Assembly: GCF_900107015.1 (NCBI RefSeq)
Contig: NZ_FNOI01000006.1
Coordinates: forward strand, 1-64,000
DNA: 64,000 nucleotides
Direction of reading: 5' to 3'
Origin: Litoreibacter albidus
Lineage (GTDB): Bacteria; Pseudomonadota; Alphaproteobacteria; Rhodobacterales; Rhodobacteraceae
A model generated the notes under the pieces. The model was given only the letters and a program-made list of their open reading frames with translations. It did not search any database and was not told where the DNA came from. Shown here in pieces: positions 1-64,000 of this stretch. The position numbers and the translations under genes are program-made. The stretch's first letter is position 1. Each line of letters starts with the position of its first letter.

Positions 1-14
1 GATAAACTCAAACC

Positions 15-290
15 TCACGGCTTTTGGCTCGCAAAGAACACCGTGGCCTTTTTTAACACTTCCCTTTCCTCCTTGAGAATGCGGTTCTCACGTCGAAGCC
101 GGTCATTCTCGTGGGCGAGGCTCAAATCCTCTTTCGAAACCACATCCGTGTCTCGGTTCGATGTGATCCATTTGTTCAACGTCGACATGCCGACGCCAAG
201 ATCATCCGCCACCTGCTTGCGCGTTAGCCCGCTGGTCAGCGCGATCCGCACCGCATCCTGGCGGAATTCGTCCGTCCGTTTCAGTCCCAT
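15..290 (-). CDS. IS3-family transposase OrfA (helix-turn-helix subunit)
   Basis: This 91-residue protein carries an HTH_8-type helix-turn-helix at about residues 8-45 (FRQDAVRIALTSGLTRKQVA, then GVGMSTLNKW). A leucine-zipper-like coiled coil follows at about residues 57-82 (ENDRLRRENRILKEEREVLKK). This is the standard OrfA layout of IS3/IS911-type elements. OrfA binds the IS ends, and a programmed -1 frameshift near its 3' end would make the OrfAB transposase. The length is normal for the family, and no break is visible. OrfB is outside the window, so the activity of the element cannot be judged. Confidence 0.9.
   Translation of the reverse strand: MGLKRTDEFRQDAVRIALTSGLTRKQVADDLGVGMSTLNKWITSNRDTDVVSKEDLSLAHENDRLRRENRILKEEREVLKKATVFFASQKP
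48..54 (-). promoter_or_regulatory. A_AAA_AAG programmed -1 frameshift heptamer
   Basis: On the minus strand the orfA frame reads TTA AAA AAG just before its end, giving the classical IS3-family slippery heptamer A_AAA_AAG. In this family the heptamer lets ribosomes shift by -1 from orfA into orfB to make the fused transposase. The stimulatory structure or orfB overlap would lie mostly outside the window. Confidence 0.7.
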
Positions 291-355
291 AGTCAGTCCC
301 CTTTGTTGAAGTAAATGCTATCAAAGGGCCGGCATCAAACCGCGACAGGTCCAGA

Positions 356-1276
356 TTGCCCAGCCCCGCGGACGGGCAGCTTTTGGATGTCGACTATTTT
401 GGCCTTATCGACTTTATCCGCGAGAGTAAGGCCGACGAGGTGAAGCTTGTCGCGACATATTCCAATATGATTAAGGTCGATGACCTTGGAATACTCGGAC
501 TTGCGATCAAGACGGCACCCACGTTGAGAGATTCACTACACCGAGTAGAGCGTTATTATCGGCTAGTTACCGATACGGCGATTTATCGTCTTGATGACTC
601 CGGCAATCCGGCGCTTTGGATATTCGAAGTCCAGACACCGCACCACACAGCTTTGGAGTTCCGAAACGAATGCGCTCTTGGTGCTTTTGCGAGCAACCTG
701 AAACGGATTGTTGGACCTGAGCTTAAGTTGGAGTTCGTCACGTTTCGTCATACCTGCCGTGGTGATCCGCAGCGATACGCGGAACTCTTTGGCTGCCCTG
801 TTCGGTTCTCGGCTGATCTTGATGCAATTGCACTCGACCCATCTATGCTCAGACTTTCAAATGTACTCGGCGACAAGGGTGTGTCAGATTATTTGACCAG
901 TCATCTGGATGCTAAATTCAGCTCTGTTGAAGAAGACGCATCGCTCAGCAACGCACTCGTGTATCGTCTCACTCCGACTTTAAGCGCCGGAGTGCCACAT
1001 GCAGCAGATTTAGCAAAGGAGCTGGGTATGAGCGAACGCACGCTTTACCGCCGCCTTGCCGCCGAGGGGTTGACCTTTCGCGACGTGCTGGCGCGCGCCC
1101 AATCCGCGCTTGCCAAGGAGCTGCTTCGCGACAGCACCGCGTCTATCGCCGAGATTGCCTTTTTGACGGGGTTTTCGGAACAAAGCACCTTCAGCAGGGC
1201 ATTCAAGCGATGGGTTGGGGAAGCCCCCGCACGGTTTCGGCAGGTTTCACAGTTAGACATCAGATCACAGCCTTGA
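356..1276 (+). CDS. AraC-family regulator, 5' end removed by the IS3 element
   Basis: The protein is an AraC-type regulator with an N-terminal arabinose-binding-like (PF12625-type) effector domain and a C-terminal double HTH at about residues 205-300 (ADLAKELGMSERTLYRRLAAEG and IAEIAFLTGFSEQSTFSRAFKRW). The only start offered is a TTG at 356. The reading frame is open upstream through the IS junction, and the in-frame residues before the TTG (RDRSRLPS) still look like family sequence. The family is usually about 330-340 residues, so roughly 25-35 N-terminal residues plus promoter and RBS have been lost. It is probably non-functional or expressed only from the IS. The original target is unknown; the downstream hydrolase cluster is a candidate. 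Confidence 0.8.
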   Translation: MPSPADGQLLDVDYFGLIDFIRESKADEVKLVATYSNMIKVDDLGILGLAIKTAPTLRDSLHRVERYYRLVTDTAIYRLDDSGNPALWIFEVQTPHHTALEFRNECALGAFASNLKRIVGPELKLEFVTFRHTCRGDPQRYAELFGCPVRFSADLDAIALDPSMLRLSNVLGDKGVSDYLTSHLDAKFSSVEEDASLSNALVYRLTPTLSAGVPHAADLAKELGMSERTLYRRLAAEGLTFRDVLARAQSALAKELLRDSTASIAEIAFLTGFSEQSTFSRAFKRWVGEAPARFRQVSQLDIRSQP

Positions 1277-1829
1277 TTGGCAGGTAATGCCAAAACGCTG
1301 GCAGGGCTGGCCAATACATTAAGCAGCACAACTCCTACTTCTAGTTCACCAAGCCAACGAGGAATGCCTTCGGTTCCCATCAGTCACATGCCTGACGATG
1401 CCGAAGTAGACCTCCGAACGGAGAAGTAGGAATGAGTTATTCAGATAAGACTGTCTGTCCCGGCAGGTGTTCGTTACCACAAGTGGCCTATCCCCCCAGC
1501 TACAGTGAACACATCTCATTTGGATCCATTCCTGCTTCTTCGTGGGAGGCATCAAATGCCAAAGGTGGGTCTGAGCAACAGCTCGTCCGCCGTTCGGGTC
1601 TATTCGTTGTTTTAACCTGCGCGGCCTTGGTGTTTGCCTCGACGATTGCGGAACTCCGTTCATCTCAATCCGCCGTAGGCCCGTCTGCGCACCTGTTCCA
1701 AGATATCGCATCGCCGTCCGGCGCCTGTGGCTTCGTTCTGCAATCACAACCAAACTTTCAGCCCGATATTCAATAGCAGCGTTGCCCGCCGCCTAAGTCG
1801 CTATCACCTAGTACAGAAAGTACCTGAAT
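1277..1829 (+). other. Gene-free stretch between AraC remnant and DUF1348 gene
   Basis: No convincing coding region is seen here. Open frames on both strands (1432-1776 plus, 1346-1753 minus) overlap each other and resemble no family I know. The plus frame has a reasonable GGAGAA at about 1420 before its ATG, so a small unknown protein cannot be excluded. The 3' part probably holds the promoter of the gene at 1830. Confidence 0.4.
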
Positions 1830-2294
1830 ATGTCTCGCCCTCCGTGTCCTCCGTTCACCTTAGAAACGGCTAAGCAGAAAGTCCGCTTGGCCGAAGATGG
1901 TTGGAATTCCAAAAACCCCGAGAAAGTAGCGCAAGCCTATACTGTCAACAGCCTTTGGAGGAACCGCTCAAGCTTTATCAAGGGCCGTGCCGCCATCGTC
2001 GATCTTCTGACTCAGAAGTGGTTGGCAGAAATGGAGTACCGCCTCATCAAAGAGCTATGGGCCTTCACGGAAAACCGGATCGCCGTACGCTTTGCCTATG
2101 AATGGTACAATGGTGAAGGCCAGTGGTTTCGGTCCTATGGGAACGAAAACTGGGAATTTGACGAGAATGGCCTGATGCGGTGGCGCATCGCGTCAATCAA
2201 TGACCTGCAGATAGAAGAGTCGGAGCGGCTGTTTCATTGGAGCGAATCGACCCGGCCACCTGACCATAAAGGTCTGACTGAATTGGGTCTCTAG
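1830..2294 (+). CDS. DUF1348 / NTF2-like (SnoaL-fold) protein
   Basis: The protein has 154 residues and matches the DUF1348 family of NTF2-like cone proteins throughout. The family core runs from [20 protein letters not shown] through [20 protein letters not shown] to [19 protein letters not shown], and then ASINDLQI. The length is the family's usual length. Members are small cytosolic proteins with a hydrophobic pocket, and no reaction is firmly assigned. It stands 183 bp upstream of the isochorismatase-like gene in the same direction, so it may share its expression. Confidence 0.85.
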
Positions 2295-2476
2295 CTCAGC
2301 GAAAGCCCCAGTAAATACCGGCAGACCCCTTCGCCACGCCGGAACTCAGGAAAGCGAAACCAGACAGGTTCAACACGGTCCAATCAGCCGTGAACGGAGA
2401 AGCTGTGTTTTGAGTTTCGCGGTCCTGCCAACGCAGTGCGTTCAGCTCTGCACAACTTTGAACCAAGGAGACTATC

Positions 2477-3334
2477 ATGAACCCCGACCACGATGATAAC
2501 TGCGGATGTGGCCACACAGAAGAAAGCGTTGACCTTGCCCGTCGCCGCGTTCTGGCAGGTGTCGCGGCAGCTAGCGCAGCCGGTGCTGCGTCTGTCGTTG
2601 GCACTGCGTCGCAAGCTGCAACCGACGAAGCAAAAACCGAGTACGCTGACCCGGAAACCCCTGGGCTGCCCCAGATCGACATGACCATTGATCCCAGGCG
2701 CACTGCCCTTGTCGTCACCGATCCGCAGATCGACTTCCTATCAGAAAACGGTGTCACTTGGGGCGTTGTTGGCGAGAGCGTTACCGAACAGGGAACGGTC
2801 GATAACATCGAAAACTTGTTCATTGCTGCTAAGGCCGCTGGAATGCCTGTCTTCATCTCTCCCCACTACTACTACCCGCATGATCACAAGTGGAATTTCG
2901 AAGGCACTCTTGAAGCCACAATGCACAGTATTGGGATGTTTGATCGCCTTGGGCCACTCAATATTGACAACTTCGATGGGTCTGGCGCTGACTGGATGCC
3001 GCAGTACAAGAAGTACATCGAAGATGGCGAAACCATCGTATGTTCACCCCATAAGGTCTACAGCCCTGCGCAGAACGACTTGAACCTGCAGCTGCGCAAG
3101 CGCGGCATCGACAAGGTGATCCTTGCAGGTATGTCCGCGAACCTCTGCACGCAAGCACACCTCTATGATCTGCTTGAGCTGGGGTACGAAGTTGCTGTCG
3201 TCCGCGATGCGACCGCTGGTGCCAAAGTGCCGGAAGGCGACGGGTATCTCGCAGCCCTTATCAACTTCCGCATGGTTGCGAACGGCGTCTGGTGGACAGA
3301 CGACGCAGTCAAACGGATTGGCGACGCCGCCTGA
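2477..3334 (+). CDS. Tat-exported isochorismatase-family cysteine hydrolase
   Basis: This 285-residue protein has a twin-arginine leader: a polar N-terminus, RRR at residues 22-24, then a hydrophobic stretch ending near ASQA. After it comes an isochorismatase-like alpha/beta hydrolase domain. The catalytic triad is visible as Asp82 (VVTDPQIDF), Lys193 (SPHK) and Cys224 (MSANLCTQAH). Such enzymes cleave amide or vinyl-ether bonds. Most members are cytosolic, so export is unusual. An AAGGAG ribosome site precedes the ATG. The gene leads a cluster with a YHS-domain protein (26 bp downstream) and an AhpD-like protein. The substrate is unknown. Confidence 0.88.
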   Translation: MNPDHDDNCGCGHTEESVDLARRRVLAGVAAASAAGAASVVGTASQAATDEAKTEYADPETPGLPQIDMTIDPRRTALVVTDPQIDFLSENGVTWGVVGESVTEQGTVDNIENLFIAAKAAGMPVFISPHYYYPHDHKWNFEGTLEATMHSIGMFDRLGPLNIDNFDGSGADWMPQYKKYIEDGETIVCSPHKVYSPAQNDLNLQLRKRGIDKVILAGMSANLCTQAHLYDLLELGYEVAVVRDATAGAKVPEGDGYLAALINFRMVANGVWWTDDAVKRIGDAA

Positions 3335-3360
3335 TCCCCCCTACTTCGAAAGGAAGAATC

Positions 3361-3846
3361 ATGAAACTCAATAGCACTATTTCTGGCATTGCCACGGCGT
3401 TGTCTGTGGTCTTGGCGTCAACCGCGTTTGCTGCTGACGAATACAACGTAAACAATGGCTTTACGCTTACGGGCAATCCGCTTGGCATGCACGGTGTCGA
3501 TCCGGTCTCGATGTTCCAAGACATGAAGCCAGCTCAAGGGAATGCGACCTTTACGTCCGAGCACGATGGTGTGGACTATTACTTCGCGTCTGCTGATGCT
3601 CAGGCAAAGTTCGACGCAGGACCATCTGACCACTTGCCCCAGTTCGGTGGCTTTTGCGCGTTTGGTGTTTTCGTCGGTAAGAAACTGGACGGTGATGTCC
3701 GGTACGCCGACATTGTCGATGGGAAGCTCTATCTCTTCGTCAACTCCGCGATCTTCGACAAGTACCTCGAAGACAAAGAGGCCGTCCTAACAGGCGCCAA
3801 GGACAAATGGTCCGATATCGTTAACACGCCAGTAGGCGAGCTCTGA
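3361..3846 (+). CDS. Secreted YHS-domain protein
   Basis: The protein has 161 residues with a Sec signal peptide (residues 1-24, cleaved after STAFA). The mature part is a YHS-type domain: the family landmarks GVDPVSMF, the strand DYYFASADAQAKF, and FGGFCAFGVFVGKK. The start at 3361 is chosen because GAAAGGAAG lies just before it and because the signal peptide begins there. YHS domains are thought to bind metal, and related periplasmic proteins often sit beside redox or hydrolase genes. The gene follows the Tat-exported hydrolase by 26 bp, so both products are expected in the periplasm. Confidence 0.85.
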   Translation: MKLNSTISGIATALSVVLASTAFAADEYNVNNGFTLTGNPLGMHGVDPVSMFQDMKPAQGNATFTSEHDGVDYYFASADAQAKFDAGPSDHLPQFGGFCAFGVFVGKKLDGDVRYADIVDGKLYLFVNSAIFDKYLEDKEAVLTGAKDKWSDIVNTPVGEL

Positions 3847-4023
3847 TCCAACAAATGAATAGATGCGGCGGCTCACGTGGTCGCCGCGATCGATTTTTTC
3901 GGCGGACACGGAGCAGTTTGGGACCTTTCCTTGGGTCCTTTCCCTCGCCGTCACTCAATCCCCCAAGCTGCTGATCAATCGACGTTCAGGAGCGTAATCA
4001 GAAGCCCACAATTGGATACGAAC

Positions 4024-4593
4024 ATGACTGACTTTACCACACACACCCTTGAACCCGCCCCAGAGGCCGCCAAGCCCATTCTTCGGGAAGCACTAAAGGG
4101 GTACGGCTTTGTGCCCAACCTTTACGCCACCATGGCCGAAGCCCCGACCATCCTTGAAGGCTACACGACCCTCTCGAACATCTTCGGCAAGGCTGACTTG
4201 TCGGAAACAGAGCGTCAGATCATATTGATGACAAACAATCGGCTCAACGGCTGCAAATACTGCATGGCGGCCCATACCACGCTGTCTCAAATAGGCGGTG
4301 TTTCAATTGATGTGATCGCAGCGCTGCGCAACGACACGCCAATCGCTGATCCCAAACTTGAAGCGCTACGTCAGTTCGCAATTGCCATCAACGAAAGCCG
4401 CGGTTGGCCCACAGACGGGCAGATTAACGCTTTCCTACTCGCAGGCTATTCACGGCAAACGGTAATGGAAGTTATTTTGGGGACCGCGCTAAAGGTTTTA
4501 TCGAATTACACGAACCATGTAGCGGAAACGAACCTTGACGATGCGTTCGCTCAAAATGCATGGGAAAGCGCCACTGTACAGATAGCCGATTAA
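4024..4593 (+). CDS. Carboxymuconolactone decarboxylase / AhpD-like protein
   Basis: The protein has 189 residues from the ATG at 4024. A longer frame exists upstream, but its first 49 residues do not resemble the family. The AhpD-like core carries the redox motif Cys77-x-x-Cys80 with His84 (GCKYCMAAH). This is the signature of peroxidase-type members that reduce peroxides or shuttle disulfides. It has no signal peptide. It lies 177 bp after the YHS gene in the same direction and closes the cluster. A stress-response or detoxification role is likely; the partner reductant is not visible here. Confidence 0.85.
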   Translation: MTDFTTHTLEPAPEAAKPILREALKGYGFVPNLYATMAEAPTILEGYTTLSNIFGKADLSETERQIILMTNNRLNGCKYCMAAHTTLSQIGGVSIDVIAALRNDTPIADPKLEALRQFAIAINESRGWPTDGQINAFLLAGYSRQTVMEVILGTALKVLSNYTNHVAETNLDDAFAQNAWESATVQIAD

Positions 4594-4774
4594 ATATTTG
4601 GTGGGTCAAAACCTTTGTATGTTTTCGACTCACCAATCTGATCAGCAAAAGTTCTATCAACTTCTTAGCTACAAAGGCGACGTCGATCTGGAGGCTAAAC
4701 TTGACGAAGGGGAGCGGTTCTTCAACTTCGCCAGACCCCACGGCGCGCATAACGGTCAGACTGACCTGAGTGGG

Positions 4775-5770
4775 TCAGCGTGTCATCTGGAAGCGATATT
4801 CTGTTACTTGCCGGTAAGTTTCGTCTGCTGCCAGCGACGGCGATGGAAAGTTTGGCATATTTGCGCTGTTGGGCCAGTTCTGGGCTTCCAGACATAGCCC
4901 GCCGAACGCGGCGATCTCACGCCCATTTTGCCCTTTGCTTTCTGTCTTGAGCTTATGGCCAGAATAGACATGAAGCCCGGCCTGAGTTGTCCATACTTCA
5001 AGCTGAGGCCCGCGATCCGCAGATAGCCTTGCCGCGTAAGTGAGTACCCGACTTGGCTCGTCACAAAGGCAGTAGCTATTGTTGTAGAGGGTTCCGCCTT
5101 CAATTTTGTCACCGATACGTACAGCTTGGCGAAAGTCAAAATCGCTATGTGCAACGTGGTTGATTTGCCCCGTTGGCAGAACAGTTTCATCGCACGGTAG
5201 GTAGCGCTCCGCATCGACCTGAAGGCAATGGTTGTCAATTCGTGCGCGCCCGTCGAGATTGAAATAGGGGTGGTGGCAAAGATTAAGTATCGTGTTGCGG
5301 GTCGTGGTAGCTTCTAACGTCAGGCGAAGTGTGTGCGGCGGGACCAACTCATAGGTTGCAATAACGTCCACGCGACCTGGATAGCCTGCCTCACCATCGG
5401 GGCTACGCAATTTTAGGGTCGCGCTGGCACCTTGTGCTTTACTGACTTTCCAAAATTTGCTCGCAAATCCATTGCTGCCCCCATGGGAATGGTGCGGTGG
5501 TGCGTTGCAATCCAGCAAGACCGGCTGCCCATCTACGATCGTGCGGCCATGGGCGATGCGGTTTGCAAACCGCCCAATCACCGCACCAAGATAAAGATGG
5601 CGTTCTTCGAGATAAGAGGCCTCATCTTTCAACCCTATCACGAGAGGGTGCGCCCAGCCTTCAAGCCGAAGATCCACAAGGCTCGCACCAAACGGCAAAA
5701 TGCGGGCCGTCATTCCAGAGCCAGAAATCGTAATGGCCTTAAAGTTGGCTGTGGTGATTAGCTCTGTCAT
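4775..5770 (-). CDS. galM: Aldose 1-epimerase (mutarotase)
   Basis: This is a galactose-mutarotase-fold enzyme that interconverts alpha and beta anomers of aldoses. Signatures seen are GRFANRIAHG, the catalytic His in CHHPYFNL (about residue 167) and the catalytic Glu in LCLEAQNWPNS (about residue 295). The frame extends to 5842, but MTELITTANF at 5770 is the better start: GGAAAGG lies upstream and the extra 24 residues are unlike the family. The length is then 331 residues, normal for GalM. It is divergent from the GntR-TRAP-isomerase operon, so it probably serves the same sugar pathway under the same regulator. Confidence 0.9.
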   Translation of the reverse strand: MTELITTANFKAITISGSGMTARILPFGASLVDLRLEGWAHPLVIGLKDEASYLEERHLYLGAVIGRFANRIAHGRTIVDGQPVLLDCNAPPHHSHGGSNGFASKFWKVSKAQGASATLKLRSPDGEAGYPGRVDVIATYELVPPHTLRLTLEATTTRNTILNLCHHPYFNLDGRARIDNHCLQVDAERYLPCDETVLPTGQINHVAHSDFDFRQAVRIGDKIEGGTLYNNSYCLCDEPSRVLTYAARLSADRGPQLEVWTTQAGLHVYSGHKLKTESKGQNGREIAAFGGLCLEAQNWPNSANMPNFPSPSLAADETYRQVTEYRFQMTR

Positions 5771-6043
5771 TGAAAGCTGCCTTTCCAGCTCACGTGCGAC
5801 AGATTTTCTCTCAATATGCTCATTAAGAATCCTCTCATTCAACGAGCTGGCACACGCCCGCTCTTACTGTTGATCTCACCAATCGTTCCCCCGATTCATG
5901 CGCGTTCGCCCGGTTTTTGCGCGATGAAAGTAGAGATCTGTCCATCGAGTCGCGCAGAAAGAGGTTGAAAATTTAACCAATAATCAATGACATAGATCAT
6001 TTTTTGTTGCCTGGCAGGTAGGCGGCAATTCTTAGGTGCGTTG

Positions 6044-6073
6044 ACATACTAACTGATATATCAGATGGTATGT
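6044..6073. promoter_or_regulatory. 30-bp palindromic operator, probably for the adjacent GntR repressor
   Basis: An outer repeat ACATAC / GTATGT (6044-6049 and 6068-6073) brackets a perfect 12-bp palindrome CTGATATATCAG (6053-6064), with three-base spacers. Nested palindromes of this size in a divergent intergenic region are typical of FadR-type GntR operators. A TTGACA (6041-6046) overlaps its left edge, so bound protein could block a promoter. The site ends 29 bp before the GTG chosen as the GntR start, which also argues against the upstream ATG at 6070, inside the palindrome. Confidence 0.7.
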
Positions 6074-6102
6074 TAAAGCAAGTGACACAGGAGATTCTGC
6101 TC

Positions 6103-6789
6103 GTGACAAATCGAAGCCTTGCAGACGCAGCTTATGACTATTTGCGCAAACGCATTCTCGAAGGCACCATTCCAGGTGGAACTCTTTGGTCGGATCGGGA
6201 GCTTGCTGCCGAGATGAAGTTTACGCGGACCCCGTTGCGCGAAGCGGTTCAACGCCTTGCTGCCGAGGGGCTTGTAGAGGTCTTGCCGCGCCGTGGCACC
6301 CGCGTGCTTCCCTTGCGGGCCGACGATGTGCGCGAAATCCATCAAATCGCCAAGGCGCTCGAGCTTGAGGCAGCGTTGCAGCTGGCGCAGCTGGAGGAGC
6401 GAGAGCTTACACCGATTTCAGATGCTTTGAGCGATATGGATGCGGCGCTTGCGTGCGAAGATCGTGATGCCTGGGTCGAAGCCGATGCGCGTTTCCATTT
6501 CGGTATCGTTGATCACTGTGGCAATGCGCGCCTCGCGGGAATGTATCACAGTCAGCGCGTTCTTACGGATCGTGCCCGCTACTTTTCATTGCATCTCAGG
6601 CCTTTACCCACGCGGTCAGCAGAAGAACACCGCGAAATGTACGACGCAATCAGGACACGCGACACAGCGCGTCTGAACCAGTTGTACAACGAACACTGGA
6701 CCAGAACGACCAACGAACTTCTCGATCTTGTCCGGCGGTATGGAAACACCATGCCAATCGAAGCTTCACCAAGGGAGGAAACCAAATGA
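6103..6789 (+). CDS. GntR-family (FadR/FCD-type) transcriptional regulator
   Basis: From the GTG at 6103 the protein has 228 residues. A winged HTH occupies residues 6-70 (ADAAYDYLRKRILEG, RTPLREAVQRLAAEGLVEVLPRRGTRV). An all-helical FCD ligand domain with metal-site-like His residues (ARFHFGIVDHCG) spans about 80-205. The frame also has an ATG at 6070, but that codon lies in the operator, whereas CAGGAGA (6088-6094) is correctly spaced for the GTG. The stop overlaps the ATG of the TRAP binding-protein gene (ATGA), so the regulator is cotranscribed with the transporter. It probably represses this operon and galM until a sugar or sugar-acid ligand binds. Confidence 0.88.
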   Translation: MTNRSLADAAYDYLRKRILEGTIPGGTLWSDRELAAEMKFTRTPLREAVQRLAAEGLVEVLPRRGTRVLPLRADDVREIHQIAKALELEAALQLAQLEERELTPISDALSDMDAALACEDRDAWVEADARFHFGIVDHCGNARLAGMYHSQRVLTDRARYFSLHLRPLPTRSAEEHREMYDAIRTRDTARLNQLYNEHWTRTTNELLDLVRRYGNTMPIEASPREETK

Positions 6790-7775
6790 AGCATTTCACC
6801 TCAACGCTGGCTTTGCTAGCTGCAACCACACTCGGCGGACAGGCGCTGGCACAAGATGTGACGATTAAGGTCGGCACTGTGGTGTCAGGCGACCACCCCG
6901 AAAACGTTGGCGCACACGAATTTGAGCGACTTGTTGAAGAGCGTTCAAACGGAGAAATCGACGTCAGGGTCTTTAGCGACGCTCAACTCGGCAATCAACG
7001 TGAAATGGTAGAGCAGCTGCGCTCTGGTACGCTTGAGGTAACTTGGGTCACCACAGGTTTCTTCGGCTCCTGGGAACCCGTGCTGGGCACACTCGAAATC
7101 GGGTATATATTTGATGACCGCGAGCATGCGTTTCGCGCGTTCGAAGGCCCACTGGGCGAACGCGTTGCTGAGCTGGTTGAGCCGCAGGGCGTTGAATTGC
7201 TTGGGTTCTATGAGGCTGGTATGCGCCATTTGACGAACTCCCAACGCGCCATCGAAGGTCCAGAGGATATTGCTGGCCTGAAAATCCGTACGCCACGCGC
7301 CACTTATCACCTACGCACGTTGGAGTTGATGGGAGCCAATGCAACTCCGATGGCTTTCAACGAGCTTTACACTGCAATGGAGCAAGGCGTCGTGGATGGG
7401 CAAGAGAACCCGCTTTCAAACATCTACAACGCGGCATTCTATGAGGTGAACGATCACCTTGCGCTCACAGGGCATTTGCACCTGACACATATGGTTATGT
7501 ATTCCGCGGATCTCTGGGAAGGCCTTTCACCAGAGCACCAAGAAATCGTGCGCCAAGCAGTTTTGGACAGCGCGCAAGTTCAGCGTGCCAAAGTAGCCGA
7601 GGATGATGCCAACCTGTTGGCAGAACTTGAAAGCAAAGGTATGCAGGTAACACGCCCCGATCGTGAGGTACTTGCAGCGGCAGTTGCGCCGTTACGCAAC
7701 GATGCCGTTGCCGAGTTTGGTGAGGGTGCACAAGAAATCCTTGATATGATCGACGCAGCGCGAGCCGCGAACTGA
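6786..7775 (+). CDS. TRAP transporter solute-binding protein (DctP family)
   Basis: This is a 329-residue periplasmic receptor of a tripartite ATP-independent transporter. A signal peptide ends after GGQALA (residue 22). DctP-family landmarks include KVGTVVSGDHPENVGAHEFE, FSDAQLGNQREMVEQLRSGT, the substrate-carboxylate arginine region GLKIRTPRA and the MEQGVVDGQENPLSNI segment. The conserved Arg suggests a carboxylated ligand, such as a sugar acid, though the neighbouring isomerases also suit a sugar. It overlaps the GntR gene by 4 bp and lies 1 bp before the small membrane subunit. Confidence 0.92.
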   Translation: MKHFTSTLALLAATTLGGQALAQDVTIKVGTVVSGDHPENVGAHEFERLVEERSNGEIDVRVFSDAQLGNQREMVEQLRSGTLEVTWVTTGFFGSWEPVLGTLEIGYIFDDREHAFRAFEGPLGERVAELVEPQGVELLGFYEAGMRHLTNSQRAIEGPEDIAGLKIRTPRATYHLRTLELMGANATPMAFNELYTAMEQGVVDGQENPLSNIYNAAFYEVNDHLALTGHLHLTHMVMYSADLWEGLSPEHQEIVRQAVLDSAQVQRAKVAEDDANLLAELESKGMQVTRPDREVLAAAVAPLRNDAVAEFGEGAQEILDMIDAARAAN

Positions 7776-7776
7776 C

Positions 7777-8364
7777 ATGTCGCAAAGTCAATCAAATACA
7801 ACCCTCGGTGCGCTTGCGCGTGCCGAGGACTTTATCCTAGCGGCGCTTGGCAGGCTCTTAATCGTGTTTTTGGCCGGTATGATCGGGGTCGTCGCCCTCC
7901 AAGTTTTGACGCGCTACTTGTTTGATTGGCCGCTTACGTGGTCGGAGGAAGTCGCACGGCTGTTCTTCATTTCACTGATATTCGTAAGTGCCGCTGTTTT
8001 GGCGCGCCGCCGCGAACACCTGACGGTCACAATAGTGACGGATTTATTACCACCGCGCGGCCGCCACATCGCGGATGCGCTGGCCAGCTTGGTCGGACTG
8101 ATCTGTTCCACTTTTCTGCTGCGCGGAGCATGGGATACGTTCCTGCGGGAGTGGGACCAGCGCACGCCCGCCCTGCAGTTTCCGATGGGCACCATCTACG
8201 GTCTGCTTCTGATTTCGTGCGTTCTGCTCGTGTTCTGGCTGTTTCTAAATTTGGTAATCAGTCTTCGCGACGCGGCAATCAACGCTCCCCATACGGGTGG
8301 AGGGCCTGGAGCCAATCCTGAAATTTCCCCCGAGATCAACCCGAACGGAAGGCCGGACACATGA
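7777..8364 (+). CDS. TRAP transporter small membrane subunit (DctQ family)
   Basis: The protein has 195 residues with four predicted membrane segments (about 20-42, 53-75, 93-115, 140-165). The DctQ motif TRYLFDWPLTWSEEVARLFF is seen in the first half. Together with the large subunit it forms the sodium-driven TRAP membrane domain. The hydrophilic tail, rich in Gly, Pro and Asn after residue 170, is longer than usual. It lies between the binding protein (1-bp gap) and the large subunit (4-bp overlap), as usual for TRAP operons. Confidence 0.9.
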   Translation: MSQSQSNTTLGALARAEDFILAALGRLLIVFLAGMIGVVALQVLTRYLFDWPLTWSEEVARLFFISLIFVSAAVLARRREHLTVTIVTDLLPPRGRHIADALASLVGLICSTFLLRGAWDTFLREWDQRTPALQFPMGTIYGLLLISCVLLVFWLFLNLVISLRDAAINAPHTGGGPGANPEISPEINPNGRPDT

Positions 8365-9650
8365 TATCACTCGCCATCCTTTTCGGTGTGTTCTTCCTAC
8401 TTTTGCTCGTTGGCACGCCAATCATCTTTGCTCTTATGGGCGCTTCGCTGGTCGTTTTGCAATCAAATGACTTGCTGTCTTCGCAGTTGGTTTTACAGCG
8501 TATTTACGCGGGGCTGGACAGCTTTCCAATGTTGGCAATTCCGTTTTTTATGGCTGCCGGATCATTGATGGAACGCGGCGGAATTTCTCGTAGACTGGTT
8601 AACTTTTCGTCTTATCTGGTGGGGTGGATTCGCGGTGGGTTAGCTCATGTCGCCGTCATTGCTTCGACCATTTTTGCGGGTATTTCCGGGTCTGCCGTGG
8701 CGGATACTACCGCCATCGGATCAACCATGATCCCTATGATGGTGCGGCGCGGTTTTGATCCTGCTTTTGCAGCTTCTGTGGTTGCGGCGTCCGGCGTCAA
8801 TGGGCCCGTCATTCCGCCGTCCATCCCGCTTGTGCTTTACGGTGTCATTTCTGGTGTGTCTATCGGCGCGCTTTTCATGGGCGGCATTGTGCCTGGGCTG
8901 ATGATGACAATAGGCCTGATGGTCGTCATTTACATGAAAGCGAGCCGCGGCGACTGGGAAGTCGAAACAGAGCCGTTCTCGATGTCTGGCTTGATCACAA
9001 GCTTCATCTCAGCCATCGGGGCGCTTGTAATGCCTCTCATCATCGTTGGTGGGATTTTGGGCGGGATTTTCACAGCAACAGAGGCCGCTGTCGTGGCCAC
9101 GATTTATGCTTTGATAGCGGGGCTATTCATCTACCGCGAACTTCAGTTTTCGCAGCTGCCGGCGCTTTTCCACTCTGCTGCGCTTAATACGGGTGTTGTT
9201 ATGATGATTGTCGGCGTCGCCAATCTGGTGGGCTACGTTCTGACAGTTGAACAGATCCCGCTTGCCCTATCAAACTGGTTCTCCGATCACGTCACCAATG
9301 CGCTCGTCTTGTTGCTGGTGATCAATGTCCTGCTTCTTGTCGCTGGGTGTTTTTTGGACGGTGGGTCCGCGATCATCGTGTTCACACCTGTCTTGTTGCC
9401 TGTCACGCAGGCCTTCGGGATTGATCCCGTTTTCTTTGGCGTGATGATGACAGTTAATCTGATGATTGGCACAGTGACGCCGCCCGTGGGCCTATCCTTG
9501 TATATAGCGTGTGGCTTCGCCAACATTTCGATCCTGCAAATATGCAAGGCAATCCTGCCGTTTATCGCGGTTCACCTTGCTGTTCTCATACTCATTACCT
9601 TCTTCCCGCAACTTGTGCTGGCGATCCCGCAAGCACTCTACAATTACTAA
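8361..9650 (+). CDS. TRAP transporter large membrane subunit (DctM family)
   Basis: This 429-residue multispanning transporter belongs to the DctM/IT superfamily and is of normal length. Conserved blocks are PMLAIPFFMAAGSLMERGGI, HVAVIASTIFAGISGSAVADT, GVNGPVIPPSIPLVLYGV and GTVTPPVGLSLYIACGFA, which surround the substrate and sodium sites. Twelve or so membrane segments are expected. It is the catalytic membrane subunit that works with the preceding P and Q subunits. The isomerase gene starts 15 bp after the stop, with AAAAGGAACC as ribosome site. Confidence 0.93.
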   Translation: MISLAILFGVFFLLLLVGTPIIFALMGASLVVLQSNDLLSSQLVLQRIYAGLDSFPMLAIPFFMAAGSLMERGGISRRLVNFSSYLVGWIRGGLAHVAVIASTIFAGISGSAVADTTAIGSTMIPMMVRRGFDPAFAASVVAASGVNGPVIPPSIPLVLYGVISGVSIGALFMGGIVPGLMMTIGLMVVIYMKASRGDWEVETEPFSMSGLITSFISAIGALVMPLIIVGGILGGIFTATEAAVVATIYALIAGLFIYRELQFSQLPALFHSAALNTGVVMMIVGVANLVGYVLTVEQIPLALSNWFSDHVTNALVLLLVINVLLLVAGCFLDGGSAIIVFTPVLLPVTQAFGIDPVFFGVMMTVNLMIGTVTPPVGLSLYIACGFANISILQICKAILPFIAVHLAVLILITFFPQLVLAIPQALYNY

Positions 9651-9664
9651 AAAAGGAACCAATA

Positions 9665-10624
9665 ATGGCCACTAAGAACTCAATCCTCATGGGGACGCTC
9701 GGCAAATACTCCGACAGATTTCACACCTACCAACCCGCCCGCACATTCGAAGAACGTTTGGCTATTTCCAAAAAAACTGTTGGCGCGGATGGTGTCGAAC
9801 CAGTCTATCCGCAGGATCTCGGGCATGAGGGTGAGAAGGTGCAAATCGTTAAGGACTCCGGTCTTGATGTCTCTGCCGTCAACGTAAACCTGAAAGGCGA
9901 AGACGTATTTCGCGCGGGATCATTTACCAACCCGGACGCTGGCGTGCGCCGTCGGGCCGTAGATTATATGAAGCGGGCGATGGATATGTCAGCCGATTTC
10001 GGGGCGAACATGATCTCCGTTTGCCCACTGATTGATGGTAGCGATCATGCCTTTCACGTAGATCATATGGCACAATGGCGTTGGTCGATTGAAGCCTTTG
10101 AAGAGGTTGCTGCCCATAATCCTGATGTAAAAGTCTCAATCGAATACAAAGCCTACGAAGTCCGCAACCGGATCATCATGCCATCCATGGGGCGCACTTT
10201 GCATTTCTGTGACCGAGTCGGCGCAGACAACGTGGGCGTTACGATGGACCTCGGCCACGCCCTGATCGAACACGAAAGCCCCGCATCCGAGCTAGCAGTC
10301 GCCTTTGATGCTGGCCGTTTGTTCTATGTACACTTCAATGACAACAACCGCCAAGCGGACTGGGATATGCCCGTGGCCTCCGTCAACCTTTGGGAAACGC
10401 TGGAGACAATCCATTACATGGATACTCTCGGCTATAATGGTTGGATTGCGTATGATGTATTTACCCGCGCAGGCAACGGGCCCGAGGCCGTTGGATACAC
10501 GTTCGAAACCATGGACAATCTGCGCGCGCTGCTTGCCAAAATTGGGCCGAAAAAGATCAAGCAAATGATCGAAAGCGGTGATAGCGCTCTGACCACACGA
10601 GATTTGATCAAGGCGTTGCTATGA
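9665..10624 (+). CDS. Sugar phosphate isomerase/epimerase-type TIM barrel (first of two)
   Basis: The protein has 319 residues from the ATG at 9665; the frame extends upstream into dctM but without a ribosome site. It is a xylose-isomerase-like TIM barrel (AP-endonuclease family 2 fold). Candidate metal ligands are Glu in VSIEYKAYE, Asp/His in VTMDLGHAL, His in FYVHFNDN and Asp in WIAYDVF. This family isomerises or epimerises keto/aldo sugars with a divalent metal. A tail after about residue 285 (AKIGPKKIKQMIESGDSAL) extends beyond the barrel. It is translationally coupled to the next TIM-barrel gene (ATGA overlap). The substrate is unknown but should be imported by the TRAP system. Confidence 0.82.
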   Translation: MATKNSILMGTLGKYSDRFHTYQPARTFEERLAISKKTVGADGVEPVYPQDLGHEGEKVQIVKDSGLDVSAVNVNLKGEDVFRAGSFTNPDAGVRRRAVDYMKRAMDMSADFGANMISVCPLIDGSDHAFHVDHMAQWRWSIEAFEEVAAHNPDVKVSIEYKAYEVRNRIIMPSMGRTLHFCDRVGADNVGVTMDLGHALIEHESPASELAVAFDAGRLFYVHFNDNNRQADWDMPVASVNLWETLETIHYMDTLGYNGWIAYDVFTRAGNGPEAVGYTFETMDNLRALLAKIGPKKIKQMIESGDSALTTRDLIKALL

Positions 10625-11430
10625 TCGCTGGACTTGGTAGCTACGCGTTTCGCTGGTCTGTCGGTCACAAAGATCGCCGCCCCGAAGCGCCGATGACCGC
10701 GATGGACGTTTTAGATGTCGCGGCGGAACACGATCTTGGCGTAGTTCAATACGCCGACAACCTCCCCCTGCATAAGCTGGGGGAGGGCGAGCTTGACGCA
10801 CTTGCGACTGCTGCCCGTGCAAAGGGCATCGCGCTTGAACTTGGGACGCAGTCCTTTGACGCCGAAGAGGTGCGCCGCTATATCGAAATCGGGCAACGGA
10901 TCGGGGCCGGTATTTTGCGTGTAGCCCTCGATGCGCCTGACGCCAAACGACCTGTTCCAGAACTTGCGGCTGAATTTGTGGCCCTGTTGCCCGCCTTGAA
11001 AGCCGCCAATATTCGCTTGGCGATTGAGAACCACTTTAACTTTCCGTCGCGACGCGTTGTGGAGCTGTTGAAGCAGATTGATGACGAACAGGTTGGTGTG
11101 TGTCTTGATGTGGCTAATTCGATCTGTGCCGGTGAATGGCCGATGGAGACGGTGGAAATCCTTGCGCCGTATACCATCAATCTGCATCTGAAGGATTATG
11201 TTATCCAGCCAGACCCCTACGGTGTCGGGTTCAGCATCCACGGGGCACCACTGGGCACCGGGCGCACAGATATTGCGGCTGTTCTAGATGCTGTCGGGCG
11301 ACGTGACATGAGCGTAATCTATGAACATTGGCTGCATTGGCCCGGGGCATTTGATGCCGCGCGGAAGGCCGAACATAACTGGACGAACCAAAGCGTTAAA
11401 GTTCTTAAAGCTTCGGTTCAATCGCCCTGA
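10621..11430 (+). CDS. Sugar phosphate isomerase/epimerase-type TIM barrel (second)
   Basis: This 269-residue xylose-isomerase-like TIM barrel has Glu (RLAIENHFNF), Asp (GVCLDVANS), His (INLHLKDY) and Glu (SVIYEHWLHW) as the likely metal set. It differs clearly in sequence from the gene before it, so it is a partner rather than a recent duplicate. Its start overlaps the previous stop (ATGA). It is the last gene of the GntR-TRAP operon, and a strong terminator lies about 150 bp downstream. It probably performs a second isomerisation or epimerisation in the same pathway; 2-keto-myo-inositol dehydratase (IolE)-like chemistry is an alternative for such folds. Confidence 0.8.
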   Translation: MIAGLGSYAFRWSVGHKDRRPEAPMTAMDVLDVAAEHDLGVVQYADNLPLHKLGEGELDALATAARAKGIALELGTQSFDAEEVRRYIEIGQRIGAGILRVALDAPDAKRPVPELAAEFVALLPALKAANIRLAIENHFNFPSRRVVELLKQIDDEQVGVCLDVANSICAGEWPMETVEILAPYTINLHLKDYVIQPDPYGVGFSIHGAPLGTGRTDIAAVLDAVGRRDMSVIYEHWLHWPGAFDAARKAEHNWTNQSVKVLKASVQSP

Positions 11431-11576
11431 AAGCGCATAGCGTTTTTGCTTTTCACTGGCGCCGAGTGCTTCTTGTGCGATTGCTGCGCTTAGCTCCTTT
11501 AAGTTGCGGGACAAAGGGCGAAAAAGAGATCCGAAGATAGTTTATAAGCGGGACCAGTAACTCCCATTCACGATGT

Positions 11577-11623
11577 CCCCGCGCTCCGCAATGGCAGAGC
11601 GCGGGGAGCCTTTTCGGGCTTTT
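11577..11623 (+). terminator. Rho-independent terminator of the GntR-TRAP operon
   Basis: A perfect 10-bp stem pairs CCCCGCGCTC (11577-11586) with GAGCGCGGGG (11597-11606) around a 10-base loop. A second small hairpin AGCC-TTTTCG-GGCT and TTT follow. It ends transcription of the upstream operon about 150 bp after its last stop. Confidence 0.75.
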
Positions 11624-11651
11624 GGACCTGTAGCGGATCGTTACCGTTCCC

Positions 11652-11701
11652 TTGATGGCATTTGCTGCAATAAGTGAGTTGGACTATGGGACTGAAACGG
11701 A
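11652..11701 (+). mobile_element. Decayed left end of an IS3-family element
   Basis: This stretch aligns without gaps to the left end plus the first codons of the IS3-family element at the window start (minus strand, bases 324 down to 275): 40 of 50 bases agree by eye. The last 21 (GACTATGGGACTGAAACGGA and the G before it or nearly so) are essentially identical and include the orfA start codon. After 11701 the orfA reading frame is not preserved, so only a scar of a related element remains. Confidence 0.65.
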
Positions 11702-11994
11702 GGAACGATTGCCCGTGATATTGCCAATACCAAGCAGTCTGTAACTGAAGGCAGGGGCTAAAACGATGGGCTTGCTCACCAGAACGTTGTTGCTGATGTG
11801 TACCTAGACGACATCGTATATGCGAGAACTGCCTGCAATTTTAGTTGCATAGTTCATTTTGCGTGCTGTGAAATGTTCCCGCGTGTTCAAAAAAAAGAAG
11901 TTGATGAATTACCTGATTGTCATCGTCTTGTATAATATAATTTACAAAATGGTCCTAGCTAGTGCCCGAACGAAACTGCAACTGGAGTTGCAAG
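11702..11994 (+). promoter_or_regulatory. A+T-rich leader of the ugp-type operon, likely promoter region
   Basis: No gene is seen. The segment becomes strongly A+T-rich near 11885-11950 and holds overlapping TATAAT hexamers at 11931-11936 and 11936-11941. A TTGATG at 11901-11906 is too far upstream to be an ordinary -35 partner, so the exact promoter is uncertain. GGAG (11984-11987) is the ribosome site of the binding-protein gene. Confidence 0.4.
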
Positions 11995-13266
11995 ATGGGT
12001 GATAAAATGATTGCAAAAGTCGGAAAAATGTCTGGCGTAGGACTGCTGGCGCTGTTGGGGTCAACTATGTTGGTGTCAGCTGATGTTACTGTAGAATTTT
12101 GGCATAGTTTTGGGGGGGGCTCTGGCGAGGCGCTGGCCCAAATTATCGAGAACTTTGAAGCCGAAAACGATGGCATCACGATCGATGCGCAAGAGATCGG
12201 CAACTACAACGACATTGTGACCAAGCTTCAGGCGGCGATCCCTGCGCAGCGTGCACCGGATGCTGTGATTATGGAGGTTACGCGTTACGGTCTGTTCGCG
12301 GATCGCGGGGTATTGAAGGATTTGACTCCCTATGTGGATGCCGATCCTTTGAAAGATGATTTGTTTGGTTTTGCGCGTGAGGTCGGCGTTTACGAAGACA
12401 AGAACTACATTGTTCCGTTCAACTCTTCGACGCCGGTCCTATATTTCAACAAGGCGATCTTCGAACGTGCCGGGTTGAGTGAAGATACCCCGTTGAACAC
12501 ATACGATGATCTTTTGGCTGCGGCGCAGCAGATCACAGACACACTTGGCGATGAGGGCATCACGGGCATTGCTGCGCCGGGCCAGTTCGCGCGTTGGGGC
12601 CTGATTATGGGCAATGACAGTGATCTGATCGACAGCGTTTCTGGCGAGATCTTGCTAGATGCACCAAATACGATCGAAGCCTATGAATTCATGGCCTCGC
12701 TTGTGCATGAACACGAAGTCGCATCGCCGGATGGTGTGACGCAGGAAAACAACGGTCGTGATGCGTTTTTGGCTGGCCGTGTTGGTATGATGATCAATTC
12801 CACCGGTAATTATGGGCGTGCTGCGTCTTCTTTGGGCGACGATGCCGTTGTTGTGCCAATGCCCTGCAACAAGGTCTGCGCTGTGCCAATCGGTGGCGCG
12901 GGGATCGGGATTCTGTCGACCTCTGACAGCGAAGTTCAAGATGCCGCGTATCAGTTCATCAGTTTTGCAGCATCGGCTGAATCCAACGCTTTGTGGTTCT
13001 CCGAAACAGGGTACATGCCAATCAATCAGCAAACGGCACAGCAACCGCTTGCGATCGAAGCTCTGGCGGAAAAGCCGGGTATTGATGTCGCGATCAATCA
13101 GCTTGATTTCGCTCGCGGGCGTCCGCGTCCTCCGGTGGTGACATGGATGCGCGCGTCTGAATATGACCTGTGGCAGGCCATGGCACTGGGCCAGCGTGAC
13201 CCGTCTGAAGTCTTGACAGAATTCGCCGAGAGCACCCGTGCTGAAGCAGAACGCCTCGAGCGATAA
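11995..13266 (+). CDS. ugpB: Glycerol-3-phosphate-type ABC transporter binding protein
   Basis: The protein has 423 residues from the ATG at 11995 (GGAG 7 bases upstream); a GTG at 11962 is less well supported. A signal peptide (about residues 1-29, ending LVSA) precedes a family-1 solute-binding protein. UgpB-like landmarks are VEFWHSFGGGSGE, the nearly invariant IVPFNSSTPVLYFNKA, and ETGYMPINQQTA. UgpB proteins bind sn-glycerol-3-phosphate or glycerophosphocholine. The downstream glycerophosphodiesterase gene supports such a substrate. A 14-bp hairpin separates this gene from the permeases and probably lets it be made in excess. Confidence 0.85.
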   Translation: MGDKMIAKVGKMSGVGLLALLGSTMLVSADVTVEFWHSFGGGSGEALAQIIENFEAENDGITIDAQEIGNYNDIVTKLQAAIPAQRAPDAVIMEVTRYGLFADRGVLKDLTPYVDADPLKDDLFGFAREVGVYEDKNYIVPFNSSTPVLYFNKAIFERAGLSEDTPLNTYDDLLAAAQQITDTLGDEGITGIAAPGQFARWGLIMGNDSDLIDSVSGEILLDAPNTIEAYEFMASLVHEHEVASPDGVTQENNGRDAFLAGRVGMMINSTGNYGRAASSLGDDAVVVPMPCNKVCAVPIGGAGIGILSTSDSEVQDAAYQFISFAASAESNALWFSETGYMPINQQTAQQPLAIEALAEKPGIDVAINQLDFARGRPRPPVVTWMRASEYDLWQAMALGQRDPSEVLTEFAESTRAEAERLER

Positions 13267-13280
13267 CCGTCATTATCCTA

Positions 13281-13316
13281 TGGTGTGAGGCCCCATCTTG
13301 TTGGGGCCTCACACCA
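13281..13316 (+). terminator. Intercistronic hairpin between binding protein and permease genes
   Basis: TGGTGTGAGGCCCC (13281-13294) and GGGGCCTCACACCA (13303-13316) form a perfect 14-bp stem with an 8-base loop, then TTATTT. Hairpins at this point in ABC operons commonly act as partial terminators or 3' RNase barriers that raise binding-protein levels over the membrane parts. Confidence 0.7.
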
Positions 13317-13335
13317 TTATTTGGAAAGTAGATGC

Positions 13336-14205
13336 ATGCTCCGCCGTATGACACCATACCTTTTCGTCCTACCGCTTCTCGCGTTTATCGCGGTTTTTAC
13401 CTACGTCCCGATTGTCCAAAGCATGAATCTTAGCGTTCGTGAATGGGATTTTCTGTCGCCGACCAAGCCCTTTGTCGGGTTGGACAACTATCGGCTGCTG
13501 TTAGACAGTCGCGAGTTTTGGAATGCGCTGCGTGTGACGGCTGTTTTTGCAATTATATCTGTGCCGTTGCGCTTGCTTCTGGCGTTGTTCATCGCAACCC
13601 AACTGCTGCGCGAGACGTGGGTTTCACGCATCATGCGCGGGGCGTTGTTTTTACCGGCGGTGACATCGACGGTTGCAATTGGTGTGGTGTTCTCTTGGGT
13701 GTTCTCGACGGACTACGGCATGATGAACGCTCTGTTAAAGAGCATCGGATTACCTAAAATCGCGTGGTTGCAAGAACCACATGTCGCGTTGTGGGTGTTG
13801 ATATTTGTCAACACGTGGAAGCAGCTTGGCTATGACATCATAATCTACATCGCGGGGCTACAAGCGATCGGGCCCGAACTATACGACGCCGCCGCCGTGG
13901 ATGGCGGGCGTAAGGGTCATGTGTTCCGCCGGATCACGGTGCCGTTGGTGATGCCGACGACGTATTTCTTACTGATGATCTCTGTGATCGAGGCGTTTCA
14001 GGTTTTTACCATTGTCGACGTTATGACCAAAGGTGGCCCTGCGGGTGCGACTGATATGTTGGTTAACATGCTTTACCGGGTCGGTTTCAACCTGTTCGAC
14101 ATCGGTGTTGGTTCAGCTTTGGCAGTTTTGCTTTTCATCCTCCTCATTACTTTGGCGGTCATCAAATCCCGCGTTATTGGTCGAAAGGTGCACTATGAAG
14201 CCTAG
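13336..14205 (+). CDS. ugpA: ABC transporter permease, UgpA type
   Basis: The protein has 289 residues from the ATG at 13336, which has GGAAAG 7 bases upstream; the longer frame from 13285 would start inside the hairpin. Six membrane segments are expected. The inner-membrane EAA loop is seen as ELYDAAAVDGGRKGHVFRRITVPLVMP. It is of the MalF/UgpA class and pairs with the following permease. It overlaps that gene by 11 bp. Confidence 0.88.
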   Translation: MLRRMTPYLFVLPLLAFIAVFTYVPIVQSMNLSVREWDFLSPTKPFVGLDNYRLLLDSREFWNALRVTAVFAIISVPLRLLLALFIATQLLRETWVSRIMRGALFLPAVTSTVAIGVVFSWVFSTDYGMMNALLKSIGLPKIAWLQEPHVALWVLIFVNTWKQLGYDIIIYIAGLQAIGPELYDAAAVDGGRKGHVFRRITVPLVMPTTYFLLMISVIEAFQVFTIVDVMTKGGPAGATDMLVNMLYRVGFNLFDIGVGSALAVLLFILLITLAVIKSRVIGRKVHYEA

Positions 14206-15004
14206 TAACCCCCTCATCTCAGGGCTGGCGCTTGCCGCTGGGCTGCTGTTTCTGTCACCGGTGCTCTATTCCATCTGGATGTCGTTCCAAACGGCGGACG
14301 CCTATTATACCGGCACCATAGATTTTACGCTTAGCAACTTTGAACTGGCCATCGGACAGTACAATTTTGCGCGCTATCTGCTGAACTCGATAATTGTTTC
14401 AGGCCTCGTCACACTCATTGGTTTGGCCGTGGCCACCTGCGCGGCGTTCGCCTTTGCGCGTTACACTTTTCGGGGCAGCAACCTGCTGTTTGGCGCGGTT
14501 GTGGCGACTTTGATGATTCCCAGCCATATCACGCTCATCCCCAATTACCTGACTTTGGCAAAAGCGGGGTTGCTGGACACTTACGCAGGGCTGGTCTTGC
14601 CTGCGATTTCCAACGGATTCGCGGCCTTCTTCCTGCGTCAGTATATTCGTGGGATCCCGCGCGCGCTGGACGAAGCGGCCTATATGGATGGGGCGTCCCC
14701 GCTTAAGGTTTTGTGGCGCGTGATTATCCCGCTGTCTAAACCTGCGATCCTGTCGATGGGTCTCTATATCTTCATATCAGAATGGAACAATTACATCTGG
14801 CCCCTTGTCGCGATCGGACGAGAGGACCTCTACACCCTGCAAATCGGTTTGGCGCGCCTCTACCGGGTGAATCCGGGCGAAGACATCATTAATTGGCCGC
14901 TCGTTATGGCAGCTTCCACCATTACTATTTTGCCGGTTATTGTCGGTTTTGTTTTGGTCGAGCGTCACTTGATCCGCGGCATGATGATGGGTGCCGTGAA
15001 ATGA
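14195..15004 (+). CDS. ugpE: ABC transporter permease, UgpE type
   Basis: This 269-residue permease begins at the ATG 14195, within the end of the upstream gene and with GAAAGG as ribosome site. The MalG/UgpE class is shown by the N-terminal membrane segment, the SNFELAIG periplasmic loop start, and the EAA loop ALDEAAYMDGASPLKVLWRVI. Six membrane segments are expected. The stop overlaps the glycerophosphodiesterase start (ATGA), so the two are translationally coupled. Confidence 0.88.
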   Translation: MKPSNPLISGLALAAGLLFLSPVLYSIWMSFQTADAYYTGTIDFTLSNFELAIGQYNFARYLLNSIIVSGLVTLIGLAVATCAAFAFARYTFRGSNLLFGAVVATLMIPSHITLIPNYLTLAKAGLLDTYAGLVLPAISNGFAAFFLRQYIRGIPRALDEAAYMDGASPLKVLWRVIIPLSKPAILSMGLYIFISEWNNYIWPLVAIGREDLYTLQIGLARLYRVNPGEDIINWPLVMAASTITILPVIVGFVLVERHLIRGMMMGAVK

Positions 15005-15774
15005 CACAGACTAGGACAAAACATATGACACGCATTGCATCCCACCGTGGCGGCACATTGAATTATGGTGACAGCACACCAACCGGTTTTCGCGCAACCG
15101 CAGCCCTTCCGTTGGAAGAAGTGGAATTCGACGTTCATCCGAGCCGCGATGGTGCTATCATGGTGCATCACGATGCAACGCTGGATCGCACCACAGATCG
15201 AAGCGGTGCATTGATCGATTCAACAGAGGCCGAAATACGCGCTGCCCGTATTAATTATGGTGTAGACGAGCACCCCATGTCATTGGCTGAACTTTGCGCC
15301 ATTTATCAAGACAGCACTGTCAATTTAAGATGCGAATTCAAACCGGATCAAAATGGCATACCTTATAGTGATTTCGTACCAAAAGTGATCGAAGAGCTGT
15401 CGCGTTGTGGCCTGTTAGAACGTACGGGATTTTCGTCCTTCTTGGTGGCCAACCTTGATGAAATCGCTCGTCACTCTTCACGCCCCTTTCTGTGGCTCGT
15501 CAGCCCGCCAGTGCAAAAGCAACTTGGCATCGCAACGGTGATTGAACTGGCCCAAAACCACTGCATCCCCGAAATCGGCCTCAACATCGACCACACAGAT
15601 TCCGACGCCATGGCGCAGATCACCGGAGCCGGCTTGGACTTCGGATGTTGGGCGGCCCATAGCGGTGCCCAAATTCGCAAGGCCTTGACGTTGGGGGTCA
15701 AGGTCTTCACCACAGACCGCCCCCATTTGGCCATCGAGGTCCGCAACACATTCAATCATGAGGCGACGAAATGA
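15001..15774 (+). CDS. ugpQ: Glycerophosphodiester phosphodiesterase
   Basis: This cytosolic GDPD-family enzyme has 257 residues. It would cut imported glycerophosphodiesters to glycerol-3-phosphate and an alcohol. The catalytic HRG (ASHRGG), the metal pair EFDVH (VEFDVHPSRDG) and the second catalytic His (VHHDATLDRTTDRSG) are all present. A second ATG at 15025 is possible, but the ATGA overlap with the permease stop favours 15001. Its place inside the operon, between permease and ATPase genes, is unusual but fits a UgpQ role. Confidence 0.88.
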   Translation: MTQTRTKHMTRIASHRGGTLNYGDSTPTGFRATAALPLEEVEFDVHPSRDGAIMVHHDATLDRTTDRSGALIDSTEAEIRAARINYGVDEHPMSLAELCAIYQDSTVNLRCEFKPDQNGIPYSDFVPKVIEELSRCGLLERTGFSSFLVANLDEIARHSSRPFLWLVSPPVQKQLGIATVIELAQNHCIPEIGLNIDHTDSDAMAQITGAGLDFGCWAAHSGAQIRKALTLGVKVFTTDRPHLAIEVRNTFNHEATK

Positions 15775-16850
15775 GCGCGATCACCTTCACCGACATCCGC
15801 AAATCCTATCCCGGTGGGGCACAGGTTTTGCACGGCATCTCGATGGATATCCAACATGGCGAATTTATTGTAATTGTCGGGCCCTCAGGCTGCGGAAAGT
15901 CGACATTGCTCCGGCTTTTGGCGGGGCTTGATCCTTGCGAGCACGGGGAACTTTATATCGATGGCAAGCGCGCCAATGATATGGCGCCGCAAGACCGTGA
16001 TATCGGGATGATCTTCCAGAACTATGCGCTCTATCCACATATGACGGTGTTGGAAAACATCGCCTTTGGATTGGAATTGCGCAAAGTGCGAAAGGCAGAG
16101 CGCCTTTCGCGGGCACGTGCTGTAGCGGATACTCTACAGCTCACTCCCTACCTAAGCCGCAAGCCCGGGGCGTTGTCTGGCGGGCAGCGGCAGCGCGTCG
16201 CGATGGGCCGTGCAATGGCACGCGATTGTTCTACTTTCTTGATGGATGAACCGTTGTCAAACCTCGACAATGCGCTGCGCGTTGCCATGCGTACAGAGAT
16301 CAAAGACCTGCACCGCCAACTTGGCGCAACGATCATCTATGTCACTCACGATCAAACCGAGGCGCTTTCGCTTGCAGATCGAGTGGCCGTCATGAAAGAC
16401 GGGCATTTGCAGCAGTTCGACACACCGGACATGATTTATGATCAACCGGTTAACCGTTTTGTAGCGGGTTTTCTGGGTTCGCCAGCGATGAACATCGTAC
16501 CCGCAGATTGTATCAAAGCTTGGGAAGGGCCGCGCGACGTTGATGTCGGCTTTCGCCCCGAGGCACTGAGCGTCCATCGTTCCGCAGTCGAGGGGCCGAC
16601 CATTCAGGCTCAGGTTGTGCTGTCTGAAATGACGGGCGCGACGTTTATCGTTCATTGCGAAAGTCAGGCTGGCCGGTTGTCGGCGGTTGTTGCGCGGGGT
16701 GGGGATCTGCCGCAAGATGGCGAAACAGTATGGCTATCCCTGGATCCATCCCAACTGCTTTGTTTTGACGCGAAGACGGGCGACCGATCCGATCATTGTA
16801 CTCGACCCACCAAAAGGGCACCGAAGTCATTTGCCGCAATGACGGCCTAA
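15771..16850 (+). CDS. ugpC: ABC transporter ATP-binding protein, UgpC/MalK type
   Basis: The protein has 359 residues. It carries Walker A GPSGCGKST (about residues 37-45), a Q-loop (IFQNYALYPHMTV), the signature LSGGQRQRVAMGRAMAR, Walker B FLMDEPLSNLD and the H-loop YVTHDQTEA. A C-terminal TOBE/MalK regulatory part follows from about residue 235 (VGFRPEAL, and the Thr/Gly-rich EMTGATFIV). It energises the two permeases. The start overlaps the phosphodiesterase stop by 4 bp. Confidence 0.92.
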   Translation: MSAITFTDIRKSYPGGAQVLHGISMDIQHGEFIVIVGPSGCGKSTLLRLLAGLDPCEHGELYIDGKRANDMAPQDRDIGMIFQNYALYPHMTVLENIAFGLELRKVRKAERLSRARAVADTLQLTPYLSRKPGALSGGQRQRVAMGRAMARDCSTFLMDEPLSNLDNALRVAMRTEIKDLHRQLGATIIYVTHDQTEALSLADRVAVMKDGHLQQFDTPDMIYDQPVNRFVAGFLGSPAMNIVPADCIKAWEGPRDVDVGFRPEALSVHRSAVEGPTIQAQVVLSEMTGATFIVHCESQAGRLSAVVARGGDLPQDGETVWLSLDPSQLLCFDAKTGDRSDHCTRPTKRAPKSFAAMTA

Positions 16851-16875
16851 CGCACAGCAGGATTAATAACGACAT

Positions 16876-17754
16876 ATGAATAACCCCAATCTTGCTTCTG
16901 ATATCTCACAGATCATCACGCAAAACTTCGGAAAATTAACCGATGCCGATACGCGAATTTTGAAAGTCTTAACCAGTGACCCGATCCGTGGCGCATTCGA
17001 GAATAGCACAGAAGTGTCATCGCGAGCGGGGGTGCATCCTGCATCTGCAGTGCGTCTTGCGCGTCGTTTGGGGTTCTCGGGTTATCCTGAATTCCGGTCG
17101 TTTTTGCAAAACAGTTTGATGGAGGGGCAGGGGGAGTATGCGGACCCGACAGCACGGATCGCCGCACGGATTGCGCGCGCCGGAGAGGGTGGATTGTTGT
17201 CATCGCTTATAGACAGCGAAGTGACTGCGCTGGAACATTTACGCGAAAGTGTCCGCGATGCACAAATACGGGAGTTTGCTGAGGTGCTATTGGGCGCACG
17301 GCGGATTTTTACCGCGGGCACAAGTCATGGCACCGCACTGGCGAAACTTATGGCAATGCGGTTACGCCGATCGGGGTATGATGCGGTCGATTTGGGCGGT
17401 GTCGGACAACATCAGATTGAGTGGGCTTATACCATGACGGATCGTGATGTTTTATTCCTGAGCTGTTTTCGGGGGACGACGCAGCAACTTAGGCATCTTA
17501 CAGACATCGCAGCTGAGCGCGGTGCCACATGCCTTTTGTTATGCGACGTAGATGAAGATTATTTGAAGGGGGAGAAGAACAAACAAATTTGCGTTTCCCG
17601 TGGGGGGGCAGGAGAATCGCAATCTTTGGTCGTGCCGATGACCATCGCGAACACCATTATCCTCGACCTAGCGAGCATTGACGCCGGTAAAACGATGCGT
17701 TCGCTAAATGCCTTCAAACGGGTCAGAGAAAGTTATCGAAGCGCATCTAGTTAA
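16876..17754 (+). CDS. MurR/RpiR-family transcriptional regulator
   Basis: The protein has 292 residues. The HTH_6 domain lies in the first 85 residues (LTSDPIRGAFENSTEVSSRAG, PASAVRLARRLGFSGYPEF). A SIS phosphosugar-binding domain spans about 130-265 (RRIFTAGTSHGTALAKLMAMRL, DVLFLSCFRGTTQQL). It lies 25 bp after the ATPase gene and is probably the local regulator of the ugp-type operon. It would sense a phosphorylated ligand such as glycerol-3-phosphate or a derivative. In enterobacteria ugp is under phosphate (PhoB) control, so a SIS-domain regulator here suggests carbon-source control. Confidence 0.88.
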   Translation: MNNPNLASDISQIITQNFGKLTDADTRILKVLTSDPIRGAFENSTEVSSRAGVHPASAVRLARRLGFSGYPEFRSFLQNSLMEGQGEYADPTARIAARIARAGEGGLLSSLIDSEVTALEHLRESVRDAQIREFAEVLLGARRIFTAGTSHGTALAKLMAMRLRRSGYDAVDLGGVGQHQIEWAYTMTDRDVLFLSCFRGTTQQLRHLTDIAAERGATCLLLCDVDEDYLKGEKNKQICVSRGGAGESQSLVVPMTIANTIILDLASIDAGKTMRSLNAFKRVRESYRSASS

Positions 17755-18190
17755 GCGATTTTCCCAACAGGGTTTCCCTATCCTGTACGAACGCCTGCTA
17801 TCCAATTGGCGTTGTTAAAATCATGATCTTTGCACCAATCTGAGCCAGCTATGAAAACAAGGCCCTAGCGGCGGTGCATAAATCGGGTGCAGAACTGGCT
17901 GATCCTGAACCGCTAGACCTCGTGCTTGGCGGCGATGTCTAGAACTCGGTTTGTGTGATCGTTAGGGTAGGCAGGTATTTCCACCATTGCAGTGCAGCAT
18001 TCGACATGAAGGGCGGAAAGTGTGCATTCGCTGCACGTGCAAAGATCGAGCTGTAGCGCAGCAAAAGCAGCCGTTCACAGCTTCAATCGTTCCAACCAAC
18101 ACAAATGGCATTTTCAACTGGCACTAACCCCTGTATCCTCGCCCTAAGCGTGTATTTATCTCATCATTTTGGCCGAAACAGGAATTCTAG
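17755..18190 (+). other. Gene-free stretch before the defence cluster
   Basis: No credible gene is seen on either strand. The sequence changes character here and looks like degenerate filler. The last bases provide CAGGA (18179-18183) as ribosome site for the nuclease gene, which begins with TTG. The left boundary of the defence island probably lies in this stretch. I found no tRNA fragment or clear direct repeat in it. Confidence 0.4.
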
Positions 18191-20032
18191 TTGTATATTC
18201 AGCGTCTCAAGATTTCAGGCCTGCGTGGGGTGCAGAACGCAGACATTACTTTTGGAAAACATTCCGTTCTTGTGGGGCCGAACAACAACGGCAAGACAAC
18301 GATTATTGAGGCTCTTGCCTTACTGCTCGGAAGAGACCGATTGGTTCGGCGCTTGACTGAACATGACTTTCATAAAAGCAGACCCATCGAGACATCTCGA
18401 ATCCTAATCATTGCCACCGTCACAGGATTCCCAGAGAATGACCCGCAGCATAGCCCATCTTGGTTTGCGATTGGTCGCGGAGGCGTTGAGAAGTGGCTCA
18501 ACCCAAATACAGGCAGCCTTGCCGCATCAGCAGACGATCAGCACACTGAGCTAAGTGTTCAGATCGCTTTTTCGGCCCGATTTGATCTCCAGGAACTCGA
18601 GGCCGAGACCGTCAGGTTCTTTGTGGATGACGAAGCAACTCTTGGTGATCCATTCCACGAAGACACTGTTGTTACGCCGATTTCCTCGAAGACGCTTCAA
18701 GAACTTGGCTTCTTCATGGTCCCCGCGTCCCGAACATGGGACAAATGGATTTCGTTCACTTCTGAGCTTTTTCGGCGTCTCGTTGCAACATTGGGTGGCC
18801 TCCCTGCGACTGCTGTACGCGATGCAAGAGAACGCCTTTGGGAACCGGAAGCAGGTCAGAAACTAGAAGAACAAGACGGCCTTACAACGATTGTTGAGCA
18901 GGCCAATGATGAACTTAGAAAGCTCATGCCATCATCACCAAGGCTTCAGCTTCGTATAACAGGGACGGACAGCAATTCAGTCCTCGAAAGCGTCGTACCA
19001 CATTTTGCCCACGGGGACGGTCCAACCCTCCCTTCCGCCCGGCAAGGAACTGGTTTGACTTCCTTGCAAAGTCTTCTGCTACTGATGCAATTCGGCAAGG
19101 CCAGAGCAGATGCGAACAAGTCATTTGTCCTCGCGGTAGAGGAGCCAGAGCTGCATATTCAACCTTCTCAACAAAAACGGCTCGTCAACAGGCTAAACGC
19201 GCTCTGCGATCAGACGATTGTCACCACCCACTCACCGCTGGTTGCAGCGATGTTCCCTGTCGAAGCAACCTATTTTGTTTCTAACGACGATGGTCAGATT
19301 TCTGTCTCTCCATTGTCAAAGACAGCACCCGCTGGTCCGACCAATCACAAGCAACACCTCTTTTTTGCTTGGCGACAAAAGCTAATTGCCGCGCTGATGC
19401 ATCAGCGTGTTCTGATACCAGAGGGTATCAGCGATGTAGCTTGGCTAGAGGCGCTCCAAACCGCTTTGGAACTTAGGCAAAGTTGGGACTCGCCTGAGGT
19501 CGAACAGTCGAAGTTCTCGACGTTTGTTGGGGTCGTGCCGACAGACGACGCAAAGATCGCTGAGACGCATGAAGTGGTCAGACGTGTCCATCATAATTGC
19601 GCAATCCTTGTTGATGGAGATCAAGCCGGAAGGGGTTACCTAACGGAATTGAATGAGGCGGATCCATCGCCTAGCGCGGCAATCATATGGCCAACAGATT
19701 GGAAAATTGAACACGTGGTCACTTGGATCGCGGAAGCAAGCCTTGCACAAGTTTTGCCCCAGTTAGCTGAGGCCAATAACACCGCCATCGGCGATGCGGA
19801 GGAGCTTTCTGCTTTCTTGGAAGGTAAGAAGTCCTACGCCCCCACACAAGAAATCACCTCGGCAATTCTGATGGGTGAAGCCGCATGCCGCAAGCGGGCG
19901 GCCCAGCTGCTCAATGCACTTTGTGATACTCTGCTTGAGCCATCAGTCCAGAGTTCTCCACTTTTCGTCCGAGAGACCGAAGACGGTGCTGCTATGCCGA
20001 CCTTCCGGTTCGTGCCTCCCGATGACGTTTGA
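18191..20032 (+). CDS. gajA: OLD-family ATPase/TOPRIM nuclease (Gabija GajA-like)
   Basis: The protein has 613 residues, starting with TTG. An ABC-type ATPase domain comes first: Walker A GPNNNGKTT (29-37), signature-like SARQGTGLTSLQS (282-294), Walker B LAVEEPELHIQP (313-325) and switch His in TTHSP (345-349). A C-terminal TOPRIM nuclease domain follows with Glu411 (LIPEGISDVAWLEAL) and Asp475/Asp477 (ILVDGDQAG). It overlaps a small UvrD-like helicase gene by 11 bp. This pairing is the Gabija anti-phage arrangement, in which GajA is a nucleotide-sensing nuclease. It is somewhat longer than the best-studied GajA. A stand-alone OLD protein or a related defence pair is the alternative. Confidence 0.85.
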   Translation: MYIQRLKISGLRGVQNADITFGKHSVLVGPNNNGKTTIIEALALLLGRDRLVRRLTEHDFHKSRPIETSRILIIATVTGFPENDPQHSPSWFAIGRGGVEKWLNPNTGSLAASADDQHTELSVQIAFSARFDLQELEAETVRFFVDDEATLGDPFHEDTVVTPISSKTLQELGFFMVPASRTWDKWISFTSELFRRLVATLGGLPATAVRDARERLWEPEAGQKLEEQDGLTTIVEQANDELRKLMPSSPRLQLRITGTDSNSVLESVVPHFAHGDGPTLPSARQGTGLTSLQSLLLLMQFGKARADANKSFVLAVEEPELHIQPSQQKRLVNRLNALCDQTIVTTHSPLVAAMFPVEATYFVSNDDGQISVSPLSKTAPAGPTNHKQHLFFAWRQKLIAALMHQRVLIPEGISDVAWLEALQTALELRQSWDSPEVEQSKFSTFVGVVPTDDAKIAETHEVVRRVHHNCAILVDGDQAGRGYLTELNEADPSPSAAIIWPTDWKIEHVVTWIAEASLAQVLPQLAEANNTAIGDAEELSAFLEGKKSYAPTQEITSAILMGEAACRKRAAQLLNALCDTLLEPSVQSSPLFVRETEDGAAMPTFRFVPPDDV

Positions 20033-21347
20033 CTTTTTTGAAGGGCCTGCTGGGTCAGGAAAGACCTACAGCATGGTGGCTCACGCTCGTCAATTGATCG
20101 CAAACGATGCGTTGGGTGAAGGTCAACGTATGCTTGCACTTACCTTCATGAATGGTGCGCGACGAAGGCTGACAGAAAGTTTAAACGCCGAAGCTTCATT
20201 CAGGCGGAAGTTCGACTGTCTCACTTTTGACTCTTTCGCCCAAACACTGGTCAGGCGACGAGACGCTAAACTAACCGACGAAGTGCGGCAGCAGGCCGAA
20301 GAGTTGGGTCAATTTCACGGTCCTTGTTTCTTGGCTGGTGAACTATTGAACGATCAAGAAGTACGTCGTTGGGTGGCCAGAACTTACCCCGTGGTGTTGG
20401 TCGATGAGGCTCAAGACCTCGATGTGCATCGGCAAGGCATAATTCTTGGTTTGAAGGAGTGTTGCACGACTGTTGTTGCCGCAGACAGTTTCCAGTGCTT
20501 GAGTGATGGCCAAGAAACGGCGGACTTCATCGATCGGTTACTAAACGCGGGAACCACCCACACCCTGGCCCAAAGTCACCGAACGAACAAGGAAGGTTTG
20601 CTGGCAGCAGCTTTGGCCGTGAGGAACGGTGAAGACATTCGTGCCGTATTGAATGAGGAAGCTATTGGGAAGACTAATAGGGTTCATTGGGTCGGCGAAG
20701 GCATGGAACTCGTGGAAGTTCCAGCCACGGCAAAAAATTCAGGATTGCTCGCATGGAATCTGGCATTTCAATTGAGACTGGGCGCTGAAGAAGTTGCACT
20801 TCTCACTCCAGATTCAACGAGCACGATTATACAGAACGCAATTAGTACTGTCGCAAACACGCAGGGGCCATGGCCGCACAAAGCGTTTTCAGTTAGTTGG
20901 GAAGGCGGAGATAACAACGTTGCAGGCGAACTGACTGAAGCAATAGGATTTCCAGCCTCAGCTTCATACGACGAGGTTTGTGCATTGTTGGAAGAGCACT
21001 CGGCGCAGCCAATGGTCAAAACAGTGGACCGGCGCATCCGCAGACTTCACAGGGTGACAGGCCAAAGCGAATTCGAAAAGGCTCAATTAGTTTCCTTTAT
21101 CTCCGATGCGGTCAGAACAAACACACGCCTTGGCTTCAAGAAAAGTGCAAAGATCAAGGCCATGTCCATCCATGGAGCAAAAAACAGAGAGTTCGACAGG
21201 GTTATCGTTCTGTGGCCGCAATCAGCAACTGGAAGCGACGAACATAAGCGGCGATTGCTATACAACGCCATGACCCGCGCGAAGAGTCATTGCACAATTA
21301 TCGTTCTTGGAAACGGGCGACTAGATTCAGCTCCTTTCGCGACTTGA
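20022..21347 (+). CDS. gajB: UvrD-like SF1 helicase (Gabija GajB-like)
   Basis: The protein has 441 residues from the ATG at 20022, inside the end of the nuclease gene; the 49 extra codons upstream belong to another frame. SF1A motifs are in order: I EGPAGSGKT (7-15), Ia ALTFMNGARRRL, II VVLVDEAQDLD, III VVAADSFQCL, IV LAQSHRTNKEG, V KAMSIHGAKNREFDRVIVLWP (shortened here to its core) and VI LLYNAMTRAKSHC. It is much shorter than UvrD or Rep, as expected for GajB, which works in complex with GajA. The overlap suggests fixed stoichiometry. Confidence 0.83.
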   Translation: MTFDFFEGPAGSGKTYSMVAHARQLIANDALGEGQRMLALTFMNGARRRLTESLNAEASFRRKFDCLTFDSFAQTLVRRRDAKLTDEVRQQAEELGQFHGPCFLAGELLNDQEVRRWVARTYPVVLVDEAQDLDVHRQGIILGLKECCTTVVAADSFQCLSDGQETADFIDRLLNAGTTHTLAQSHRTNKEGLLAAALAVRNGEDIRAVLNEEAIGKTNRVHWVGEGMELVEVPATAKNSGLLAWNLAFQLRLGAEEVALLTPDSTSTIIQNAISTVANTQGPWPHKAFSVSWEGGDNNVAGELTEAIGFPASASYDEVCALLEEHSAQPMVKTVDRRIRRLHRVTGQSEFEKAQLVSFISDAVRTNTRLGFKKSAKIKAMSIHGAKNREFDRVIVLWPQSATGSDEHKRRLLYNAMTRAKSHCTIIVLGNGRLDSAPFAT

Positions 21348-21477
21348 ATAGTCAACTCTGCCAACGCTCCAAGCACCCTGCGCCGAATTGGGTGAGAAAA
21401 GCGGAGGACGAGCAGCAAGGCTAATTTCCTCCTGATCAACTAGGCGACACCTACCGACATTCAAAGCAGGACTATCA

Positions 21478-22536
21478 ATGAAAACACGCGGCGAAGCCAT
21501 CACGGAAGATGCAGAGCATACACTTCACAAACTTACGGTTCTCACCCATCAATCCTTTTCTCGAGCAGATCTATCGGCACTGATCGAGCCTTTCACATCA
21601 CGCCTTGAATACTACCTAAAATCCGTCGTTTTTCCGACAATCAGTCGCAGAACGAATCTCAATGATCTGATTGACAATCTTTCATCATTGGGTTTAGCGG
21701 CTCCTCAAGTGACGTCCCTGCACACACTGCGGCAGCTATACAACAAGTCAAAGCACGACCCTGATGTTGATCTAAAGTCTCAAGAGTGTATCCGTTCGTT
21801 TAAAGCTGCTGTCGTTGCTCTTCGCGCGATCACAACACTTGGCATAGCTTCGATTGATGCACCTCAAGAGCCAAGTTTTAACACGGTCGTTTATGTTGGC
21901 TTGTGGGACCACTACGTCGGCGGAGAAACGGAAGTCGGTTTGTTTTTGCCTAGCAACCATTGGATGGGAACGACGCCCATCAGCACCTTTCATTTACACT
22001 GGTCGAGTTGGGATCACCTAAAACCTGCTCTAGCTGATCATCCGCGTTATTCGAGGGGTGAGGAAGCATTAGGCTCGACCCTTTGGAAGTCATTTTCCGA
22101 TGAGGGGGACTTTCTTGACGCAGGTGTTTGGGAGGGGGATGTGCGAGAACTATTGGAAGTACTTTCTGCGCACAATGACGAGAGCCTAGAAGAAGCGGTA
22201 ATTCCATTTTTGGCTCGCCGGAATAACCTGATCTCAGTCGGCATCGCGCTTGTTTCTGCTACCGTTGACACAGTCCGCGCTATCCCTTCTGCAAATGAAG
22301 TGGATCTTCGAGAGTGCATCTCTGAACGCGCTAAGACGGAATACGCGGCAGAGGTACAAACCCCTCATGGCCAAAAGATACTAGACAGCGTGATACATTG
22401 CGTCGAAAGCGTTCCGCACAATGAACGCGTCGCTATATCGGGGCCTTCATTTCGCATTTACTCAGAAGAGGAAGACGGGGAATTGGATGTCCCAGTCAAG
22501 CTTTTGGGAACAACTCTGACCTGGCTAGTTTCATAG
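21478..22536 (+). CDS. Unrecognised protein downstream of the Gabija-like pair
   Basis: I do not recognise this 352-residue protein. The first 120 residues look all-helical and end in LHTLRQLYNKSKHDPD. An Arg followed eight residues later by His (RQLYNKSKH) is reminiscent of HEPN-like helical domains, but the spacing is not the canonical R-x4-6-H. The middle is mixed (VVYVGLWDHYVGGETEVGLFLP) and the C-terminus acidic (EEEDGELD). There are no membrane segments or signal peptide. GCAGGA lies 7 bases before the ATG. It follows the helicase gene by 130 bp in the same direction, so it may be an accessory or an independent defence gene. Confidence 0.7.
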   Translation: MKTRGEAITEDAEHTLHKLTVLTHQSFSRADLSALIEPFTSRLEYYLKSVVFPTISRRTNLNDLIDNLSSLGLAAPQVTSLHTLRQLYNKSKHDPDVDLKSQECIRSFKAAVVALRAITTLGIASIDAPQEPSFNTVVYVGLWDHYVGGETEVGLFLPSNHWMGTTPISTFHLHWSSWDHLKPALADHPRYSRGEEALGSTLWKSFSDEGDFLDAGVWEGDVRELLEVLSAHNDESLEEAVIPFLARRNNLISVGIALVSATVDTVRAIPSANEVDLRECISERAKTEYAAEVQTPHGQKILDSVIHCVESVPHNERVAISGPSFRIYSEEEDGELDVPVKLLGTTLTWLVS

Positions 22537-22736
22537 CAATCGCAAGCTCCAACACACTATCGACGCAACACGTTCACGACCCACCGGTTCTTGCGCTTTA
22601 GCCTCACCTGTTGAGGTCAGGCAAAGTATGAATGGCTGCAATGCGAGAGCTGCACTACGGCAGCGGGCGACGCGATGAACGGCAGCTAATGGCCGACCCC
22701 TTCAAGCAGGTCGTGGATGCAGCCAAAACCGTTCTG

Positions 22737-24134
22737 TCAGCGCTCTGGAGCGTCTTCGGGCGCACTGCTCGAGGCCACTCTTGAGGGCTGCGACTGGTAT
22801 TGATCCCGCAGATGAACTGCAGTCTGATCGATGCTAGGGTACACGGTGGTTGTATTGATATTAATCCGGTCGAGCTGAGCGAGTATGCGCTCTTTTTCAC
22901 GAATCGTGACCCGGCTGATTTCGATTCCGTCCTGGCCCGCATCGGGCAGCGTCGCCTCTTGCCCGAACAACAGGAAGGCGCCGGATTGCGATTTGATGCG
23001 CGTGTTGGTTTGTTTCGCCTTCACGCAGACGATGGACCCAAGATCGTCTGGGATGATCCGGCCCTCAAAAAAGCCCTTCTCTGACTTGATGTGGTGAAGC
23101 AGCTTTCCGACAACGTCGGTCTCATTAAACGTGTCCAAGTCGAGGCTGAGATCAACCTCGTTCTTCTGCGCGTAGGTAAGGTTAGAAAGGTTCGACAGGC
23201 AACTAACGGTATCGGAATCGTAGTATTTCAAGCCACTTGATGCGACATGAAAGACAATGACCTCACCATCTGTCTTGGGCTTGCTGGAGCAGGCGAAAAA
23301 CAATGCCACTAGCGGATTGCCGGAGATATCAAGCAGACGCGTCGGCAGACCGTAGTGCTGCATTCGCACAAGGCGATCGAAGCAATACTGGTCACCCTGG
23401 AACTCATCATGATGCGCGATCAATAGTTCTTTGCACAGGCGATCCTCGCTTGGCATGAATTGCCAGTCGCCGTTATCCCATTTGCGCAGAAGCGAAGGTG
23501 TAAGTTCATAAGTGACATCTCCGTGGCCACGGAAGAAGGTCTCGGTCGACGGTTTTACAGGCGAGTCGTAAAGCAATTGAAGGAACGACTCCACGCTATC
23601 GGCTACGCCAAGAACCTTCTTGTCACGAGGCGGGGGCAGAATTGCTGCCCCGATGACAGCGGTCGCCTCGTGACTCGCGATTAGATCGGCAAGATCAGGT
23701 TTACAATTGGCCAATCTGGACAACACTTCTTGCGCGTCGCCTTCCCGGACTGCCCAGTGTGTGCGGTAAAGTTGGAACTTATCTGCGCCGAAAACCGATC
23801 CGGCTGTCTCCATGTCATCGAAGGTAACTTCGCCAAAGTCGATCTGCGTCTCGAAGGTCATGGAGACCTCCTTGCGCCCACTTGTGATGTTCGAGATCCA
23901 ACCATACTTGATAAGCATAGAGACGGCGTTTCCGGCTGGCTGTATCTCGCTACAGAGAAATGTCGGCAGTGTTTCGAGAAAAGCGGTGGCATCGACATCT
24001 AGGTTTTCAAGGCGCTTCTCCATGTCAGAGGGCGTGTATTCGAACATGCGACCTCGGAGCATTGTGACAACATCGACGTTCCCATCGACTTTTTCCCAAT
24101 TGCCGAATGAGATGTAGTTGAAGCTGTCCGCCAT
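22737..24134 (-). CDS. FRG-domain protein
   Basis: The protein has 465 residues. An FRG domain (named after its conserved Phe-Arg-Gly) spans about residues 195-310: TFFRGHGDVTYELTPSLLR, then the characteristic MQHYGLPTRLLDISGNPLVA and LFFACS. The N-terminal 190 residues are unassigned. They may recognise a partner or trigger. FRG-domain proteins are widespread in bacterial and phage genomes, often beside defence genes, and have no firmly established reaction. AAGGAA precedes the ATG. It points towards the Gabija-like cluster and closes the island before tRNA-Gly. Confidence 0.8.
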   Translation of the reverse strand: MADSFNYISFGNWEKVDGNVDVVTMLRGRMFEYTPSDMEKRLENLDVDATAFLETLPTFLCSEIQPAGNAVSMLIKYGWISNITSGRKEVSMTFETQIDFGEVTFDDMETAGSVFGADKFQLYRTHWAVREGDAQEVLSRLANCKPDLADLIASHEATAVIGAAILPPPRDKKVLGVADSVESFLQLLYDSPVKPSTETFFRGHGDVTYELTPSLLRKWDNGDWQFMPSEDRLCKELLIAHHDEFQGDQYCFDRLVRMQHYGLPTRLLDISGNPLVALFFACSSKPKTDGEVIVFHVASSGLKYYDSDTVSCLSNLSNLTYAQKNEVDLSLDLDTFNETDVVGKLLHHIKSEKGFFEGRIIPDDLGSIVCVKAKQTNTRIKSQSGAFLLFGQEATLPDAGQDGIEISRVTIREKERILAQLDRININTTTVYPSIDQTAVHLRDQYQSQPSRVASSSAPEDAPER

Positions 24135-24526
24135 TCGTCCAATTCCTTGCGCCTGCCGAGTCGGTCAACGCGTCGCCTAATCGAACGGTATTCGCATCGA
24201 CATCACACCTGCGGCTCACATTGCCGCTATATTGAGCTGAAAGATAGGTCGCTCAACCGAAAAGATACGCCAAATCTTCGCCCAAACCATCGACGGGATG
24301 CACTTGCTGTGAAATTCATGAAAGTCGGCAATACGCAAGCCGCACCGTAGCGTTCACCGTCCTGGCGAATGTCCGGAAAGGGCCGTAAAGGGCGATTTAA
24401 CGACGAGCTGATAACAGAGCTGGAGGAGGAGCGACTACTTTGTGTCCTCACTCTCCGTTCCTAGTAAACGTTGTGCTCATACCTGCTTGACCATTTTTTC
24501 CGTGTGGAATAGTTGTTTTTCGAAGC
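24135..24526 (+). other. Gene-free stretch between FRG gene and tRNA-Gly
   Basis: No gene is seen on either strand. The 5' part must hold the promoter and AAGGAA ribosome site of the minus-strand FRG gene. The 3' part must hold the promoter of tRNA-Gly. No repeat or hairpin stands out. Confidence 0.4.
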
Positions 24527-24601
24527 GCGGGCGTTGTGTAATGGTTAAGACCTCAGTTTTCCAAACTGAAGATGCGGGTTCGATTCCCGCCGCCCGCTCC
24601 A
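24527..24601 (+). tRNA. tRNA-Gly (anticodon UCC)
   Basis: The acceptor stem GCGGGCG (24527-24533) pairs with CGCCCGC (24591-24597). A discriminator T and encoded CCA (24599-24601) follow. The anticodon loop TTTCCAA gives anticodon TCC, reading GGA glycine codons. The T-loop GTTCGATTC is standard. The last 44 bases are repeated at 24695-24738, so this tRNA has served as an integration target. Confidence 0.95.
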
Positions 24602-24738
24602 AAATATCTTTTCCGACACATTACCTGCAAAATCACGCTGTCGATCTTGTCAACTATTTGAAATAAAACGATTTATAGAGATTTGAGCGTAAGCTTTCCA
24701 AACTGAAGATGCGGGTTCGATTCCCGCCGCCCGCTCCA
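24558..24738 (+). repeat. 44-bp direct repeat of the tRNA-Gly 3' end (att-like scar)
   Basis: Bases 24558-24601 (anticodon loop to CCA of tRNA-Gly) are repeated exactly at 24695-24738, 93 bp further on. Integrases that use a tRNA 3' end leave exactly this: an intact tRNA on one side and a 3' fragment on the other. Only 93 A+T-rich bases with no gene lie between, so whatever integrated has been lost or trimmed. The repeat coincides with the change from A+T-richer accessory sequence to G+C-rich core-like sequence. Confidence 0.85.
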
Positions 24739-24843
24739 CACCTTTCCCATCCGTATGATCGCGCCTCCTTTGGACTGTGGCGGTTGATGAGACCTTTGAA
24801 ATGTCTTAGAAACGCTCAGCCATGAATAAGGATTGATCACCCT

Positions 24844-25872
24844 ATGGGAGGACACCCACCGCCCGCAACATCGCCCTTGGAGGGCGCGACAGGCGCACCG
24901 CGTCGCAGGTTTGAGTTGTTTGTGAGCAAGGGGTTCTCCGAGCTGGAACTGGCGGCGATCACCCACACCCTGACAGAGGCCAACGACGTGCGTGTGGAGG
25001 AGCAGTTTTCGTGGCGGTTCGTCTCGGATGTGCCGGGGTTGGTGAAGGGGGCTGCGGGCATGTTGGTGCGCGCGGAACCTGCGATTGTCGACTACGGCTT
25101 TTCCGATGTGATGGTGGTTGTGGGCGGACGCCAAGATGCCAAGCCGGGCTGGTTGCCACGGGCGCGGGCGATGCAACGCCAAGCGCGTATGGTGGTGCTG
25201 CTGTCGGACGCGGCGACCGCCTACATCAAGTCAACCAACGCGCCTGCGGGACGCATCACCACGCATTGGCGCGACATCGCCGCGCTGAACGAAAGCGGGT
25301 ATTACCCGAACCTGACGACGCGGTTTTCCGAGAACAACGACGGCATCGTGACGGCCGCAGGGGCAGGGGCCACGGCGGAGTTGATCATCGGGTTGATCGC
25401 GCCGCAACTGCAATCCGCGCAAGTGGCAGAGCTGGGCAACCGGTTGTTGTTGCACACAATTCGCAAGAGTGACGCGGAGCAACCCAAGGACATCGCCGAC
25501 AATGAGGGCCTGTTCGATGTCCATGTGACCCAAGCCATTCGCCTGATGGAGGAGACCTTGTCCGACCCCATGCCAATGGCGGAGCTTACGGCGCAGGTTG
25601 GCCTGTCCACGCGCCATCTGGAGCGGGTGTTTCGCAAAGTGTTCAACGACAGCCCCGCGCGGTTCTACAAAAAGCTGCGTGCCAAACGGGCGCGCACGAT
25701 GATCGAGGAAACGTTAATGCCGATGGTGGATATCGCCGTGGCCACGGGGTTCGGCTCGGTCAATACGCTGGCCAAGGCGGTGCGCGATGAATACGGCGTC
25801 ACCCCGTCCAAGATGCGGGCGCGACGCAAGATATCGCTGCTGGCCTTCGACGAGGATAGCGCACCGCACTAG
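24844..25872 (+). CDS. GlxA-family regulator (DJ-1/PfpI domain plus AraC HTH)
   Basis: The protein has 342 residues. A DJ-1/PfpI glutamine-amidotransferase-like sensor occupies about 22-200 (FELFVSKGFSELELAAITHTL, IVTAAGAGATAELIIGLI). It lacks an obvious catalytic Cys at the elbow and so is probably a ligand sensor. A C-terminal AraC double HTH lies at about 235-330 (MPMAELTAQVGLSTRHLERVF, MVDIAVATGFGSVNTLAKA). Relatives regulate betaine, carnitine or arginine-type catabolism. No obvious target sits beside it; the next gene, an ABC exporter, is 83 bp downstream. Confidence 0.88.
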   Translation: MGGHPPPATSPLEGATGAPRRRFELFVSKGFSELELAAITHTLTEANDVRVEEQFSWRFVSDVPGLVKGAAGMLVRAEPAIVDYGFSDVMVVVGGRQDAKPGWLPRARAMQRQARMVVLLSDAATAYIKSTNAPAGRITTHWRDIAALNESGYYPNLTTRFSENNDGIVTAAGAGATAELIIGLIAPQLQSAQVAELGNRLLLHTIRKSDAEQPKDIADNEGLFDVHVTQAIRLMEETLSDPMPMAELTAQVGLSTRHLERVFRKVFNDSPARFYKKLRAKRARTMIEETLMPMVDIAVATGFGSVNTLAKAVRDEYGVTPSKMRARRKISLLAFDEDSAPH

Positions 25873-25955
25873 GGCTGCGACTTTCCTGCGTCCTCTGGAC
25901 GCTTGCGACGCCCCGCCCCCTCCGGTAAGCCAAGCCGACCATCACAGGAGGCATT

Positions 25956-27743
25956 ATGGCAAAGGCATTAGGCAGCGAGGCGGAGCGCGCGACGTCCAAA
26001 CGGATCGGCGCCCTACAAGCACTTTGGCCGTTCACGCGCCCCTACCTTGCGTTGATGGTCGCGGCGCTGATGGCGCTGACGCTGACGGCCTGCGTGTCGC
26101 TGGTGCTGCCCTTGGCGGTGCGCCGCGTGGTGGACGGTTTCGGCACCGATGAGGCGGCGCTGCTGGACCAGTATTTTGGCGCGGCTTTGGCCGTTGCCGC
26201 GTTGCTGGCGGTGGGTACGGGCCTTCGCTACTACCTTGTGACCCGTTTGGGGGAGCGCGTCGTTGCGGACATTCGCCGCGCCGTGTTTGACCGGACCATC
26301 AGCATGGGGCCGGAGTTCTTCGAGCGTGTAATGACGGGCGAGGTGCTGTCGCGGATCACCACGGATACGACGTTGATCCTGTCGGTGATCGGCTCCTCCG
26401 CGTCCATCGCGCTGCGCAACGCGCTGATCCTGATCGGCGGGTTGGTGTTGATGCTGCTGACCTCTGCCAAGCTGACGGCGCTTGTGCTGTTGATCGTGCC
26501 TGCGGTGATCGTGCCCATTATTGTGCTAGGGCGTCGCCTGCGGGTGCTATCGCGGGAGAACCAAGACCAGATCGCGGCGTCCTCTGGCAATGCGTCGGAG
26601 GCGTTGCTGTCGGTGCAAACCGTGCAAGCCTTCACCAATGAGACACCGTCCCGCGCCAAATTCGCGGGCTTCACGGAAGCCGCCTTTGACGCAGCGCGCA
26701 AGCGGATCGGCACCCGTGCGGTGATGACGGTGATCGTTATTTTCCTCGTGTTCACGGGCGTTGTTGGCGTGCTGTGGATTGGCGCGCGCGACGTGCGCGC
26801 GGATATCATGACGGCGGGCGAATTGGTGCAATTCCTGATCTACGCCATCATGGTCGCGGGGGGCGTTGCCGCCCTGTCCGAAATCTGGGGCGAGTTGCAA
26901 CGCGCCGCTGGCGCGACGGAGCGCTTGGTGGAATTGCTGACCGCAGAAGACACCGTGAAAGACCCTGCCAAACCTGCGCAGATTGATCGCCTGACGGGGG
27001 CTGTGCAGTTTGACGACGTGACCTTCAACTACCCCGCGCGCCCCGATGTGGCGGCGTTGGACGGGGTGTCGATTGACGTGGCACCGGGCGAGACGATCGC
27101 GCTGGTCGGCCCATCCGGGGCGGGCAAGACCACGATCATCCAGTTGCTGCTGCGGTTCTATGACCCCACAAGCGGTGCCATCCGGTTGGACGGGCACGAC
27201 CTGCGCGACATGGCGCGGCAGGACTTCCGCCAGTCCATAGCACTTGTGCCACAAGATCCGGTGATCTTCGCGGCCTCTGCTCGTGAAAACATCCGCTTTG
27301 GCCGCCCTGACGCCACCGACGCCGAGGTCGAGGAGGCCGCGAAGGCCGCCGCCGCGCATGACTTCCTGACCAAGCTACCAGACGGCTATGACAGCTATGT
27401 GGGGGAGCGCGGGGTGATGCTATCGGGCGGCCAAAAGCAACGGATCGCCATTGCCCGCGCCATTTTGCGTGATGCGCCGATTTTGCTGCTGGATGAGGCC
27501 ACATCGGCGCTGGACGCCGAGAGCGAGGCCTTGGTGCAAACCGCCGTGGACCGCCTGAGCCGTGACCGCACCACCTTGGTGGTGGCGCACCGTTTGGCGA
27601 CGGTAAAGAAGGCCGACCGCATTGCGGTGTTCGACGACGGCAAGATCGTCGCGATGGGCACACATGACGCGCTGGTGGCGCAGGGCGGCTTGTACGCCCG
27701 TTTGGCCAAGCTGCAATTCACAGCAGGGATCGCGGCGGAATAA
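25956..27743 (+). CDS. ABC exporter, fused membrane and ATPase domains (MsbA/multidrug type)
   Basis: This 595-residue half-transporter has an N-terminal six-helix ABC membrane domain (about 20-320) and a C-terminal nucleotide-binding domain. Walker A is GPSGAGKTT (about residue 384), the signature LSGGQKQRIAIARAILR, and Walker B/D-loop ILLLDEATSALD. It acts as a homodimer in the inner membrane to export lipids, drugs or other hydrophobic compounds. The ATG follows a strong AGGAGG. The substrate cannot be told from sequence. The length and order are standard. Confidence 0.9.
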   Translation: MAKALGSEAERATSKRIGALQALWPFTRPYLALMVAALMALTLTACVSLVLPLAVRRVVDGFGTDEAALLDQYFGAALAVAALLAVGTGLRYYLVTRLGERVVADIRRAVFDRTISMGPEFFERVMTGEVLSRITTDTTLILSVIGSSASIALRNALILIGGLVLMLLTSAKLTALVLLIVPAVIVPIIVLGRRLRVLSRENQDQIAASSGNASEALLSVQTVQAFTNETPSRAKFAGFTEAAFDAARKRIGTRAVMTVIVIFLVFTGVVGVLWIGARDVRADIMTAGELVQFLIYAIMVAGGVAALSEIWGELQRAAGATERLVELLTAEDTVKDPAKPAQIDRLTGAVQFDDVTFNYPARPDVAALDGVSIDVAPGETIALVGPSGAGKTTIIQLLLRFYDPTSGAIRLDGHDLRDMARQDFRQSIALVPQDPVIFAASARENIRFGRPDATDAEVEEAAKAAAAHDFLTKLPDGYDSYVGERGVMLSGGQKQRIAIARAILRDAPILLLDEATSALDAESEALVQTAVDRLSRDRTTLVVAHRLATVKKADRIAVFDDGKIVAMGTHDALVAQGGLYARLAKLQFTAGIAAE

Positions 27744-27763
27744 TCCGCCGCGCCGATGCTTGT

Positions 27764-27946
27764 TTAGTGGCAGTGGTAGGGTTTGGAACCCGCGTGACAG
27801 CACTGGCCCTGCGGCGAGTCCTTGCGGCACCCGCCGCCGTGATGGATTTCATTCGCAAGAAGAGTGGCCGTGCTGACGGCAGGTTGTGCGGCTATGCTGG
27901 CCGATGTACTGACGGCCAAAGCTGCAATGTAGATGAAGAGTTTCAA
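27764..27946 (-). CDS. Small secreted Cys/His-rich protein
   Basis: This 60-residue protein starts with TTG; AGGA lies 8 bases upstream. A signal peptide (MKLFIYIAALAVSTSASIA) precedes a short mature part ending in GGCRKDSPQGQCCHAGS and a terminal YHCH. Small alphaproteobacterial secreted proteins with a C-x6-G-Q-C-C-H ... HCH ending are familiar to me but have no known role. The Cys/His cluster suggests metal or disulfide binding. It is convergent with the ABC exporter gene. Confidence is limited by its length and rare start. Confidence 0.6.
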   Translation of the reverse strand: MKLFIYIAALAVSTSASIAAQPAVSTATLLANEIHHGGGCRKDSPQGQCCHAGSKPYHCH

Positions 27947-28146
27947 TGGGTAATCCTATGATGTTAACGATTCATTAACCTTGGTTAACACCACCGCCCC
28001 CCCAGTTTATGACGAAATTGAGACTTCACGGTTTACTCACAGGCGGGCGTTTAGCGCGCGGAATTCCCCGCAAGTGTAGCCTTGCCAAATCGGACGGCGC
28101 GGATCATCGTCGGGGGTAACTGCAATATTACCTAAGGAGATACGAC

Positions 28147-28572
28147 ATGGGACTGTGGAGCTTTGTGAAAGACGCTGGGAAATCGTTGTTTGGTGCCGCT
28201 GAAGCCGCCGAGCCGGATGCCGCGACTTTGCAAAAAGAGATCTCGGATCTGGGTCTGGATGCCTCTGGCCTTGATATCTCGGTGGAGGGCGACAAGGTCA
28301 AAGTGACCGGCGACGCCGTGAGCCAAGAAGTTAAAGAGAAGATCATCCTTGCCGTGGGCAACGTCGAAGGCGTGGCCGAAGTCGAGGATGAGGTGGCCGG
28401 TGGCGACCCCGTGTTCCACACGGTCCAAAAGGGCGACACGCTGTGGGGCATTTCGGCCCAAGCTTTGGGCAACGGCGCGCGCTACGAGGAAATCTTTGAA
28501 GCGAACAAGCCGATGCTGACACATCCGGACAAAATCTACCCCGGTCAGGTGCTGCGCATCCCGCAAGGCTAA
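28147..28572 (+). CDS. kbp: BON-LysM domain protein (Kbp/YgaU-like)
   Basis: The protein has 141 residues. The N-terminus MGLWSFVKDAGKSLF, a BON domain (about 25-85, with VTGDAVSQEVKEKIILAVGNV) and a LysM domain (about 90-140, FHTVQKGDTLWGISAQALGN to YPGQVLRIP) match Escherichia coli Kbp (YgaU) in order and length. Kbp is a cytosolic potassium-binding protein linked to osmotic and potassium stress. There is no signal peptide despite the LysM domain. It is a single gene with a strong ribosome site and its own terminator. Confidence 0.88.
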   Translation: MGLWSFVKDAGKSLFGAAEAAEPDAATLQKEISDLGLDASGLDISVEGDKVKVTGDAVSQEVKEKIILAVGNVEGVAEVEDEVAGGDPVFHTVQKGDTLWGISAQALGNGARYEEIFEANKPMLTHPDKIYPGQVLRIPQG

Positions 28573-28592
28573 GGCCGCACAACTATATGATG

Positions 28593-28620
28593 AAAAGGGG
28601 GCCGGTTTGGCCCCTTTTTT
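28593..28620 (+). terminator. Rho-independent terminator after the BON-LysM gene
   Basis: A hairpin of AAAAGGGGGCC and GGCCCCTTTTTT with a GGTTT loop lies 20 bp after the stop and ends in a run of T. It fits a classical intrinsic terminator. Confidence 0.85.
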
Positions 28621-28720
28621 ACGTTTTGGCGTTGCGTCAGTCTTGCGTGACGCTGCTTTCCCTTTACGCTTGGTTACAACACAACGACGACCCGATAACG
28701 GGTTGCTAAGGGAGGATAAT

Positions 28721-30601
28721 ATGGGAAACTTCGCCACTAAGGCGGATCGGGACGCGATTCAGGCCGAAAGCGCTTGGGAGGATCGCGATCTTCCGCGCAC
28801 AATGTATCAGTTTCTGACCGCCACGAAGGACAAGTTTGGCGAACGCGATGCGTTCTCCTACCAGCTGACCTCTGGCGCGAAGGACAAGAACGAAACCCTG
28901 AGCTGGAACGAGCTGCACGGCAAATGCTGTCAGGCCGCCAATATGTTCAGGGAGTTGGGCGTCGGCGAGAATGACGTTGTCGCCTATATCCTGCCCAACG
29001 CCAGCGAGACCGCATTTACGCTGATCGGCGGCTCCATTGCGGGGATCGTGAACCCGATTAACCCGCTGCTGGAGCCTGAGCAGATCAGCGCGATCCTGCG
29101 GGAAACCAACGCCAAGGTTGTAGTGACGCTGAAAGCGTTCCCGAAGACCGACCTTGCCCAAAAGGTGGCGGAGGCCGTGGGCTACGCGCCCAATGTCAAA
29201 ACCGTGCTGGAGATCGACCTGCTGCGCTACCTGAGCGGGATCAAGAAGTTTATCGTGCCGTTCATCCGGCCCAAAGTGCCAAGCTCGCACCATGCCAAGG
29301 TGCTGGATTTCTGTGCGGAGATGAAGAAGCAGCCGACAACGCTGGCTTTCCCCGACAGCGCGGGTGACCGCGTCGCGTTCTACTTCCACACAGGCGGCAC
29401 GACGGGCATGCCCAAGGTCGCGCAGCACAAGTATTCCGGCGTCGTCTACAACGGCTGGTTGGGGCGTAAGCTGCTGTTTACCGAAGAAGACGTATTGATG
29501 TGCCCGCTGCCGCTGTTCCACGTCTTTGCCTCCCATGTGGTGTTGATGTCGGTGATTGCTTCTGGCGCGCATGTGGTGTTCCCGACTCCGCAAGGCTACC
29601 GCGGGGACGGGGTGTTCGATAACTTCTGGAAGCTGATTGAGCGCTACAAGGTGACGTTCATGATCACCGTGCCCACGGCGATTTCTGCGTTGATGCAGCG
29701 TCCGGTCGATGCGGACATCTCCAGCCTGCGGATCGCGTTTTCCGGCTCCTCACCCTTGCCGGTAGAGCTTTACAACCGCTTCGAGAAAGCCTGCGGCGTG
29801 ACCATCGTGGAGGGCTACGGGCTGACGGAGGCGACGTGCCTTGTGTCCATCAACCCGCCCTCGGGGGAGAAGAAAGTGGGTTCCATCGGGATCCCGTTCC
29901 CGCACACGGATGTCACCATCCGCAACGTGGCGAACGGGTCTGAATGCGCCGTTGACGAGATCGGCGAGATTTGCCTGTTTAACCCCGGCGTTTACGCGGG
30001 CCACACCTACACGGAGGCGGACAAGAACGTCGATCTCTACTACGACGGCAAATACCTGCGCACGGGCGACTTGGGCCGACTGGACGGAGACGGCTATCTG
30101 TGGATCACCGGACGCGCGAAGGATTTGATCATTCGCGGTGGTCACAACATCGACCCCGCCGAGATCGAGGAGGCCTTGGCCGGTCATCCGGATGTGGGGT
30201 TTGCGGGGGCCATCGGGCAACCCGACGCGCATGCGGGCGAAATTCCTTGCGTCTATGTGGAGCTGGTCGACGGTGGCAAAGCCACGGTTGACGAGTTGAT
30301 GGCCTTTGCCAAGGAAAAGGTCCACGAGCGTGCGGCGCACCCCAAGTACATCGAACTGATGGACGAACTGCCGAAAACGGCAGTTGGCAAAATCTTCAAG
30401 CCGGAACTGCGCAAGATGGCCATTACCCGTATCTACAACGCGGCGCTGGCCAAGGCGGATGTCGCGGCAGAGGTCGTGTCGGTGTCGGAAGACAAGAAGC
30501 GCGGGCTGGTGGCCATCGTTGCCAAGCGTGGCGAGGTCACGGAAGACGCGGTGAGCCATGTGCTTGGCGCCTTCACCCGCCCGTGGGAATGGGTGGACTA
30601 G
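28721..30601 (+). CDS. AMP-forming acyl-CoA synthetase
   Basis: The protein has 626 residues from the ATG at 28721 (GGAGGATAAT upstream). The longer frame starting at 28607 would begin inside the preceding terminator. ANL-superfamily motifs are the P-loop HTGGTTGMPK (about 222-231), EGYGLTEATC, YLRTGDLGRLDGDGYLW and GRAKDLIIRGGHNIDP, with a C-terminal lysine in LPKTAVGKIFK. It would activate a carboxylic or fatty acid to its acyl-CoA in the cytosol. The chain-length preference is not evident. It is a single-gene unit ended by a strong terminator. Confidence 0.9.
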   Translation: MGNFATKADRDAIQAESAWEDRDLPRTMYQFLTATKDKFGERDAFSYQLTSGAKDKNETLSWNELHGKCCQAANMFRELGVGENDVVAYILPNASETAFTLIGGSIAGIVNPINPLLEPEQISAILRETNAKVVVTLKAFPKTDLAQKVAEAVGYAPNVKTVLEIDLLRYLSGIKKFIVPFIRPKVPSSHHAKVLDFCAEMKKQPTTLAFPDSAGDRVAFYFHTGGTTGMPKVAQHKYSGVVYNGWLGRKLLFTEEDVLMCPLPLFHVFASHVVLMSVIASGAHVVFPTPQGYRGDGVFDNFWKLIERYKVTFMITVPTAISALMQRPVDADISSLRIAFSGSSPLPVELYNRFEKACGVTIVEGYGLTEATCLVSINPPSGEKKVGSIGIPFPHTDVTIRNVANGSECAVDEIGEICLFNPGVYAGHTYTEADKNVDLYYDGKYLRTGDLGRLDGDGYLWITGRAKDLIIRGGHNIDPAEIEEALAGHPDVGFAGAIGQPDAHAGEIPCVYVELVDGGKATVDELMAFAKEKVHERAAHPKYIELMDELPKTAVGKIFKPELRKMAITRIYNAALAKADVAAEVVSVSEDKKRGLVAIVAKRGEVTEDAVSHVLGAFTRPWEWVD

Positions 30602-30626
30602 GCCGGACCACATTGCAGGCCGATCT

Positions 30627-30660
30627 AGCGCCCGCCCCAGCAGATGTTGGGGCGGGCGCT
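30627..30660 (+). terminator. Rho-independent terminator after the acyl-CoA synthetase gene
   Basis: A perfect 13-bp stem pairs AGCGCCCGCCCCA (30627-30639) with TGGGGCGGGCGCT (30648-30660) around 8 bases, followed by ATTCTTTT. It lies 26 bp after the stop codon. Confidence 0.85.
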
Positions 30661-30781
30661 ATTCTTTTGAAAAAAAGGGTGACTGCATTTCGCCGCGCTT
30701 GCTGTAGGCTGGTCGGTGATAGCCCCGTGTCGGGCCGCCGCAACCCGCACGGATATGACGTATAAACGGAGCGCCATTTCT

Positions 30782-31318
30782 ATGCCCTTTCGACGCACAT
30801 CTAACTTTTGGCTGGTTCTCGGGCTTTTGTGCTCCGTTACGTTTGCGGGGCCGGTCTTTGCGGATGCCGCGACGGAGCGGTGGGACCAGATCAAGGATTC
30901 AGGTGATCCGGCCTTGATCACCAAGTTCCGCGAAGACTTCCCCGGAAGCCCGCATGATCTGGACGCGTTGGTGATCCTTGCCGCGCTGATTTCCAAGTCG
31001 GACACGGGCGACGCGCCGGTGATTGGGGCGGTGGCGTTCAATGCACCCCTGACGGGGTTCGGCGACAGCTTTAACGGTCAAAGCATTCGCGAGTTGCTAG
31101 AGACGTCCCCGAAATTTGCGCCGGTCGAAGGGTTGCCAGAGGAGTTTTGGAAAGAAAAAACCTGCAACGATTGCCACACTTGGACGCAAGAGGCCCTGTG
31201 CACGCAGGCCACGCATTACACCAAAGACGAAAATGTAAACCGGTTGAACGTGGAGCACCCGTTGGGGCGCCCGTTCAAAGAAGCGCTTCGGGCGTGGGCC
31301 GAGGGGGGATGCCTTTAG
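30782..31318 (+). CDS. Secreted protein with a single c-type heme motif
   Basis: The protein has 178 residues from the ATG at 30782, chosen because GGAG precedes it and a signal peptide (to about PVFADA) begins there; an ATG at 30755 is in frame. The mature part holds one CxxCH heme-attachment motif (KTCNDCHTWTQEAL) followed by LCTQATHY. The rest matches no cytochrome family I recognise. The last Cys is the penultimate residue. It lies 41 bp upstream of the YceI-OmpA gene, also exported, so the two may form one envelope operon. Confidence 0.8.
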   Translation: MPFRRTSNFWLVLGLLCSVTFAGPVFADAATERWDQIKDSGDPALITKFREDFPGSPHDLDALVILAALISKSDTGDAPVIGAVAFNAPLTGFGDSFNGQSIRELLETSPKFAPVEGLPEEFWKEKTCNDCHTWTQEALCTQATHYTKDENVNRLNVEHPLGRPFKEALRAWAEGGCL

Positions 31319-31359
31319 GCCGCGCGACGCTAGTGCGCTCAACAGTATTGGAGGTTGTT

Positions 31360-32430
31360 ATGACTAGATTTCTACGCCTTTCCCGTATTCTTTCTTTTGT
31401 TCTACTGATCACGGGCGCGCCGTCCTTCGCGCAAGCCCAAGAGCCGTTCGGCGCGGGATGGACGCTGGATGCGGAAAGCTCGCGCATCGGGTTTCAGTCC
31501 ATCAAGAACCAAACCAAGGTGGAGCAGTCCAGCTTCGCCACGCTGTCTGGCGCCATTGACCCGAACGGGTCCGCGGAAATTCGCATCGCGCTTGATAGCG
31601 TCGACACGAAGGTCGACCTGCGCAACGTGCGGATGCGGTTCTTGTTTTTCGAGTCGTTCAAATACCCCGAGGCCATCGTGAAAGCGCGCCTGTCCCCCCG
31701 TCTGATAGAGGAGCTTCGGGCCGAGCAGCGCAAGATCGTGACGCTGCCAGTCACGCTTGACCTGCACGGCATCACGCAGTCGCTTGAGGCGGTTTTGGCG
31801 GTGACGCTTCTGGACGAGGCGCGGGTCTCCGTGGCCACTTATGAGCCGATTGGCATCGACCTTGCGGCATTTGACCTGCTGGGTGGATTGCAAAAGCTGG
31901 AAGAAGCGGCAGGGGTGACGATCGTTCCCACAACGTCGGTGAATTTCGACATCGTGTTCAATTCCAATTCCAATTCCAATGACAGCGGAGCGGCACCAGC
32001 CCCTGCCGCGCGCGAAGGTGTGGCGTCCGCGGCGCTGGAGCCGGAGGGGGATTTCAGCAAAGACGCCTGTATCGGGCGCTTCGAGATATTGTCGCGCACA
32101 GGGAACATCTATTTCAACACCGCCTCCGCACGGCTGAGTAGTGACAGCGAACCCTTGCTAAAGAATGTCGTGGATATCGTGCGCCGCTGCCCCGAACTGA
32201 CAGTGCAGGTCATTGGCCACACCGACAGCGAAGGCACACTGGAGGCGAACCAAGCGCTGTCAGAGCGCCGCGCGGCGTCCGTGGTGGCATATCTGGCGAA
32301 AAACGGCGTCTCCAAATCGCAGGTGCAATCGTCTGGCGCGGGGGAAACCCAACCCGTGGCCCCCAACACAACCGCCCAAGGCCGCAAACAAAACCGCCGC
32401 ATAGAATTCGCACCAGTGGCGGCCCAGTGA
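31360..32430 (+). CDS. YceI-like plus OmpA-domain envelope protein
   Basis: The protein has 356 residues from the ATG at 31360 (GGAGG 5 bases upstream). A signal peptide (ending FAQAQ) is followed by a YceI-like lipocalin domain at about 28-205 (WTLDAESSRIGFQSIKNQ, VTLPVTLDLHGITQSLEAVL). A flexible linker with NSNSNSN and Ala/Pro stretches comes next, then an OmpA peptidoglycan-binding domain from about 245 (IYFNTASARLSSDSEPLL, VIGHTDSEGTLEANQALSERRA). The fusion would tether a lipocalin-like isoprenoid- or lipid-binding domain to the cell wall. The ligand is unknown. Confidence 0.85.
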   Translation: MTRFLRLSRILSFVLLITGAPSFAQAQEPFGAGWTLDAESSRIGFQSIKNQTKVEQSSFATLSGAIDPNGSAEIRIALDSVDTKVDLRNVRMRFLFFESFKYPEAIVKARLSPRLIEELRAEQRKIVTLPVTLDLHGITQSLEAVLAVTLLDEARVSVATYEPIGIDLAAFDLLGGLQKLEEAAGVTIVPTTSVNFDIVFNSNSNSNDSGAAPAPAAREGVASAALEPEGDFSKDACIGRFEILSRTGNIYFNTASARLSSDSEPLLKNVVDIVRRCPELTVQVIGHTDSEGTLEANQALSERRAASVVAYLAKNGVSKSQVQSSGAGETQPVAPNTTAQGRKQNRRIEFAPVAAQ

Positions 32431-32461
32431 GGCCGGATGTGTCTGAAGACTAGGGGAAAGA

Positions 32462-32536
32462 TGGTGCTGTGAGAGAGGATTGAACTCTCGACCTCACCCT
32501 TACCAAGGGTGTGCTCTGCCACTGAGCTACCACAGC
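32462..32536 (-). tRNA. tRNA-Thr (anticodon GGU)
   Basis: Read on the minus strand, the acceptor GCTGTGG pairs with TCACAGC, followed by A and CCA. The anticodon stem-loop CACCCTTGGTAAGGGTG gives anticodon GGT, threonine. The T-arm GAGAGTTCAATCCTCTC is normal. It faces the YceI-OmpA gene in the opposite direction. Confidence 0.95.
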
Positions 32537-32631
32537 ATCTTCACTTGCGTGTGGGCGGGGTATTAGGGTGAAAACCATCTAGGCGCAACCCTAATCTGGA
32601 CCCTTTTCGCGCCCTAGGTTAAGACGGTCCC

Positions 32632-32802
32632 ATGAGTGATCAAATGACCCCCAAAAACCCGCCTAAGCCACCAAGTGCCGCGCAAACGCGCGAGGCGCGG
32701 TTGAAGGCCGCGCTGAAGGCGAACATGGGGCGTCGCAAGCAGCAGGCACGCGCCAGAAAAACACCCGAAGATACGGGCAATAACGAGAATAAAGGGCAGT
32801 AA
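32632..32802 (+). CDS. Small basic protein upstream of murA
   Basis: This 56-residue protein (ATG at 32632) begins MSDQMTPKNPPKPPSAAQTR and contains the basic helix RLKAALKANMGRRKQQARARK. It ends 3 bp before the murA ATG, so it shares the murA message. Short proteins of this composition stand directly before murA in related bacteria, as far as I recall. It is probably real, with no known role. Its charge suggests nucleic-acid or ribosome binding, which is inference only. Confidence 0.7.
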   Translation: MSDQMTPKNPPKPPSAAQTREARLKAALKANMGRRKQQARARKTPEDTGNNENKGQ

Positions 32803-32805
32803 CAC

Positions 32806-34071
32806 ATGGATAAGATTATCGTCACGGGCAACGGCCCGCTAAACGGGGAAATCACGGTTTCGGGCGCGAAGAACACCTGTTTGAAGCTGATGACGGCTGC
32901 CCTGCTGAGCGACGAGCCGCTGACGTTGACCAATGTGCCGCGCCTGTCGGACATCGGCACGCTGTCGGAACTGCTGGAATCGCTGGGCTGCGAAGTGGCG
33001 CTGCTGAATGGCGGCAACGTTATGGTGCTCTCCGCTGGCGAGATTACCAACCGCAAGGCCGAATACGAGATGGTGCGCAAGCTGCGTGCGTCCTTCAACG
33101 TGCTGGGGCCACTGGTCGCACGTGAAGGGGAGGCGACCGTTTCCCTGCCAGGGGGCTGCGCCATTGGTGCGCGTAAGGTTGATTTGCACCTGATGGCATT
33201 GGAAAAGCTCGGCGCGGAGATCACGCTGGACGAAGGCTATGTGCATTGCTCTGCCCCGAACGGGTTGACGGGCGCTGTCATTGAATTCCCCTTCGTGACG
33301 GTTGGCGGCACGGAAAACGCGATCACCGCCGCCACGCTGGCCAAGGGCACGACCGTTATCAAAAACGCGGCGCGGGAGCCGGACACGGTTGATCTGTGCA
33401 AATGTCTGGTGGCGATGGGGGCCAAGATCTCTGGCGCGGGTACGTCCGAGATCACGATTGAGGGCGTCGACCGCCTGCACGGGGCAACCCACGAAGTCAT
33501 CGCCGACCGCATCGAGATGGGCACCTTCATGATTGCGCCTGCCATTGCGGGCGGCGAGGTGGAGCTGATCGGCGGTCGCCGTGACCTGATCGAAGTGTTC
33601 TGCACCAAGCTGGAGGCCACGGGGGTTGTCATCACCGAGACCGCGCGCGGGTTGAAGGTGTCGCACAATGGTGACCGCTTGGCGCCCGTCGACGTGGAAA
33701 CAGAGCCTTTCCCCGGATTTCCTACGGATTTGCAGGCGCAGATGATGGCGGCGCTTTGCACCGCCAACGGGACATCCCAACTACACGAGACAATTTTCGA
33801 GAACCGCTTTATGCACGCGCCGGAGCTGATCCGCATGGGTGCCAAGATCGACGTGCAAGGCGGCCACGCCACGGTCACAGGCGTCGGTCAGTTGAAGGGT
33901 GCGCAGGTTATGGCGACGGACCTTCGGGCCTCCGTCTCGCTTATTCTGGCAGGGCTTGCCGCTGAGGGGGAGACCACCGTGGGGCGCGTCTACCACCTTG
34001 ATCGCGGCTATGAGCGGATTGAGGAAAAACTGGGCGGCATTGGCGCAATGATCAAACGGGTTCCGGAATGA
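32806..34071 (+). CDS. murA: UDP-N-acetylglucosamine 1-carboxyvinyltransferase
   Basis: MurA transfers enolpyruvate from PEP to UDP-GlcNAc, the first committed step of peptidoglycan synthesis. The protein has 421 residues, normal length. Lys22-Asn23 (SGAKNTCL), the active-site loop with Cys118 ([18 protein letters not shown]) and the late Arg ([15 protein letters not shown]) are all present. Cys at position 118 means the enzyme has the fosfomycin-reactive residue. It overlaps the next gene by 4 bp (ATGA). Confidence 0.96.
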
Positions 34072-34547
34072 CCACTGACGCGCGTTTTGAAGATGGGGCG
34101 GAGCGGCCTCTGCGCCTGAAGGCCGAAGGCAGCGAGGACATCACAGTGCTGTCCGCGCTGACCCAAGATGCGGTTTTCCCGATGTCGGAGACCACATGGA
34201 AGCCGGCGCAGCGCCGGTTTGCGGTGCTGCTGAACCGTTTCCGCTGGGAAGATCTGCCCGCCGCCAAACGCCATGGGCGCGATGTGGAGCGGGTGCGGGC
34301 GGTGCTGGCCTTTGATGACGTCACCAAAGTGACGTCCAGCGGGCTGGACCGCAACGACCCTGACTTGGTGTTGTCCTTGCTGTCGATCACTTGGCAGCCG
34401 TCGGAGGACGGGGCAGGGCGCTTTGAGTTGACGCTGGCGGGTGACGGCACAATCGCACTGGACGCCGAATGCATCAACATCACCCTGCAAGACGTGACGC
34501 GTCCCTACATTGCGCCGTCGCGCAAAGCGCCTAACCATCCGGAATGA
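34068..34547 (+). CDS. DUF2948 family protein
   Basis: This 159-residue protein is characteristic of alphaproteobacteria. Landmarks are [50 protein letters not shown] and the C-terminal [17 protein letters not shown]. Its function is unknown. It is translationally coupled to both neighbours, overlapping murA and the acetyltransferase gene by 4 bp each. Confidence 0.88.
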
Positions 34548-35038
34548 AGCTCCGCACGCTCACCAGCGCTGACGCGGAGGAGTTCCACGCGCTGCATATT
34601 GAGGGCGTGGAAACCTATCCGACCGCCTTTCTGCGGTCTGTGACGGAGGTGCGCGCCACCAGCCCAGAACGGACGGCCCACGTGCTCGACAGCGGCAAGA
34701 TGACGGGCGCGTTCTCGGAGGATGCGCTCGTGGGGTTCGCGGGGCTTGGGCGTAATGATTTCGCGTCGGCCCGCCACCGCGCGCAGGTCGGGCCGTTCTA
34801 TGTGAACCCCACTTTCCAAGGACAAGGCGCTGCGCAGGCATTGATGGATGCGCTTGTGACGAGGGCTTTGGGTCTCGGGTGTTTGCAGATGGAGCTTTAT
34901 GTGTGGTCGGGCAACCCGCGCGCGCAACGCTTCTACACGCGCAACGGCTTTGAGCAGGTGGGCGTTGTCCCGCGTTCCGTCATAATTGACGGCGTGCCCT
35001 ACGACGATTTATTCATGGTGCGGCTTTTGGATCGTTGA
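34544..35038 (+). CDS. GNAT-family N-acetyltransferase
   Basis: The protein has 164 residues. The acetyl-CoA site is visible in PFYVNPTFQGQGAAQALMD, and the C-terminal strand/helix ELYVWSGNPRAQRFYTRNGF is typical of GNAT enzymes. The substrate is unknown. It starts inside the DUF2948 stop (4-bp overlap), and hisD follows after 31 bp. Confidence 0.88.
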   Translation: MKLRTLTSADAEEFHALHIEGVETYPTAFLRSVTEVRATSPERTAHVLDSGKMTGAFSEDALVGFAGLGRNDFASARHRAQVGPFYVNPTFQGQGAAQALMDALVTRALGLGCLQMELYVWSGNPRAQRFYTRNGFEQVGVVPRSVIIDGVPYDDLFMVRLLDR

Positions 35039-35069
35039 GCCTGCCTGCGCCGCACGGTATGGAAGGCGC

Positions 35070-36374
35070 ATGCCTATATTTCTCAACAGCGCTGACGCTG
35101 ACTTCGACACCAAATTCGCCCAGCTTCTAACGATGAAGCGTGAAGACAGCCCCGATGTGGACGCTGTCGTTGCAGACATCATTGCTGATGTGCGCGCGCG
35201 CGGCGATGCGGCGGTGATAGAGCTGACCTCCAAATTTGACCGCTTGGACCTGACGCCGGAGACCATGGCGTTCTCGCGCAAGGAAATGGACGACGCGATT
35301 GCGACCGTACCCGCCGACCAACGCGCCGCGCTGGAGCTGGCCGCCGACCGTATCCGCGCCTATCACGACCGCCAATTGCCGCAAGACGCCACATGGGACG
35401 GGCCGCACGGCGAAATGCTGGGCTGGCGCTGGACCCCCGTTGAGGCCGCAGGGCTATATGTGCCGGGCGGCTTGGCGAGCTACCCGTCGTCGGTGCTTAT
35501 GAATGCGATCCCCGCGCAGGTCGCAGGGGTGGAGCGGCTGGTGATTTGCGCCCCGACACCAGACGGGACGACGAACCCGCTGGTGCTGCTCGCCGCGCGC
35601 CTGTCGGGCGTGGAGACCGTGTACCGCGTGGGCGGGGCACAGGCGATTGCGGCGCTGGCGTATGGCACGGACACCATCGCGCCCGTCGACAAGATCACCG
35701 GACCGGGCAACGCCTTCGTGGCGGCGGCCAAACGCCGCGTGTTCGGGCGCGTGGGCATCGACATGATTGCAGGCCCGTCAGAAATTTTGGTTATCGCCGA
35801 CAAGAATAACGACCCCGATTGGGTTGCGGTCGATTTGCTGTCGCAAGCGGAGCACGACGAGAGCGCGCAAAGCCTGCTGATCACCGATGACGCGGCCTTC
35901 GGGGCGGCGGTGGCCGACGCTGTCGAGGCCCGTTTGCAAACGCTGGAGCGCCGCGATATCGCGGGGCCAAGCTGGCGGGACTTTGGCGCAGTGATCGTTG
36001 TGAAAGACATGGAGGAGGCGCTCGTCCTGTCAGACAGGATCGCGCCAGAGCACCTTGAAATTGCGTGTGAAAATGCCGACGATCTGGCTGCGCGCGTGCG
36101 CCACGCTGGCGCGATTTTCATCGGGGCCTACACGCCGGAAGCTATTGGCGACTACATCGGCGGGCCGAACCACGTGCTGCCAACGGCCCGCTCCGCGCGG
36201 TTCTCCTCTGGGTTGTCGGTGATGGATTTCGTGAAGCGCACGACGATGGCGCGGATGACGCCGGACGCTTTGAAGGCCATCGGCCCTGCGGCAGAAACGC
36301 TGGCAAAAGCCGAAGGGCTGGAGGCGCACGGCCTATCGGTCCGCGCCCGTTTGGACCGGTTGAACGACGTATGA
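35070..36374 (+). CDS. hisD: Histidinol dehydrogenase
   Basis: HisD oxidises histidinol to histidine, the last two steps of histidine synthesis, with zinc and NAD. The protein has 434 residues from the ATG at 35070, with GGAAGG just upstream; the frame extends to 34986 inside the acetyltransferase gene. Signatures are GLYVPGG, KITGPGNAFVAAAKR, GPSEILVIAD, the zinc/active-site AEHDESAQ and APEHLEI. It stands apart from other his genes, as in many alphaproteobacteria. Confidence 0.95.
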   Translation: MPIFLNSADADFDTKFAQLLTMKREDSPDVDAVVADIIADVRARGDAAVIELTSKFDRLDLTPETMAFSRKEMDDAIATVPADQRAALELAADRIRAYHDRQLPQDATWDGPHGEMLGWRWTPVEAAGLYVPGGLASYPSSVLMNAIPAQVAGVERLVICAPTPDGTTNPLVLLAARLSGVETVYRVGGAQAIAALAYGTDTIAPVDKITGPGNAFVAAAKRRVFGRVGIDMIAGPSEILVIADKNNDPDWVAVDLLSQAEHDESAQSLLITDDAAFGAAVADAVEARLQTLERRDIAGPSWRDFGAVIVVKDMEEALVLSDRIAPEHLEIACENADDLAARVRHAGAIFIGAYTPEAIGDYIGGPNHVLPTARSARFSSGLSVMDFVKRTTMARMTPDALKAIGPAAETLAKAEGLEAHGLSVRARLDRLNDV

Positions 36375-36512
36375 CGGGGTGTGCACGCGGTACCTTGCGT
36401 CAAAGCGCATAACGTGCGGTATTTACGGGCGGCGCTTGAGGTGTCGGCATATTAGAATTGGTTAGGCTTTCGGCGACTTAAAGTAGTGCGAAGTGCAAAA
36501 GGTAGTGACGGT

Positions 36513-36983
36513 ATGAGCCAGCTTTGTGAGATCACCATTGACGACAGCGGCTTGCCGACCCCCACTGCGGAGATCGAGCAGGAGCGCAAGGTCGCCATCT
36601 TTGATTTGCTGGAGGCGAATGAGTTCGCGCTGCCGCAAGACGGCGCGCCGGAGGGGCCTTACAAGCTGGACCTGTCCATTCGCGAACGCCGTTTGGTATT
36701 CGATTTACACACCGAAGACGACCAGAAGGCGGCGGAGTTTCACCTGTCACTGGGGCCGTTCCGGCAGGTGGTAAAGGACTACTTCCAGATTTGCGAAAGC
36801 TACTTTGATGCGGTGAAAAAGCTGCCCCCCAGCCAGATCGAGACGATCGACATGGCGCGGCGCGGCATCCACAACGAAGGGGCCCGCGTACTGGAGGACC
36901 GCCTAGAGGGCAAGGCGATCATCGACACGGACACCGCCCGCCGCCTGTTCACCCTCATTTGCGTTTTGCATTTCGGCGGCTAA
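36513..36983 (+). CDS. UPF0262 family protein
   Basis: This 156-residue protein starts at the ATG 36513 and belongs to the alphaproteobacterial UPF0262 family. It shows ERKVAIFDLLEANEF, LSIRERRLVFDL, SLGPFRQVVKDYFQICESYF and DMARRGIHNEGARVL. No function is known. It sits between hisD and a low-Mr phosphatase gene, 4 bp before the latter, an arrangement I recognise from related genomes. Confidence 0.88.
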   Translation: MSQLCEITIDDSGLPTPTAEIEQERKVAIFDLLEANEFALPQDGAPEGPYKLDLSIRERRLVFDLHTEDDQKAAEFHLSLGPFRQVVKDYFQICESYFDAVKKLPPSQIETIDMARRGIHNEGARVLEDRLEGKAIIDTDTARRLFTLICVLHFGG

Positions 36984-36987
36984 GGGC

Positions 36988-37446
36988 ATGGGTGTGGATA
37001 AACCTCAATCGGTTTTGTTCTGCTGCGACCACAACGCCGTGCGCTCGCCCATGGCTGAGGGCTTGATGAAAAAGTTCTATGGCACGGATATCTACATCCA
37101 GTCGGCGGGGGTCAAAAACGATCTGGACGTGGACGGTTTTGCCGTCGCGGTGTGCCAAGAGATGGATGTGGAGCTGTCACGTCACCGCACGCGCTCCTTC
37201 GAGGAAATGCAGGAATGGGGCGATGACCTTTCGGGGTTCGACCTCATCGTGTCGCTTAGCCCAGCGTCCCAGCGACTGGCGCTGGAGTTGACGCAAATCT
37301 ACCATTTGACGGTAGAATACTGGCCGATCCTTGACCCAACGGGGTTGGGGGAGGGGCGCGAGGAAAAGCTGAATTCCTACCGCATGGCCCGCGACCAGAT
37401 CAAAGACCGTATCTTGGGCCGCTTCGGCGCGCCGACCAACCTGTAA
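36988..37446 (+). CDS. Low-molecular-weight phosphotyrosine phosphatase-like protein
   Basis: The protein has 152 residues. The phosphatase loop CDHNAVRS (C-x5-R, about residues 13-19) opens the protein as in low-Mr tyrosine phosphatases and arsenate reductases. The general-acid Asp is probably in WPILDPTG. No second reducing Cys pair typical of ArsC is obvious. It follows the UPF0262 gene closely, and the next gene, infA, is about 200 bp away. Confidence 0.85.
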   Translation: MGVDKPQSVLFCCDHNAVRSPMAEGLMKKFYGTDIYIQSAGVKNDLDVDGFAVAVCQEMDVELSRHRTRSFEEMQEWGDDLSGFDLIVSLSPASQRLALELTQIYHLTVEYWPILDPTGLGEGREEKLNSYRMARDQIKDRILGRFGAPTNL

Positions 37447-37644
37447 GCACAGAATCAGCCGTACGGGCGCGCAAAACCCGCGCGTATTCGGCCCTTTGCA
37501 CGCCAGTAGAGCGGTCTGCACCCCCGATCCCCCGACATTTGTGCCGCGTTCCTTGGTGTTTGCGCACAATCCCCTTGAAAACCCGTGAGTCCCGGCGCAT
37601 TTAGTGCCAGTCCGCACTTTGGCGGGCACAACAACGGAGTGAAC

Positions 37645-37863
37645 ATGGCCAAGGAAGAACTGCTCGAATTCCCCGGCGTCGTGAAGGAACTCCTGCCTAA
37701 CGCGACATTCCTGGTCGAGCTGGAAAACGGCCATACGATCATCGCGCACACGGCAGGCAAGATGCGCAAGAATCGCATCCGCGTTCTGGCAGGCGACAAG
37801 GTACAGGTCGAGATGACCCCTTACGATCTGACCAAGGGTCGGATCAACTACCGCTTCAAGTGA
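37645..37863 (+). CDS. infA: Translation initiation factor IF-1
   Basis: This 72-residue OB-fold protein begins [20 protein letters not shown] and ends [11 protein letters not shown]. It matches IF-1 along its length. IF-1 binds the ribosomal A site during initiation. The ATG at 37645 is preceded by ACGGAGTG. The 198-bp gap upstream should contain its promoter. The stop overlaps the GTG start of the maf gene. Confidence 0.96.
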
Positions 37864-38456
37864 CCGCTCTGACCCGGGGTGCCGGGTTGAAGCTCGTGCT
37901 CGGCTCCGGCTCGCCACGGCGGCTGGAGCTTTTGGCGACTCTGGGTATCGTCCCAGATGACATCCGCCCCCCCGACATCAACGAAGACCCGTTGCCGGCC
38001 GAGAAGCCGCGCGAATATTGCCGCCGCATTGCGCGCAGCAAAGCGGAGGCCTTGACGCTGGCGGAGGGCGAGGTCGCACTTTGCGCTGACACGACGGTGG
38101 CCTTGGGCCGCCGGATCATGGGCAAGCCCGCAGATGCGGATGAGGCGGCGAAGTTCCTGATGTCGCTGTCGGGGCGTCGCCACCGTGTGATCACGGCAAT
38201 GGCGGCCAAATGCGGCGACCAGATTTGGACGGCGGATGTTGTAACCGTCGTGAAGATGAAGAACGTATCAAACGAAGAGCTGAACGCCTACCTCGCCACC
38301 AACGACTGGCAGGGCAAGGCGGGCGGCTACGGCATCCAAGGGCCTGCGGGGGCGCTGATCCCGTGGATACAAGGCTCCTACACCGGGGTCATGGGACTGC
38401 CCGTGGCGGAGGCCGCGCAATTGCTGAAAACAGCGGGATATGAGGCGACACGATGA
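37860..38456 (+). CDS. maf: Maf-family nucleotide pyrophosphatase
   Basis: The protein has 198 residues, starting with GTG in a GTGA overlap with infA. Maf signatures are [18 protein letters not shown], the catalytic [11 protein letters not shown] and the lysine-containing [14 protein letters not shown], then [13 protein letters not shown]. Maf proteins hydrolyse modified or canonical nucleoside triphosphates to the monophosphate and act in house-cleaning. Coupling to infA and the RNase gene is usual in this lineage. Confidence 0.92.
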
Positions 38457-39481
38457 AGGGTGCATTGATAGTTTTGGGGGAGTTGGCTGGCCGCGACGCG
38501 GCGGCCCGCATGGTCGACGGCATTCTGGACGACCTGCTGCTGGCCCCTGACGACAACGCCCCACCCGCACCCGGTGCGATCTACCGCGCTGTGGCCGACC
38601 GCCCCTTAAAGGGGCAGGGCGGCATGATGATGACCCTTCCCGACGGGCAAACTGCGCTGTTTCGCGGCGCACAGGGCCTAAAGCCCGGCACGACGATGCT
38701 GGTTCAGGTGACGTCCTACGCGGAGACGCATAAGGCGGTTCCGGTGACGGACCGGCTGATTTTCAAGGGGCGCAGCGTAATCGTGACGCCGGGTGCCAAG
38801 GGGCTGAATGTCTCGCGGCAAGTGCGTGACGAGGATGCGCGCGAGGAGCTTCTGGAGGCTTTGCACCGCTCGCGGGCGCCGGAATCCGGTCACGGTGTGA
38901 TCATTCGCACCGGCGCGCTTGGGCTGGATCCGGACGCCATCGCGGAGGAGGCCGACAGCTTGCTGGATTTGGCCGACGCGGTTCTGGCGGATGTGGACGG
39001 CGCGCCGGAGCTTTTGGTCGACGCGCCCGGCCCACATGATTTGGCGTGGCGCGACTGGCCCCACGCAGACAAGACGGTTGAAGGCTTCGAGGCCTACGGC
39101 GTGCTGGACGCTTTGGCGGAGCTGGACCGCGCGGAGGTGCCGCTGGGCCAAGCCTCCATGTTCATCGAGCCAACCCGCGCCTTGGTGGCGGTCGATGTGA
39201 ACACCGGCGGTGATTTCTCTCCCGCGTCTGGACTAAAGGCCAATCTGGCGGTGGCAAAAGCCCTGCCGCGGATGTTGCGCCTGCGCGGCCTTGGCGGGCA
39301 GATCACGCTTGATCTGGCGCCGATGCCGAAGAAAGACCGCAAGCAGTTCGAAATATCGCTGCGCAGCGCCTTCAGGGCGGACCCGATCGAAACGTCGCTG
39401 GTGGGGTGGACGCCGCTTGGGCACTATGAATTGCAGCGCAAGCGCGAACGTTTGCCAGTGCCTACGGGGCTGGCGCAATGA
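38453..39481 (+). CDS. Ribonuclease E/G family protein, short form
   Basis: The protein has 342 residues. An S1-like part (about 35-115) is followed by the nuclease core, with the metal-binding Asp in [16 protein letters not shown] and a second Asp in QITLDLAPM. Full RNase G or E is much longer. This short form ends soon after the core and contains no cysteine, so the zinc link seen in RNase E is absent. It is coupled by 4-bp overlaps to maf and yacG. A role in rRNA 5' processing is likely by family. Confidence 0.87.
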
Positions 39482-39696
39482 GCTGCCCGATTTGCGCCAA
39501 GGAGGCGGTCGAAAAGTTCCGCCCGTTCTGCTCCAAGCGCTGTGCCGACGTCGATTTGGGCCGCTGGATGAGCGGATCTTACGCAATAGCCAGCGAGGAC
39601 CCCGATGATGATGACGAATTGATGCAAGAGCTGGAGAAGAAGCTGGGCGAAATCGCCGCTGGCGGCCCCGCAGGGGATGGCTCGAAGCCACATTAA
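39478..39696 (+). CDS. yacG: DNA gyrase inhibitor YacG
   Basis: This 72-residue zinc protein shows the YacG pattern [20 protein letters not shown] (four Cys) and [11 protein letters not shown]. The tail is acidic. YacG binds GyrB and reduces DNA gyrase activity. It is the last gene of the murA-to-yacG block and overlaps the RNase gene by 4 bp. Confidence 0.92.
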
Positions 39697-39808
39697 CGTC
39701 TTCTGGGAGAGGTTTTTTATTTTTCGTGCACAAGGCTCTGGACACCACGAAAACACTGGCCTAGATAGTCCCACGTTCGCAGGCAAACACCCTATGCGAA
39801 CGCCCGGT

Positions 39809-39883
39809 GCCCGGGTAGCTCAGGGGTAGAGCAGTGGATTGAAAATCCTCGTGTCGGTGGTTCAAATCCGCCCCTGGGCACCA
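39809..39883 (+). tRNA. tRNA-Phe (anticodon GAA)
   Basis: The acceptor GCCCGGG pairs with CCTGGGC, followed by A and encoded CCA. The D-arm TAGCTCAGGGGTAGAGC and the anticodon loop TTGAAAA (anticodon GAA) identify phenylalanine. The T-arm GGTGGTTCAAATCCGCC is standard. Confidence 0.95.
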
Positions 39884-39924
39884 CTTTTACCCCCTTTATG
39901 ATAGATACCTAGCACCCAAGTCGG

Positions 39925-42360
39925 CTAGCTTCGCATCCGTGCGAACGTCGGATCGTAGGGGGAGGGGGCGATGACTTCGGCGGCGATCAGGTCTCCGTAC
40001 ATATCCAATTCCACAACAGTCCCGACTGTGGCGAGCATAGGGTCGATGAACGCATAGGCTAGGTTAATGCCGAGCCGGTGCCCCCACTCCGCCGATGTGA
40101 CGGTGCCCACGACGTTCCCGTCCTGCATCACCGAGGCGCCGCCGTGGGCGGGGGCGTGGGTTGCGTTGATCTTGAGTGTAACGAGCTGCTTGGTCGCGCC
40201 CTCTGCCTGTCGCCGGATCAGGGCGTCCTTGCCGTTGAAGTCGCCTTTGTCGATTTTCACGAACCGCGACAGGCCGGTCTCAAACGGATCAAACTCCGTG
40301 ATCAAATCGGCCTTCCAGTGCAAAAAACCTTTCTCCATGCGCATCGTGTCCACGGCGCGGGCGCCGAACAGTTTCATGTCATATGCCTCGCCGGCTTGGC
40401 GCAAAGTTAGATAGACGGCGTAAAGCGATGCGTTGGGGACGTGAATTTCATACGCCAATTCCCCAGAGAAACTGACGCCCATGACCGTGGCGGGGGCGAA
40501 GCCGATGAAGCATTCGCGCACCGACAGCCATGGGAACGCGGTGGCGGACCAGTCACCGCGCGCACAGCTTGCGAGTACCGCGCGCGCGTTGGGGCCGGCG
40601 AGGACAAGGATGGTGTAGTCATTGGTCAAGCTGCGCAGCGCTACGTCTTCGCCGTCGCGCTGGTGGGCTTTGAGCCAGTCCATGTCATGGCTCTCGCTTG
40701 CAGCGGCGGAGCCGTACCAAAGCCGCGCCGGACCGCGATCAGAGGCGGGGAGGTTGGCGATTGTGGCCTCTGCCTTGACGCAGCCTTGGTGGTTGAGCAG
40801 ATAGCCCAGCCCGACGCGCCCATCGCGTTTGGCGACGGTGCCGCAGAACATGCGGTCAAGGAAAGCGTGGCGGTCGGCACCGGTGATTTCGATCCGGTTG
40901 AAGCCGTTGACCTCTGCCAAGCCCACGTTTTCCGCGACGTTGCGCACTTCGGCCCCGATGACGTCGAATGCTTCGTCAAAGTCGAAGCTCAAGTTGGGGT
41001 GAAAGTCCGGCGCGGGTTTGATGTAGTCGACCCGTTCCCAGCCGTTCACAACGGTGAATTCCGCCCCCTCTGCCGCCATGATCGGGGTGAGGGGGGTGGT
41101 TTTGGCGGGCCGCCCGGCGGGGCGGTGCTCATGGGGGAAGTGAAAGCGGAATTCGTTTTGGTAATCCTCAATCGCTTTGAGGGCGGTTAGCTCGACATTT
41201 GTGTGGCCAGCAAAACGGCGCGGGTCGATAACCCATGTGTCGTAGCAGGCCTCCCCATGCACGATCTGCTGCGCCAGAAGCCAGCCGTGGCCGCCGCCTT
41301 CGCCAAGACCCGCGCGTAAGCCGATGATGCAGAACGCATTGCGCTTGTTCGGGATCGGTCCGACCAGCGGGGCCCCGTCAATCGTGTAGGTGATGGGGCC
41401 GTTGACGACGCGTTTGATCCCTGTGTCCATCAGGACCGGCATGCGCTCGAACGCGCCTTCCAAGACATCCATCACACGGTCCATGTCGTCGGGGCACAGG
41501 TCATTGGAAAACTCTGGGCTGATGCCGTCCATCCCCCATGTCTTGCAGTCCTGCTCATAAAAGCCGACCAGCAACCCGCCTTTTTCCTGACGCGAGTAGT
41601 AGTCCGAGATCGGGCAGCGCAGCAGTGGCATACGGTGTCCAGCCTCCGCGATCGCGGGGATGTCTTCGGTGATGAAATACTGATGCTCCATCGACGCGAC
41701 GGGATGGTGTACCCCCATCATCGCGCCGACTTCATTGACGCGGTAGCCGCAGGCGTTGACCACAATATCGCAGTCGATGTCGCCGTGCAGCGTGTGCACC
41801 GTCCATGTGTCGTCTTTGTGCTGGGTGAGCGCGGTCACCGGCGTGTTGCGGTAGACCTGCGCACCGGCCTTGCGCGCATGATAGGCCAGCGCCTGACACA
41901 GCTGCGCGGGGTCGATGTCGCCGTCTTCGCCGTCCCAAAGACCGCCAAGCAAATTGTCGGTAGAGATGAGCGGATGGCGGCGGGCGCATTCCTCTGCGTC
42001 GATTACTTCGTACTCGACCCCCATGCCTCGCGCCATGGAGGCAAAGTGGCGATACCCTTGCATCTGGGCGGGGGTGTTGGCCAGCCGGATGCCACCGTCG
42101 CCGTGGTGATACCCCACGGGATATTCGGGGTCGTCTCGCAGTTTTTTGTAAAGCGCGATGGAGTGGGATTTCAGCCCGACCATCGTTTGTGTCATGCCGA
42201 AATTCGTGACCTGCGCCGCGGAATGCCAAGTCGTGCCCGACGTCAGCTCGTCCCGCTCAACAAGGACGACGTCGCTCCAGCCTTCTTGCGTCAGATGATA
42301 CAGTGTGGAGCAGCCTGCGATGCCACCACCGATAACGACAACCTTGGTCCGAGTCTTCAT
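39925..42360 (-). CDS. Dimethylglycine/sarcosine dehydrogenase-like FAD and folate enzyme
   Basis: The protein has 811 residues in the usual order: an N-terminal FAD domain of the D-amino-acid oxidase type (VVVIGGGIAGCSTLYHL; SGTTWHSAAQVTNFG, the covalent-flavin region), an FAO_M linker (about 370-425), and a GcvT-like folate domain (about 430-800; RRQAEGATKQLVTLKI, SAEWGHRLGINLAYA). Such enzymes oxidatively demethylate dimethylglycine or sarcosine and pass the C1 unit to tetrahydrofolate. GGGAGC precedes the ATG. It is divergent from a LysR gene across a perfect inverted repeat, so it is probably that regulator's target. Confidence 0.88.
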   Translation of the reverse strand: MKTRTKVVVIGGGIAGCSTLYHLTQEGWSDVVLVERDELTSGTTWHSAAQVTNFGMTQTMVGLKSHSIALYKKLRDDPEYPVGYHHGDGGIRLANTPAQMQGYRHFASMARGMGVEYEVIDAEECARRHPLISTDNLLGGLWDGEDGDIDPAQLCQALAYHARKAGAQVYRNTPVTALTQHKDDTWTVHTLHGDIDCDIVVNACGYRVNEVGAMMGVHHPVASMEHQYFITEDIPAIAEAGHRMPLLRCPISDYYSRQEKGGLLVGFYEQDCKTWGMDGISPEFSNDLCPDDMDRVMDVLEGAFERMPVLMDTGIKRVVNGPITYTIDGAPLVGPIPNKRNAFCIIGLRAGLGEGGGHGWLLAQQIVHGEACYDTWVIDPRRFAGHTNVELTALKAIEDYQNEFRFHFPHEHRPAGRPAKTTPLTPIMAAEGAEFTVVNGWERVDYIKPAPDFHPNLSFDFDEAFDVIGAEVRNVAENVGLAEVNGFNRIEITGADRHAFLDRMFCGTVAKRDGRVGLGYLLNHQGCVKAEATIANLPASDRGPARLWYGSAAASESHDMDWLKAHQRDGEDVALRSLTNDYTILVLAGPNARAVLASCARGDWSATAFPWLSVRECFIGFAPATVMGVSFSGELAYEIHVPNASLYAVYLTLRQAGEAYDMKLFGARAVDTMRMEKGFLHWKADLITEFDPFETGLSRFVKIDKGDFNGKDALIRRQAEGATKQLVTLKINATHAPAHGGASVMQDGNVVGTVTSAEWGHRLGINLAYAFIDPMLATVGTVVELDMYGDLIAAEVIAPSPYDPTFARMRS

Positions 42361-42422
42361 GGCATGCTCCCTTTTGCGCCTTGGCTGCAGAGTTGCAAAA
42401 GAACATTCCTTTGAAAAATAGT

Positions 42423-42439
42423 TTAATACGAGGTATTAA
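42423..42439. promoter_or_regulatory. Inverted repeat TTAATAC-GAG-GTATTAA, likely LysR binding site
   Basis: A perfect 7-bp inverted repeat with a 3-base centre lies between the divergent DMGDH-like and LysR genes, 23 bp before the LysR start. LysR proteins typically bind such ATAC-N-GTAT sites to control themselves and the divergent target. Confidence 0.65.
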
Positions 42440-42461
42440 GCCTGAAAATCAGAGGTTAATG

Positions 42462-43379
42462 ATGCCCATATCCCTTCGCGCGATGCGCTACTTACAGGCC
42501 GTGTTGCGCCAAGGCAGCATCACGGCGGCGGCGGAGGAGATGAATGTCGCGGCCTCGGCAATCGCGTCGGCGCTCAATCAGGCGGAGGACGCCTTCGGGA
42601 TGGCGCTGGTGACGCGGGCGCGGTCCAAGGGGGTGTTTCCCACCTTGGCGGGGCACGATGTGCAGCGGCGCGTCGACGATCTTCTAGAGCGCTATGATGC
42701 GCTACTAAGCGATGTTTCCGATTTGCAGTCAGGACTTTCGGGAAATCTGGCGATTGGCTTTAACGCCCCCATAGCGCCTGCGTTTCTACCCCAAATCTGC
42801 GCGCCATTGCTTCAGGCGCACCCTGACGTGACCCTGACGCTGAGGGAGGCAGATAACACGTCGGCGCAGCGCGACCTGATAAACGGCCAGCTCGACGTGA
42901 TTATCTACGTAGCGGAGCTGCCCAACCCGCAGATCGAGACGCAATCGCTGATCTACGCACCCACGTATTTCCTATGCCCAGCGGACCATCCGCTTGCGGC
43001 GGGTACGTCTGTGTCGGTGTCCCAGATCGCGCGCGAACCGCTGATCCTTTTGGACCGACCTGCGGCGCGCGGCTACTACATGGACCTGCTGGAGCAAAGC
43101 GGGGAGGCGTTGCACATCGTCGCCACCGTTAACTCGACCGAAATGGTCCGCTCCATGGTGGCGGCGGGGCTGGGCGTCTCACTGCTGAATATGCGCCCGC
43201 GCGAGGTGCCGCCCTACGCAGGGCGCGACATCCGGTGCTTGCCTATATCGGGCGCGTCGTCGGGCGTCACATTTTCACTGGGCTTCGCGCCTGGGCCAAA
43301 ACGGCGGTTGGTGCAAATGTTCATTGACGACTGCACCGCGTTTTTCGACGGGCCGGAAGGGGCCAAACTGATCGTATGA
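42462..43379 (+). CDS. LysR-family transcriptional regulator
   Basis: The protein has 305 residues from the ATG at 42462 (an adjacent ATG at 42459 is equally possible); AGAGG lies just upstream, and the longer frame would read through the inverted repeat. The N-terminal HTH is MRYLQAVLRQGSITAAAEEMNVAASAIAS (first half shown in family alignments), and the effector domain spans about 92-290. It probably regulates the divergent dimethylglycine-dehydrogenase-like gene in response to a methylated glycine or betaine derivative. Confidence 0.88.
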   Translation: MPISLRAMRYLQAVLRQGSITAAAEEMNVAASAIASALNQAEDAFGMALVTRARSKGVFPTLAGHDVQRRVDDLLERYDALLSDVSDLQSGLSGNLAIGFNAPIAPAFLPQICAPLLQAHPDVTLTLREADNTSAQRDLINGQLDVIIYVAELPNPQIETQSLIYAPTYFLCPADHPLAAGTSVSVSQIAREPLILLDRPAARGYYMDLLEQSGEALHIVATVNSTEMVRSMVAAGLGVSLLNMRPREVPPYAGRDIRCLPISGASSGVTFSLGFAPGPKRRLVQMFIDDCTAFFDGPEGAKLIV

Positions 43380-43398
43380 CTATGCGCGTGCGTGGCCG

Positions 43399-44070
43399 GT
43401 GGAAGAGCCGCGTGCAACCCTGTATGGACGGGAAAGATGCGATGACAGCTTTGAAGGTGGACGTGTTTTGACACAGCGAGAGGGCGAATTGCGCGCCGAT
43501 TTTGTGACGGGTGCGGTTGCGCACCGTCTGCGGTTCGGCGGCGGGCGCGGTCAGGATCTGGCTAAGGCGATGGGCTTGCGGGCTGGCAAAACACCGATGA
43601 TCGTCGACGCGACAGCGGGCTTGGGGCGCGACTCTTTCCTGCTGGCGTCGCTGGGCGCAAAAGTCACGATGGTAGAGCGCTCCGACGTCATGCATGGCTT
43701 GCTGGTTGAGGGGATGAACAGGGCGGCAGAGGAAGGCGGCGTGTTTCGCGAGATCATCGACCGCATGACCTTGCTGAAGGGCGACGCGAAAGACCTGCTG
43801 CCTGAATTGTCCGCCGAGGCGGTGTTGATCGACCCGATGCATCCCGAACGCAAGAAATCCGCGCTGGTGAAGCGGGAGCTACGGCAGGTCCGAGAGATTG
43901 TGGGCACCGACGATGACGCGGCCGATTTGCTGCGCGTGGCGCTGGATCACGCCAGCAATCGGGTGGTGCTGAAATGGCCCGCCAAGGGTGATCCGATTGA
44001 AGGCGTGCGGCCCTGCAATCACCAAATATTAGGAAAATCAACGCGCTACGACGTGTTTATGACGGTATAG
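43399..44070 (+). CDS. rsmJ: RsmJ-type SAM-dependent methyltransferase
   Basis: The protein has 223 residues from a GTG at 43399; a TTG at 43468 is a shorter alternative, and the first 20 residues are not clearly conserved. It shows RsmJ (16S rRNA m2G1516 methyltransferase) blocks: IVDATAGLGRDSFLLASLGA (SAM site), VTMVERSDVMHGLL, LIDPMHPERKKSALVKREL and VLKWPAKG. It lies 19 bp after the LysR gene and is likely housekeeping rather than part of that regulon. Confidence 0.85.
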   Translation: MEEPRATLYGRERCDDSFEGGRVLTQREGELRADFVTGAVAHRLRFGGGRGQDLAKAMGLRAGKTPMIVDATAGLGRDSFLLASLGAKVTMVERSDVMHGLLVEGMNRAAEEGGVFREIIDRMTLLKGDAKDLLPELSAEAVLIDPMHPERKKSALVKRELRQVREIVGTDDDAADLLRVALDHASNRVVLKWPAKGDPIEGVRPCNHQILGKSTRYDVFMTV

Positions 44071-44166
44071 CCTCGCTGTTTTCAGCGTAGTGGTCCATGC
44101 TCTCACGAAAGCGTGTTAGCGTTGTCGACGGGGCGTGATTGACGCGGGCGCGGTGTGGTCGATATG

Positions 44167-44186
44167 AGTAATGAATATTCATTACT
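44167..44186. promoter_or_regulatory. Perfect 20-bp palindrome, likely TetR operator
   Basis: AGTAATGAATATTCATTACT reads identically on both strands and ends 15 bp before the TetR-family start codon. Position and symmetry fit an autoregulatory operator. Its short distance to the ATG means a bound repressor would block the promoter. Confidence 0.8.
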
Positions 44187-44201
44187 GAAAAGCATTGTAC
44201 C

Positions 44202-44801
44202 ATGAAGCGACCGACCCACGACGCAATTAAAGACAAAATTCGCAGAGGTCTTGTGCGTGTTGTGGCCCAGAAGGGGATCGGCGGCACCTCAATCGGCGCG
44301 GTCGCCAAAGAGGCGGGCGTGTCTGCGGGGACGATATATCTCCACTTTGCTGACAAATCCGATCTGCTTCAGCAGGTGTACCTGCACATCAAAAGCGAGT
44401 TCCACGCGGCCATCGTTGCCGCCGCCGAGGAGGCGGACAGCAAGGCGATGATCGAGCGCATGTGGCGCGACATGCTGGCGTTCACGACGGCGCAACCGCT
44501 GGATTTTCTGTTCATTGAATACGCAGGTGCCGCACAGGTTTTGAACCCAGAGCAGGCCAAGCAGGTGCTTGGCTTTCAAGACGACATCACCGCGATGCTC
44601 CAGCGCGCAATCGACGACGGAACTGTGGCGCAAATACCGGTCGAGACGATCGTAACTCTGCTGGTGGCCCCCGCGATGCATTTGGCGCGCGTGAGTGCGT
44701 TGCACAACAAGCCGACCCCTGCGGCGCAGATCGACCTGACTTTCGAGCGGGTCTGGATGTCCATCGCGGGGCCCAATCCGTCCTCCTCCCCACACAATTG
44801 A
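44202..44801 (+). CDS. TetR/AcrR-family transcriptional regulator
   Basis: The protein has 199 residues. An N-terminal TetR HTH (about 8-55: IRRGLVRVVAQKGIGGTSIG, EAGVSAGTIYLHFADKSDLL) is followed by an all-helical ligand domain. It stands directly behind a perfect 20-bp palindrome and 12 bp before an SDR oxidoreductase gene, which is probably coregulated. The ligand is unknown. Confidence 0.9.
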   Translation: MKRPTHDAIKDKIRRGLVRVVAQKGIGGTSIGAVAKEAGVSAGTIYLHFADKSDLLQQVYLHIKSEFHAAIVAAAEEADSKAMIERMWRDMLAFTTAQPLDFLFIEYAGAAQVLNPEQAKQVLGFQDDITAMLQRAIDDGTVAQIPVETIVTLLVAPAMHLARVSALHNKPTPAAQIDLTFERVWMSIAGPNPSSSPHN

Positions 44802-44813
44802 ATTGGAACCCAT

Positions 44814-45671
44814 ATGTCCAAAGTTATCCTTGTCACCGGCACCTCCACTGGCCTTGGCGTCAGCATCGCCGTGCAAGCGGCGCAGGCGGGGCACACGGTT
44901 TATGCCACCATGCGCAACCTCAAGAAACGTGACACCTTGGACGCCGCAGCGGCAGAGGCTGGCGTAGCGCTCAACGTGCTGCACCTCGACGTGCAAGACA
45001 GCGCGTCGATTGATGCGGCAGTCGACGCGGTGATCGCGAAAGAGGGGCGCATCGACGTGTTGGTTAACAACGCAGGCGCTGGCTTCGTGCGCTCCACCGA
45101 GCAGGCGAGCGAGGAAGACGTGCAGTGGGTTATGGACGTGAATTTCATGGGCGTTATGCGGTGCACTAAGGCGGTGATGCCGCATTTTCGGCAGCAACGC
45201 GCGGGCCATGTGGTGACGGTGTCTTCCGTCGGCGGTTTGGTCGGGCAGCCGTTCAACGAGATTTACTGCGCCGCCAAATTCGCGGTGGAGGGCTATATGG
45301 AGGCGATGGCGTCCTACATCACACCCAGCTTCGGGATCAACTTCACCTGCGTGGAGCCGGGCGGCATCAGCACAGAATTTGCCCCCAACGTGATGAAACA
45401 GCTCGAAGAAACGGGCGGCATGCTCGACGATGAATACCTTCCGATCCTGCAAAAATACGTGGGTGGATCGCAAAACCGCCAAGACGGGTCCGATATTTAC
45501 CAAACGCCTGATGAGGTCTCGGCGGTTGTGATGAAATGCGTGGAGGCAGAAGACCCGCCAATCCGCGTGCGTACATCCGTCTGGGCGGAGGATCTGACCT
45601 CGCTTAAAACCAGCCTCGATCCCGACGGCAAGAAAACCCAAAGCAAGGTCATCGCGCAGTTTCTAAGCTGA
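44814..45671 (+). CDS. Short-chain dehydrogenase/reductase (TetR-linked)
   Basis: This 285-residue classical SDR has the cofactor site VTGTSTGLG, NNAG (VLVNNAGAGF), the catalytic Ser in VTVSSVGG and the catalytic YCAAK. TGTSTGLG followed by ATMRN favours NADP(H). The C-terminal 60 residues are longer than in minimal SDRs. It follows the TetR gene by 12 bp and should share its operator. An imperfect hairpin (CCGGCG-ATGATG-CGCCGG, 45681-45698) after the stop may terminate the pair. Confidence 0.9.
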   Translation: MSKVILVTGTSTGLGVSIAVQAAQAGHTVYATMRNLKKRDTLDAAAAEAGVALNVLHLDVQDSASIDAAVDAVIAKEGRIDVLVNNAGAGFVRSTEQASEEDVQWVMDVNFMGVMRCTKAVMPHFRQQRAGHVVTVSSVGGLVGQPFNEIYCAAKFAVEGYMEAMASYITPSFGINFTCVEPGGISTEFAPNVMKQLEETGGMLDDEYLPILQKYVGGSQNRQDGSDIYQTPDEVSAVVMKCVEAEDPPIRVRTSVWAEDLTSLKTSLDPDGKKTQSKVIAQFLS

Positions 45672-45839
45672 CGCTGTGCGCCGGCGATGATGCGCCGGTT
45701 ATCGTTCCAAGAGTAATCGCCCGCGTGGAATAATGTTCTGCGCGGGCGAAATTTATGACCACATTAGACCTGTCGTGCGCGACCCCATTGAAGCCTTCTA
45801 CGGGGATGTTACCTGCGGGGTAACTCAATGGAGAAAAAC

Positions 45840-46592
45840 ATGAAAAATATCCTAGCATCCGCCGCCTTGGCGCTGACCACCACCTTCGGCGCAGCACAGG
45901 CTGACACGCTGAACGTGGGCATGTCCGGCGGCTATTTCCCGTTCACCTTCGTCAAACTTGACGTGTTGCAAGGCTTCGAGGTTGACTTCATCAACGCCAT
46001 CGCGGCCGAAACCGGCGACGACGTGAACTTTGTCACCATGTCCTTTTCCGGCCTGATCGGCGCGTTAGAATCCGGCCGCATTGACACCATCGCGAACCAG
46101 ATCACCATCACGCCGGAGCGTGAGGCCAAGTTCGCCTTTTCCCAGCCCTATGTTTTTGACGGGGCACAAGTCGTGGTCAAAGCAGGCAACGAGGACACGA
46201 TCACCAGCGTCGACGACCTCAGCGGCAAGACCGTGGCCGTCAACCTTGGCTCCAACTTTGAGGAGCTGCTGAACGAGCTGCCGAACGCTGCGGACATCGA
46301 CATTCGCACCTATGAGAGCAACATCGCGCAAGACACCGCCCTTGGCCGCGTCGACGCCTTCGTGATGGACCGCGTGTCCTCTGCGCAGCTGATCGCGGAA
46401 AGCCCGTTGCCACTGTCGCTGGCTGGCAAACCGTTCAGCGAAATCCGCAACGCGCTGCCGTTCCGCAATGACGCCGAGGGCGCCGCGCTGCGCGACCGTG
46501 TTGACGCTGCGATCACGACACTTCAGGAAAACGGCAAGCTGGCCGAAATTTCCAACAAGTGGTTCGGCGCAGACATTACAACCGCGGAGTAA
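45840..46592 (+). CDS. Polar amino-acid (cystine-type) ABC transporter binding protein
   Basis: The protein has 250 residues from the ATG at 45840 (GGAG 6 bases upstream); an ATG at 45828 is in frame but destroys that spacing. A signal peptide (ending GAAQA) precedes a family-3 solute-binding domain: GGYFPFTF, GFEVDFINAIAAETG, FSGLIGALESGRIDTIANQITITPE (seen as contiguous blocks). The NQITIT segment is like cystine/cysteine-binding FliY/TcyA proteins. It heads a three-gene ABC operon. Confidence 0.88.
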   Translation: MKNILASAALALTTTFGAAQADTLNVGMSGGYFPFTFVKLDVLQGFEVDFINAIAAETGDDVNFVTMSFSGLIGALESGRIDTIANQITITPEREAKFAFSQPYVFDGAQVVVKAGNEDTITSVDDLSGKTVAVNLGSNFEELLNELPNAADIDIRTYESNIAQDTALGRVDAFVMDRVSSAQLIAESPLPLSLAGKPFSEIRNALPFRNDAEGAALRDRVDAAITTLQENGKLAEISNKWFGADITTAE

Positions 46593-46598
46593 CCTCAG

Positions 46599-47273
46599 AT
46601 GTCGGCACTAGATTTCGGATACATGTGGAGCCTGGTGCCCATCCTTTTAAGCTATGTCCCGCTAACGCTGTTTATGGCGTTGGTGGGCATGGCCTTCGCC
46701 TTGGTTCTGGCCTCCGCGATGGCGGTAGAGCGGGTGTTTCGCGTGCCGGTGCTGGACCATTTTGTGCGGCTGTTTATCAGCTTCTTTCGCGGCACGCCGC
46801 TGTTGGTTCAACTGTTCCTGTTCTACTACGGCCTGCCGCAAGTCCTGTCGTTCATGAGCGGGATTAACGGCGTCTCGGCCACGATCATGGGGCTCACGCT
46901 GCATTTCTCGGCCTATATGGCCGAAAGCATCCGCGCCGCGATCATGGGCGTGGACCGCAGCCAGTGGGAGGCAGCGCAGGCCGTTGGCATGACCCAAGGC
47001 CAGATGATGCGCCAGATCATCCTGCCGCAAGCCGCGCGTGTCGCGGCACCGACCCTGGTGAACTACTTTATCGACATGATCAAAGGCACGTCGCTGGCCT
47101 TCACGCTGGGCGTCACCGAACTGATGGGCGCGACCCAGAAGGAAGCGGCGGGCAGCTTTTTGTACTTTGAGGCTTTCCTTGTGGTGGCCGCGATTTACTG
47201 GATCATGGTCGAGGCGCTGGCCTTCGGTCAACGTCACCTAGAGGTCTATTTGAACAAGGCGCATGCACGATGA
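46599..47273 (+). CDS. Amino-acid ABC transporter permease
   Basis: This 224-residue HisM-type permease has the family entry FISFFRGTPLLVQLFLFYYG and the EAA loop EAAQAVGMTQGQMMRQIILPQA. Five membrane segments are expected. There is only one permease gene, so it works as a homodimer. It follows the binding-protein gene by 6 bp and overlaps the ATPase gene by 4 bp. Confidence 0.9.
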   Translation: MSALDFGYMWSLVPILLSYVPLTLFMALVGMAFALVLASAMAVERVFRVPVLDHFVRLFISFFRGTPLLVQLFLFYYGLPQVLSFMSGINGVSATIMGLTLHFSAYMAESIRAAIMGVDRSQWEAAQAVGMTQGQMMRQIILPQAARVAAPTLVNYFIDMIKGTSLAFTLGVTELMGATQKEAAGSFLYFEAFLVVAAIYWIMVEALAFGQRHLEVYLNKAHAR

Positions 47274-48016
47274 CATCCCCCTCCGGCATTGCCATATCCG
47301 ACCTGAACAAGGCTTTCGGTGACACACATGTGCTCAAGGACATCTCTCTGGAGATCGCGCCCGGCGAACGCGTGGTGGTCATTGGCCCGTCCGGCACGGG
47401 CAAGTCCACGTTGCTGCGGTCGCTGAACTTTCTGGACCGGCCCGACAGTGGCACGATCCGCGTGGGTGACCTGAGCGTTGATGCTGCGAAAGCGTCGCGC
47501 GGGGATATTCTTGCGCTACGCCGTCGCACGTCGTTTGTGTTCCAGAACTATGCTCTGTTCGCCAACAAGACCGCGCGCGAGAACATCACGCAAGCGCTGA
47601 TCACCGTGCAGGGCAAATCCACCGCCGACGCCAACGCGCGCGCGGATGCCATTCTGCGTGAAACCGGCTTGGCAGATAAGGCAAATTCCTACCCCGCAGC
47701 CCTGTCTGGCGGGCAGCAGCAACGCGTGGGCATTGGCCGTGCGATGGCGCTTGATGCGGATTTGATGCTGTTTGATGAACCGACGTCGGCCCTTGACCCT
47801 GAATGGGTCGGGGAGGTGCTGGACCTGATGCGCCGCGTCGCGGAGAAGCGGCAAACCATGCTGATCGTGACCCACGAGATGCAATTCGCCCGCGAAATCG
47901 CCGACCGGATTATCTTCATGGATGGCGGTCACATCGTGGAGCAGGGGCCCCCCAGCCAGTTGCTGGAAGCCCCGCAAGACCCGCGCACCAAGGCGTTTTT
48001 GCGCAGGGTGGTTTAA
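47270..48016 (+). CDS. Amino-acid ABC transporter ATP-binding protein
   Basis: The protein has 248 residues: Walker A GPSGTGKST, signature LSGGQQQRVGIGRAMA, Walker B LMLFDEPTSALDPEWVGEV and H-loop IVTHEMQFA, as in GlnQ/HisP-type ATPases. It ends the three-gene operon. Its stop overlaps by 4 bp the stop of the convergent thiX gene, so the two operons have no room for a terminator between them. Confidence 0.92.
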   Translation: MTSPSGIAISDLNKAFGDTHVLKDISLEIAPGERVVVIGPSGTGKSTLLRSLNFLDRPDSGTIRVGDLSVDAAKASRGDILALRRRTSFVFQNYALFANKTARENITQALITVQGKSTADANARADAILRETGLADKANSYPAALSGGQQQRVGIGRAMALDADLMLFDEPTSALDPEWVGEVLDLMRRVAEKRQTMLIVTHEMQFAREIADRIIFMDGGHIVEQGPPSQLLEAPQDPRTKAFLRRVV

Positions 48017-48747
48017 CGCGGCCCGTCCAGCTTCGCGGCGAGCAGCGACACGGATTTGTGTAAAACAACGGTGAACAACGCCAAGGCGATCAGGCTCGCG
48101 AACATCAGGTCAATCTTGGCCCGCCCATTCGCCAGCAGCATCAGGTAGCCCAAGCCTTTCGACGCGCCGACCCATTCCCCGATGACCGCGCCGATGGGCG
48201 CGTAGACCGCCGCCAGCTTCAAACCGGACGCCAGCGCGGGTAGCGCGTGGGGGATTTTGATCCGCCACATGACCTGCGACTTTCGCGCGCCCATGGTGGA
48301 GGCGAGGTCCAGCAAAGCAGGGGGCACCCGCGTCAGGCCGTCATAGAAAGACGCGGTGACGGGGAAGTAGATGATCAGCACGGCCATCACGATTTTCGAC
48401 GCCATCCCGTAGCCGAACCACAGCGTCAGGATCGGGGCCAGTGCGAAGACGGGCACGGCTTGCGTGAACACAAGCAGCGGCAGCACCAGCCGCGCCAGCC
48501 GTGGGGCGGCCGCCAGTTGGATCGCCGTAACCGCGCCTAACACAGACCCGATCAGCAGGCCCAGAAGCACCTCCGTCGCGGTGACCAGCGCGTGCTCTGC
48601 GATCAGGGCGCGGCTGCTGATGGCGGTGGTGGCAACGCGCAAAGGGTCCGGTAGGATGAAATGCGGTGCGTTCGTCACCCACACCAAAAATTGCCACAGC
48701 AGCAGCCCGAAGGCGGTCGCTAACATAGGATAGGTAAAGCGGGTCAT
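48013..48747 (-). CDS. thiX: Thiamine-pyrimidine ABC transporter permease
   Basis: The protein has 244 residues from the ATG at 48747; the frame runs further upstream into thiZ. It is a SsuC/TauC-type permease with six expected membrane segments and the EAA-like loop LLDLASTMGARKSQVMWRIKIPHALP. As the last gene of a TPP-riboswitch operon with thiY, thiZ and tenA, it is the permease for HMP or a formylaminopyrimidine. Its start overlaps the thiZ stop (TAATG). Confidence 0.88.
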   Translation of the reverse strand: MTRFTYPMLATAFGLLLWQFLVWVTNAPHFILPDPLRVATTAISSRALIAEHALVTATEVLLGLLIGSVLGAVTAIQLAAAPRLARLVLPLLVFTQAVPVFALAPILTLWFGYGMASKIVMAVLIIYFPVTASFYDGLTRVPPALLDLASTMGARKSQVMWRIKIPHALPALASGLKLAAVYAPIGAVIGEWVGASKGLGYLMLLANGRAKIDLMFASLIALALFTVVLHKSVSLLAAKLDGPR

Positions 48748-49472
48748 TATGATGTGCCCCTCAGATAGGCCAGCAGCGCCGCTTGCGCCTGTAGGGTTTG
48801 CGGATCGTCCACGTCGCGGGCAGGGGGCGCGTCGGGCACGGCCCATGATGTGATGCCGGTCTCGGATAGTAGCTTGATGTGGTGGCCAAGGCGGCATGCC
48901 TCCGCCGGATCATGGGTGACAAGCAGCACGGTTTTACCGCGCAAAACCTCCGCCGCGAGGTCTTGCATGTCCGCCCGCGTGCCCGCGTCCAGCGCGGAGA
49001 ACGGCTCATCCAGCAACACCAGCGGGCGGTCTTCCATCAAGGTGCGCGCCAGTGCTGCGCGTTGGCGCATGCCGCCCGACAGCGCGGCGGGCTTTTTGTC
49101 GTGATAGGCACCAAGCCCCACGCGGTCGATCATCGCATGGGCCTTGTCCAGATCGGGCCGCTCCCCACGCAGCCGCGCGCCAAGTACCACGTTGTCGCGC
49201 ACGCTAAGCCACGGCAGCAGCAAATCGGTTTGCGCCATATAGCCCGCGCGCCCGTCGAGGGGATGCCCGTCGTCGGCCGTGACCGTGCCAATGAAACGGC
49301 CTTGGGTCGGCAGCCCGAGGATCAACCGCAAAATCGTTGATTTCCCGACGCCAGACCGCCCCAGAAGGCAGGTCCACTGACCTGCCTCCAGTCTCATTTG
49401 TGTGGACGCAAACAGCGGCCTTGTCTCAAGGCCGTAGCTGCCGGTGAGCGTGATTTCAGGCGCGCGCGTCAC
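48747..49472 (-). CDS. thiZ: Thiamine-pyrimidine ABC transporter ATP-binding protein
   Basis: The protein has 241 residues from the GTG at 49472, which forms a GTGA overlap with the tenA stop. A TTG at 49496 is in frame but less likely. Walker A GRSGVGKST, signature LSGGMRQRAALARTLME, Walker B LVLLDEPFSALDAGTRADM and H-loop LVTHDPAEA are present. It energises ThiX/ThiY uptake. Confidence 0.88.
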   Translation of the reverse strand: MTRAPEITLTGSYGLETRPLFASTQMRLEAGQWTCLLGRSGVGKSTILRLILGLPTQGRFIGTVTADDGHPLDGRAGYMAQTDLLLPWLSVRDNVVLGARLRGERPDLDKAHAMIDRVGLGAYHDKKPAALSGGMRQRAALARTLMEDRPLVLLDEPFSALDAGTRADMQDLAAEVLRGKTVLLVTHDPAEACRLGHHIKLLSETGITSWAVPDAPPARDVDDPQTLQAQAALLAYLRGTS

Positions 49473-50155
49473 GCCCCGCACAACCCCATGTCCCAAAAAC
49501 CGACCTCCAGTTCTGTGGCGGTGGTGAAGCGCGTTTGCAGATGCGCCCAGCGGGGCGTGGTGTCGAAGGCGTCGCCCAAGCGGCGCACGACGGCACCGTC
49601 AAACATCGCGCCAACGTCGGCCATCACCTGCTGGTAGTCGTCATCCGCATAGGTGGCGATCCATTCCGCGTAAGGCGTGTCCGGCACGGCGGTTTGCGCC
49701 AGTCGCAGCCCGATTTCGCCGTAGCCAAAGCAGCAGGGCGCAAGCGCGGCGATCAGGTCCAGAAAGTCCCCTTGGACACCTGCGTCCAAGACGTAACGGG
49801 TGTAGGCAAGGTTCTCTACATCCTCCTTGGCGGCGAACAGCGCCGCCTCGCTTATGCCCGCAGCCGCGCAGGTTTTGACGTGCAAGGACATCTCGTGGTT
49901 GACCAATGCGTCCACCGTGCGGGCGCAGATTTTCATCTCGTCCAGCGTTTCGGCTTTGACCACACCCAGCGACCACGCGCGGGCGAAATGCACCAAGAAC
50001 ACGTAGTCTTGCACCAGATAGTGCAGGAACGACGCGCGCGGCAGCGTGCCGTCGCGCAGGCCTTCTACAAATGCGTGCTGGGTGTAGGCCGCCCAAGGTG
50101 TCGGGCAGCCTTCGCGCAGCTTGGCGAAGACGCGGCCATACTCGGGCGCGCTCAT
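49469..50155 (-). CDS. tenA: Aminopyrimidine aminohydrolase / thiaminase II
   Basis: TenA hydrolyses degraded thiamine pyrimidine (aminopyrimidine) to HMP. The protein has 228 residues, normal for the family. Asp50 (YLVQDYVFL), the active-site Cys (LAPCCFGYGEIG, about 141) and the late Glu (ATELEVGFWDM) are present. It lies between thiY and thiZ with 4-bp overlaps on both sides, in a riboswitch-controlled salvage operon. Confidence 0.92.
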   Translation of the reverse strand: MSAPEYGRVFAKLREGCPTPWAAYTQHAFVEGLRDGTLPRASFLHYLVQDYVFLVHFARAWSLGVVKAETLDEMKICARTVDALVNHEMSLHVKTCAAAGISEAALFAAKEDVENLAYTRYVLDAGVQGDFLDLIAALAPCCFGYGEIGLRLAQTAVPDTPYAEWIATYADDDYQQVMADVGAMFDGAVVRRLGDAFDTTPRWAHLQTRFTTATELEVGFWDMGLCGA

Positions 50156-51090
50156 TGGGTGGTCACATCGACTGCGATGTCAGCGACATCGTTGATGGCA
50201 GGAACAAGGCCCGCATCGTGTAGGAAGCTCTCGAACCGGGCATAGCGTCCGACGTCCATCGCGGCGGGGCGCAGGGCAAAGCGGGGCAGCGTGTCGGCCC
50301 AAGCGCGTTTGTTCAACTCGTCCTGCAACTCCTTGGAGGTGCCGGAGAACAGCTCCCAGCTGGCCTGTGGGTGGTTCACCATGTATTGCGTGGCCTTTTC
50401 GGTGGCAGCCAGAAAGCGGCGGATCATATCGGGGTCCATCGTTTCGGAGTTTGCGACGTAGATCAGCTCGTCGTAGGGGGGCAGGCCCTCTTCCTCGACA
50501 AAGAAGCAGCGGCCCGCAACGCCTTCGATATCCATCTGGTTCAGCTCGAAGTTGCGGTAAGCACCGATAACCGCGTCCACCTGACCCGACATCAGCGAGG
50601 GCGACAGCGACCAGTTCACGTTGACCAGTTCCACGTCGTCCAGCGGCACACCGTGCTTGCGCAAGATGGTGCCCAACACGGCTTCCTCAACGCCACCGAC
50701 GGAGAAGCCAACCTTGCGGCCTGCCAGATCGGCAGGTGTCTTGATCGGCCCGTCCTCCAACACCAGCAAGCAGTTCAGCGGCGTGGCAACAAGCGTGCCC
50801 ACGCGCTTCAGCGGCAGGCCTTCATGGATCTGCATATGCAGTTGCGGCTGATAGGACACCGCCAGATCGGCCTGCCCGGCGGCGACCATCTTTGGCGGGT
50901 CGGAGGGATCGGCGGGGGCGATGATTTCCACGTCCAGATCGACATCCGCGAAATAGCCGCGTTCCTGCGCCACGATGATTGGTCCGTGGTCGGGGTTCAC
51001 AAACCAGTCCAGCATCAAGGTCACTTTGTCTTGCGCCACAAGGGGCGAGGCGAGCAGGGACAGGGCGGCCGTAAGGGATGTCAGCTTCAT
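50152..51090 (-). CDS. thiY: Thiamine-pyrimidine binding protein (NMT1/THI5-like)
   Basis: The protein has 312 residues from the ATG at 51090 (MKLTSLTAALSLLAS signal peptide, cleaved near VAQ). The NMT1/THI5 domain shows VTLMLDWFVNPDHGPIIVA, the DWF/NPDH ligand region, GQADLAVSYQPQLH and the GVEEAVLG segment. ThiY binds N-formyl-aminopyrimidine or HMP in the periplasm. It is the first gene after the TPP riboswitch. Confidence 0.92.
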   Translation of the reverse strand: MKLTSLTAALSLLASPLVAQDKVTLMLDWFVNPDHGPIIVAQERGYFADVDLDVEIIAPADPSDPPKMVAAGQADLAVSYQPQLHMQIHEGLPLKRVGTLVATPLNCLLVLEDGPIKTPADLAGRKVGFSVGGVEEAVLGTILRKHGVPLDDVELVNVNWSLSPSLMSGQVDAVIGAYRNFELNQMDIEGVAGRCFFVEEEGLPPYDELIYVANSETMDPDMIRRFLAATEKATQYMVNHPQASWELFSGTSKELQDELNKRAWADTLPRFALRPAAMDVGRYARFESFLHDAGLVPAINDVADIAVDVTTQ

Positions 51091-51142
51091 TGGGTCTCTT
51101 TCTCCGAGCAGCGAAAAAAAGGGGACCCGCAATGCGGCGACG

Positions 51143-51217
51143 ATTACCCTCCCTCCGCCAGCATTATCTGGTTCAGGTTCAAAGGGTACATCTCAGCCTT
51201 TCGGCGCCCCCGGTAAG
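51143..51217 (-). promoter_or_regulatory. TPP riboswitch (THI element)
   Basis: Read on the minus strand, the leader contains the conserved THI-box pieces in order: CCGGGGGCGCC, GGCTGAGA, ACCCTTTGAACCTGA and AGATAATGCTGGCGGAGGGA. These bind thiamine pyrophosphate. It lies about 50 bp upstream of thiY, so TPP should switch off the salvage operon, probably by translation or termination control. Confidence 0.95.
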
Positions 51218-51248
51218 GCATCGATAGGTCAGTGACGCGGCGTCGTCA

Positions 51249-51318
51249 ACATCTGCATGTGAAGGGGGTATGCGTGGAACCGCGGGCGTCTGGTGAAGGT
51301 CCGGACGCCCGCAGATGT
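51249..51318 (-). terminator. Inverted repeat after the molybdenum hydroxylase operon
   Basis: A 9-bp stem pairs GCGGGCGTC (51282-51290) with GACGCCCGC (51304-51312). An outer repeat ACATCTGC / GCAGATGT (51249-51256 and 51311-51318) partly competes with it. It directly follows the minus-strand stop at 51320. There is no T run, so it may be an RNA-stabilising or factor-dependent terminator. Confidence 0.5.
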
Positions 51319-51319
51319 G

Positions 51320-53641
51320 TTAGGCCTTCAAGGCGGCCAGTACGTCATCAGGCCGGATTGGCAGGCTGCGCATCCGCACGCCGACGGCGTTGTAGATGGC
51401 GTTGGCGATGGCAGGGGCCACAACAGTTGTGCCCGGCTCGCCCAAGCCGACGGGCACTTCGGTGCTCTCGACAAAGTCGATTTCCATCTCCGGCGTGTCG
51501 ATCATGCGCAAAGGCGTGTAAGAACCCAAGTTCAGGTCGGCGACGTTGCCGTTCTCGATCTTGGTGCCCTCGTAGAGCGCCATCGACAGGCCCCAAAGGG
51601 CCGCGCCTTCGCATTGCGCCAGCGCGCCGTCAGGGTCCACGACCGTGCCGCAGTCGAAGGCGAGCCACATTTTCTGCACCTCGATTTCGCCGTTTTCGCG
51701 GTCAACGCGCAGTTTCACCGCACCTGCGGTCCACGTCGGCATGCTGCGCGACTGGCCAAAGGTGGTGGCGATGCCGATGGCGGTGTCTTCCGGCAAATCG
51801 GTGCTCCCATAGCCCGACATCTCCGCGACCCGCTGCAACACGGCGGCTTGGCGCGATGCGCCGCCCACAGCGTTGGGCGCGGAGCCCGCGTTGTAGCCTT
51901 CGGCTTTCAAGTGCTCCAAGCGGAACGCCAAGGGGTCGGCGCCTACTTTGTGGGCGGCCTCGTCCATGAAGCTTTCCACCGCGAAGTTGGTCCAGCCCGG
52001 CCCGACAGAGCGCAGCCAGCCCGGCCGGAACGTCTTGTTCGCCAGCTCGTTCGAGATTGCGCGTACCTGATGCGCGCCGACGCTGTACCAGTGATCCGCG
52101 CCGTCGATGGCGAAGGGGTCGTAGGGCGCACCGTTCACGCCCTTGGGCATAAACGACGGCACCAACACACCTGTTGGCCAAGCGGCGGCGGCGTGGTGCT
52201 CCATGCCGACAACTTGGTTGTCGGTATCAAACGCCATCCGTAGTTTTTGCACACTGGGGGAGCGGGGGCTGTCGAACTGCGCGTCGTCTTCGCGGAAGAA
52301 CACCAGCTTGACCGGTTTGCCGCCAAGCGCCTTTGACGTCAGGGCCGCAGGCACCGTGTAGTCGCCGTTCAACCGACGCCCGAAGCCGCCACCCAGCATA
52401 TAAGACCGCATGATGATTTTATCCGCTGGCGCGTCTAGCGCGGTCGACAGGGTTGGCAGGATCAGCGATTGCCACTGGTTGCCTGTGTGGATTTCCCAGA
52501 TGCCGTCCTCGTTCTGGAAGGCGGTGGCGTTCACCGGCTCCAGTTGGAAGTGCAACACTGTTTGCGTGGTATACTCGGCCTCCAGCGTGTCGGCAGCCCC
52601 CTCAAACGCGGCTGTGGTGTCCGGTGTTTCGGTTGGCAGGATACCGCCCGTTTCAGGGTCTGCGATCAACGCGCGGGAGCGGGCGTTGATGTCCTCCTCG
52701 GATACATTGGCGGTGTCGCCTGCGCTCCACTCTACGGCTATCGCCTCGGACGCCCATTTGGCCGCCATCAGCGTTTCGCCCAAGACAACAACCCAGCCCG
52801 GCACCGTGCCGGACGGATCGTCAAGCGCCAGCGTTTGCAGGTAGCCCTTCACGTCCTTCGCGCCGCTGTCGTCAATCGACACGACGGAGGAGCCAAGCCG
52901 CGTAGGCGGCAACATCGGCACGCCGTACACCATCCCGTCGACTTTCGCGTCGAGGCCATAGATGGCCTTGCCGTTGGTTTTGTTCTCGATATCAAGCGCG
53001 GTGACGTCCTTGCCCACAAGGCGCAATTCGGAATGCGGCTTCAGGGGCAGGGCGGCCAGCTCGTCGGCTGTGAAGGAACGGCCAATTCCAGCGGCCACAA
53101 GCTCCGCGTAGGTGGCGGTATTGGTGCCGTCGGTCACGGTGCCATTGCGCGCCTCGCAGGTGTCGTGGGCGACGTCCCACATCTTGGCCGCAGCCTCGAT
53201 CAGCGCGGTACGTCCCGCAGCGCCGGCTTGGCGGTAGACGGGCCAGCTTTGCCAGATCGACCAGCTGCCGCCGGTGACCATCAGGCCCCATTTCTCGTCG
53301 GTGTCGACATGGGTGATGTGGACGTCTTCCCAAGCCACTTCCAGCTCGTCCGCCAGAATACGCGCGATGGCGGTGCCAACGTGTTGGCCCATCTCGGCGC
53401 GGATGATGTTGACGTTCACTTGGCCGTTGGCGTCGATCCAGTACCACATCGACGGCTCGAAGGTGTCGCCTGTGGCTTGGATCGGGACGCCGTCAACCGC
53501 TGCCGGATCCATCGCCGCATAGGACGCGCGCGGGAAGCCAAAGGCCACGCCCGCCGCCGTCATCGAGACCAAAAAGCCCCGCCGTGTCATATCTTTGGGC
53601 TTGGCGGCATTGGTCATGCGCGAAATCAGTTTGTTACCCAT
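51320..53641 (-). CDS. Molybdenum hydroxylase large subunit (IorB/aldehyde-oxidase type)
   Basis: This 773-residue molybdopterin-binding subunit is of the xanthine dehydrogenase/isoquinoline 1-oxidoreductase beta type. A twin-arginine leader ([16 protein letters not shown] at about 20) indicates export as a folded complex. Family blocks include [54 protein letters not shown] (segmented) and [19 protein letters not shown] with the late Glu. It overlaps the 2Fe-2S gene by 8 bp and is transcribed after the cytochrome and 2Fe-2S genes. Electrons from an aldehyde or N-heterocycle would pass to 2Fe-2S and then to heme. Confidence 0.88.
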
Positions 53642-54107
53642 TGTTTGTGTCTCCGGTCATTGCGGTTGCCGCGTCGCGGACAGCTTGACGAATGCGCGGG
53701 TATGTCATGCAGCGGCACAGGTTGCCGGTCATGACCGCGTCGATGTCTTCGTCACTTGGGTTGGGGATGTCTTGCAGCAGGGCTGCGGCTTGCATGATCT
53801 GGCCCGATTGGCAGTAGCCACATTGCGGCACGCGCAGGTTGCGCCATGCGTCTTGCACGGGGTGCTTGGCTTCGGCGTCCAGCCCCTCGATAGTGGTCAC
53901 ATTCGTGCCCTCTACATCCGACAGGGTCGTGATGCAGGACCGCGTGGCGCGCCCGCCCACGTGGACGGTACACGCGCCGCACATGCCGATGCCGCAGCCG
54001 AATTTCGTGCCGGTCAGCCCGATTTCATCGCGAATGGCCCACAGCAAGGGGGTGTCGGGGTCGGCGTCAACGCTGACGGGGCGACCGTTTATCTCAAAGT
54101 CTATCAT
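53634..54107 (-). CDS. 2Fe-2S subunit of the molybdenum hydroxylase (IorA type)
   Basis: The protein has 157 residues and carries both clusters expected: plant-type Cys38, Cys43, Cys46, Cys58 ([18 protein letters not shown]) and the helical-domain Cys96, Cys99, Cys131, Cys133 ([14 protein letters not shown]). It passes electrons between the Moco subunit and the cytochrome. It has no leader of its own, so it would be carried out with the Tat-signalled large subunit. It starts 20 bp after the cytochrome gene stop. Confidence 0.92.
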
Positions 54108-54126
54108 GTCTCATTTCCTTGGGGTC

Positions 54127-55428
54127 TTAGTGTGCTTGGGGTCCGTTGACCCGAATATCTGCGACCGTTGCCTCTAGCTCTGGCCACGCGGGTTGGCCCG
54201 CGCGCGCGTCGCGCAGGTAGGCGGCGATTGCGGCAACCTCTGTGTCCGTCAACGCCGTGCGGAAGCCCGGCATAACGACACCCGCCATGCCTTCCGGTCC
54301 GTTCACGCCGTCTAGGATGACGTGGATCAGGTTGTTGGGGGTGTCGAGGTTGGTCGAAGAGTTTATGCCCAGATCAGGGCGCCCTTGAGCGATTTGCTGC
54401 GTGTTGTAGTGGCACGACGCGCAGGCAGTCGCATAAAGGCGCGCGCCGAGGTCACGGCGGTATTTCGGGTCTGGACGGTTGCTGTCCAAGCTGGCCAGAA
54501 CCGCGTCGCTCTGGGCAGGGTCTGCGTCGCCGGCCCCGACTTTATCGGCCAGATAGACACTCAAAGCGTCCAAATCCGCCTCCGGCAACTCCCGCACGCC
54601 TGCATGCACAACGGGGCCCATGGGGCCCGCCGCGATGCCGTGATACGTGGCCACGCCGTCTTTCAGGTAGGATTTGAATTCGCTGGTGTTCCACGGCACC
54701 GACGACGGGTTATCAGCCGTCAAAGCGGGGGCGATCCAGCGGTCAATCTCCGCGCCCTCAAACTGGGCGCTGGCGATTTCCGCGCCCAAGGCGTTGCGTG
54801 GGGTATGGCACGCGCCGCAGTGGGTGATGCCCTCCGCCAGATAGGCGCCACGGTTCCATTCGTCCGACTGGTCCGCGTCAGGCGTGTAGCGCCCGAAATC
54901 CGCAAACAGCAATTTCCACCCCGCTTGCAAGAACCGTTGGTTCAGCGGGAAGGGCAGCTCATTTTCGGTGGGGGTTGCTTTCACGGGGGCGACGTCGGTC
55001 ATGATGTAGGCGTAAATCGCGTCCACATCGTCGTCCGTCATCTTGGTGAAATGATCATAGGGAAACGCAGGGAAAAGGTGGCGACCTTCGCGGTCGACAC
55101 CTTCGTGCATGGCCCGCCGGAACGCCTCCTTGGAGTAGGCACCGATGCCTGTTTCAACGTCCGGCGTCAGGTTGGTCGAGTAAATCGTCCCGAACCCCGT
55201 CTCCATCGCGTAGTTCCCTGCGTAGGGTTCGCCGTCTGCTGCCGTGTGGCACGTTGCGCAGTATCCGGCGGCTGCAAGAATGCGGCCCCGTTCGACAACC
55301 AGCGGATCGAATTCCGCGTTTTGGTCTGCCGCAATGGGTTCATATGCAGGTTTGTAGGCGTAAATCCCGAAGCCAATCGCGCCGACGACGGCGACGGCAA
55401 GACCGCCCAAGACCACCTGTTTTAACAT
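54127..55428 (-). CDS. Membrane-anchored triheme cytochrome c
   Basis: The protein has 433 residues. An N-terminal membrane helix (about 5-25) is followed by three cytochrome c domains, each with a CxxCH motif: CATCH (57-61), CGACH (about 204) and CASCH (about 336). The architecture matches the cytochrome subunit of alcohol/aldehyde dehydrogenases and of IorAB-type enzymes. It would accept electrons from the Mo/Fe-S subunits and feed the respiratory chain. It is first in the operon. Confidence 0.9.
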   Translation of the reverse strand: MLKQVVLGGLAVAVVGAIGFGIYAYKPAYEPIAADQNAEFDPLVVERGRILAAAGYCATCHTAADGEPYAGNYAMETGFGTIYSTNLTPDVETGIGAYSKEAFRRAMHEGVDREGRHLFPAFPYDHFTKMTDDDVDAIYAYIMTDVAPVKATPTENELPFPLNQRFLQAGWKLLFADFGRYTPDADQSDEWNRGAYLAEGITHCGACHTPRNALGAEIASAQFEGAEIDRWIAPALTADNPSSVPWNTSEFKSYLKDGVATYHGIAAGPMGPVVHAGVRELPEADLDALSVYLADKVGAGDADPAQSDAVLASLDSNRPDPKYRRDLGARLYATACASCHYNTQQIAQGRPDLGINSSTNLDTPNNLIHVILDGVNGPEGMAGVVMPGFRTALTDTEVAAIAAYLRDARAGQPAWPELEATVADIRVNGPQAH

Positions 55429-55723
55429 ATGATAGCTTTCCTGATTTAGGTTTGACCGGTCCCACTTTCAGGGAGTTTGTGGTCGTAGCCCTTGTCAACG
55501 TATCAATTGGCCAAAGGGTTCCTTGGTTTTCGATAGAGGTGCGAAAATTGATGAATAGTCTCGCGCACCAGCGACTTACGTGCGCCGGAGCTGACAGGTC
55601 ATATCAGGATATTTCATAGGGGTGCCAGCCGCAAAAGCGGCGTGTGCGTTCACGATTAAATGAACGCTGACGCAAGGCCACCCGCGCCGCAGAGCGCGAC
55701 ATGGGGTGGCCTTGCGCGTTGAT
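55429..55723 (-). other. Gap with terminator-like hairpins between two minus-strand operons
   Basis: No gene is seen. A perfect 13-bp stem CGCAAGGCCACCC (55671-55683) / GGGTGGCCTTGCG (55704-55716), with a further GCGC pairing inside, directly follows the stop at 55724 and probably terminates the eight-gene operon. A smaller hairpin GCGTTCA-8-TGAACGC follows on the minus strand (55646-55667). The lower-numbered part must hold the promoter of the cytochrome gene. Confidence 0.6.
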
Positions 55724-56683
55724 TTAGCCGTCTTTTCCGAAGCCCGCGATGGTCTTGGTGCGTTTGACGTATTTGTTGCGAATGCTTTCCGCCGCCACGC
55801 GGGTCTCATCCTTGGAGGCTAGGCTGGAGGTCTCGCCGACAAAGCGCAAACACACCAGAGCGTGGGCCTCATATGACTGGGTGATGGCGGCGTTGATGCG
55901 GTCCAACTCCTCGCCAAAGTCAGACCCGACGCGGCGCAGAACCCGCAAGCGGGTGATCAGCTCTTTGTGGTCGGCATAAAACAACCCAGAGAAATGCGGG
56001 TCGAACGCGAACATGTCGGGGCGGATTTCAGTGTCATAGGCCTCTTGTGAAAAGTCGCTCGCCAAACGGAACGCCACCTCGGACGCCTCCATAAGCTCCG
56101 CGAAGTCCTGCAAAATGGCGCGCACGACAGGGGCGTGGGACTTGTCCAGCGCCTCCTCCAGCACATGCAACAGGTAGAGCATGCCGTGCACGATGACAAA
56201 AAACAGGTGGTGCTGTTGCTTCCAACGGTAGAGCTGCGACGGGCTGTGGGCCTCCCAAGGGGTGTCATCCGCGCTATCCACAGTGGTCGGGAATTGCGCC
56301 CAATCCGCCAGACGGTGCAGCCCCAAGGACAGCACTTCTATCTCGCGGTCGGTCAGGGACACGCCGGTTTGTACGTCCAGATAACAGCCTTTCAGGGTCT
56401 GCCCCAACGCGGCGCGGTACTGCGGGATTGGCAGGTCGTCGGCGCGTAGCACGTTGAAATACGTGTCAAAAGACCGCTGCGCCCCGTCGAGCGTGTTGTC
56501 CTCCGGCCGCGCCTTATCGGCCAGTTCAGCGCCTTGCGTGCGGCGCGCGACGCCCAACAGGGCGTCCGATCCGGTGCCAAGGTTCGCGGCCTTGAACCGG
56601 TGCGCGGGCAGGGCGGTTTCCGCCTCGAACCAGCAGTGTGGCAGGGGCAGGGTCAAAAGGTCTACTTGGTGGTGTGCAGGCAT
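55724..56683 (-). CDS. Unrecognised helical protein, last gene of the catabolic operon
   Basis: I do not recognise this 319-residue protein. It looks almost entirely alpha-helical and cytosolic, with no signal peptide. Notable parts are the aromatic/His stretch RWKQQHHLFFVIVHGMLYLLH (core residues), YADHKELITRL and a basic C-terminus (IRNKYVKRTKTIAGF). The clustered His residues could bind heme or metal, as in helical dioxygenase-like folds, but no motif proves this. It starts 20 bp after the SDR gene in an operon otherwise made of metabolic enzymes, so an enzymatic role is possible. Confidence 0.75.
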   Translation of the reverse strand: MPAHHQVDLLTLPLPHCWFEAETALPAHRFKAANLGTGSDALLGVARRTQGAELADKARPEDNTLDGAQRSFDTYFNVLRADDLPIPQYRAALGQTLKGCYLDVQTGVSLTDREIEVLSLGLHRLADWAQFPTTVDSADDTPWEAHSPSQLYRWKQQHHLFFVIVHGMLYLLHVLEEALDKSHAPVVRAILQDFAELMEASEVAFRLASDFSQEAYDTEIRPDMFAFDPHFSGLFYADHKELITRLRVLRRVGSDFGEELDRINAAITQSYEAHALVCLRFVGETSSLASKDETRVAAESIRNKYVKRTKTIAGFGKDG

Positions 56684-56703
56684 ATCATCTCTCCTCTGGA
56701 GCG

Positions 56704-57480
56704 TTAAAAACGACCGCAGTCGACTTTCATTTTATCACCGGTAATCGCGGAGCTCAGGTCCGACGCGTAGTAAAGTGCCGCGCGCCCGACTTCCTCCGGC
56801 GCGACCCAGCGTTTGAGCACGGCGACGTCGGTGTAATTCTCGCGCTCGATATCCTTGGCGGGCCGCCCTTCCGCCTCGGAGCGGCGCTGAAGGATGCGGT
56901 CCATGTTCTCGCCGGACACAGCCCCCGGCATCAGTGCGTTGACGCGCACCCCGACCGGACCCAACTCCCGCGCCATGGTTTCCGTGATCCCGATCAATGC
57001 GAATTTCGACGCCACATAGGCGGACCGCATCGGGTAGCCTTGGATGCCCATCAGCGACGACATGTTGATGATAGAGCCGGATTTCTGCGCCGTCATTACC
57101 TTTGCGGCCTCTTGCAGGCAGTACATTGCGCCCACGAGGTTTATGTTCATGCAGGTGACCCAATCGGCCATGTCAACATCCGCCACCGGGGCGATCGGGC
57201 CTGGCCCGCCCGCGTTGTTCAGCAACACATCCACGCGGCCGGTGATCTTAAGCGCCTGCGCGAACATATCGCGCACCTGCGCTTGGTCGGACACGTCGCA
57301 GGCGATGGCATGCCCACCCACCGCGTCAGCCACTTTTTGAAGTGGCGCGCGCCGCCGTCCCGTCACCACCACCGTGGCCCCCGCCTTGGCGAAGACATGC
57401 GCGGTGGCCTCGCCAATGCCGCTGCCCCCGCCGGTAATAATCGCGAGTTTTCCGTCCAAGCGGGCTGGGTCGTCTGTCAT
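56704..57480 (-). CDS. Short-chain dehydrogenase/reductase in the catabolic operon
   Basis: This 258-residue classical SDR shows ITGGGSGIGEATAHVFA, NNAGGPGP, the catalytic Ser in IINMSSLMG and YVASK. The cofactor region VVVTGRRRAPL, with Arg after the second strand, favours NADP(H). It overlaps the upstream flavoprotein gene by 4 bp. It would act on a hydroxy or keto intermediate of the pathway. Confidence 0.9.
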   Translation of the reverse strand: MTDDPARLDGKLAIITGGGSGIGEATAHVFAKAGATVVVTGRRRAPLQKVADAVGGHAIACDVSDQAQVRDMFAQALKITGRVDVLLNNAGGPGPIAPVADVDMADWVTCMNINLVGAMYCLQEAAKVMTAQKSGSIINMSSLMGIQGYPMRSAYVASKFALIGITETMARELGPVGVRVNALMPGAVSGENMDRILQRRSEAEGRPAKDIERENYTDVAVLKRWVAPEEVGRAALYYASDLSSAITGDKMKVDCGRF

Positions 57481-58568
57481 GTCGGCTCCTTTGTGTAAGC
57501 ACGCCCCGGATCGAACAGGGGCAGTTCAGGCTCTTGGCCCAAGATGAAATCGCCCATCAGGCGGCTGATATACGGCCCGATGGTGTAGCCGCCGCGCACG
57601 CAGCCCAAAACGTAGGCACCCGCCACGTGTGGTAGCGCGCCAGCAAGCGGATAGAAGTCGGGCACATTGGCTTCAAAGCCCGTCCAGCTGCGCAAAACAC
57701 GCGCGCTGCCCAGCGACGGCACGGCATATTGGGCCAGCGCCAGATTGGGGCGCAGCGTGTCGCTTGCCACCGTGCCGCGCCCGTCTTGCGGCGTGCCGCG
57801 TCCCTGCCAGCCGCCGCCGATAAGCACGGTTCCATTGGCCTTTTGCTTCATCGTCAGCAGGCCCGTGGCGTGGCCAATCACGCTCGACATCAGAGGGGGC
57901 ATGCGTTCGGTCACCGACACCGTGTTCACCCGCGCCTGAACAGGAAGATCAACGCCCAGCATCGCGGCGACCGGCTTCAGCCACGCGCCTGCCGCCAGCA
58001 AAAGACGCTTTGCCCGCACGGTGCCCTGCGGCGTCGCCAGCTCGAACGCGGTCGTTTTGTCAATCGCGGTGACGGGGCTGTGCGTGCGGTAGGCGATGCC
58101 CGCGTCTTGCAACCGCCCGCGGTAATACTGCCCCGTGAGGGAGGAATTCGCATAGCCGTCCTCCGCGCAATAGCTTGCCGCCACGACATTTTGCGTCAGG
58201 TTCGGCGCCGCCCTGCGGAGCTGCGCGTTAGAGACGAATTCAATCGGCGCCCCTGCCTCGGCCTTCAGGGTCTGGCGCTCAGTCAACAACTCCGCCTCGC
58301 GGGCGTTGAAGGCGAGCGTGTAGCCACCGGACTTGTGAAAGCCCACGGCGTCGCCCATCTGGGCCCACAGGTCGTGCCCGCGCAGCGCGTAAGGCATCAG
58401 TTGCACCCGCTTGATTTGCAAACTCAACGTGCCCGCGTTCACGCCCGACGCGCCTTGACCCAGATCGCCCTGATCCAGCACGATGGGGTGCATACCCCCC
58501 TCCGCAAGGCGCAGCGCAGTGGCGCATCCCATAATGCCGCCGCCGATGATGGCGATGTCATAGCTCAT
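57477..58568 (-). CDS. FAD-dependent D-amino-acid dehydrogenase-type subunit (HcnC/beta)
   Basis: The protein has 363 residues. It is a DAO-fold flavoprotein: IAIIGGGIMGCATALRLAEGG at the N-terminus (first GxGxxG), GASGVNAGTL and the C-terminal GYTIGPYISRLMGDF. It is the catalytic subunit type found in HcnC, octopine/nopaline oxidases and D-hydroxyproline dehydrogenases. With the two genes upstream (2Fe-2S gamma and FAD/2Fe-2S alpha) it forms the three-subunit enzyme. It overlaps both neighbours by 4 bp. Confidence 0.88.
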   Translation of the reverse strand: MSYDIAIIGGGIMGCATALRLAEGGMHPIVLDQGDLGQGASGVNAGTLSLQIKRVQLMPYALRGHDLWAQMGDAVGFHKSGGYTLAFNAREAELLTERQTLKAEAGAPIEFVSNAQLRRAAPNLTQNVVAASYCAEDGYANSSLTGQYYRGRLQDAGIAYRTHSPVTAIDKTTAFELATPQGTVRAKRLLLAAGAWLKPVAAMLGVDLPVQARVNTVSVTERMPPLMSSVIGHATGLLTMKQKANGTVLIGGGWQGRGTPQDGRGTVASDTLRPNLALAQYAVPSLGSARVLRSWTGFEANVPDFYPLAGALPHVAGAYVLGCVRGGYTIGPYISRLMGDFILGQEPELPLFDPGRAYTKEPT

Positions 58569-59983
58569 AGCGGGGCCGGTTTCGGGATTGGCAGCGCGTG
58601 GTAATCAAACGCCCCCGCCGCCGCGTCCAGCGGTACGGGGCAAAGCGGTGGGCGTGCGGTGGGCGGGGCCACTTGCGCCACGTCTTGGCCTGTCTCTGTG
58701 CAGATAATCTGGGCCACGGCGGTTTGGCAAAACTTGCCGCCGCAGGGGCCCATCCCCGCGCGCAGGCCGGATTTGACCGCGTTGCAGCTGCCAGCTCCGT
58801 GGGTGATCTCTTGCGTGATACCGGCTTTGGTGATGCCCTCGCAGCGGCACACGACCGTGTCGTCCTTACTCAACCGCGCCAAGCCCGCGCGCGGAATGCT
58901 CAGTGCAGTCATGGCGCGGCCAAAACGGGCGGCGCGGGCCCAGAGGGCGCGGCTGCTGTCGCGGGCCGTGCTGGTGTCAAAGCCCATGTCAGCGGCGATG
59001 CGCAGTCCCGTGAGCGTGCCTTGGTGCACGGCGGCCTCCGCCCCGCGAATGCCCGCGCCGTCGCCGCATAAATACAGACCCGCGACGTCCGTGACCCCGT
59101 CCGGCGCGGCACGTGGCACCCAGCCGCCCAAATGGGCGTCGTGGGTGAGGGGGACGCCCAGCATCTGTGCCGCCTCGATCTGCGGGATCAAGCCGTTGCC
59201 CAAGCACAGGCTATCGGCGCGTATGACCACGCGGGACGCCTCGGGCGTCCAGTCGTGCGACAGGGGGGCGAACTCTACCGCCGTGACTTCTGTGTCGCCG
59301 TCGACGCCCGTTACGGCGTGTTGCCAATAGATCGGAACGCCCGCGAGTTTCAAATCCGCAACCCAAAGCGCGCCGCGTGCCAAAAGCGCGGGGCGGTGCA
59401 GCAAGGCGGGCGTGGCGCACGCCCAATCCATACGGGCGTTCGGGGTGATCACCGCAGCGACGGTTCCGCCAAGGCGGCGAATTTCGCTGGCCACATAGAA
59501 CACCAACGGCCCCGTGCCGCAGACCACCGTCCGTTGCCCCGGGGCGCGCAGGTTCTGTTTGAACAGCGCGGTGGCCCCCGCCAGCCCGATCACGCCCGGT
59601 GTGGTCCAACCCGGAACGGGTTGCACATATTCGCGCGCGCCCGTGGCCAGAACCAGTTTCTTTGCAGTGTAGGTTTCGCTGCTACCGCCTTGCAAAACCT
59701 CCAGTTTCCACCCGTCGTCTTGTGACATCTGCCACACACGGGCCCCGCTTAAGTGCGTGACGCTGCTTTGCGCCAACCTGTTGCGCAGTGACGTGCCAGC
59801 GGTGGATTCTTCCGTCGCAGGGGCCGCAAGAATGGCGCTGGATTTGGCCCGCCAAACCTGCCCGCCAGCGGCGGGTTGCTCGTCCAGAAGCAGCACACGC
59901 AGCCCGTGTTGCGCCGCCGCCAGCGCGGCGTTGCCGCCCGCTGGACCCGCGCCCACAATCGCCACGTCGTAATCGCCACTCAT
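58565..59983 (-). CDS. FAD/NAD-binding and 2Fe-2S subunit (HcnB/alpha type)
   Basis: The protein has 472 residues from the ATG at 59983, which overlaps the previous stop (ATGA). A pyridine-nucleotide-disulfide-type FAD domain (VAIVGAGPAGGNAALAAAQ, and GDGAGIRGAEAA) is followed by a BFD-like 2Fe-2S domain near residue 370-430: CRCEGIT, then GAGSCNAVKSGLRAGMGPCG (core) and KFC. This is the layout of HcnB, OoxA and D-hydroxyproline dehydrogenase alpha subunits. Confidence 0.88.
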   Translation of the reverse strand: MSGDYDVAIVGAGPAGGNAALAAAQHGLRVLLLDEQPAAGGQVWRAKSSAILAAPATEESTAGTSLRNRLAQSSVTHLSGARVWQMSQDDGWKLEVLQGGSSETYTAKKLVLATGAREYVQPVPGWTTPGVIGLAGATALFKQNLRAPGQRTVVCGTGPLVFYVASEIRRLGGTVAAVITPNARMDWACATPALLHRPALLARGALWVADLKLAGVPIYWQHAVTGVDGDTEVTAVEFAPLSHDWTPEASRVVIRADSLCLGNGLIPQIEAAQMLGVPLTHDAHLGGWVPRAAPDGVTDVAGLYLCGDGAGIRGAEAAVHQGTLTGLRIAADMGFDTSTARDSSRALWARAARFGRAMTALSIPRAGLARLSKDDTVVCRCEGITKAGITQEITHGAGSCNAVKSGLRAGMGPCGGKFCQTAVAQIICTETGQDVAQVAPPTARPPLCPVPLDAAAGAFDYHALPIPKPAPL

Positions 59984-60270
59984 GACACACGCTCCACGAC
60001 CAGCCCGTCGGTGAGTTCGGTGCGGCAAGCCTCCACCGTTCGCCCCTCAATGCGCACGGCGCATTCCTGACAGATCCCCATGTGGCAAAACGCACCGCGC
60101 GCAGGGGCATCCCCGAACGGGGCGGTGCGAAGGTTCAGATGTCCCGCTTGCAACAACGCGGCGGCAAGGCTTTCGCCGCGCCGCCCCTCCAGACGTAAGC
60201 CGTCAAAGGTAAAGCCCACCTTGTCGCGGCGCTTGATCTTGGACGCGTGGTTCGGGACAAGCCGGATCAT
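59980..60270 (-). CDS. Small 2Fe-2S ferredoxin-like subunit (HcnA/gamma type)
   Basis: The protein has 96 residues. Four Cys in FCHMGICQECAVRI and EACRTEL hold a plant-type 2Fe-2S cluster. The basic N-terminus and GESLAAALLQAGH match HcnA/OoxB-type subunits. The gene order gamma-alpha-beta equals hcnABC. It overlaps the DapA-family gene by 4 bp. Confidence 0.9.
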   Translation of the reverse strand: MIRLVPNHASKIKRRDKVGFTFDGLRLEGRRGESLAAALLQAGHLNLRTAPFGDAPARGAFCHMGICQECAVRIEGRTVEACRTELTDGLVVERVS

Positions 60271-61166
60271 CTGTAAGAGATGCCCAATTCATCAAAGGTG
60301 CGTTTGATCTTGTCGATATCCGCGTCGCCCAACGGGTGCACCGGATCGCGCGGCACGCCTGCGGGTTGCCCGATCAGGTTCAGCGCCGCTTTGAACGCGG
60401 AGGGCCACGTGCCGATGCCCATCAGCAACTCGTAGAGCACCGTCAACTGGTGATGCGCGTGGCGGTAGGTGTCGTCAGGCGCTGCGGTGCCGACGGTCGC
60501 CATGTCGCTGGGCTTCAGGTCGGTGAACTCCGGCCCCGTGGCGATAAAGCCTTTCGCCCCAAGGGCAAAGGCGGGCAGGATGTAGTGGCACGGTCCGGTC
60601 ATCACGGACATGCGATGGCCCAAGCGGCGCAGCAGGTGGCTGTGGTAGAAGAAGTCGCGCTGGCTTTCCTTGATGCCAATCACATTGTGGTGGTCCAGCA
60701 GCGTCTCGGTCTGGTCGATGGTCAGAGAAAAGCCCATTCGGCGCGGCGAGTTATAGAGCACCAGCGGAAGCTTCGTCGCCGCAGACACTTTGTCAAACCG
60801 GGCCATCAGCTCTGCCTCGGACGCCTTCAGCACGTAGGTTTGCGGCATGGACAGCAACACATCCGCGCCGTTCTCCTCCGCCGCGCGCACATATGCCAGC
60901 GAGGCGTCGATCGTCGGGGCGGAAATGCCCATCATCACCGGCACGCGCCCGCGTGCGGTGTCCTTGGCAAGGCGCACCAGACGGCCACGTTCCTCCGCCG
61001 ACAGCGCCCAGCTTTCACCGTTGTCCCCCGCGATGCACACGCAGGTGGCCCCCCGCGACAGCAGGAACTCGAACAGGTCGACAAAGGCGTCCTCCATGAT
61101 CTCCCCCTTGTCATTGAACGGGGTGGCAATGGCAGGCACGTAGCCGTGTAGATCTTCTTTTTGCAT
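60267..61166 (-). CDS. DapA-family lyase/deaminase
   Basis: The protein has 299 residues from the ATG at 61166. The Schiff-base Lys166 (IGIKESQRD) and Tyr138 (LVLYNSPRRMG) are present. The usual GTTGE substrate loop reads GDNGE (47-51), which argues against dihydrodipicolinate synthase itself. Next to a D-hydroxyproline-dehydrogenase-type enzyme, a pyrroline-4-hydroxy-2-carboxylate deaminase is a fair guess, but other aldolase or dehydratase activities of the family are possible. Confidence 0.85.
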   Translation of the reverse strand: MQKEDLHGYVPAIATPFNDKGEIMEDAFVDLFEFLLSRGATCVCIAGDNGESWALSAEERGRLVRLAKDTARGRVPVMMGISAPTIDASLAYVRAAEENGADVLLSMPQTYVLKASEAELMARFDKVSAATKLPLVLYNSPRRMGFSLTIDQTETLLDHHNVIGIKESQRDFFYHSHLLRRLGHRMSVMTGPCHYILPAFALGAKGFIATGPEFTDLKPSDMATVGTAAPDDTYRHAHHQLTVLYELLMGIGTWPSAFKAALNLIGQPAGVPRDPVHPLGDADIDKIKRTFDELGISYR

Positions 61167-61170
61167 GGTG

Positions 61171-62049
61171 TCAGGTCCTCGGGGTCGGAATGTTGCAGGT
61201 GAACACGGCCCCGAACTGCGCATCTACGATGGTCAATTGCTGTGGGTCGTCAGGATGGAAGGTCACGGAGGTGGTCCAGAGGCCACGCGGTAGCCGGACC
61301 TCTGCCAAGAGGTCGCCAAGGGCGTCATACACATAGGCCCGTCCGGCCTGCGCCTGCGCCACCGCAAGCCAGCCGAGCGCGTTGCACGCCAAGCCATCCG
61401 GCCCCAAGCCGCCAGACAATTGCAGGTAGGTGCCCACCATGGGGGGGGCCGTGTCCGGCAGGCGGCTGGAAAATTTCCACACCTGATTGGCCCGTGTCGC
61501 GGCCACGTAAACCCACGCGCCGTCCGGCGACAGGCAGATACCGTTGGAGTAGGGCACGCAGTCCAAGACCAAACGCAACGTCCCGTCCCAGCGGTAAACC
61601 CGCCCGCAAGGGTCACTCAGGCTGCTGCGCCCTGAATCGGTGAACCACAAAACCCCGTCCGGCCCGTAGGCCATATCGGACAACCCAAGAAACGGCGTCT
61701 CGCCGCCCGTGCTCAGGGGGGTGAAATCCTGAGGGCCGGTCAGTTCGATCAGCCCGTGGCGGTAATCAACTGCGATGTGCCGCCCGTCCTTGGGTGCCAG
61801 CCGCATCGCGTGCGGCTCCCCGTCGATCTGGTGCGCCAGCGTCCATTCGCCCGACTTATTGATGCGAAACACCCGCCCGTAGGGCACATCCGACAACCAC
61901 AGGTTGCCATCCTCGTCATAAAACGCGGCCTCCAGGAAAGAGTGCATCTTTTGCCCCGGACGGGTCATCTTCGCCCAGTCAGACGGCTCTCCGGTATGGT
62001 GCAAAGGCGCGGGCAGTTCCGTCAGCGGCGTTGCCGTCAACACGCTCAT
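61171..62049 (-). CDS. SMP-30/gluconolactonase-family protein
   Basis: This 292-residue six-bladed beta-propeller of the SMP-30/LRE family shows EAAFYDEDGNLWLSDVPYGR (split), MAYGPDGVLWFTDSGRSS and CVPYSNGICLSPDGAWVYVA, including the metal-ligand Glu, Asn and Asp positions. Family members hydrolyse sugar or other lactones with a divalent metal. It overlaps the CoA-transferase gene by 4 bp and precedes the DapA-family gene by 4 bp. Confidence 0.87.
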   Translation of the reverse strand: MSVLTATPLTELPAPLHHTGEPSDWAKMTRPGQKMHSFLEAAFYDEDGNLWLSDVPYGRVFRINKSGEWTLAHQIDGEPHAMRLAPKDGRHIAVDYRHGLIELTGPQDFTPLSTGGETPFLGLSDMAYGPDGVLWFTDSGRSSLSDPCGRVYRWDGTLRLVLDCVPYSNGICLSPDGAWVYVAATRANQVWKFSSRLPDTAPPMVGTYLQLSGGLGPDGLACNALGWLAVAQAQAGRAYVYDALGDLLAEVRLPRGLWTTSVTFHPDDPQQLTIVDAQFGAVFTCNIPTPRT

Positions 62050-63212
62050 GCCACGACCCCGCTGTCATAGAGCTGCGCGATTTCCTGCTCCGGCGTGCCA
62101 AGCTCCGCCAATATGTCACGGGTGTGCGCGCCAAGTTTCGGCGGGGCGCTACGCAACCCGCCGCCGCCCTGCGTCATGGTGAACGCGGGGCCGGGTAGGG
62201 GTGTTTGCGGCGCGTTGGCGGTGGTCTGAAAATAACCGCGCGCGGCAAGTTGCGGGGTCTGCACCGCGTCTTTTAGGGTGTTCACCTGCGCCGCAGGCAG
62301 GTCCGCCGCATGTAAAAGCACCACCCATTCCTCCGCAGGTTTCTGCGCGAAAACTGCCGCCAAGGCCGCTTTGGTCGCAGCAGGGATTGCCCAAACGTCA
62401 GGCCAGTCGTGAATGCCGCCCAACCCCGCCACGTCATGCCCCAACCCCGCCAGCATCGCGGCCAGCTTCACGTATTGTTGCGGGCGAAATGCGCCAAGCA
62501 TCAATTGCCCATCGCTGGTGTCATAGCAGGCGATGCCGGCTTCCTTGTCGCGCTGGGGCGCGTTGGGGTGCTGGGCGGCGGCGACTTCGGGGGCCATCAT
62601 CTGCATGGCGACCTCCAGCATGGAGACGCTGATATGCGTGCCCTGACCCGTCTGCTGGCGCTGCACCAACGCCGAGGTCACCGCGAAGGCGGCGGCGTAG
62701 CCTGTGGCGTAATCCACGAAGGACACCCCCGCCTTCTGCCCGCCGCACTGCGCCATGATACCGCTGGTGGCTTGGATCACGTTGTCATACGCGCCAATCT
62801 CAGCCATCGGACCGCTGTCGCCAAAGCCAGTAATTGCGCAATGGATCAGAGACGGGTTCGCGGCTGCCAGATCGTCGTAGCCAAGGCCAAGCCGTGCCAG
62901 CGCGCCTGTGGTGTAGTTCTCCACCAAAACGTCCGCGCGTTGCGCCATTTGCAAGAGCAGCGCACGGCCCTCCTGCGTGCGCAGGTCCAGCGCCATCGCG
63001 CGCTTGTTGCCGCCTTGCACTTGGTAGTTCAGCCCCAGCCCGTCCGCGTTGCCACCTTGGTCCGGTCCGCGGCCACGGGCGCAATCGGGCGCGCTCGGGT
63101 CTTCGATCTTGATGACATCCGCCCCCAGCAACGCCAGTTGATAGGTGCAAAACGGCCCCGCCAGAACGTGGGTCAGATCAAGTACCTTAATGTCATGTAG
63201 GGCGCCGGTCAT
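62046..63212 (-). CDS. CaiB/BaiF-type (class III) CoA-transferase
   Basis: The protein has 388 residues. It shows IKVLDLTHVLAGPFCTYQLA, GADVIKIEDP, ADVLVENYTTGAL and the region around the catalytic Asp (VSFVDYATGYAAAFA). It would move CoA between carboxylic acids, activating a pathway acid. It is the first gene of the eight-gene operon and is divergent from the aminotransferase gene 75 bp away. Confidence 0.9.
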   Translation of the reverse strand: MTGALHDIKVLDLTHVLAGPFCTYQLALLGADVIKIEDPSAPDCARGRGPDQGGNADGLGLNYQVQGGNKRAMALDLRTQEGRALLLQMAQRADVLVENYTTGALARLGLGYDDLAAANPSLIHCAITGFGDSGPMAEIGAYDNVIQATSGIMAQCGGQKAGVSFVDYATGYAAAFAVTSALVQRQQTGQGTHISVSMLEVAMQMMAPEVAAAQHPNAPQRDKEAGIACYDTSDGQLMLGAFRPQQYVKLAAMLAGLGHDVAGLGGIHDWPDVWAIPAATKAALAAVFAQKPAEEWVVLLHAADLPAAQVNTLKDAVQTPQLAARGYFQTTANAPQTPLPGPAFTMTQGGGGLRSAPPKLGAHTRDILAELGTPEQEIAQLYDSGVVA

Positions 63213-63287
63213 TGCGATGTCAGGCCTTGCTGTTTTGATGTGCGTCTAATATACAAAACATGTGTTTATATGCAAGACGGTATCCAC
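63213..63287. promoter_or_regulatory. Divergent promoter region with an ACATGT-centred imperfect palindrome
   Basis: The 75 bp between the CoA-transferase operon and the aminotransferase gene must carry both promoters. An A+T-rich imperfect inverted repeat, ATACAAAACATGTGTTTATA (63251-63270), centred on ACATGT, is a candidate operator. No regulator gene is visible within the window. Confidence 0.4.
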
Positions 63288-64000
63288 ATGAGCCATGTTT
63301 TCCACCGAAGCCTCACGTCCGACCTGCCCACCGTTGTGGGCGGGCGGGGGAACTACCTGATCGACGACAGCGGGCGCGCATACCTTGATGCCTGCGGCGG
63401 CGCGGCGGTTTCCTGCCTTGGGCATGATCATCCCAAGGTGCGCGAGGCCATCAAGGCGCAGGTCGACACGCTGGCCTTCGCGCACACCGGCGAATTCACC
63501 AACGCACCGGCGGAAGCGCTCGCCGATTTCATCATAGAGCGGATGCCCGACGGCACCGGCGACGGGCGCGTGATGTATCTGGGCAGCGGGTCGGAGGCGA
63601 TGGAGGCCGCGCTGAAGCTCGCACGGCAATACCATCTGGAGCGCGGTGACAGCGCCCGCACCAAGATCATCGCCCGCAAGCCAAGCTATCACGGCAACAC
63701 GCTGGGCGCGCTGGCCACGGGCGGCCACGCAGGGCGGCGCGCGCCTTTTGCGCCGTTGCTCATGGATGTGTCGCACATCGACGCGCCGTATCCCTACCGT
63801 CAGCGGGGCAGCGCGGAGTCCGAGGATGACTACGCCTTGCGGTTGGCCAACCTGCTTGAGGCAGAAATCCACGCGCAAGGGGCGGGCAACGTGATGGCCT
63901 TCGTGGCGGAGCCGGTGATCGGCGCGTCGCTTGGCACGCAGCCCGCACCCCAAGGCTACTTCGCGCGTATCCGCGAAATTTGCGACACGCACGGCGTGCT
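63288..64000 (+). CDS. Class-III aminotransferase, cut by the window end
   Basis: The frame from the ATG at 63288 stays open to the last base (237 codons visible). It begins MSHVFHRSLTSDLPTVVGG. It shows class-III (omega) aminotransferase landmarks: YLDACGGAAVSCLGHDHP, YLGSGSEAMEAALKLARQYH and PSYHGNTLGALATGGH. The PLP lysine would lie beyond the window. It is divergent from the catabolic operon and probably performs a transamination in the same pathway. Confidence 0.9.
   Translation, partial: MSHVFHRSLTSDLPTVVGGRGNYLIDDSGRAYLDACGGAAVSCLGHDHPKVREAIKAQVDTLAFAHTGEFTNAPAEALADFIIERMPDGTGDGRVMYLGSGSEAMEAALKLARQYHLERGDSARTKIIARKPSYHGNTLGALATGGHAGRRAPFAPLLMDVSHIDAPYPYRQRGSAESEDDYALRLANLLEAEIHAQGAGNVMAFVAEPVIGASLGTQPAPQGYFARIREICDTHGV

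What the first reader, a model, noticed from the sequence alone, without database searches (positions are those of the whole stretch)
18191..21347. Gabija-like anti-phage system (GajA nuclease and GajB helicase)
An OLD-family ATPase with intact Walker and TOPRIM residues overlaps by 11 bp a compact UvrD-like helicase with all SF1 motifs. This pair defines Gabija. Sequence lengths differ from the well-studied Bacillus system (longer nuclease, shorter helicase), so it may be a divergent subtype.
Basis: partly seen in the sequence, partly recalled or inferred. Interest (0 to 1): 0.75.

Follow-up and report, generated by a model that had tools for sequence, protein, structure and literature searches.

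The report
Gabija anti-phage pair, compact helicase
Two overlapping bacterial genes encode a likely DNA-cutting enzyme and a partner helicase that match the already known Gabija virus-defence system, in a branch whose helicase is shorter than in the best-studied example.

Summary
gajA (18191-20032, 613 aa) and gajB (20022-21347, 441 aa) overlap by 11 bp and are open. PADLOC profiles rank GajA first for the ATPase (E 4.9e-49) and GajB first for the helicase (5.4e-19). Toprim residues E411, D475, D477, K547 and the helicase motifs are conserved. The pair stays together in relatives: 7 of 8 genome loci (the eighth is cut by its contig end) and 10 of 10 plasmid loci opened. dN/dS is 0.08-0.16. This is Gabija, a known system, so interest is low. 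'Divergent subtype' has some substance: in a tree of 22 pairs, 14 form one side in both proteins (100/100); their helicases are 404-445 aa, against 568-606 aa in the other eight. Sequence similarity to solved Gabija is weak, the helicase is nearer UvrD than BcGajB, and no defence was tested. Two further genes lie next door: orf3, of no known family, and an FRG-domain gene matching PADLOC's candidate PDC-S15. They look like neighbours in a defence region, not Gabija parts.

The parts
18191..20032 (+). gajA-like gene: OLD-type nuclease, N-terminal ABC ATPase and C-terminal Toprim, 613 aa, TTG start
20022..21347 (+). gajB-like gene: compact UvrD-like SF1 helicase, 441 aa
20022..20032 (+). 11-bp overlap of the two genes, pointing to translational coupling (inferred)
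   Evidence: same overlap in L012, L013, L039
21478..22536 (+). orf3, 352 aa, no known family; optional neighbour, not counted as part of Gabija
   Evidence: no family above cut-off; beside gajAB in 1 of 8 relatives; other relatives in L038 and L049
22737..24134 (-). FRG-domain gene, 465 aa, PADLOC candidate defence gene PDC-S15; neighbour
   Evidence: E 5e-99; PF08867, E 7.3e-19
24527..24601 (+). tRNA-Gly (TCC), at the right edge of the low-GC region; context
24692..24738 (+). 47-bp repeat of the tRNA-Gly 3' end (98%), candidate integration scar; context

Best explanation
The pair is a Gabija anti-phage system (class 2 OLD nuclease plus UvrD-like helicase). Shown here: gene order, overlap, conserved ATPase, Toprim and helicase residues, co-occurrence across relatives, purifying selection. 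Inferred from published work on B. cereus Gabija: GajA forms the core assembly and GajB docks on it; GajA's Toprim site cuts DNA with two metal ions and is held back by cellular nucleotides; infection, by lowering nucleotides or exposing DNA ends, releases it, and phage DNA is cut or infection aborted. The branch here would do this with a shortened helicase (probably less of subdomains 1B and 2B), so its docking and helicase pairing may differ in detail from the B. cereus 4:4 complex (inference).
For: PADLOC GajA and GajB rank first. 18 of 18 aligned ATPases (window included) hit GajA profile PDLC00086 and 16 of 16 aligned helicases hit GajB profile PDLC00104. Profiles against PDB: GajA chains 3e-19, GajB chains 7.2e-17 over profile positions 5-418. 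Foldseek: 4 of the best 5 rows for the gajA model are GajA. Columns E411, D475, E507 and K547 are kept in 18 of 18 rows of A1. The helicase lies next door in 7 of 8 genome loci and 10 of 10 plasmid loci opened. The compact group is one side of the tree in both proteins, 100/100. dN/dS 0.08-0.16. A SieB-type superinfection-exclusion gene follows gajB in 2 relatives.
Against: No phage or nuclease test. The best GajB profile match is partial (best stretch residues 8-162, profile 16-163 of 471). NCBIfam gives no family above its cut-off; its best for gajA is retron PtuA (2.9e-12). Single-sequence phmmer finds GajA chains only at 4.4e-4 to 9.3e-4, behind class 1 OLD 6P74 (7.8e-10) and PtuA (3.1e-6). 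By profile, 6P74 also scores slightly above GajA (5.6e-21 against 3e-19). The helicase lies nearer to UvrD, PcrA and Rep than to BcGajB by profile (8.2e-24 against 7.2e-17) and by Foldseek (rank 1 against rank 28). The gajA model is weak (pLDDT 58.8). In the other alignment (A5, 13 rows with viral relatives) E507 and K547 are not listed as invariant. The Toprim spans 72 residues from DxD to Lys, against 109 in BcGajA by the numbering in PMC10822852.
Confidence: 0.9

Rival explanations
1. An OLD-plus-helicase defence system of its own: like Gabija in parts, but with a different trigger or assembly because of the short helicase and the shorter Toprim.
For: Helicase shortened between T68 and D128 (56-60 against 89 and 99 residues) and between P263 and A386 (122-128 against 209 and 211) in 14 of 14 branch rows, compared with 2 long rows; long branch between the two groups; motif V reads AKNREF in 11 of 14 and AKNRQY in 3 of 14, not AKGKEF/AKGKQF.
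Against: GajA and GajB profiles still rank first; catalytic columns kept; gene order and overlap as in Gabija.
Confidence: 0.06
2. A longer operon: gajA, gajB and orf3 act together, orf3 being a third subunit or regulator.
For: orf3 follows 130 bp downstream on the same strand and does so again, 92% identical, in Salipiger L016.
Against: Of 8 relatives only L016 shows orf3; L019 ends too early to tell, the other 6 have no match. In plasmids only one record holds an orf3 relative, and it is none of the 10 gajA loci opened. That relative, L049, follows a methylase, an LmuB-like and an HNH gene.
Confidence: 0.03
3. A housekeeping DNA-repair pair, not a defence system.
For: Both domains are common in repair enzymes; VIA-align ranks SMC and Rad50 heads first for the ATPase part.
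Against: Rare and patchy: 3 of 394 sampled family genomes with gajA at E <= 1e-20, the own one included; not found within about 17 kb on the gajAB side of araC in 5 congeners opened; decayed copies in L016 and L018; defence-type neighbours.
Confidence: 0.01

Closest known systems
Gabija of Bacillus cereus VD045 (GajA 578 aa, GajB 494 aa; PDB 8SM3, 8JQ9, 8J4T)
   Same: ATPase-Toprim nuclease with UvrD-like helicase; Toprim E, D.D and K; Walker A and DExQD helicase box
   Different: GajA 613 aa, GajB 441 aa; shorter Toprim from DxD to K; smaller helicase stretches, probably 1B and 2B; low sequence similarity
The 'long' pairs of this sample (L047, L048, L050, L051, L054, L055, L056, L058), probably the group behind PADLOC PDLC00086 / PDLC00104 (inferred: best E among aligned rows 4e-268 and 4.2e-224, row not named)
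   Same: Same gene order; GajA 21-26% identical
   Different: Helicase 568-606 aa; second Asp of DxD is Q or K in the 4 of 4 distant rows of A1
Ruegeria pomeroyi DSS-3 SPO_RS20185 / SPO_RS20180 (megaplasmid NC_006569.1)
   Same: 91% and 90% identical pair, same 11-bp overlap
   Different: Annotated only as AAA family ATPase and ATP-binding domain-containing protein; other neighbours
Class 1 OLD of Thermus scotoductus (6P74)
   Same: ATPase-Toprim protein with similar profile score
   Different: Single gene without helicase (PMC10568477, passages)

Membership tests
Gabija (class 2 OLD system) | GajA: N-terminal ABC-type ATPase with intact Walker motifs | tested here: met
   PF13175 E 1.8e-23; K35 and E318 kept in 18 of 18 rows
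Gabija (class 2 OLD system) | GajA: C-terminal Toprim with E, DxD and catalytic Lys | tested here: met
   E411, D475, D477, K547 in 14 of 14 branch rows; BcGajA E379, D432, D434, K541 read. The pairing with BcGajA numbers is my inference from motif order, not an alignment through that region
Gabija (class 2 OLD system) | UvrD/PcrA/Rep-like helicase gene directly adjacent | tested here: met
   11-bp overlap; PF13538, PF00580; UvrD fold, Z 27.2, rmsd 4.2, 323 aligned
Gabija (class 2 OLD system) | Recognised by GajA and GajB profiles above rivals | tested here: met
   hmmscan of PADLOC-DB: 4.9e-49 and 5.4e-19; PADLOC's own pipeline and cut-offs were not run
Gabija (class 2 OLD system) | Helical insert in the Toprim that marks class 2 (PMC10568477) | tested here: inconclusive
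   DxD to Lys 72 residues against 109 (Bc) and 107 (Bp) from numbers in PMC10822852, so it may be reduced; model too weak to place an insert
Gabija (class 2 OLD system) | GajB with subdomains 1A, 1B, 2A, 2B | tested here: inconclusive
   Model pLDDT 82.4; stretches that probably hold 1B and 2B are short; domain borders not computed
Gabija (class 2 OLD system) | 4:4 GajA-GajB assembly | not testable with these tools
   No complex prediction offered
Gabija (class 2 OLD system) | Nucleotide-gated DNA cleavage and phage protection | not testable with these tools
   Needs bench work
PARIS (AriA-AriB) | AriA is the best profile for the ATPase | tested here: not met
   AriA E 7.2e-23 against GajA 4.9e-49; the partner gene is a helicase
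Class 3 OLD (retron) | Reverse transcriptase beside the OLD gene | tested here: not met
   Pfam scan of 7 proteins between 16876 and 27740 lists no reverse transcriptase at E <= 0.01; no scan for the retron RNA was made
Class 1 OLD | Stand-alone gene | tested here: not met
   Helicase adjacent here, in 7 of 8 genome loci, the eighth being cut, and in 10 of 10 plasmid loci opened

The most novel reading that the evidence does not exclude
A proteobacterial Gabija subtype in which a GajB cut down in subdomains 1B and 2B docks on GajA without the GajB-GajB contact of the B. cereus octamer, so that substrate sensing rests mainly on GajA; the place right after gajB takes exchangeable extra defence genes (orf3 here, SieB-like in others).
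Probability: 0.2. Interest if true: 0.45.

Novelty: new member of a known kind. Interest (0 to 1): 0.2.

Why it matters
It adds an alphaproteobacterial branch to Gabija, with a 91%/90% identical pair in the marine model strain Ruegeria pomeroyi DSS-3. The naturally short helicase could show which parts of GajB the system can do without.

Tried and rejected
Single-sequence phmmer of gajB and orf3 against PDB found nothing at the limits used; a family profile was needed for gajB. Viral contigs searched with the narrow alignment A3 gave no relative; the broad A1 gave 11.

Considered and rejected: PARIS, retron and class 1 OLD (see membership test). The tRNA-Gly repeat as the border of a Gabija island is not shown: both copies lie right of the pair, 137 bp apart start to start, and no third copy with up to 3 mismatches is in the window.

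orf3 as an HEPN-like protein was only a thought from its sequence; no call supports it (Pfam to E 5 gave one hit, E 0.085, below its cut-off). BcGajB is not among the 50 VIA-align rows shown for the helicase, which excludes nothing. The consensus promoter scan found no more sites than shuffles (2 against a mean of 3.2); terminator-like sites were 8 against a mean of 5.2.

Left out of the trees: L010 and L011 (helicase cut by the locus end), L016 and L018 (broken or partial), L019 (contig end), L052 (locus ends), L053 and L057 (the first 60 aa shown equal those of L050), L059 and L060 (partial), and the 19 of 29 plasmid records not opened. L043 was used with its annotated start, which lacks Walker A; without it the compact range is 420-445 aa. 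The tree tool warned that long branches meet in the GajA tree (L047 with L056 and one more; L042 and two more with the window and six more) and that L048 (both trees) and L043 (GajB) have unusual make-up; roots are midpoints only.

Full report
Observation. The two genes are as described. gajA runs 18191-20032 (+, TTG start, 613 aa) and gajB 20022-21347 (+, ATG, 441 aa); the overlap is 11 bp. In Pfam the first is AAA_15 (E 1.8e-23) and AAA_21 (5.8e-16), the second UvrD_C_2 (5.1e-13) and UvrD-helicase (3.3e-11).

Identity. PADLOC models put GajA first for gene 1 (PDLC00086, 4.9e-49; AriA 7.2e-23, Old 1.1e-22) and GajB first for gene 2 (PDLC04173, 5.4e-19; PDLC00104, 7.3e-19; RTasHel 8e-13). Of the 18 ATPases aligned, window included, 18 match PDLC00086; of the 16 helicases aligned, 16 match PDLC00104. 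NCBIfam gives nothing above its cut-offs for the four genes scanned; its best for gajA is PtuA, 2.9e-12. Single-sequence phmmer against PDB ranks 6P74 (7.8e-10) and PtuA (3.1e-6) ahead of GajA (4.4e-4). A profile of the 18 finds GajA at 3e-19, after class 1 OLD 6P74 at 5.6e-21. A profile of the 16 finds BcGajB at 7.2e-17 across most of its length, after UvrD at 8.2e-24, with PcrA and Rep also ahead.

Structure. AlphaFold2 with 13 rows gave a poor gajA model (pLDDT 58.8, pTM 0.53); Foldseek still ranks GajA in places 1-4 (E 1.6e-19 to 1.1e-17, TM to query 0.35-0.38) and 6P74 fifth. VIA-align puts SMC and Rad50 heads first (Z 22.0, rmsd 4.1, 307 aligned) and GajA 8x5i_D at Z 18.8 (rmsd 12.5, 369 aligned, model 1-577). 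The helicase model is better (pLDDT 82.4, pTM 0.71): UvrD first (E 9.1e-16), BcGajB 8sm3_B rank 28 (1.0e-11); VIA-align 4c2u_A Z 27.2, rmsd 4.2, 323 aligned.

Catalytic residues. K35, E318, H347, E411, D475, E507 and K547 are kept in 18 of 18 rows of A1; D415 and D477 in 14 of 14 branch rows, while the 4 distant rows have E and Q or K there. In the 13-row alignment A5 with viral relatives, E411 and D475 stay invariant but E507 and K547 are not listed. PMC10781630 and PMC10822852 (passages) name E379, E383, D432, D434 and K541 in BcGajA. My pairing of these with E411, D415, D475, D477 and K547 is by motif order.

Relatives. A pattern scan of the 84,980-genome collection, which reaches close relatives only, gave 8 loci; 7 of 8 have gajB next door, the eighth ends inside gajA. 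Two of the 8 are decayed: L016 is interrupted in both genes, L018 keeps only pieces. In plasmids 29 records match gajA; I opened 10 of 29, and in 10 of 10 the next gene is annotated as an ATP-dependent helicase or ATP-binding domain-containing protein. Of 11 viral-contig loci I listed ORFs in 9; 8 of 9 have a 570-761 aa ORF overlapping the end of gajA or right after it, and L052 ends too early to tell. Six of these eight were aligned and keep the helicase motif columns; the other two were not tested. In the class sample 3 of 385 genomes match gajA at E <= 1e-15, own included, the other two at 26-27% identity. In the family, 3 of 394 sampled genomes have gajA at E <= 1e-20 (own, a genome I take to be L012's, one distant) and 4 of 394 have gajB; two of these four show only part of gajB and no gajA in the stretch fetched.

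The compact branch. In trees of 22 pairs, the 14 pairs with a helicase of 404-445 aa lie on one side of a branch with support 100/100, and the 8 with 568-606 aa on the other, for both proteins. The shortening sits between T68 and D128 (56-60 against 89 and 99 residues) and between P263 and A386 (122-128 against 209 and 211) (long values from 2 rows). By the BcGajB borders given in PMC10822852 these are probably parts of subdomains 1B and 2B (inference). That paper has the 1A and 1B domains contacting GajA, so docking may differ here. The sample is mostly proteobacterial and B. cereus is not in the trees. PADLOC already holds GajB profiles of 431 and 471 positions. My two literature searches on subtype and group (listings only) showed no paper on such a branch, which is weak evidence.

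Selection. dN/dS is 0.082-0.100 for gajA (3 of 4 comparisons gave a value) and 0.085-0.156 for gajB (4 of 4, one with saturated dS 4.9); for orf3 0.21 in 1 of 2.

Surroundings. orf3 (21478-22536) has no family and no match in the 393 other family genomes sampled. It lies beside gajAB in 1 of 8 relatives; relatives of it lie in a Mesorhizobium plasmid after a methylase, an LmuB-like and an HNH gene and in one viral contig. The FRG gene (22737-24134, -) matches PDC-S15 at 5e-99. In L013 and L018 the gene after gajB is SieB-like (2.2e-09, 1.6e-10), though PADLOC has no match for it. GC is 0.50-0.55 up to 24 kb and 0.58-0.67 beyond 26 kb. The step falls at a tRNA-Gly with a 47-bp repeat of its 3' end. 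Of 31 genomes searched with the araC protein, 15 matched, own included; I opened 5 of the other 14, and within about 17 kb on the gajAB side of araC none shows gajA, gajB, orf3, FRG or rpiR at E <= 1e-10. So the pair sits in an accessory region.

Mechanism. Known Gabija: GajA tetramer with four GajB, nucleotide-inhibited DNA cleavage (PMC10822852, abstract passage and passages; PMC10781630, passages; review PMC10568477, passages). A 2025 preprint (PMC12407980, abstract and outline) proposes that Gabija acts on linear DNA devoid of RecBCD. I expect the same kind of action here (0.9); every functional step is inferred.

Verdict. A genuine, ordinary Gabija system of a compact-helicase branch.

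Noticed in passing
window 21478-22536: orf3, 352 aa, no known family; relatives lie beside gajAB in Salipiger L016 and after restriction-type genes in Mesorhizobium L049: a candidate unassigned defence gene.
   Followed up: partly
window 22737-24134 (-): FRG-domain protein, 465 aa, PADLOC candidate PDC-S15 (E 5e-99).
   Followed up: partly
window 24527-24738: tRNA-Gly (TCC) followed 90 bp later by a 47-bp copy of its 3' end, at a sharp GC step (0.52 to 0.63): possibly the scar of an integrated element that was lost or shrank.
   Followed up: partly
L013 11165-11749; L018 8667-9248: SieB-like superinfection-exclusion gene right after gajB in two relatives, where the window has orf3.
   Followed up: partly
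L016 8001-11163; L018 8001-8643: Decayed gajAB copies: interrupted frames in Salipiger, a deletion remnant in Leisingera.
   Followed up: partly
window 1-17754: Low-GC stretch with TRAP transporter, sugar-binding and ABC transporter genes, aldose epimerase and several regulators left of the pair; its left edge lies outside the window.
   Followed up: no
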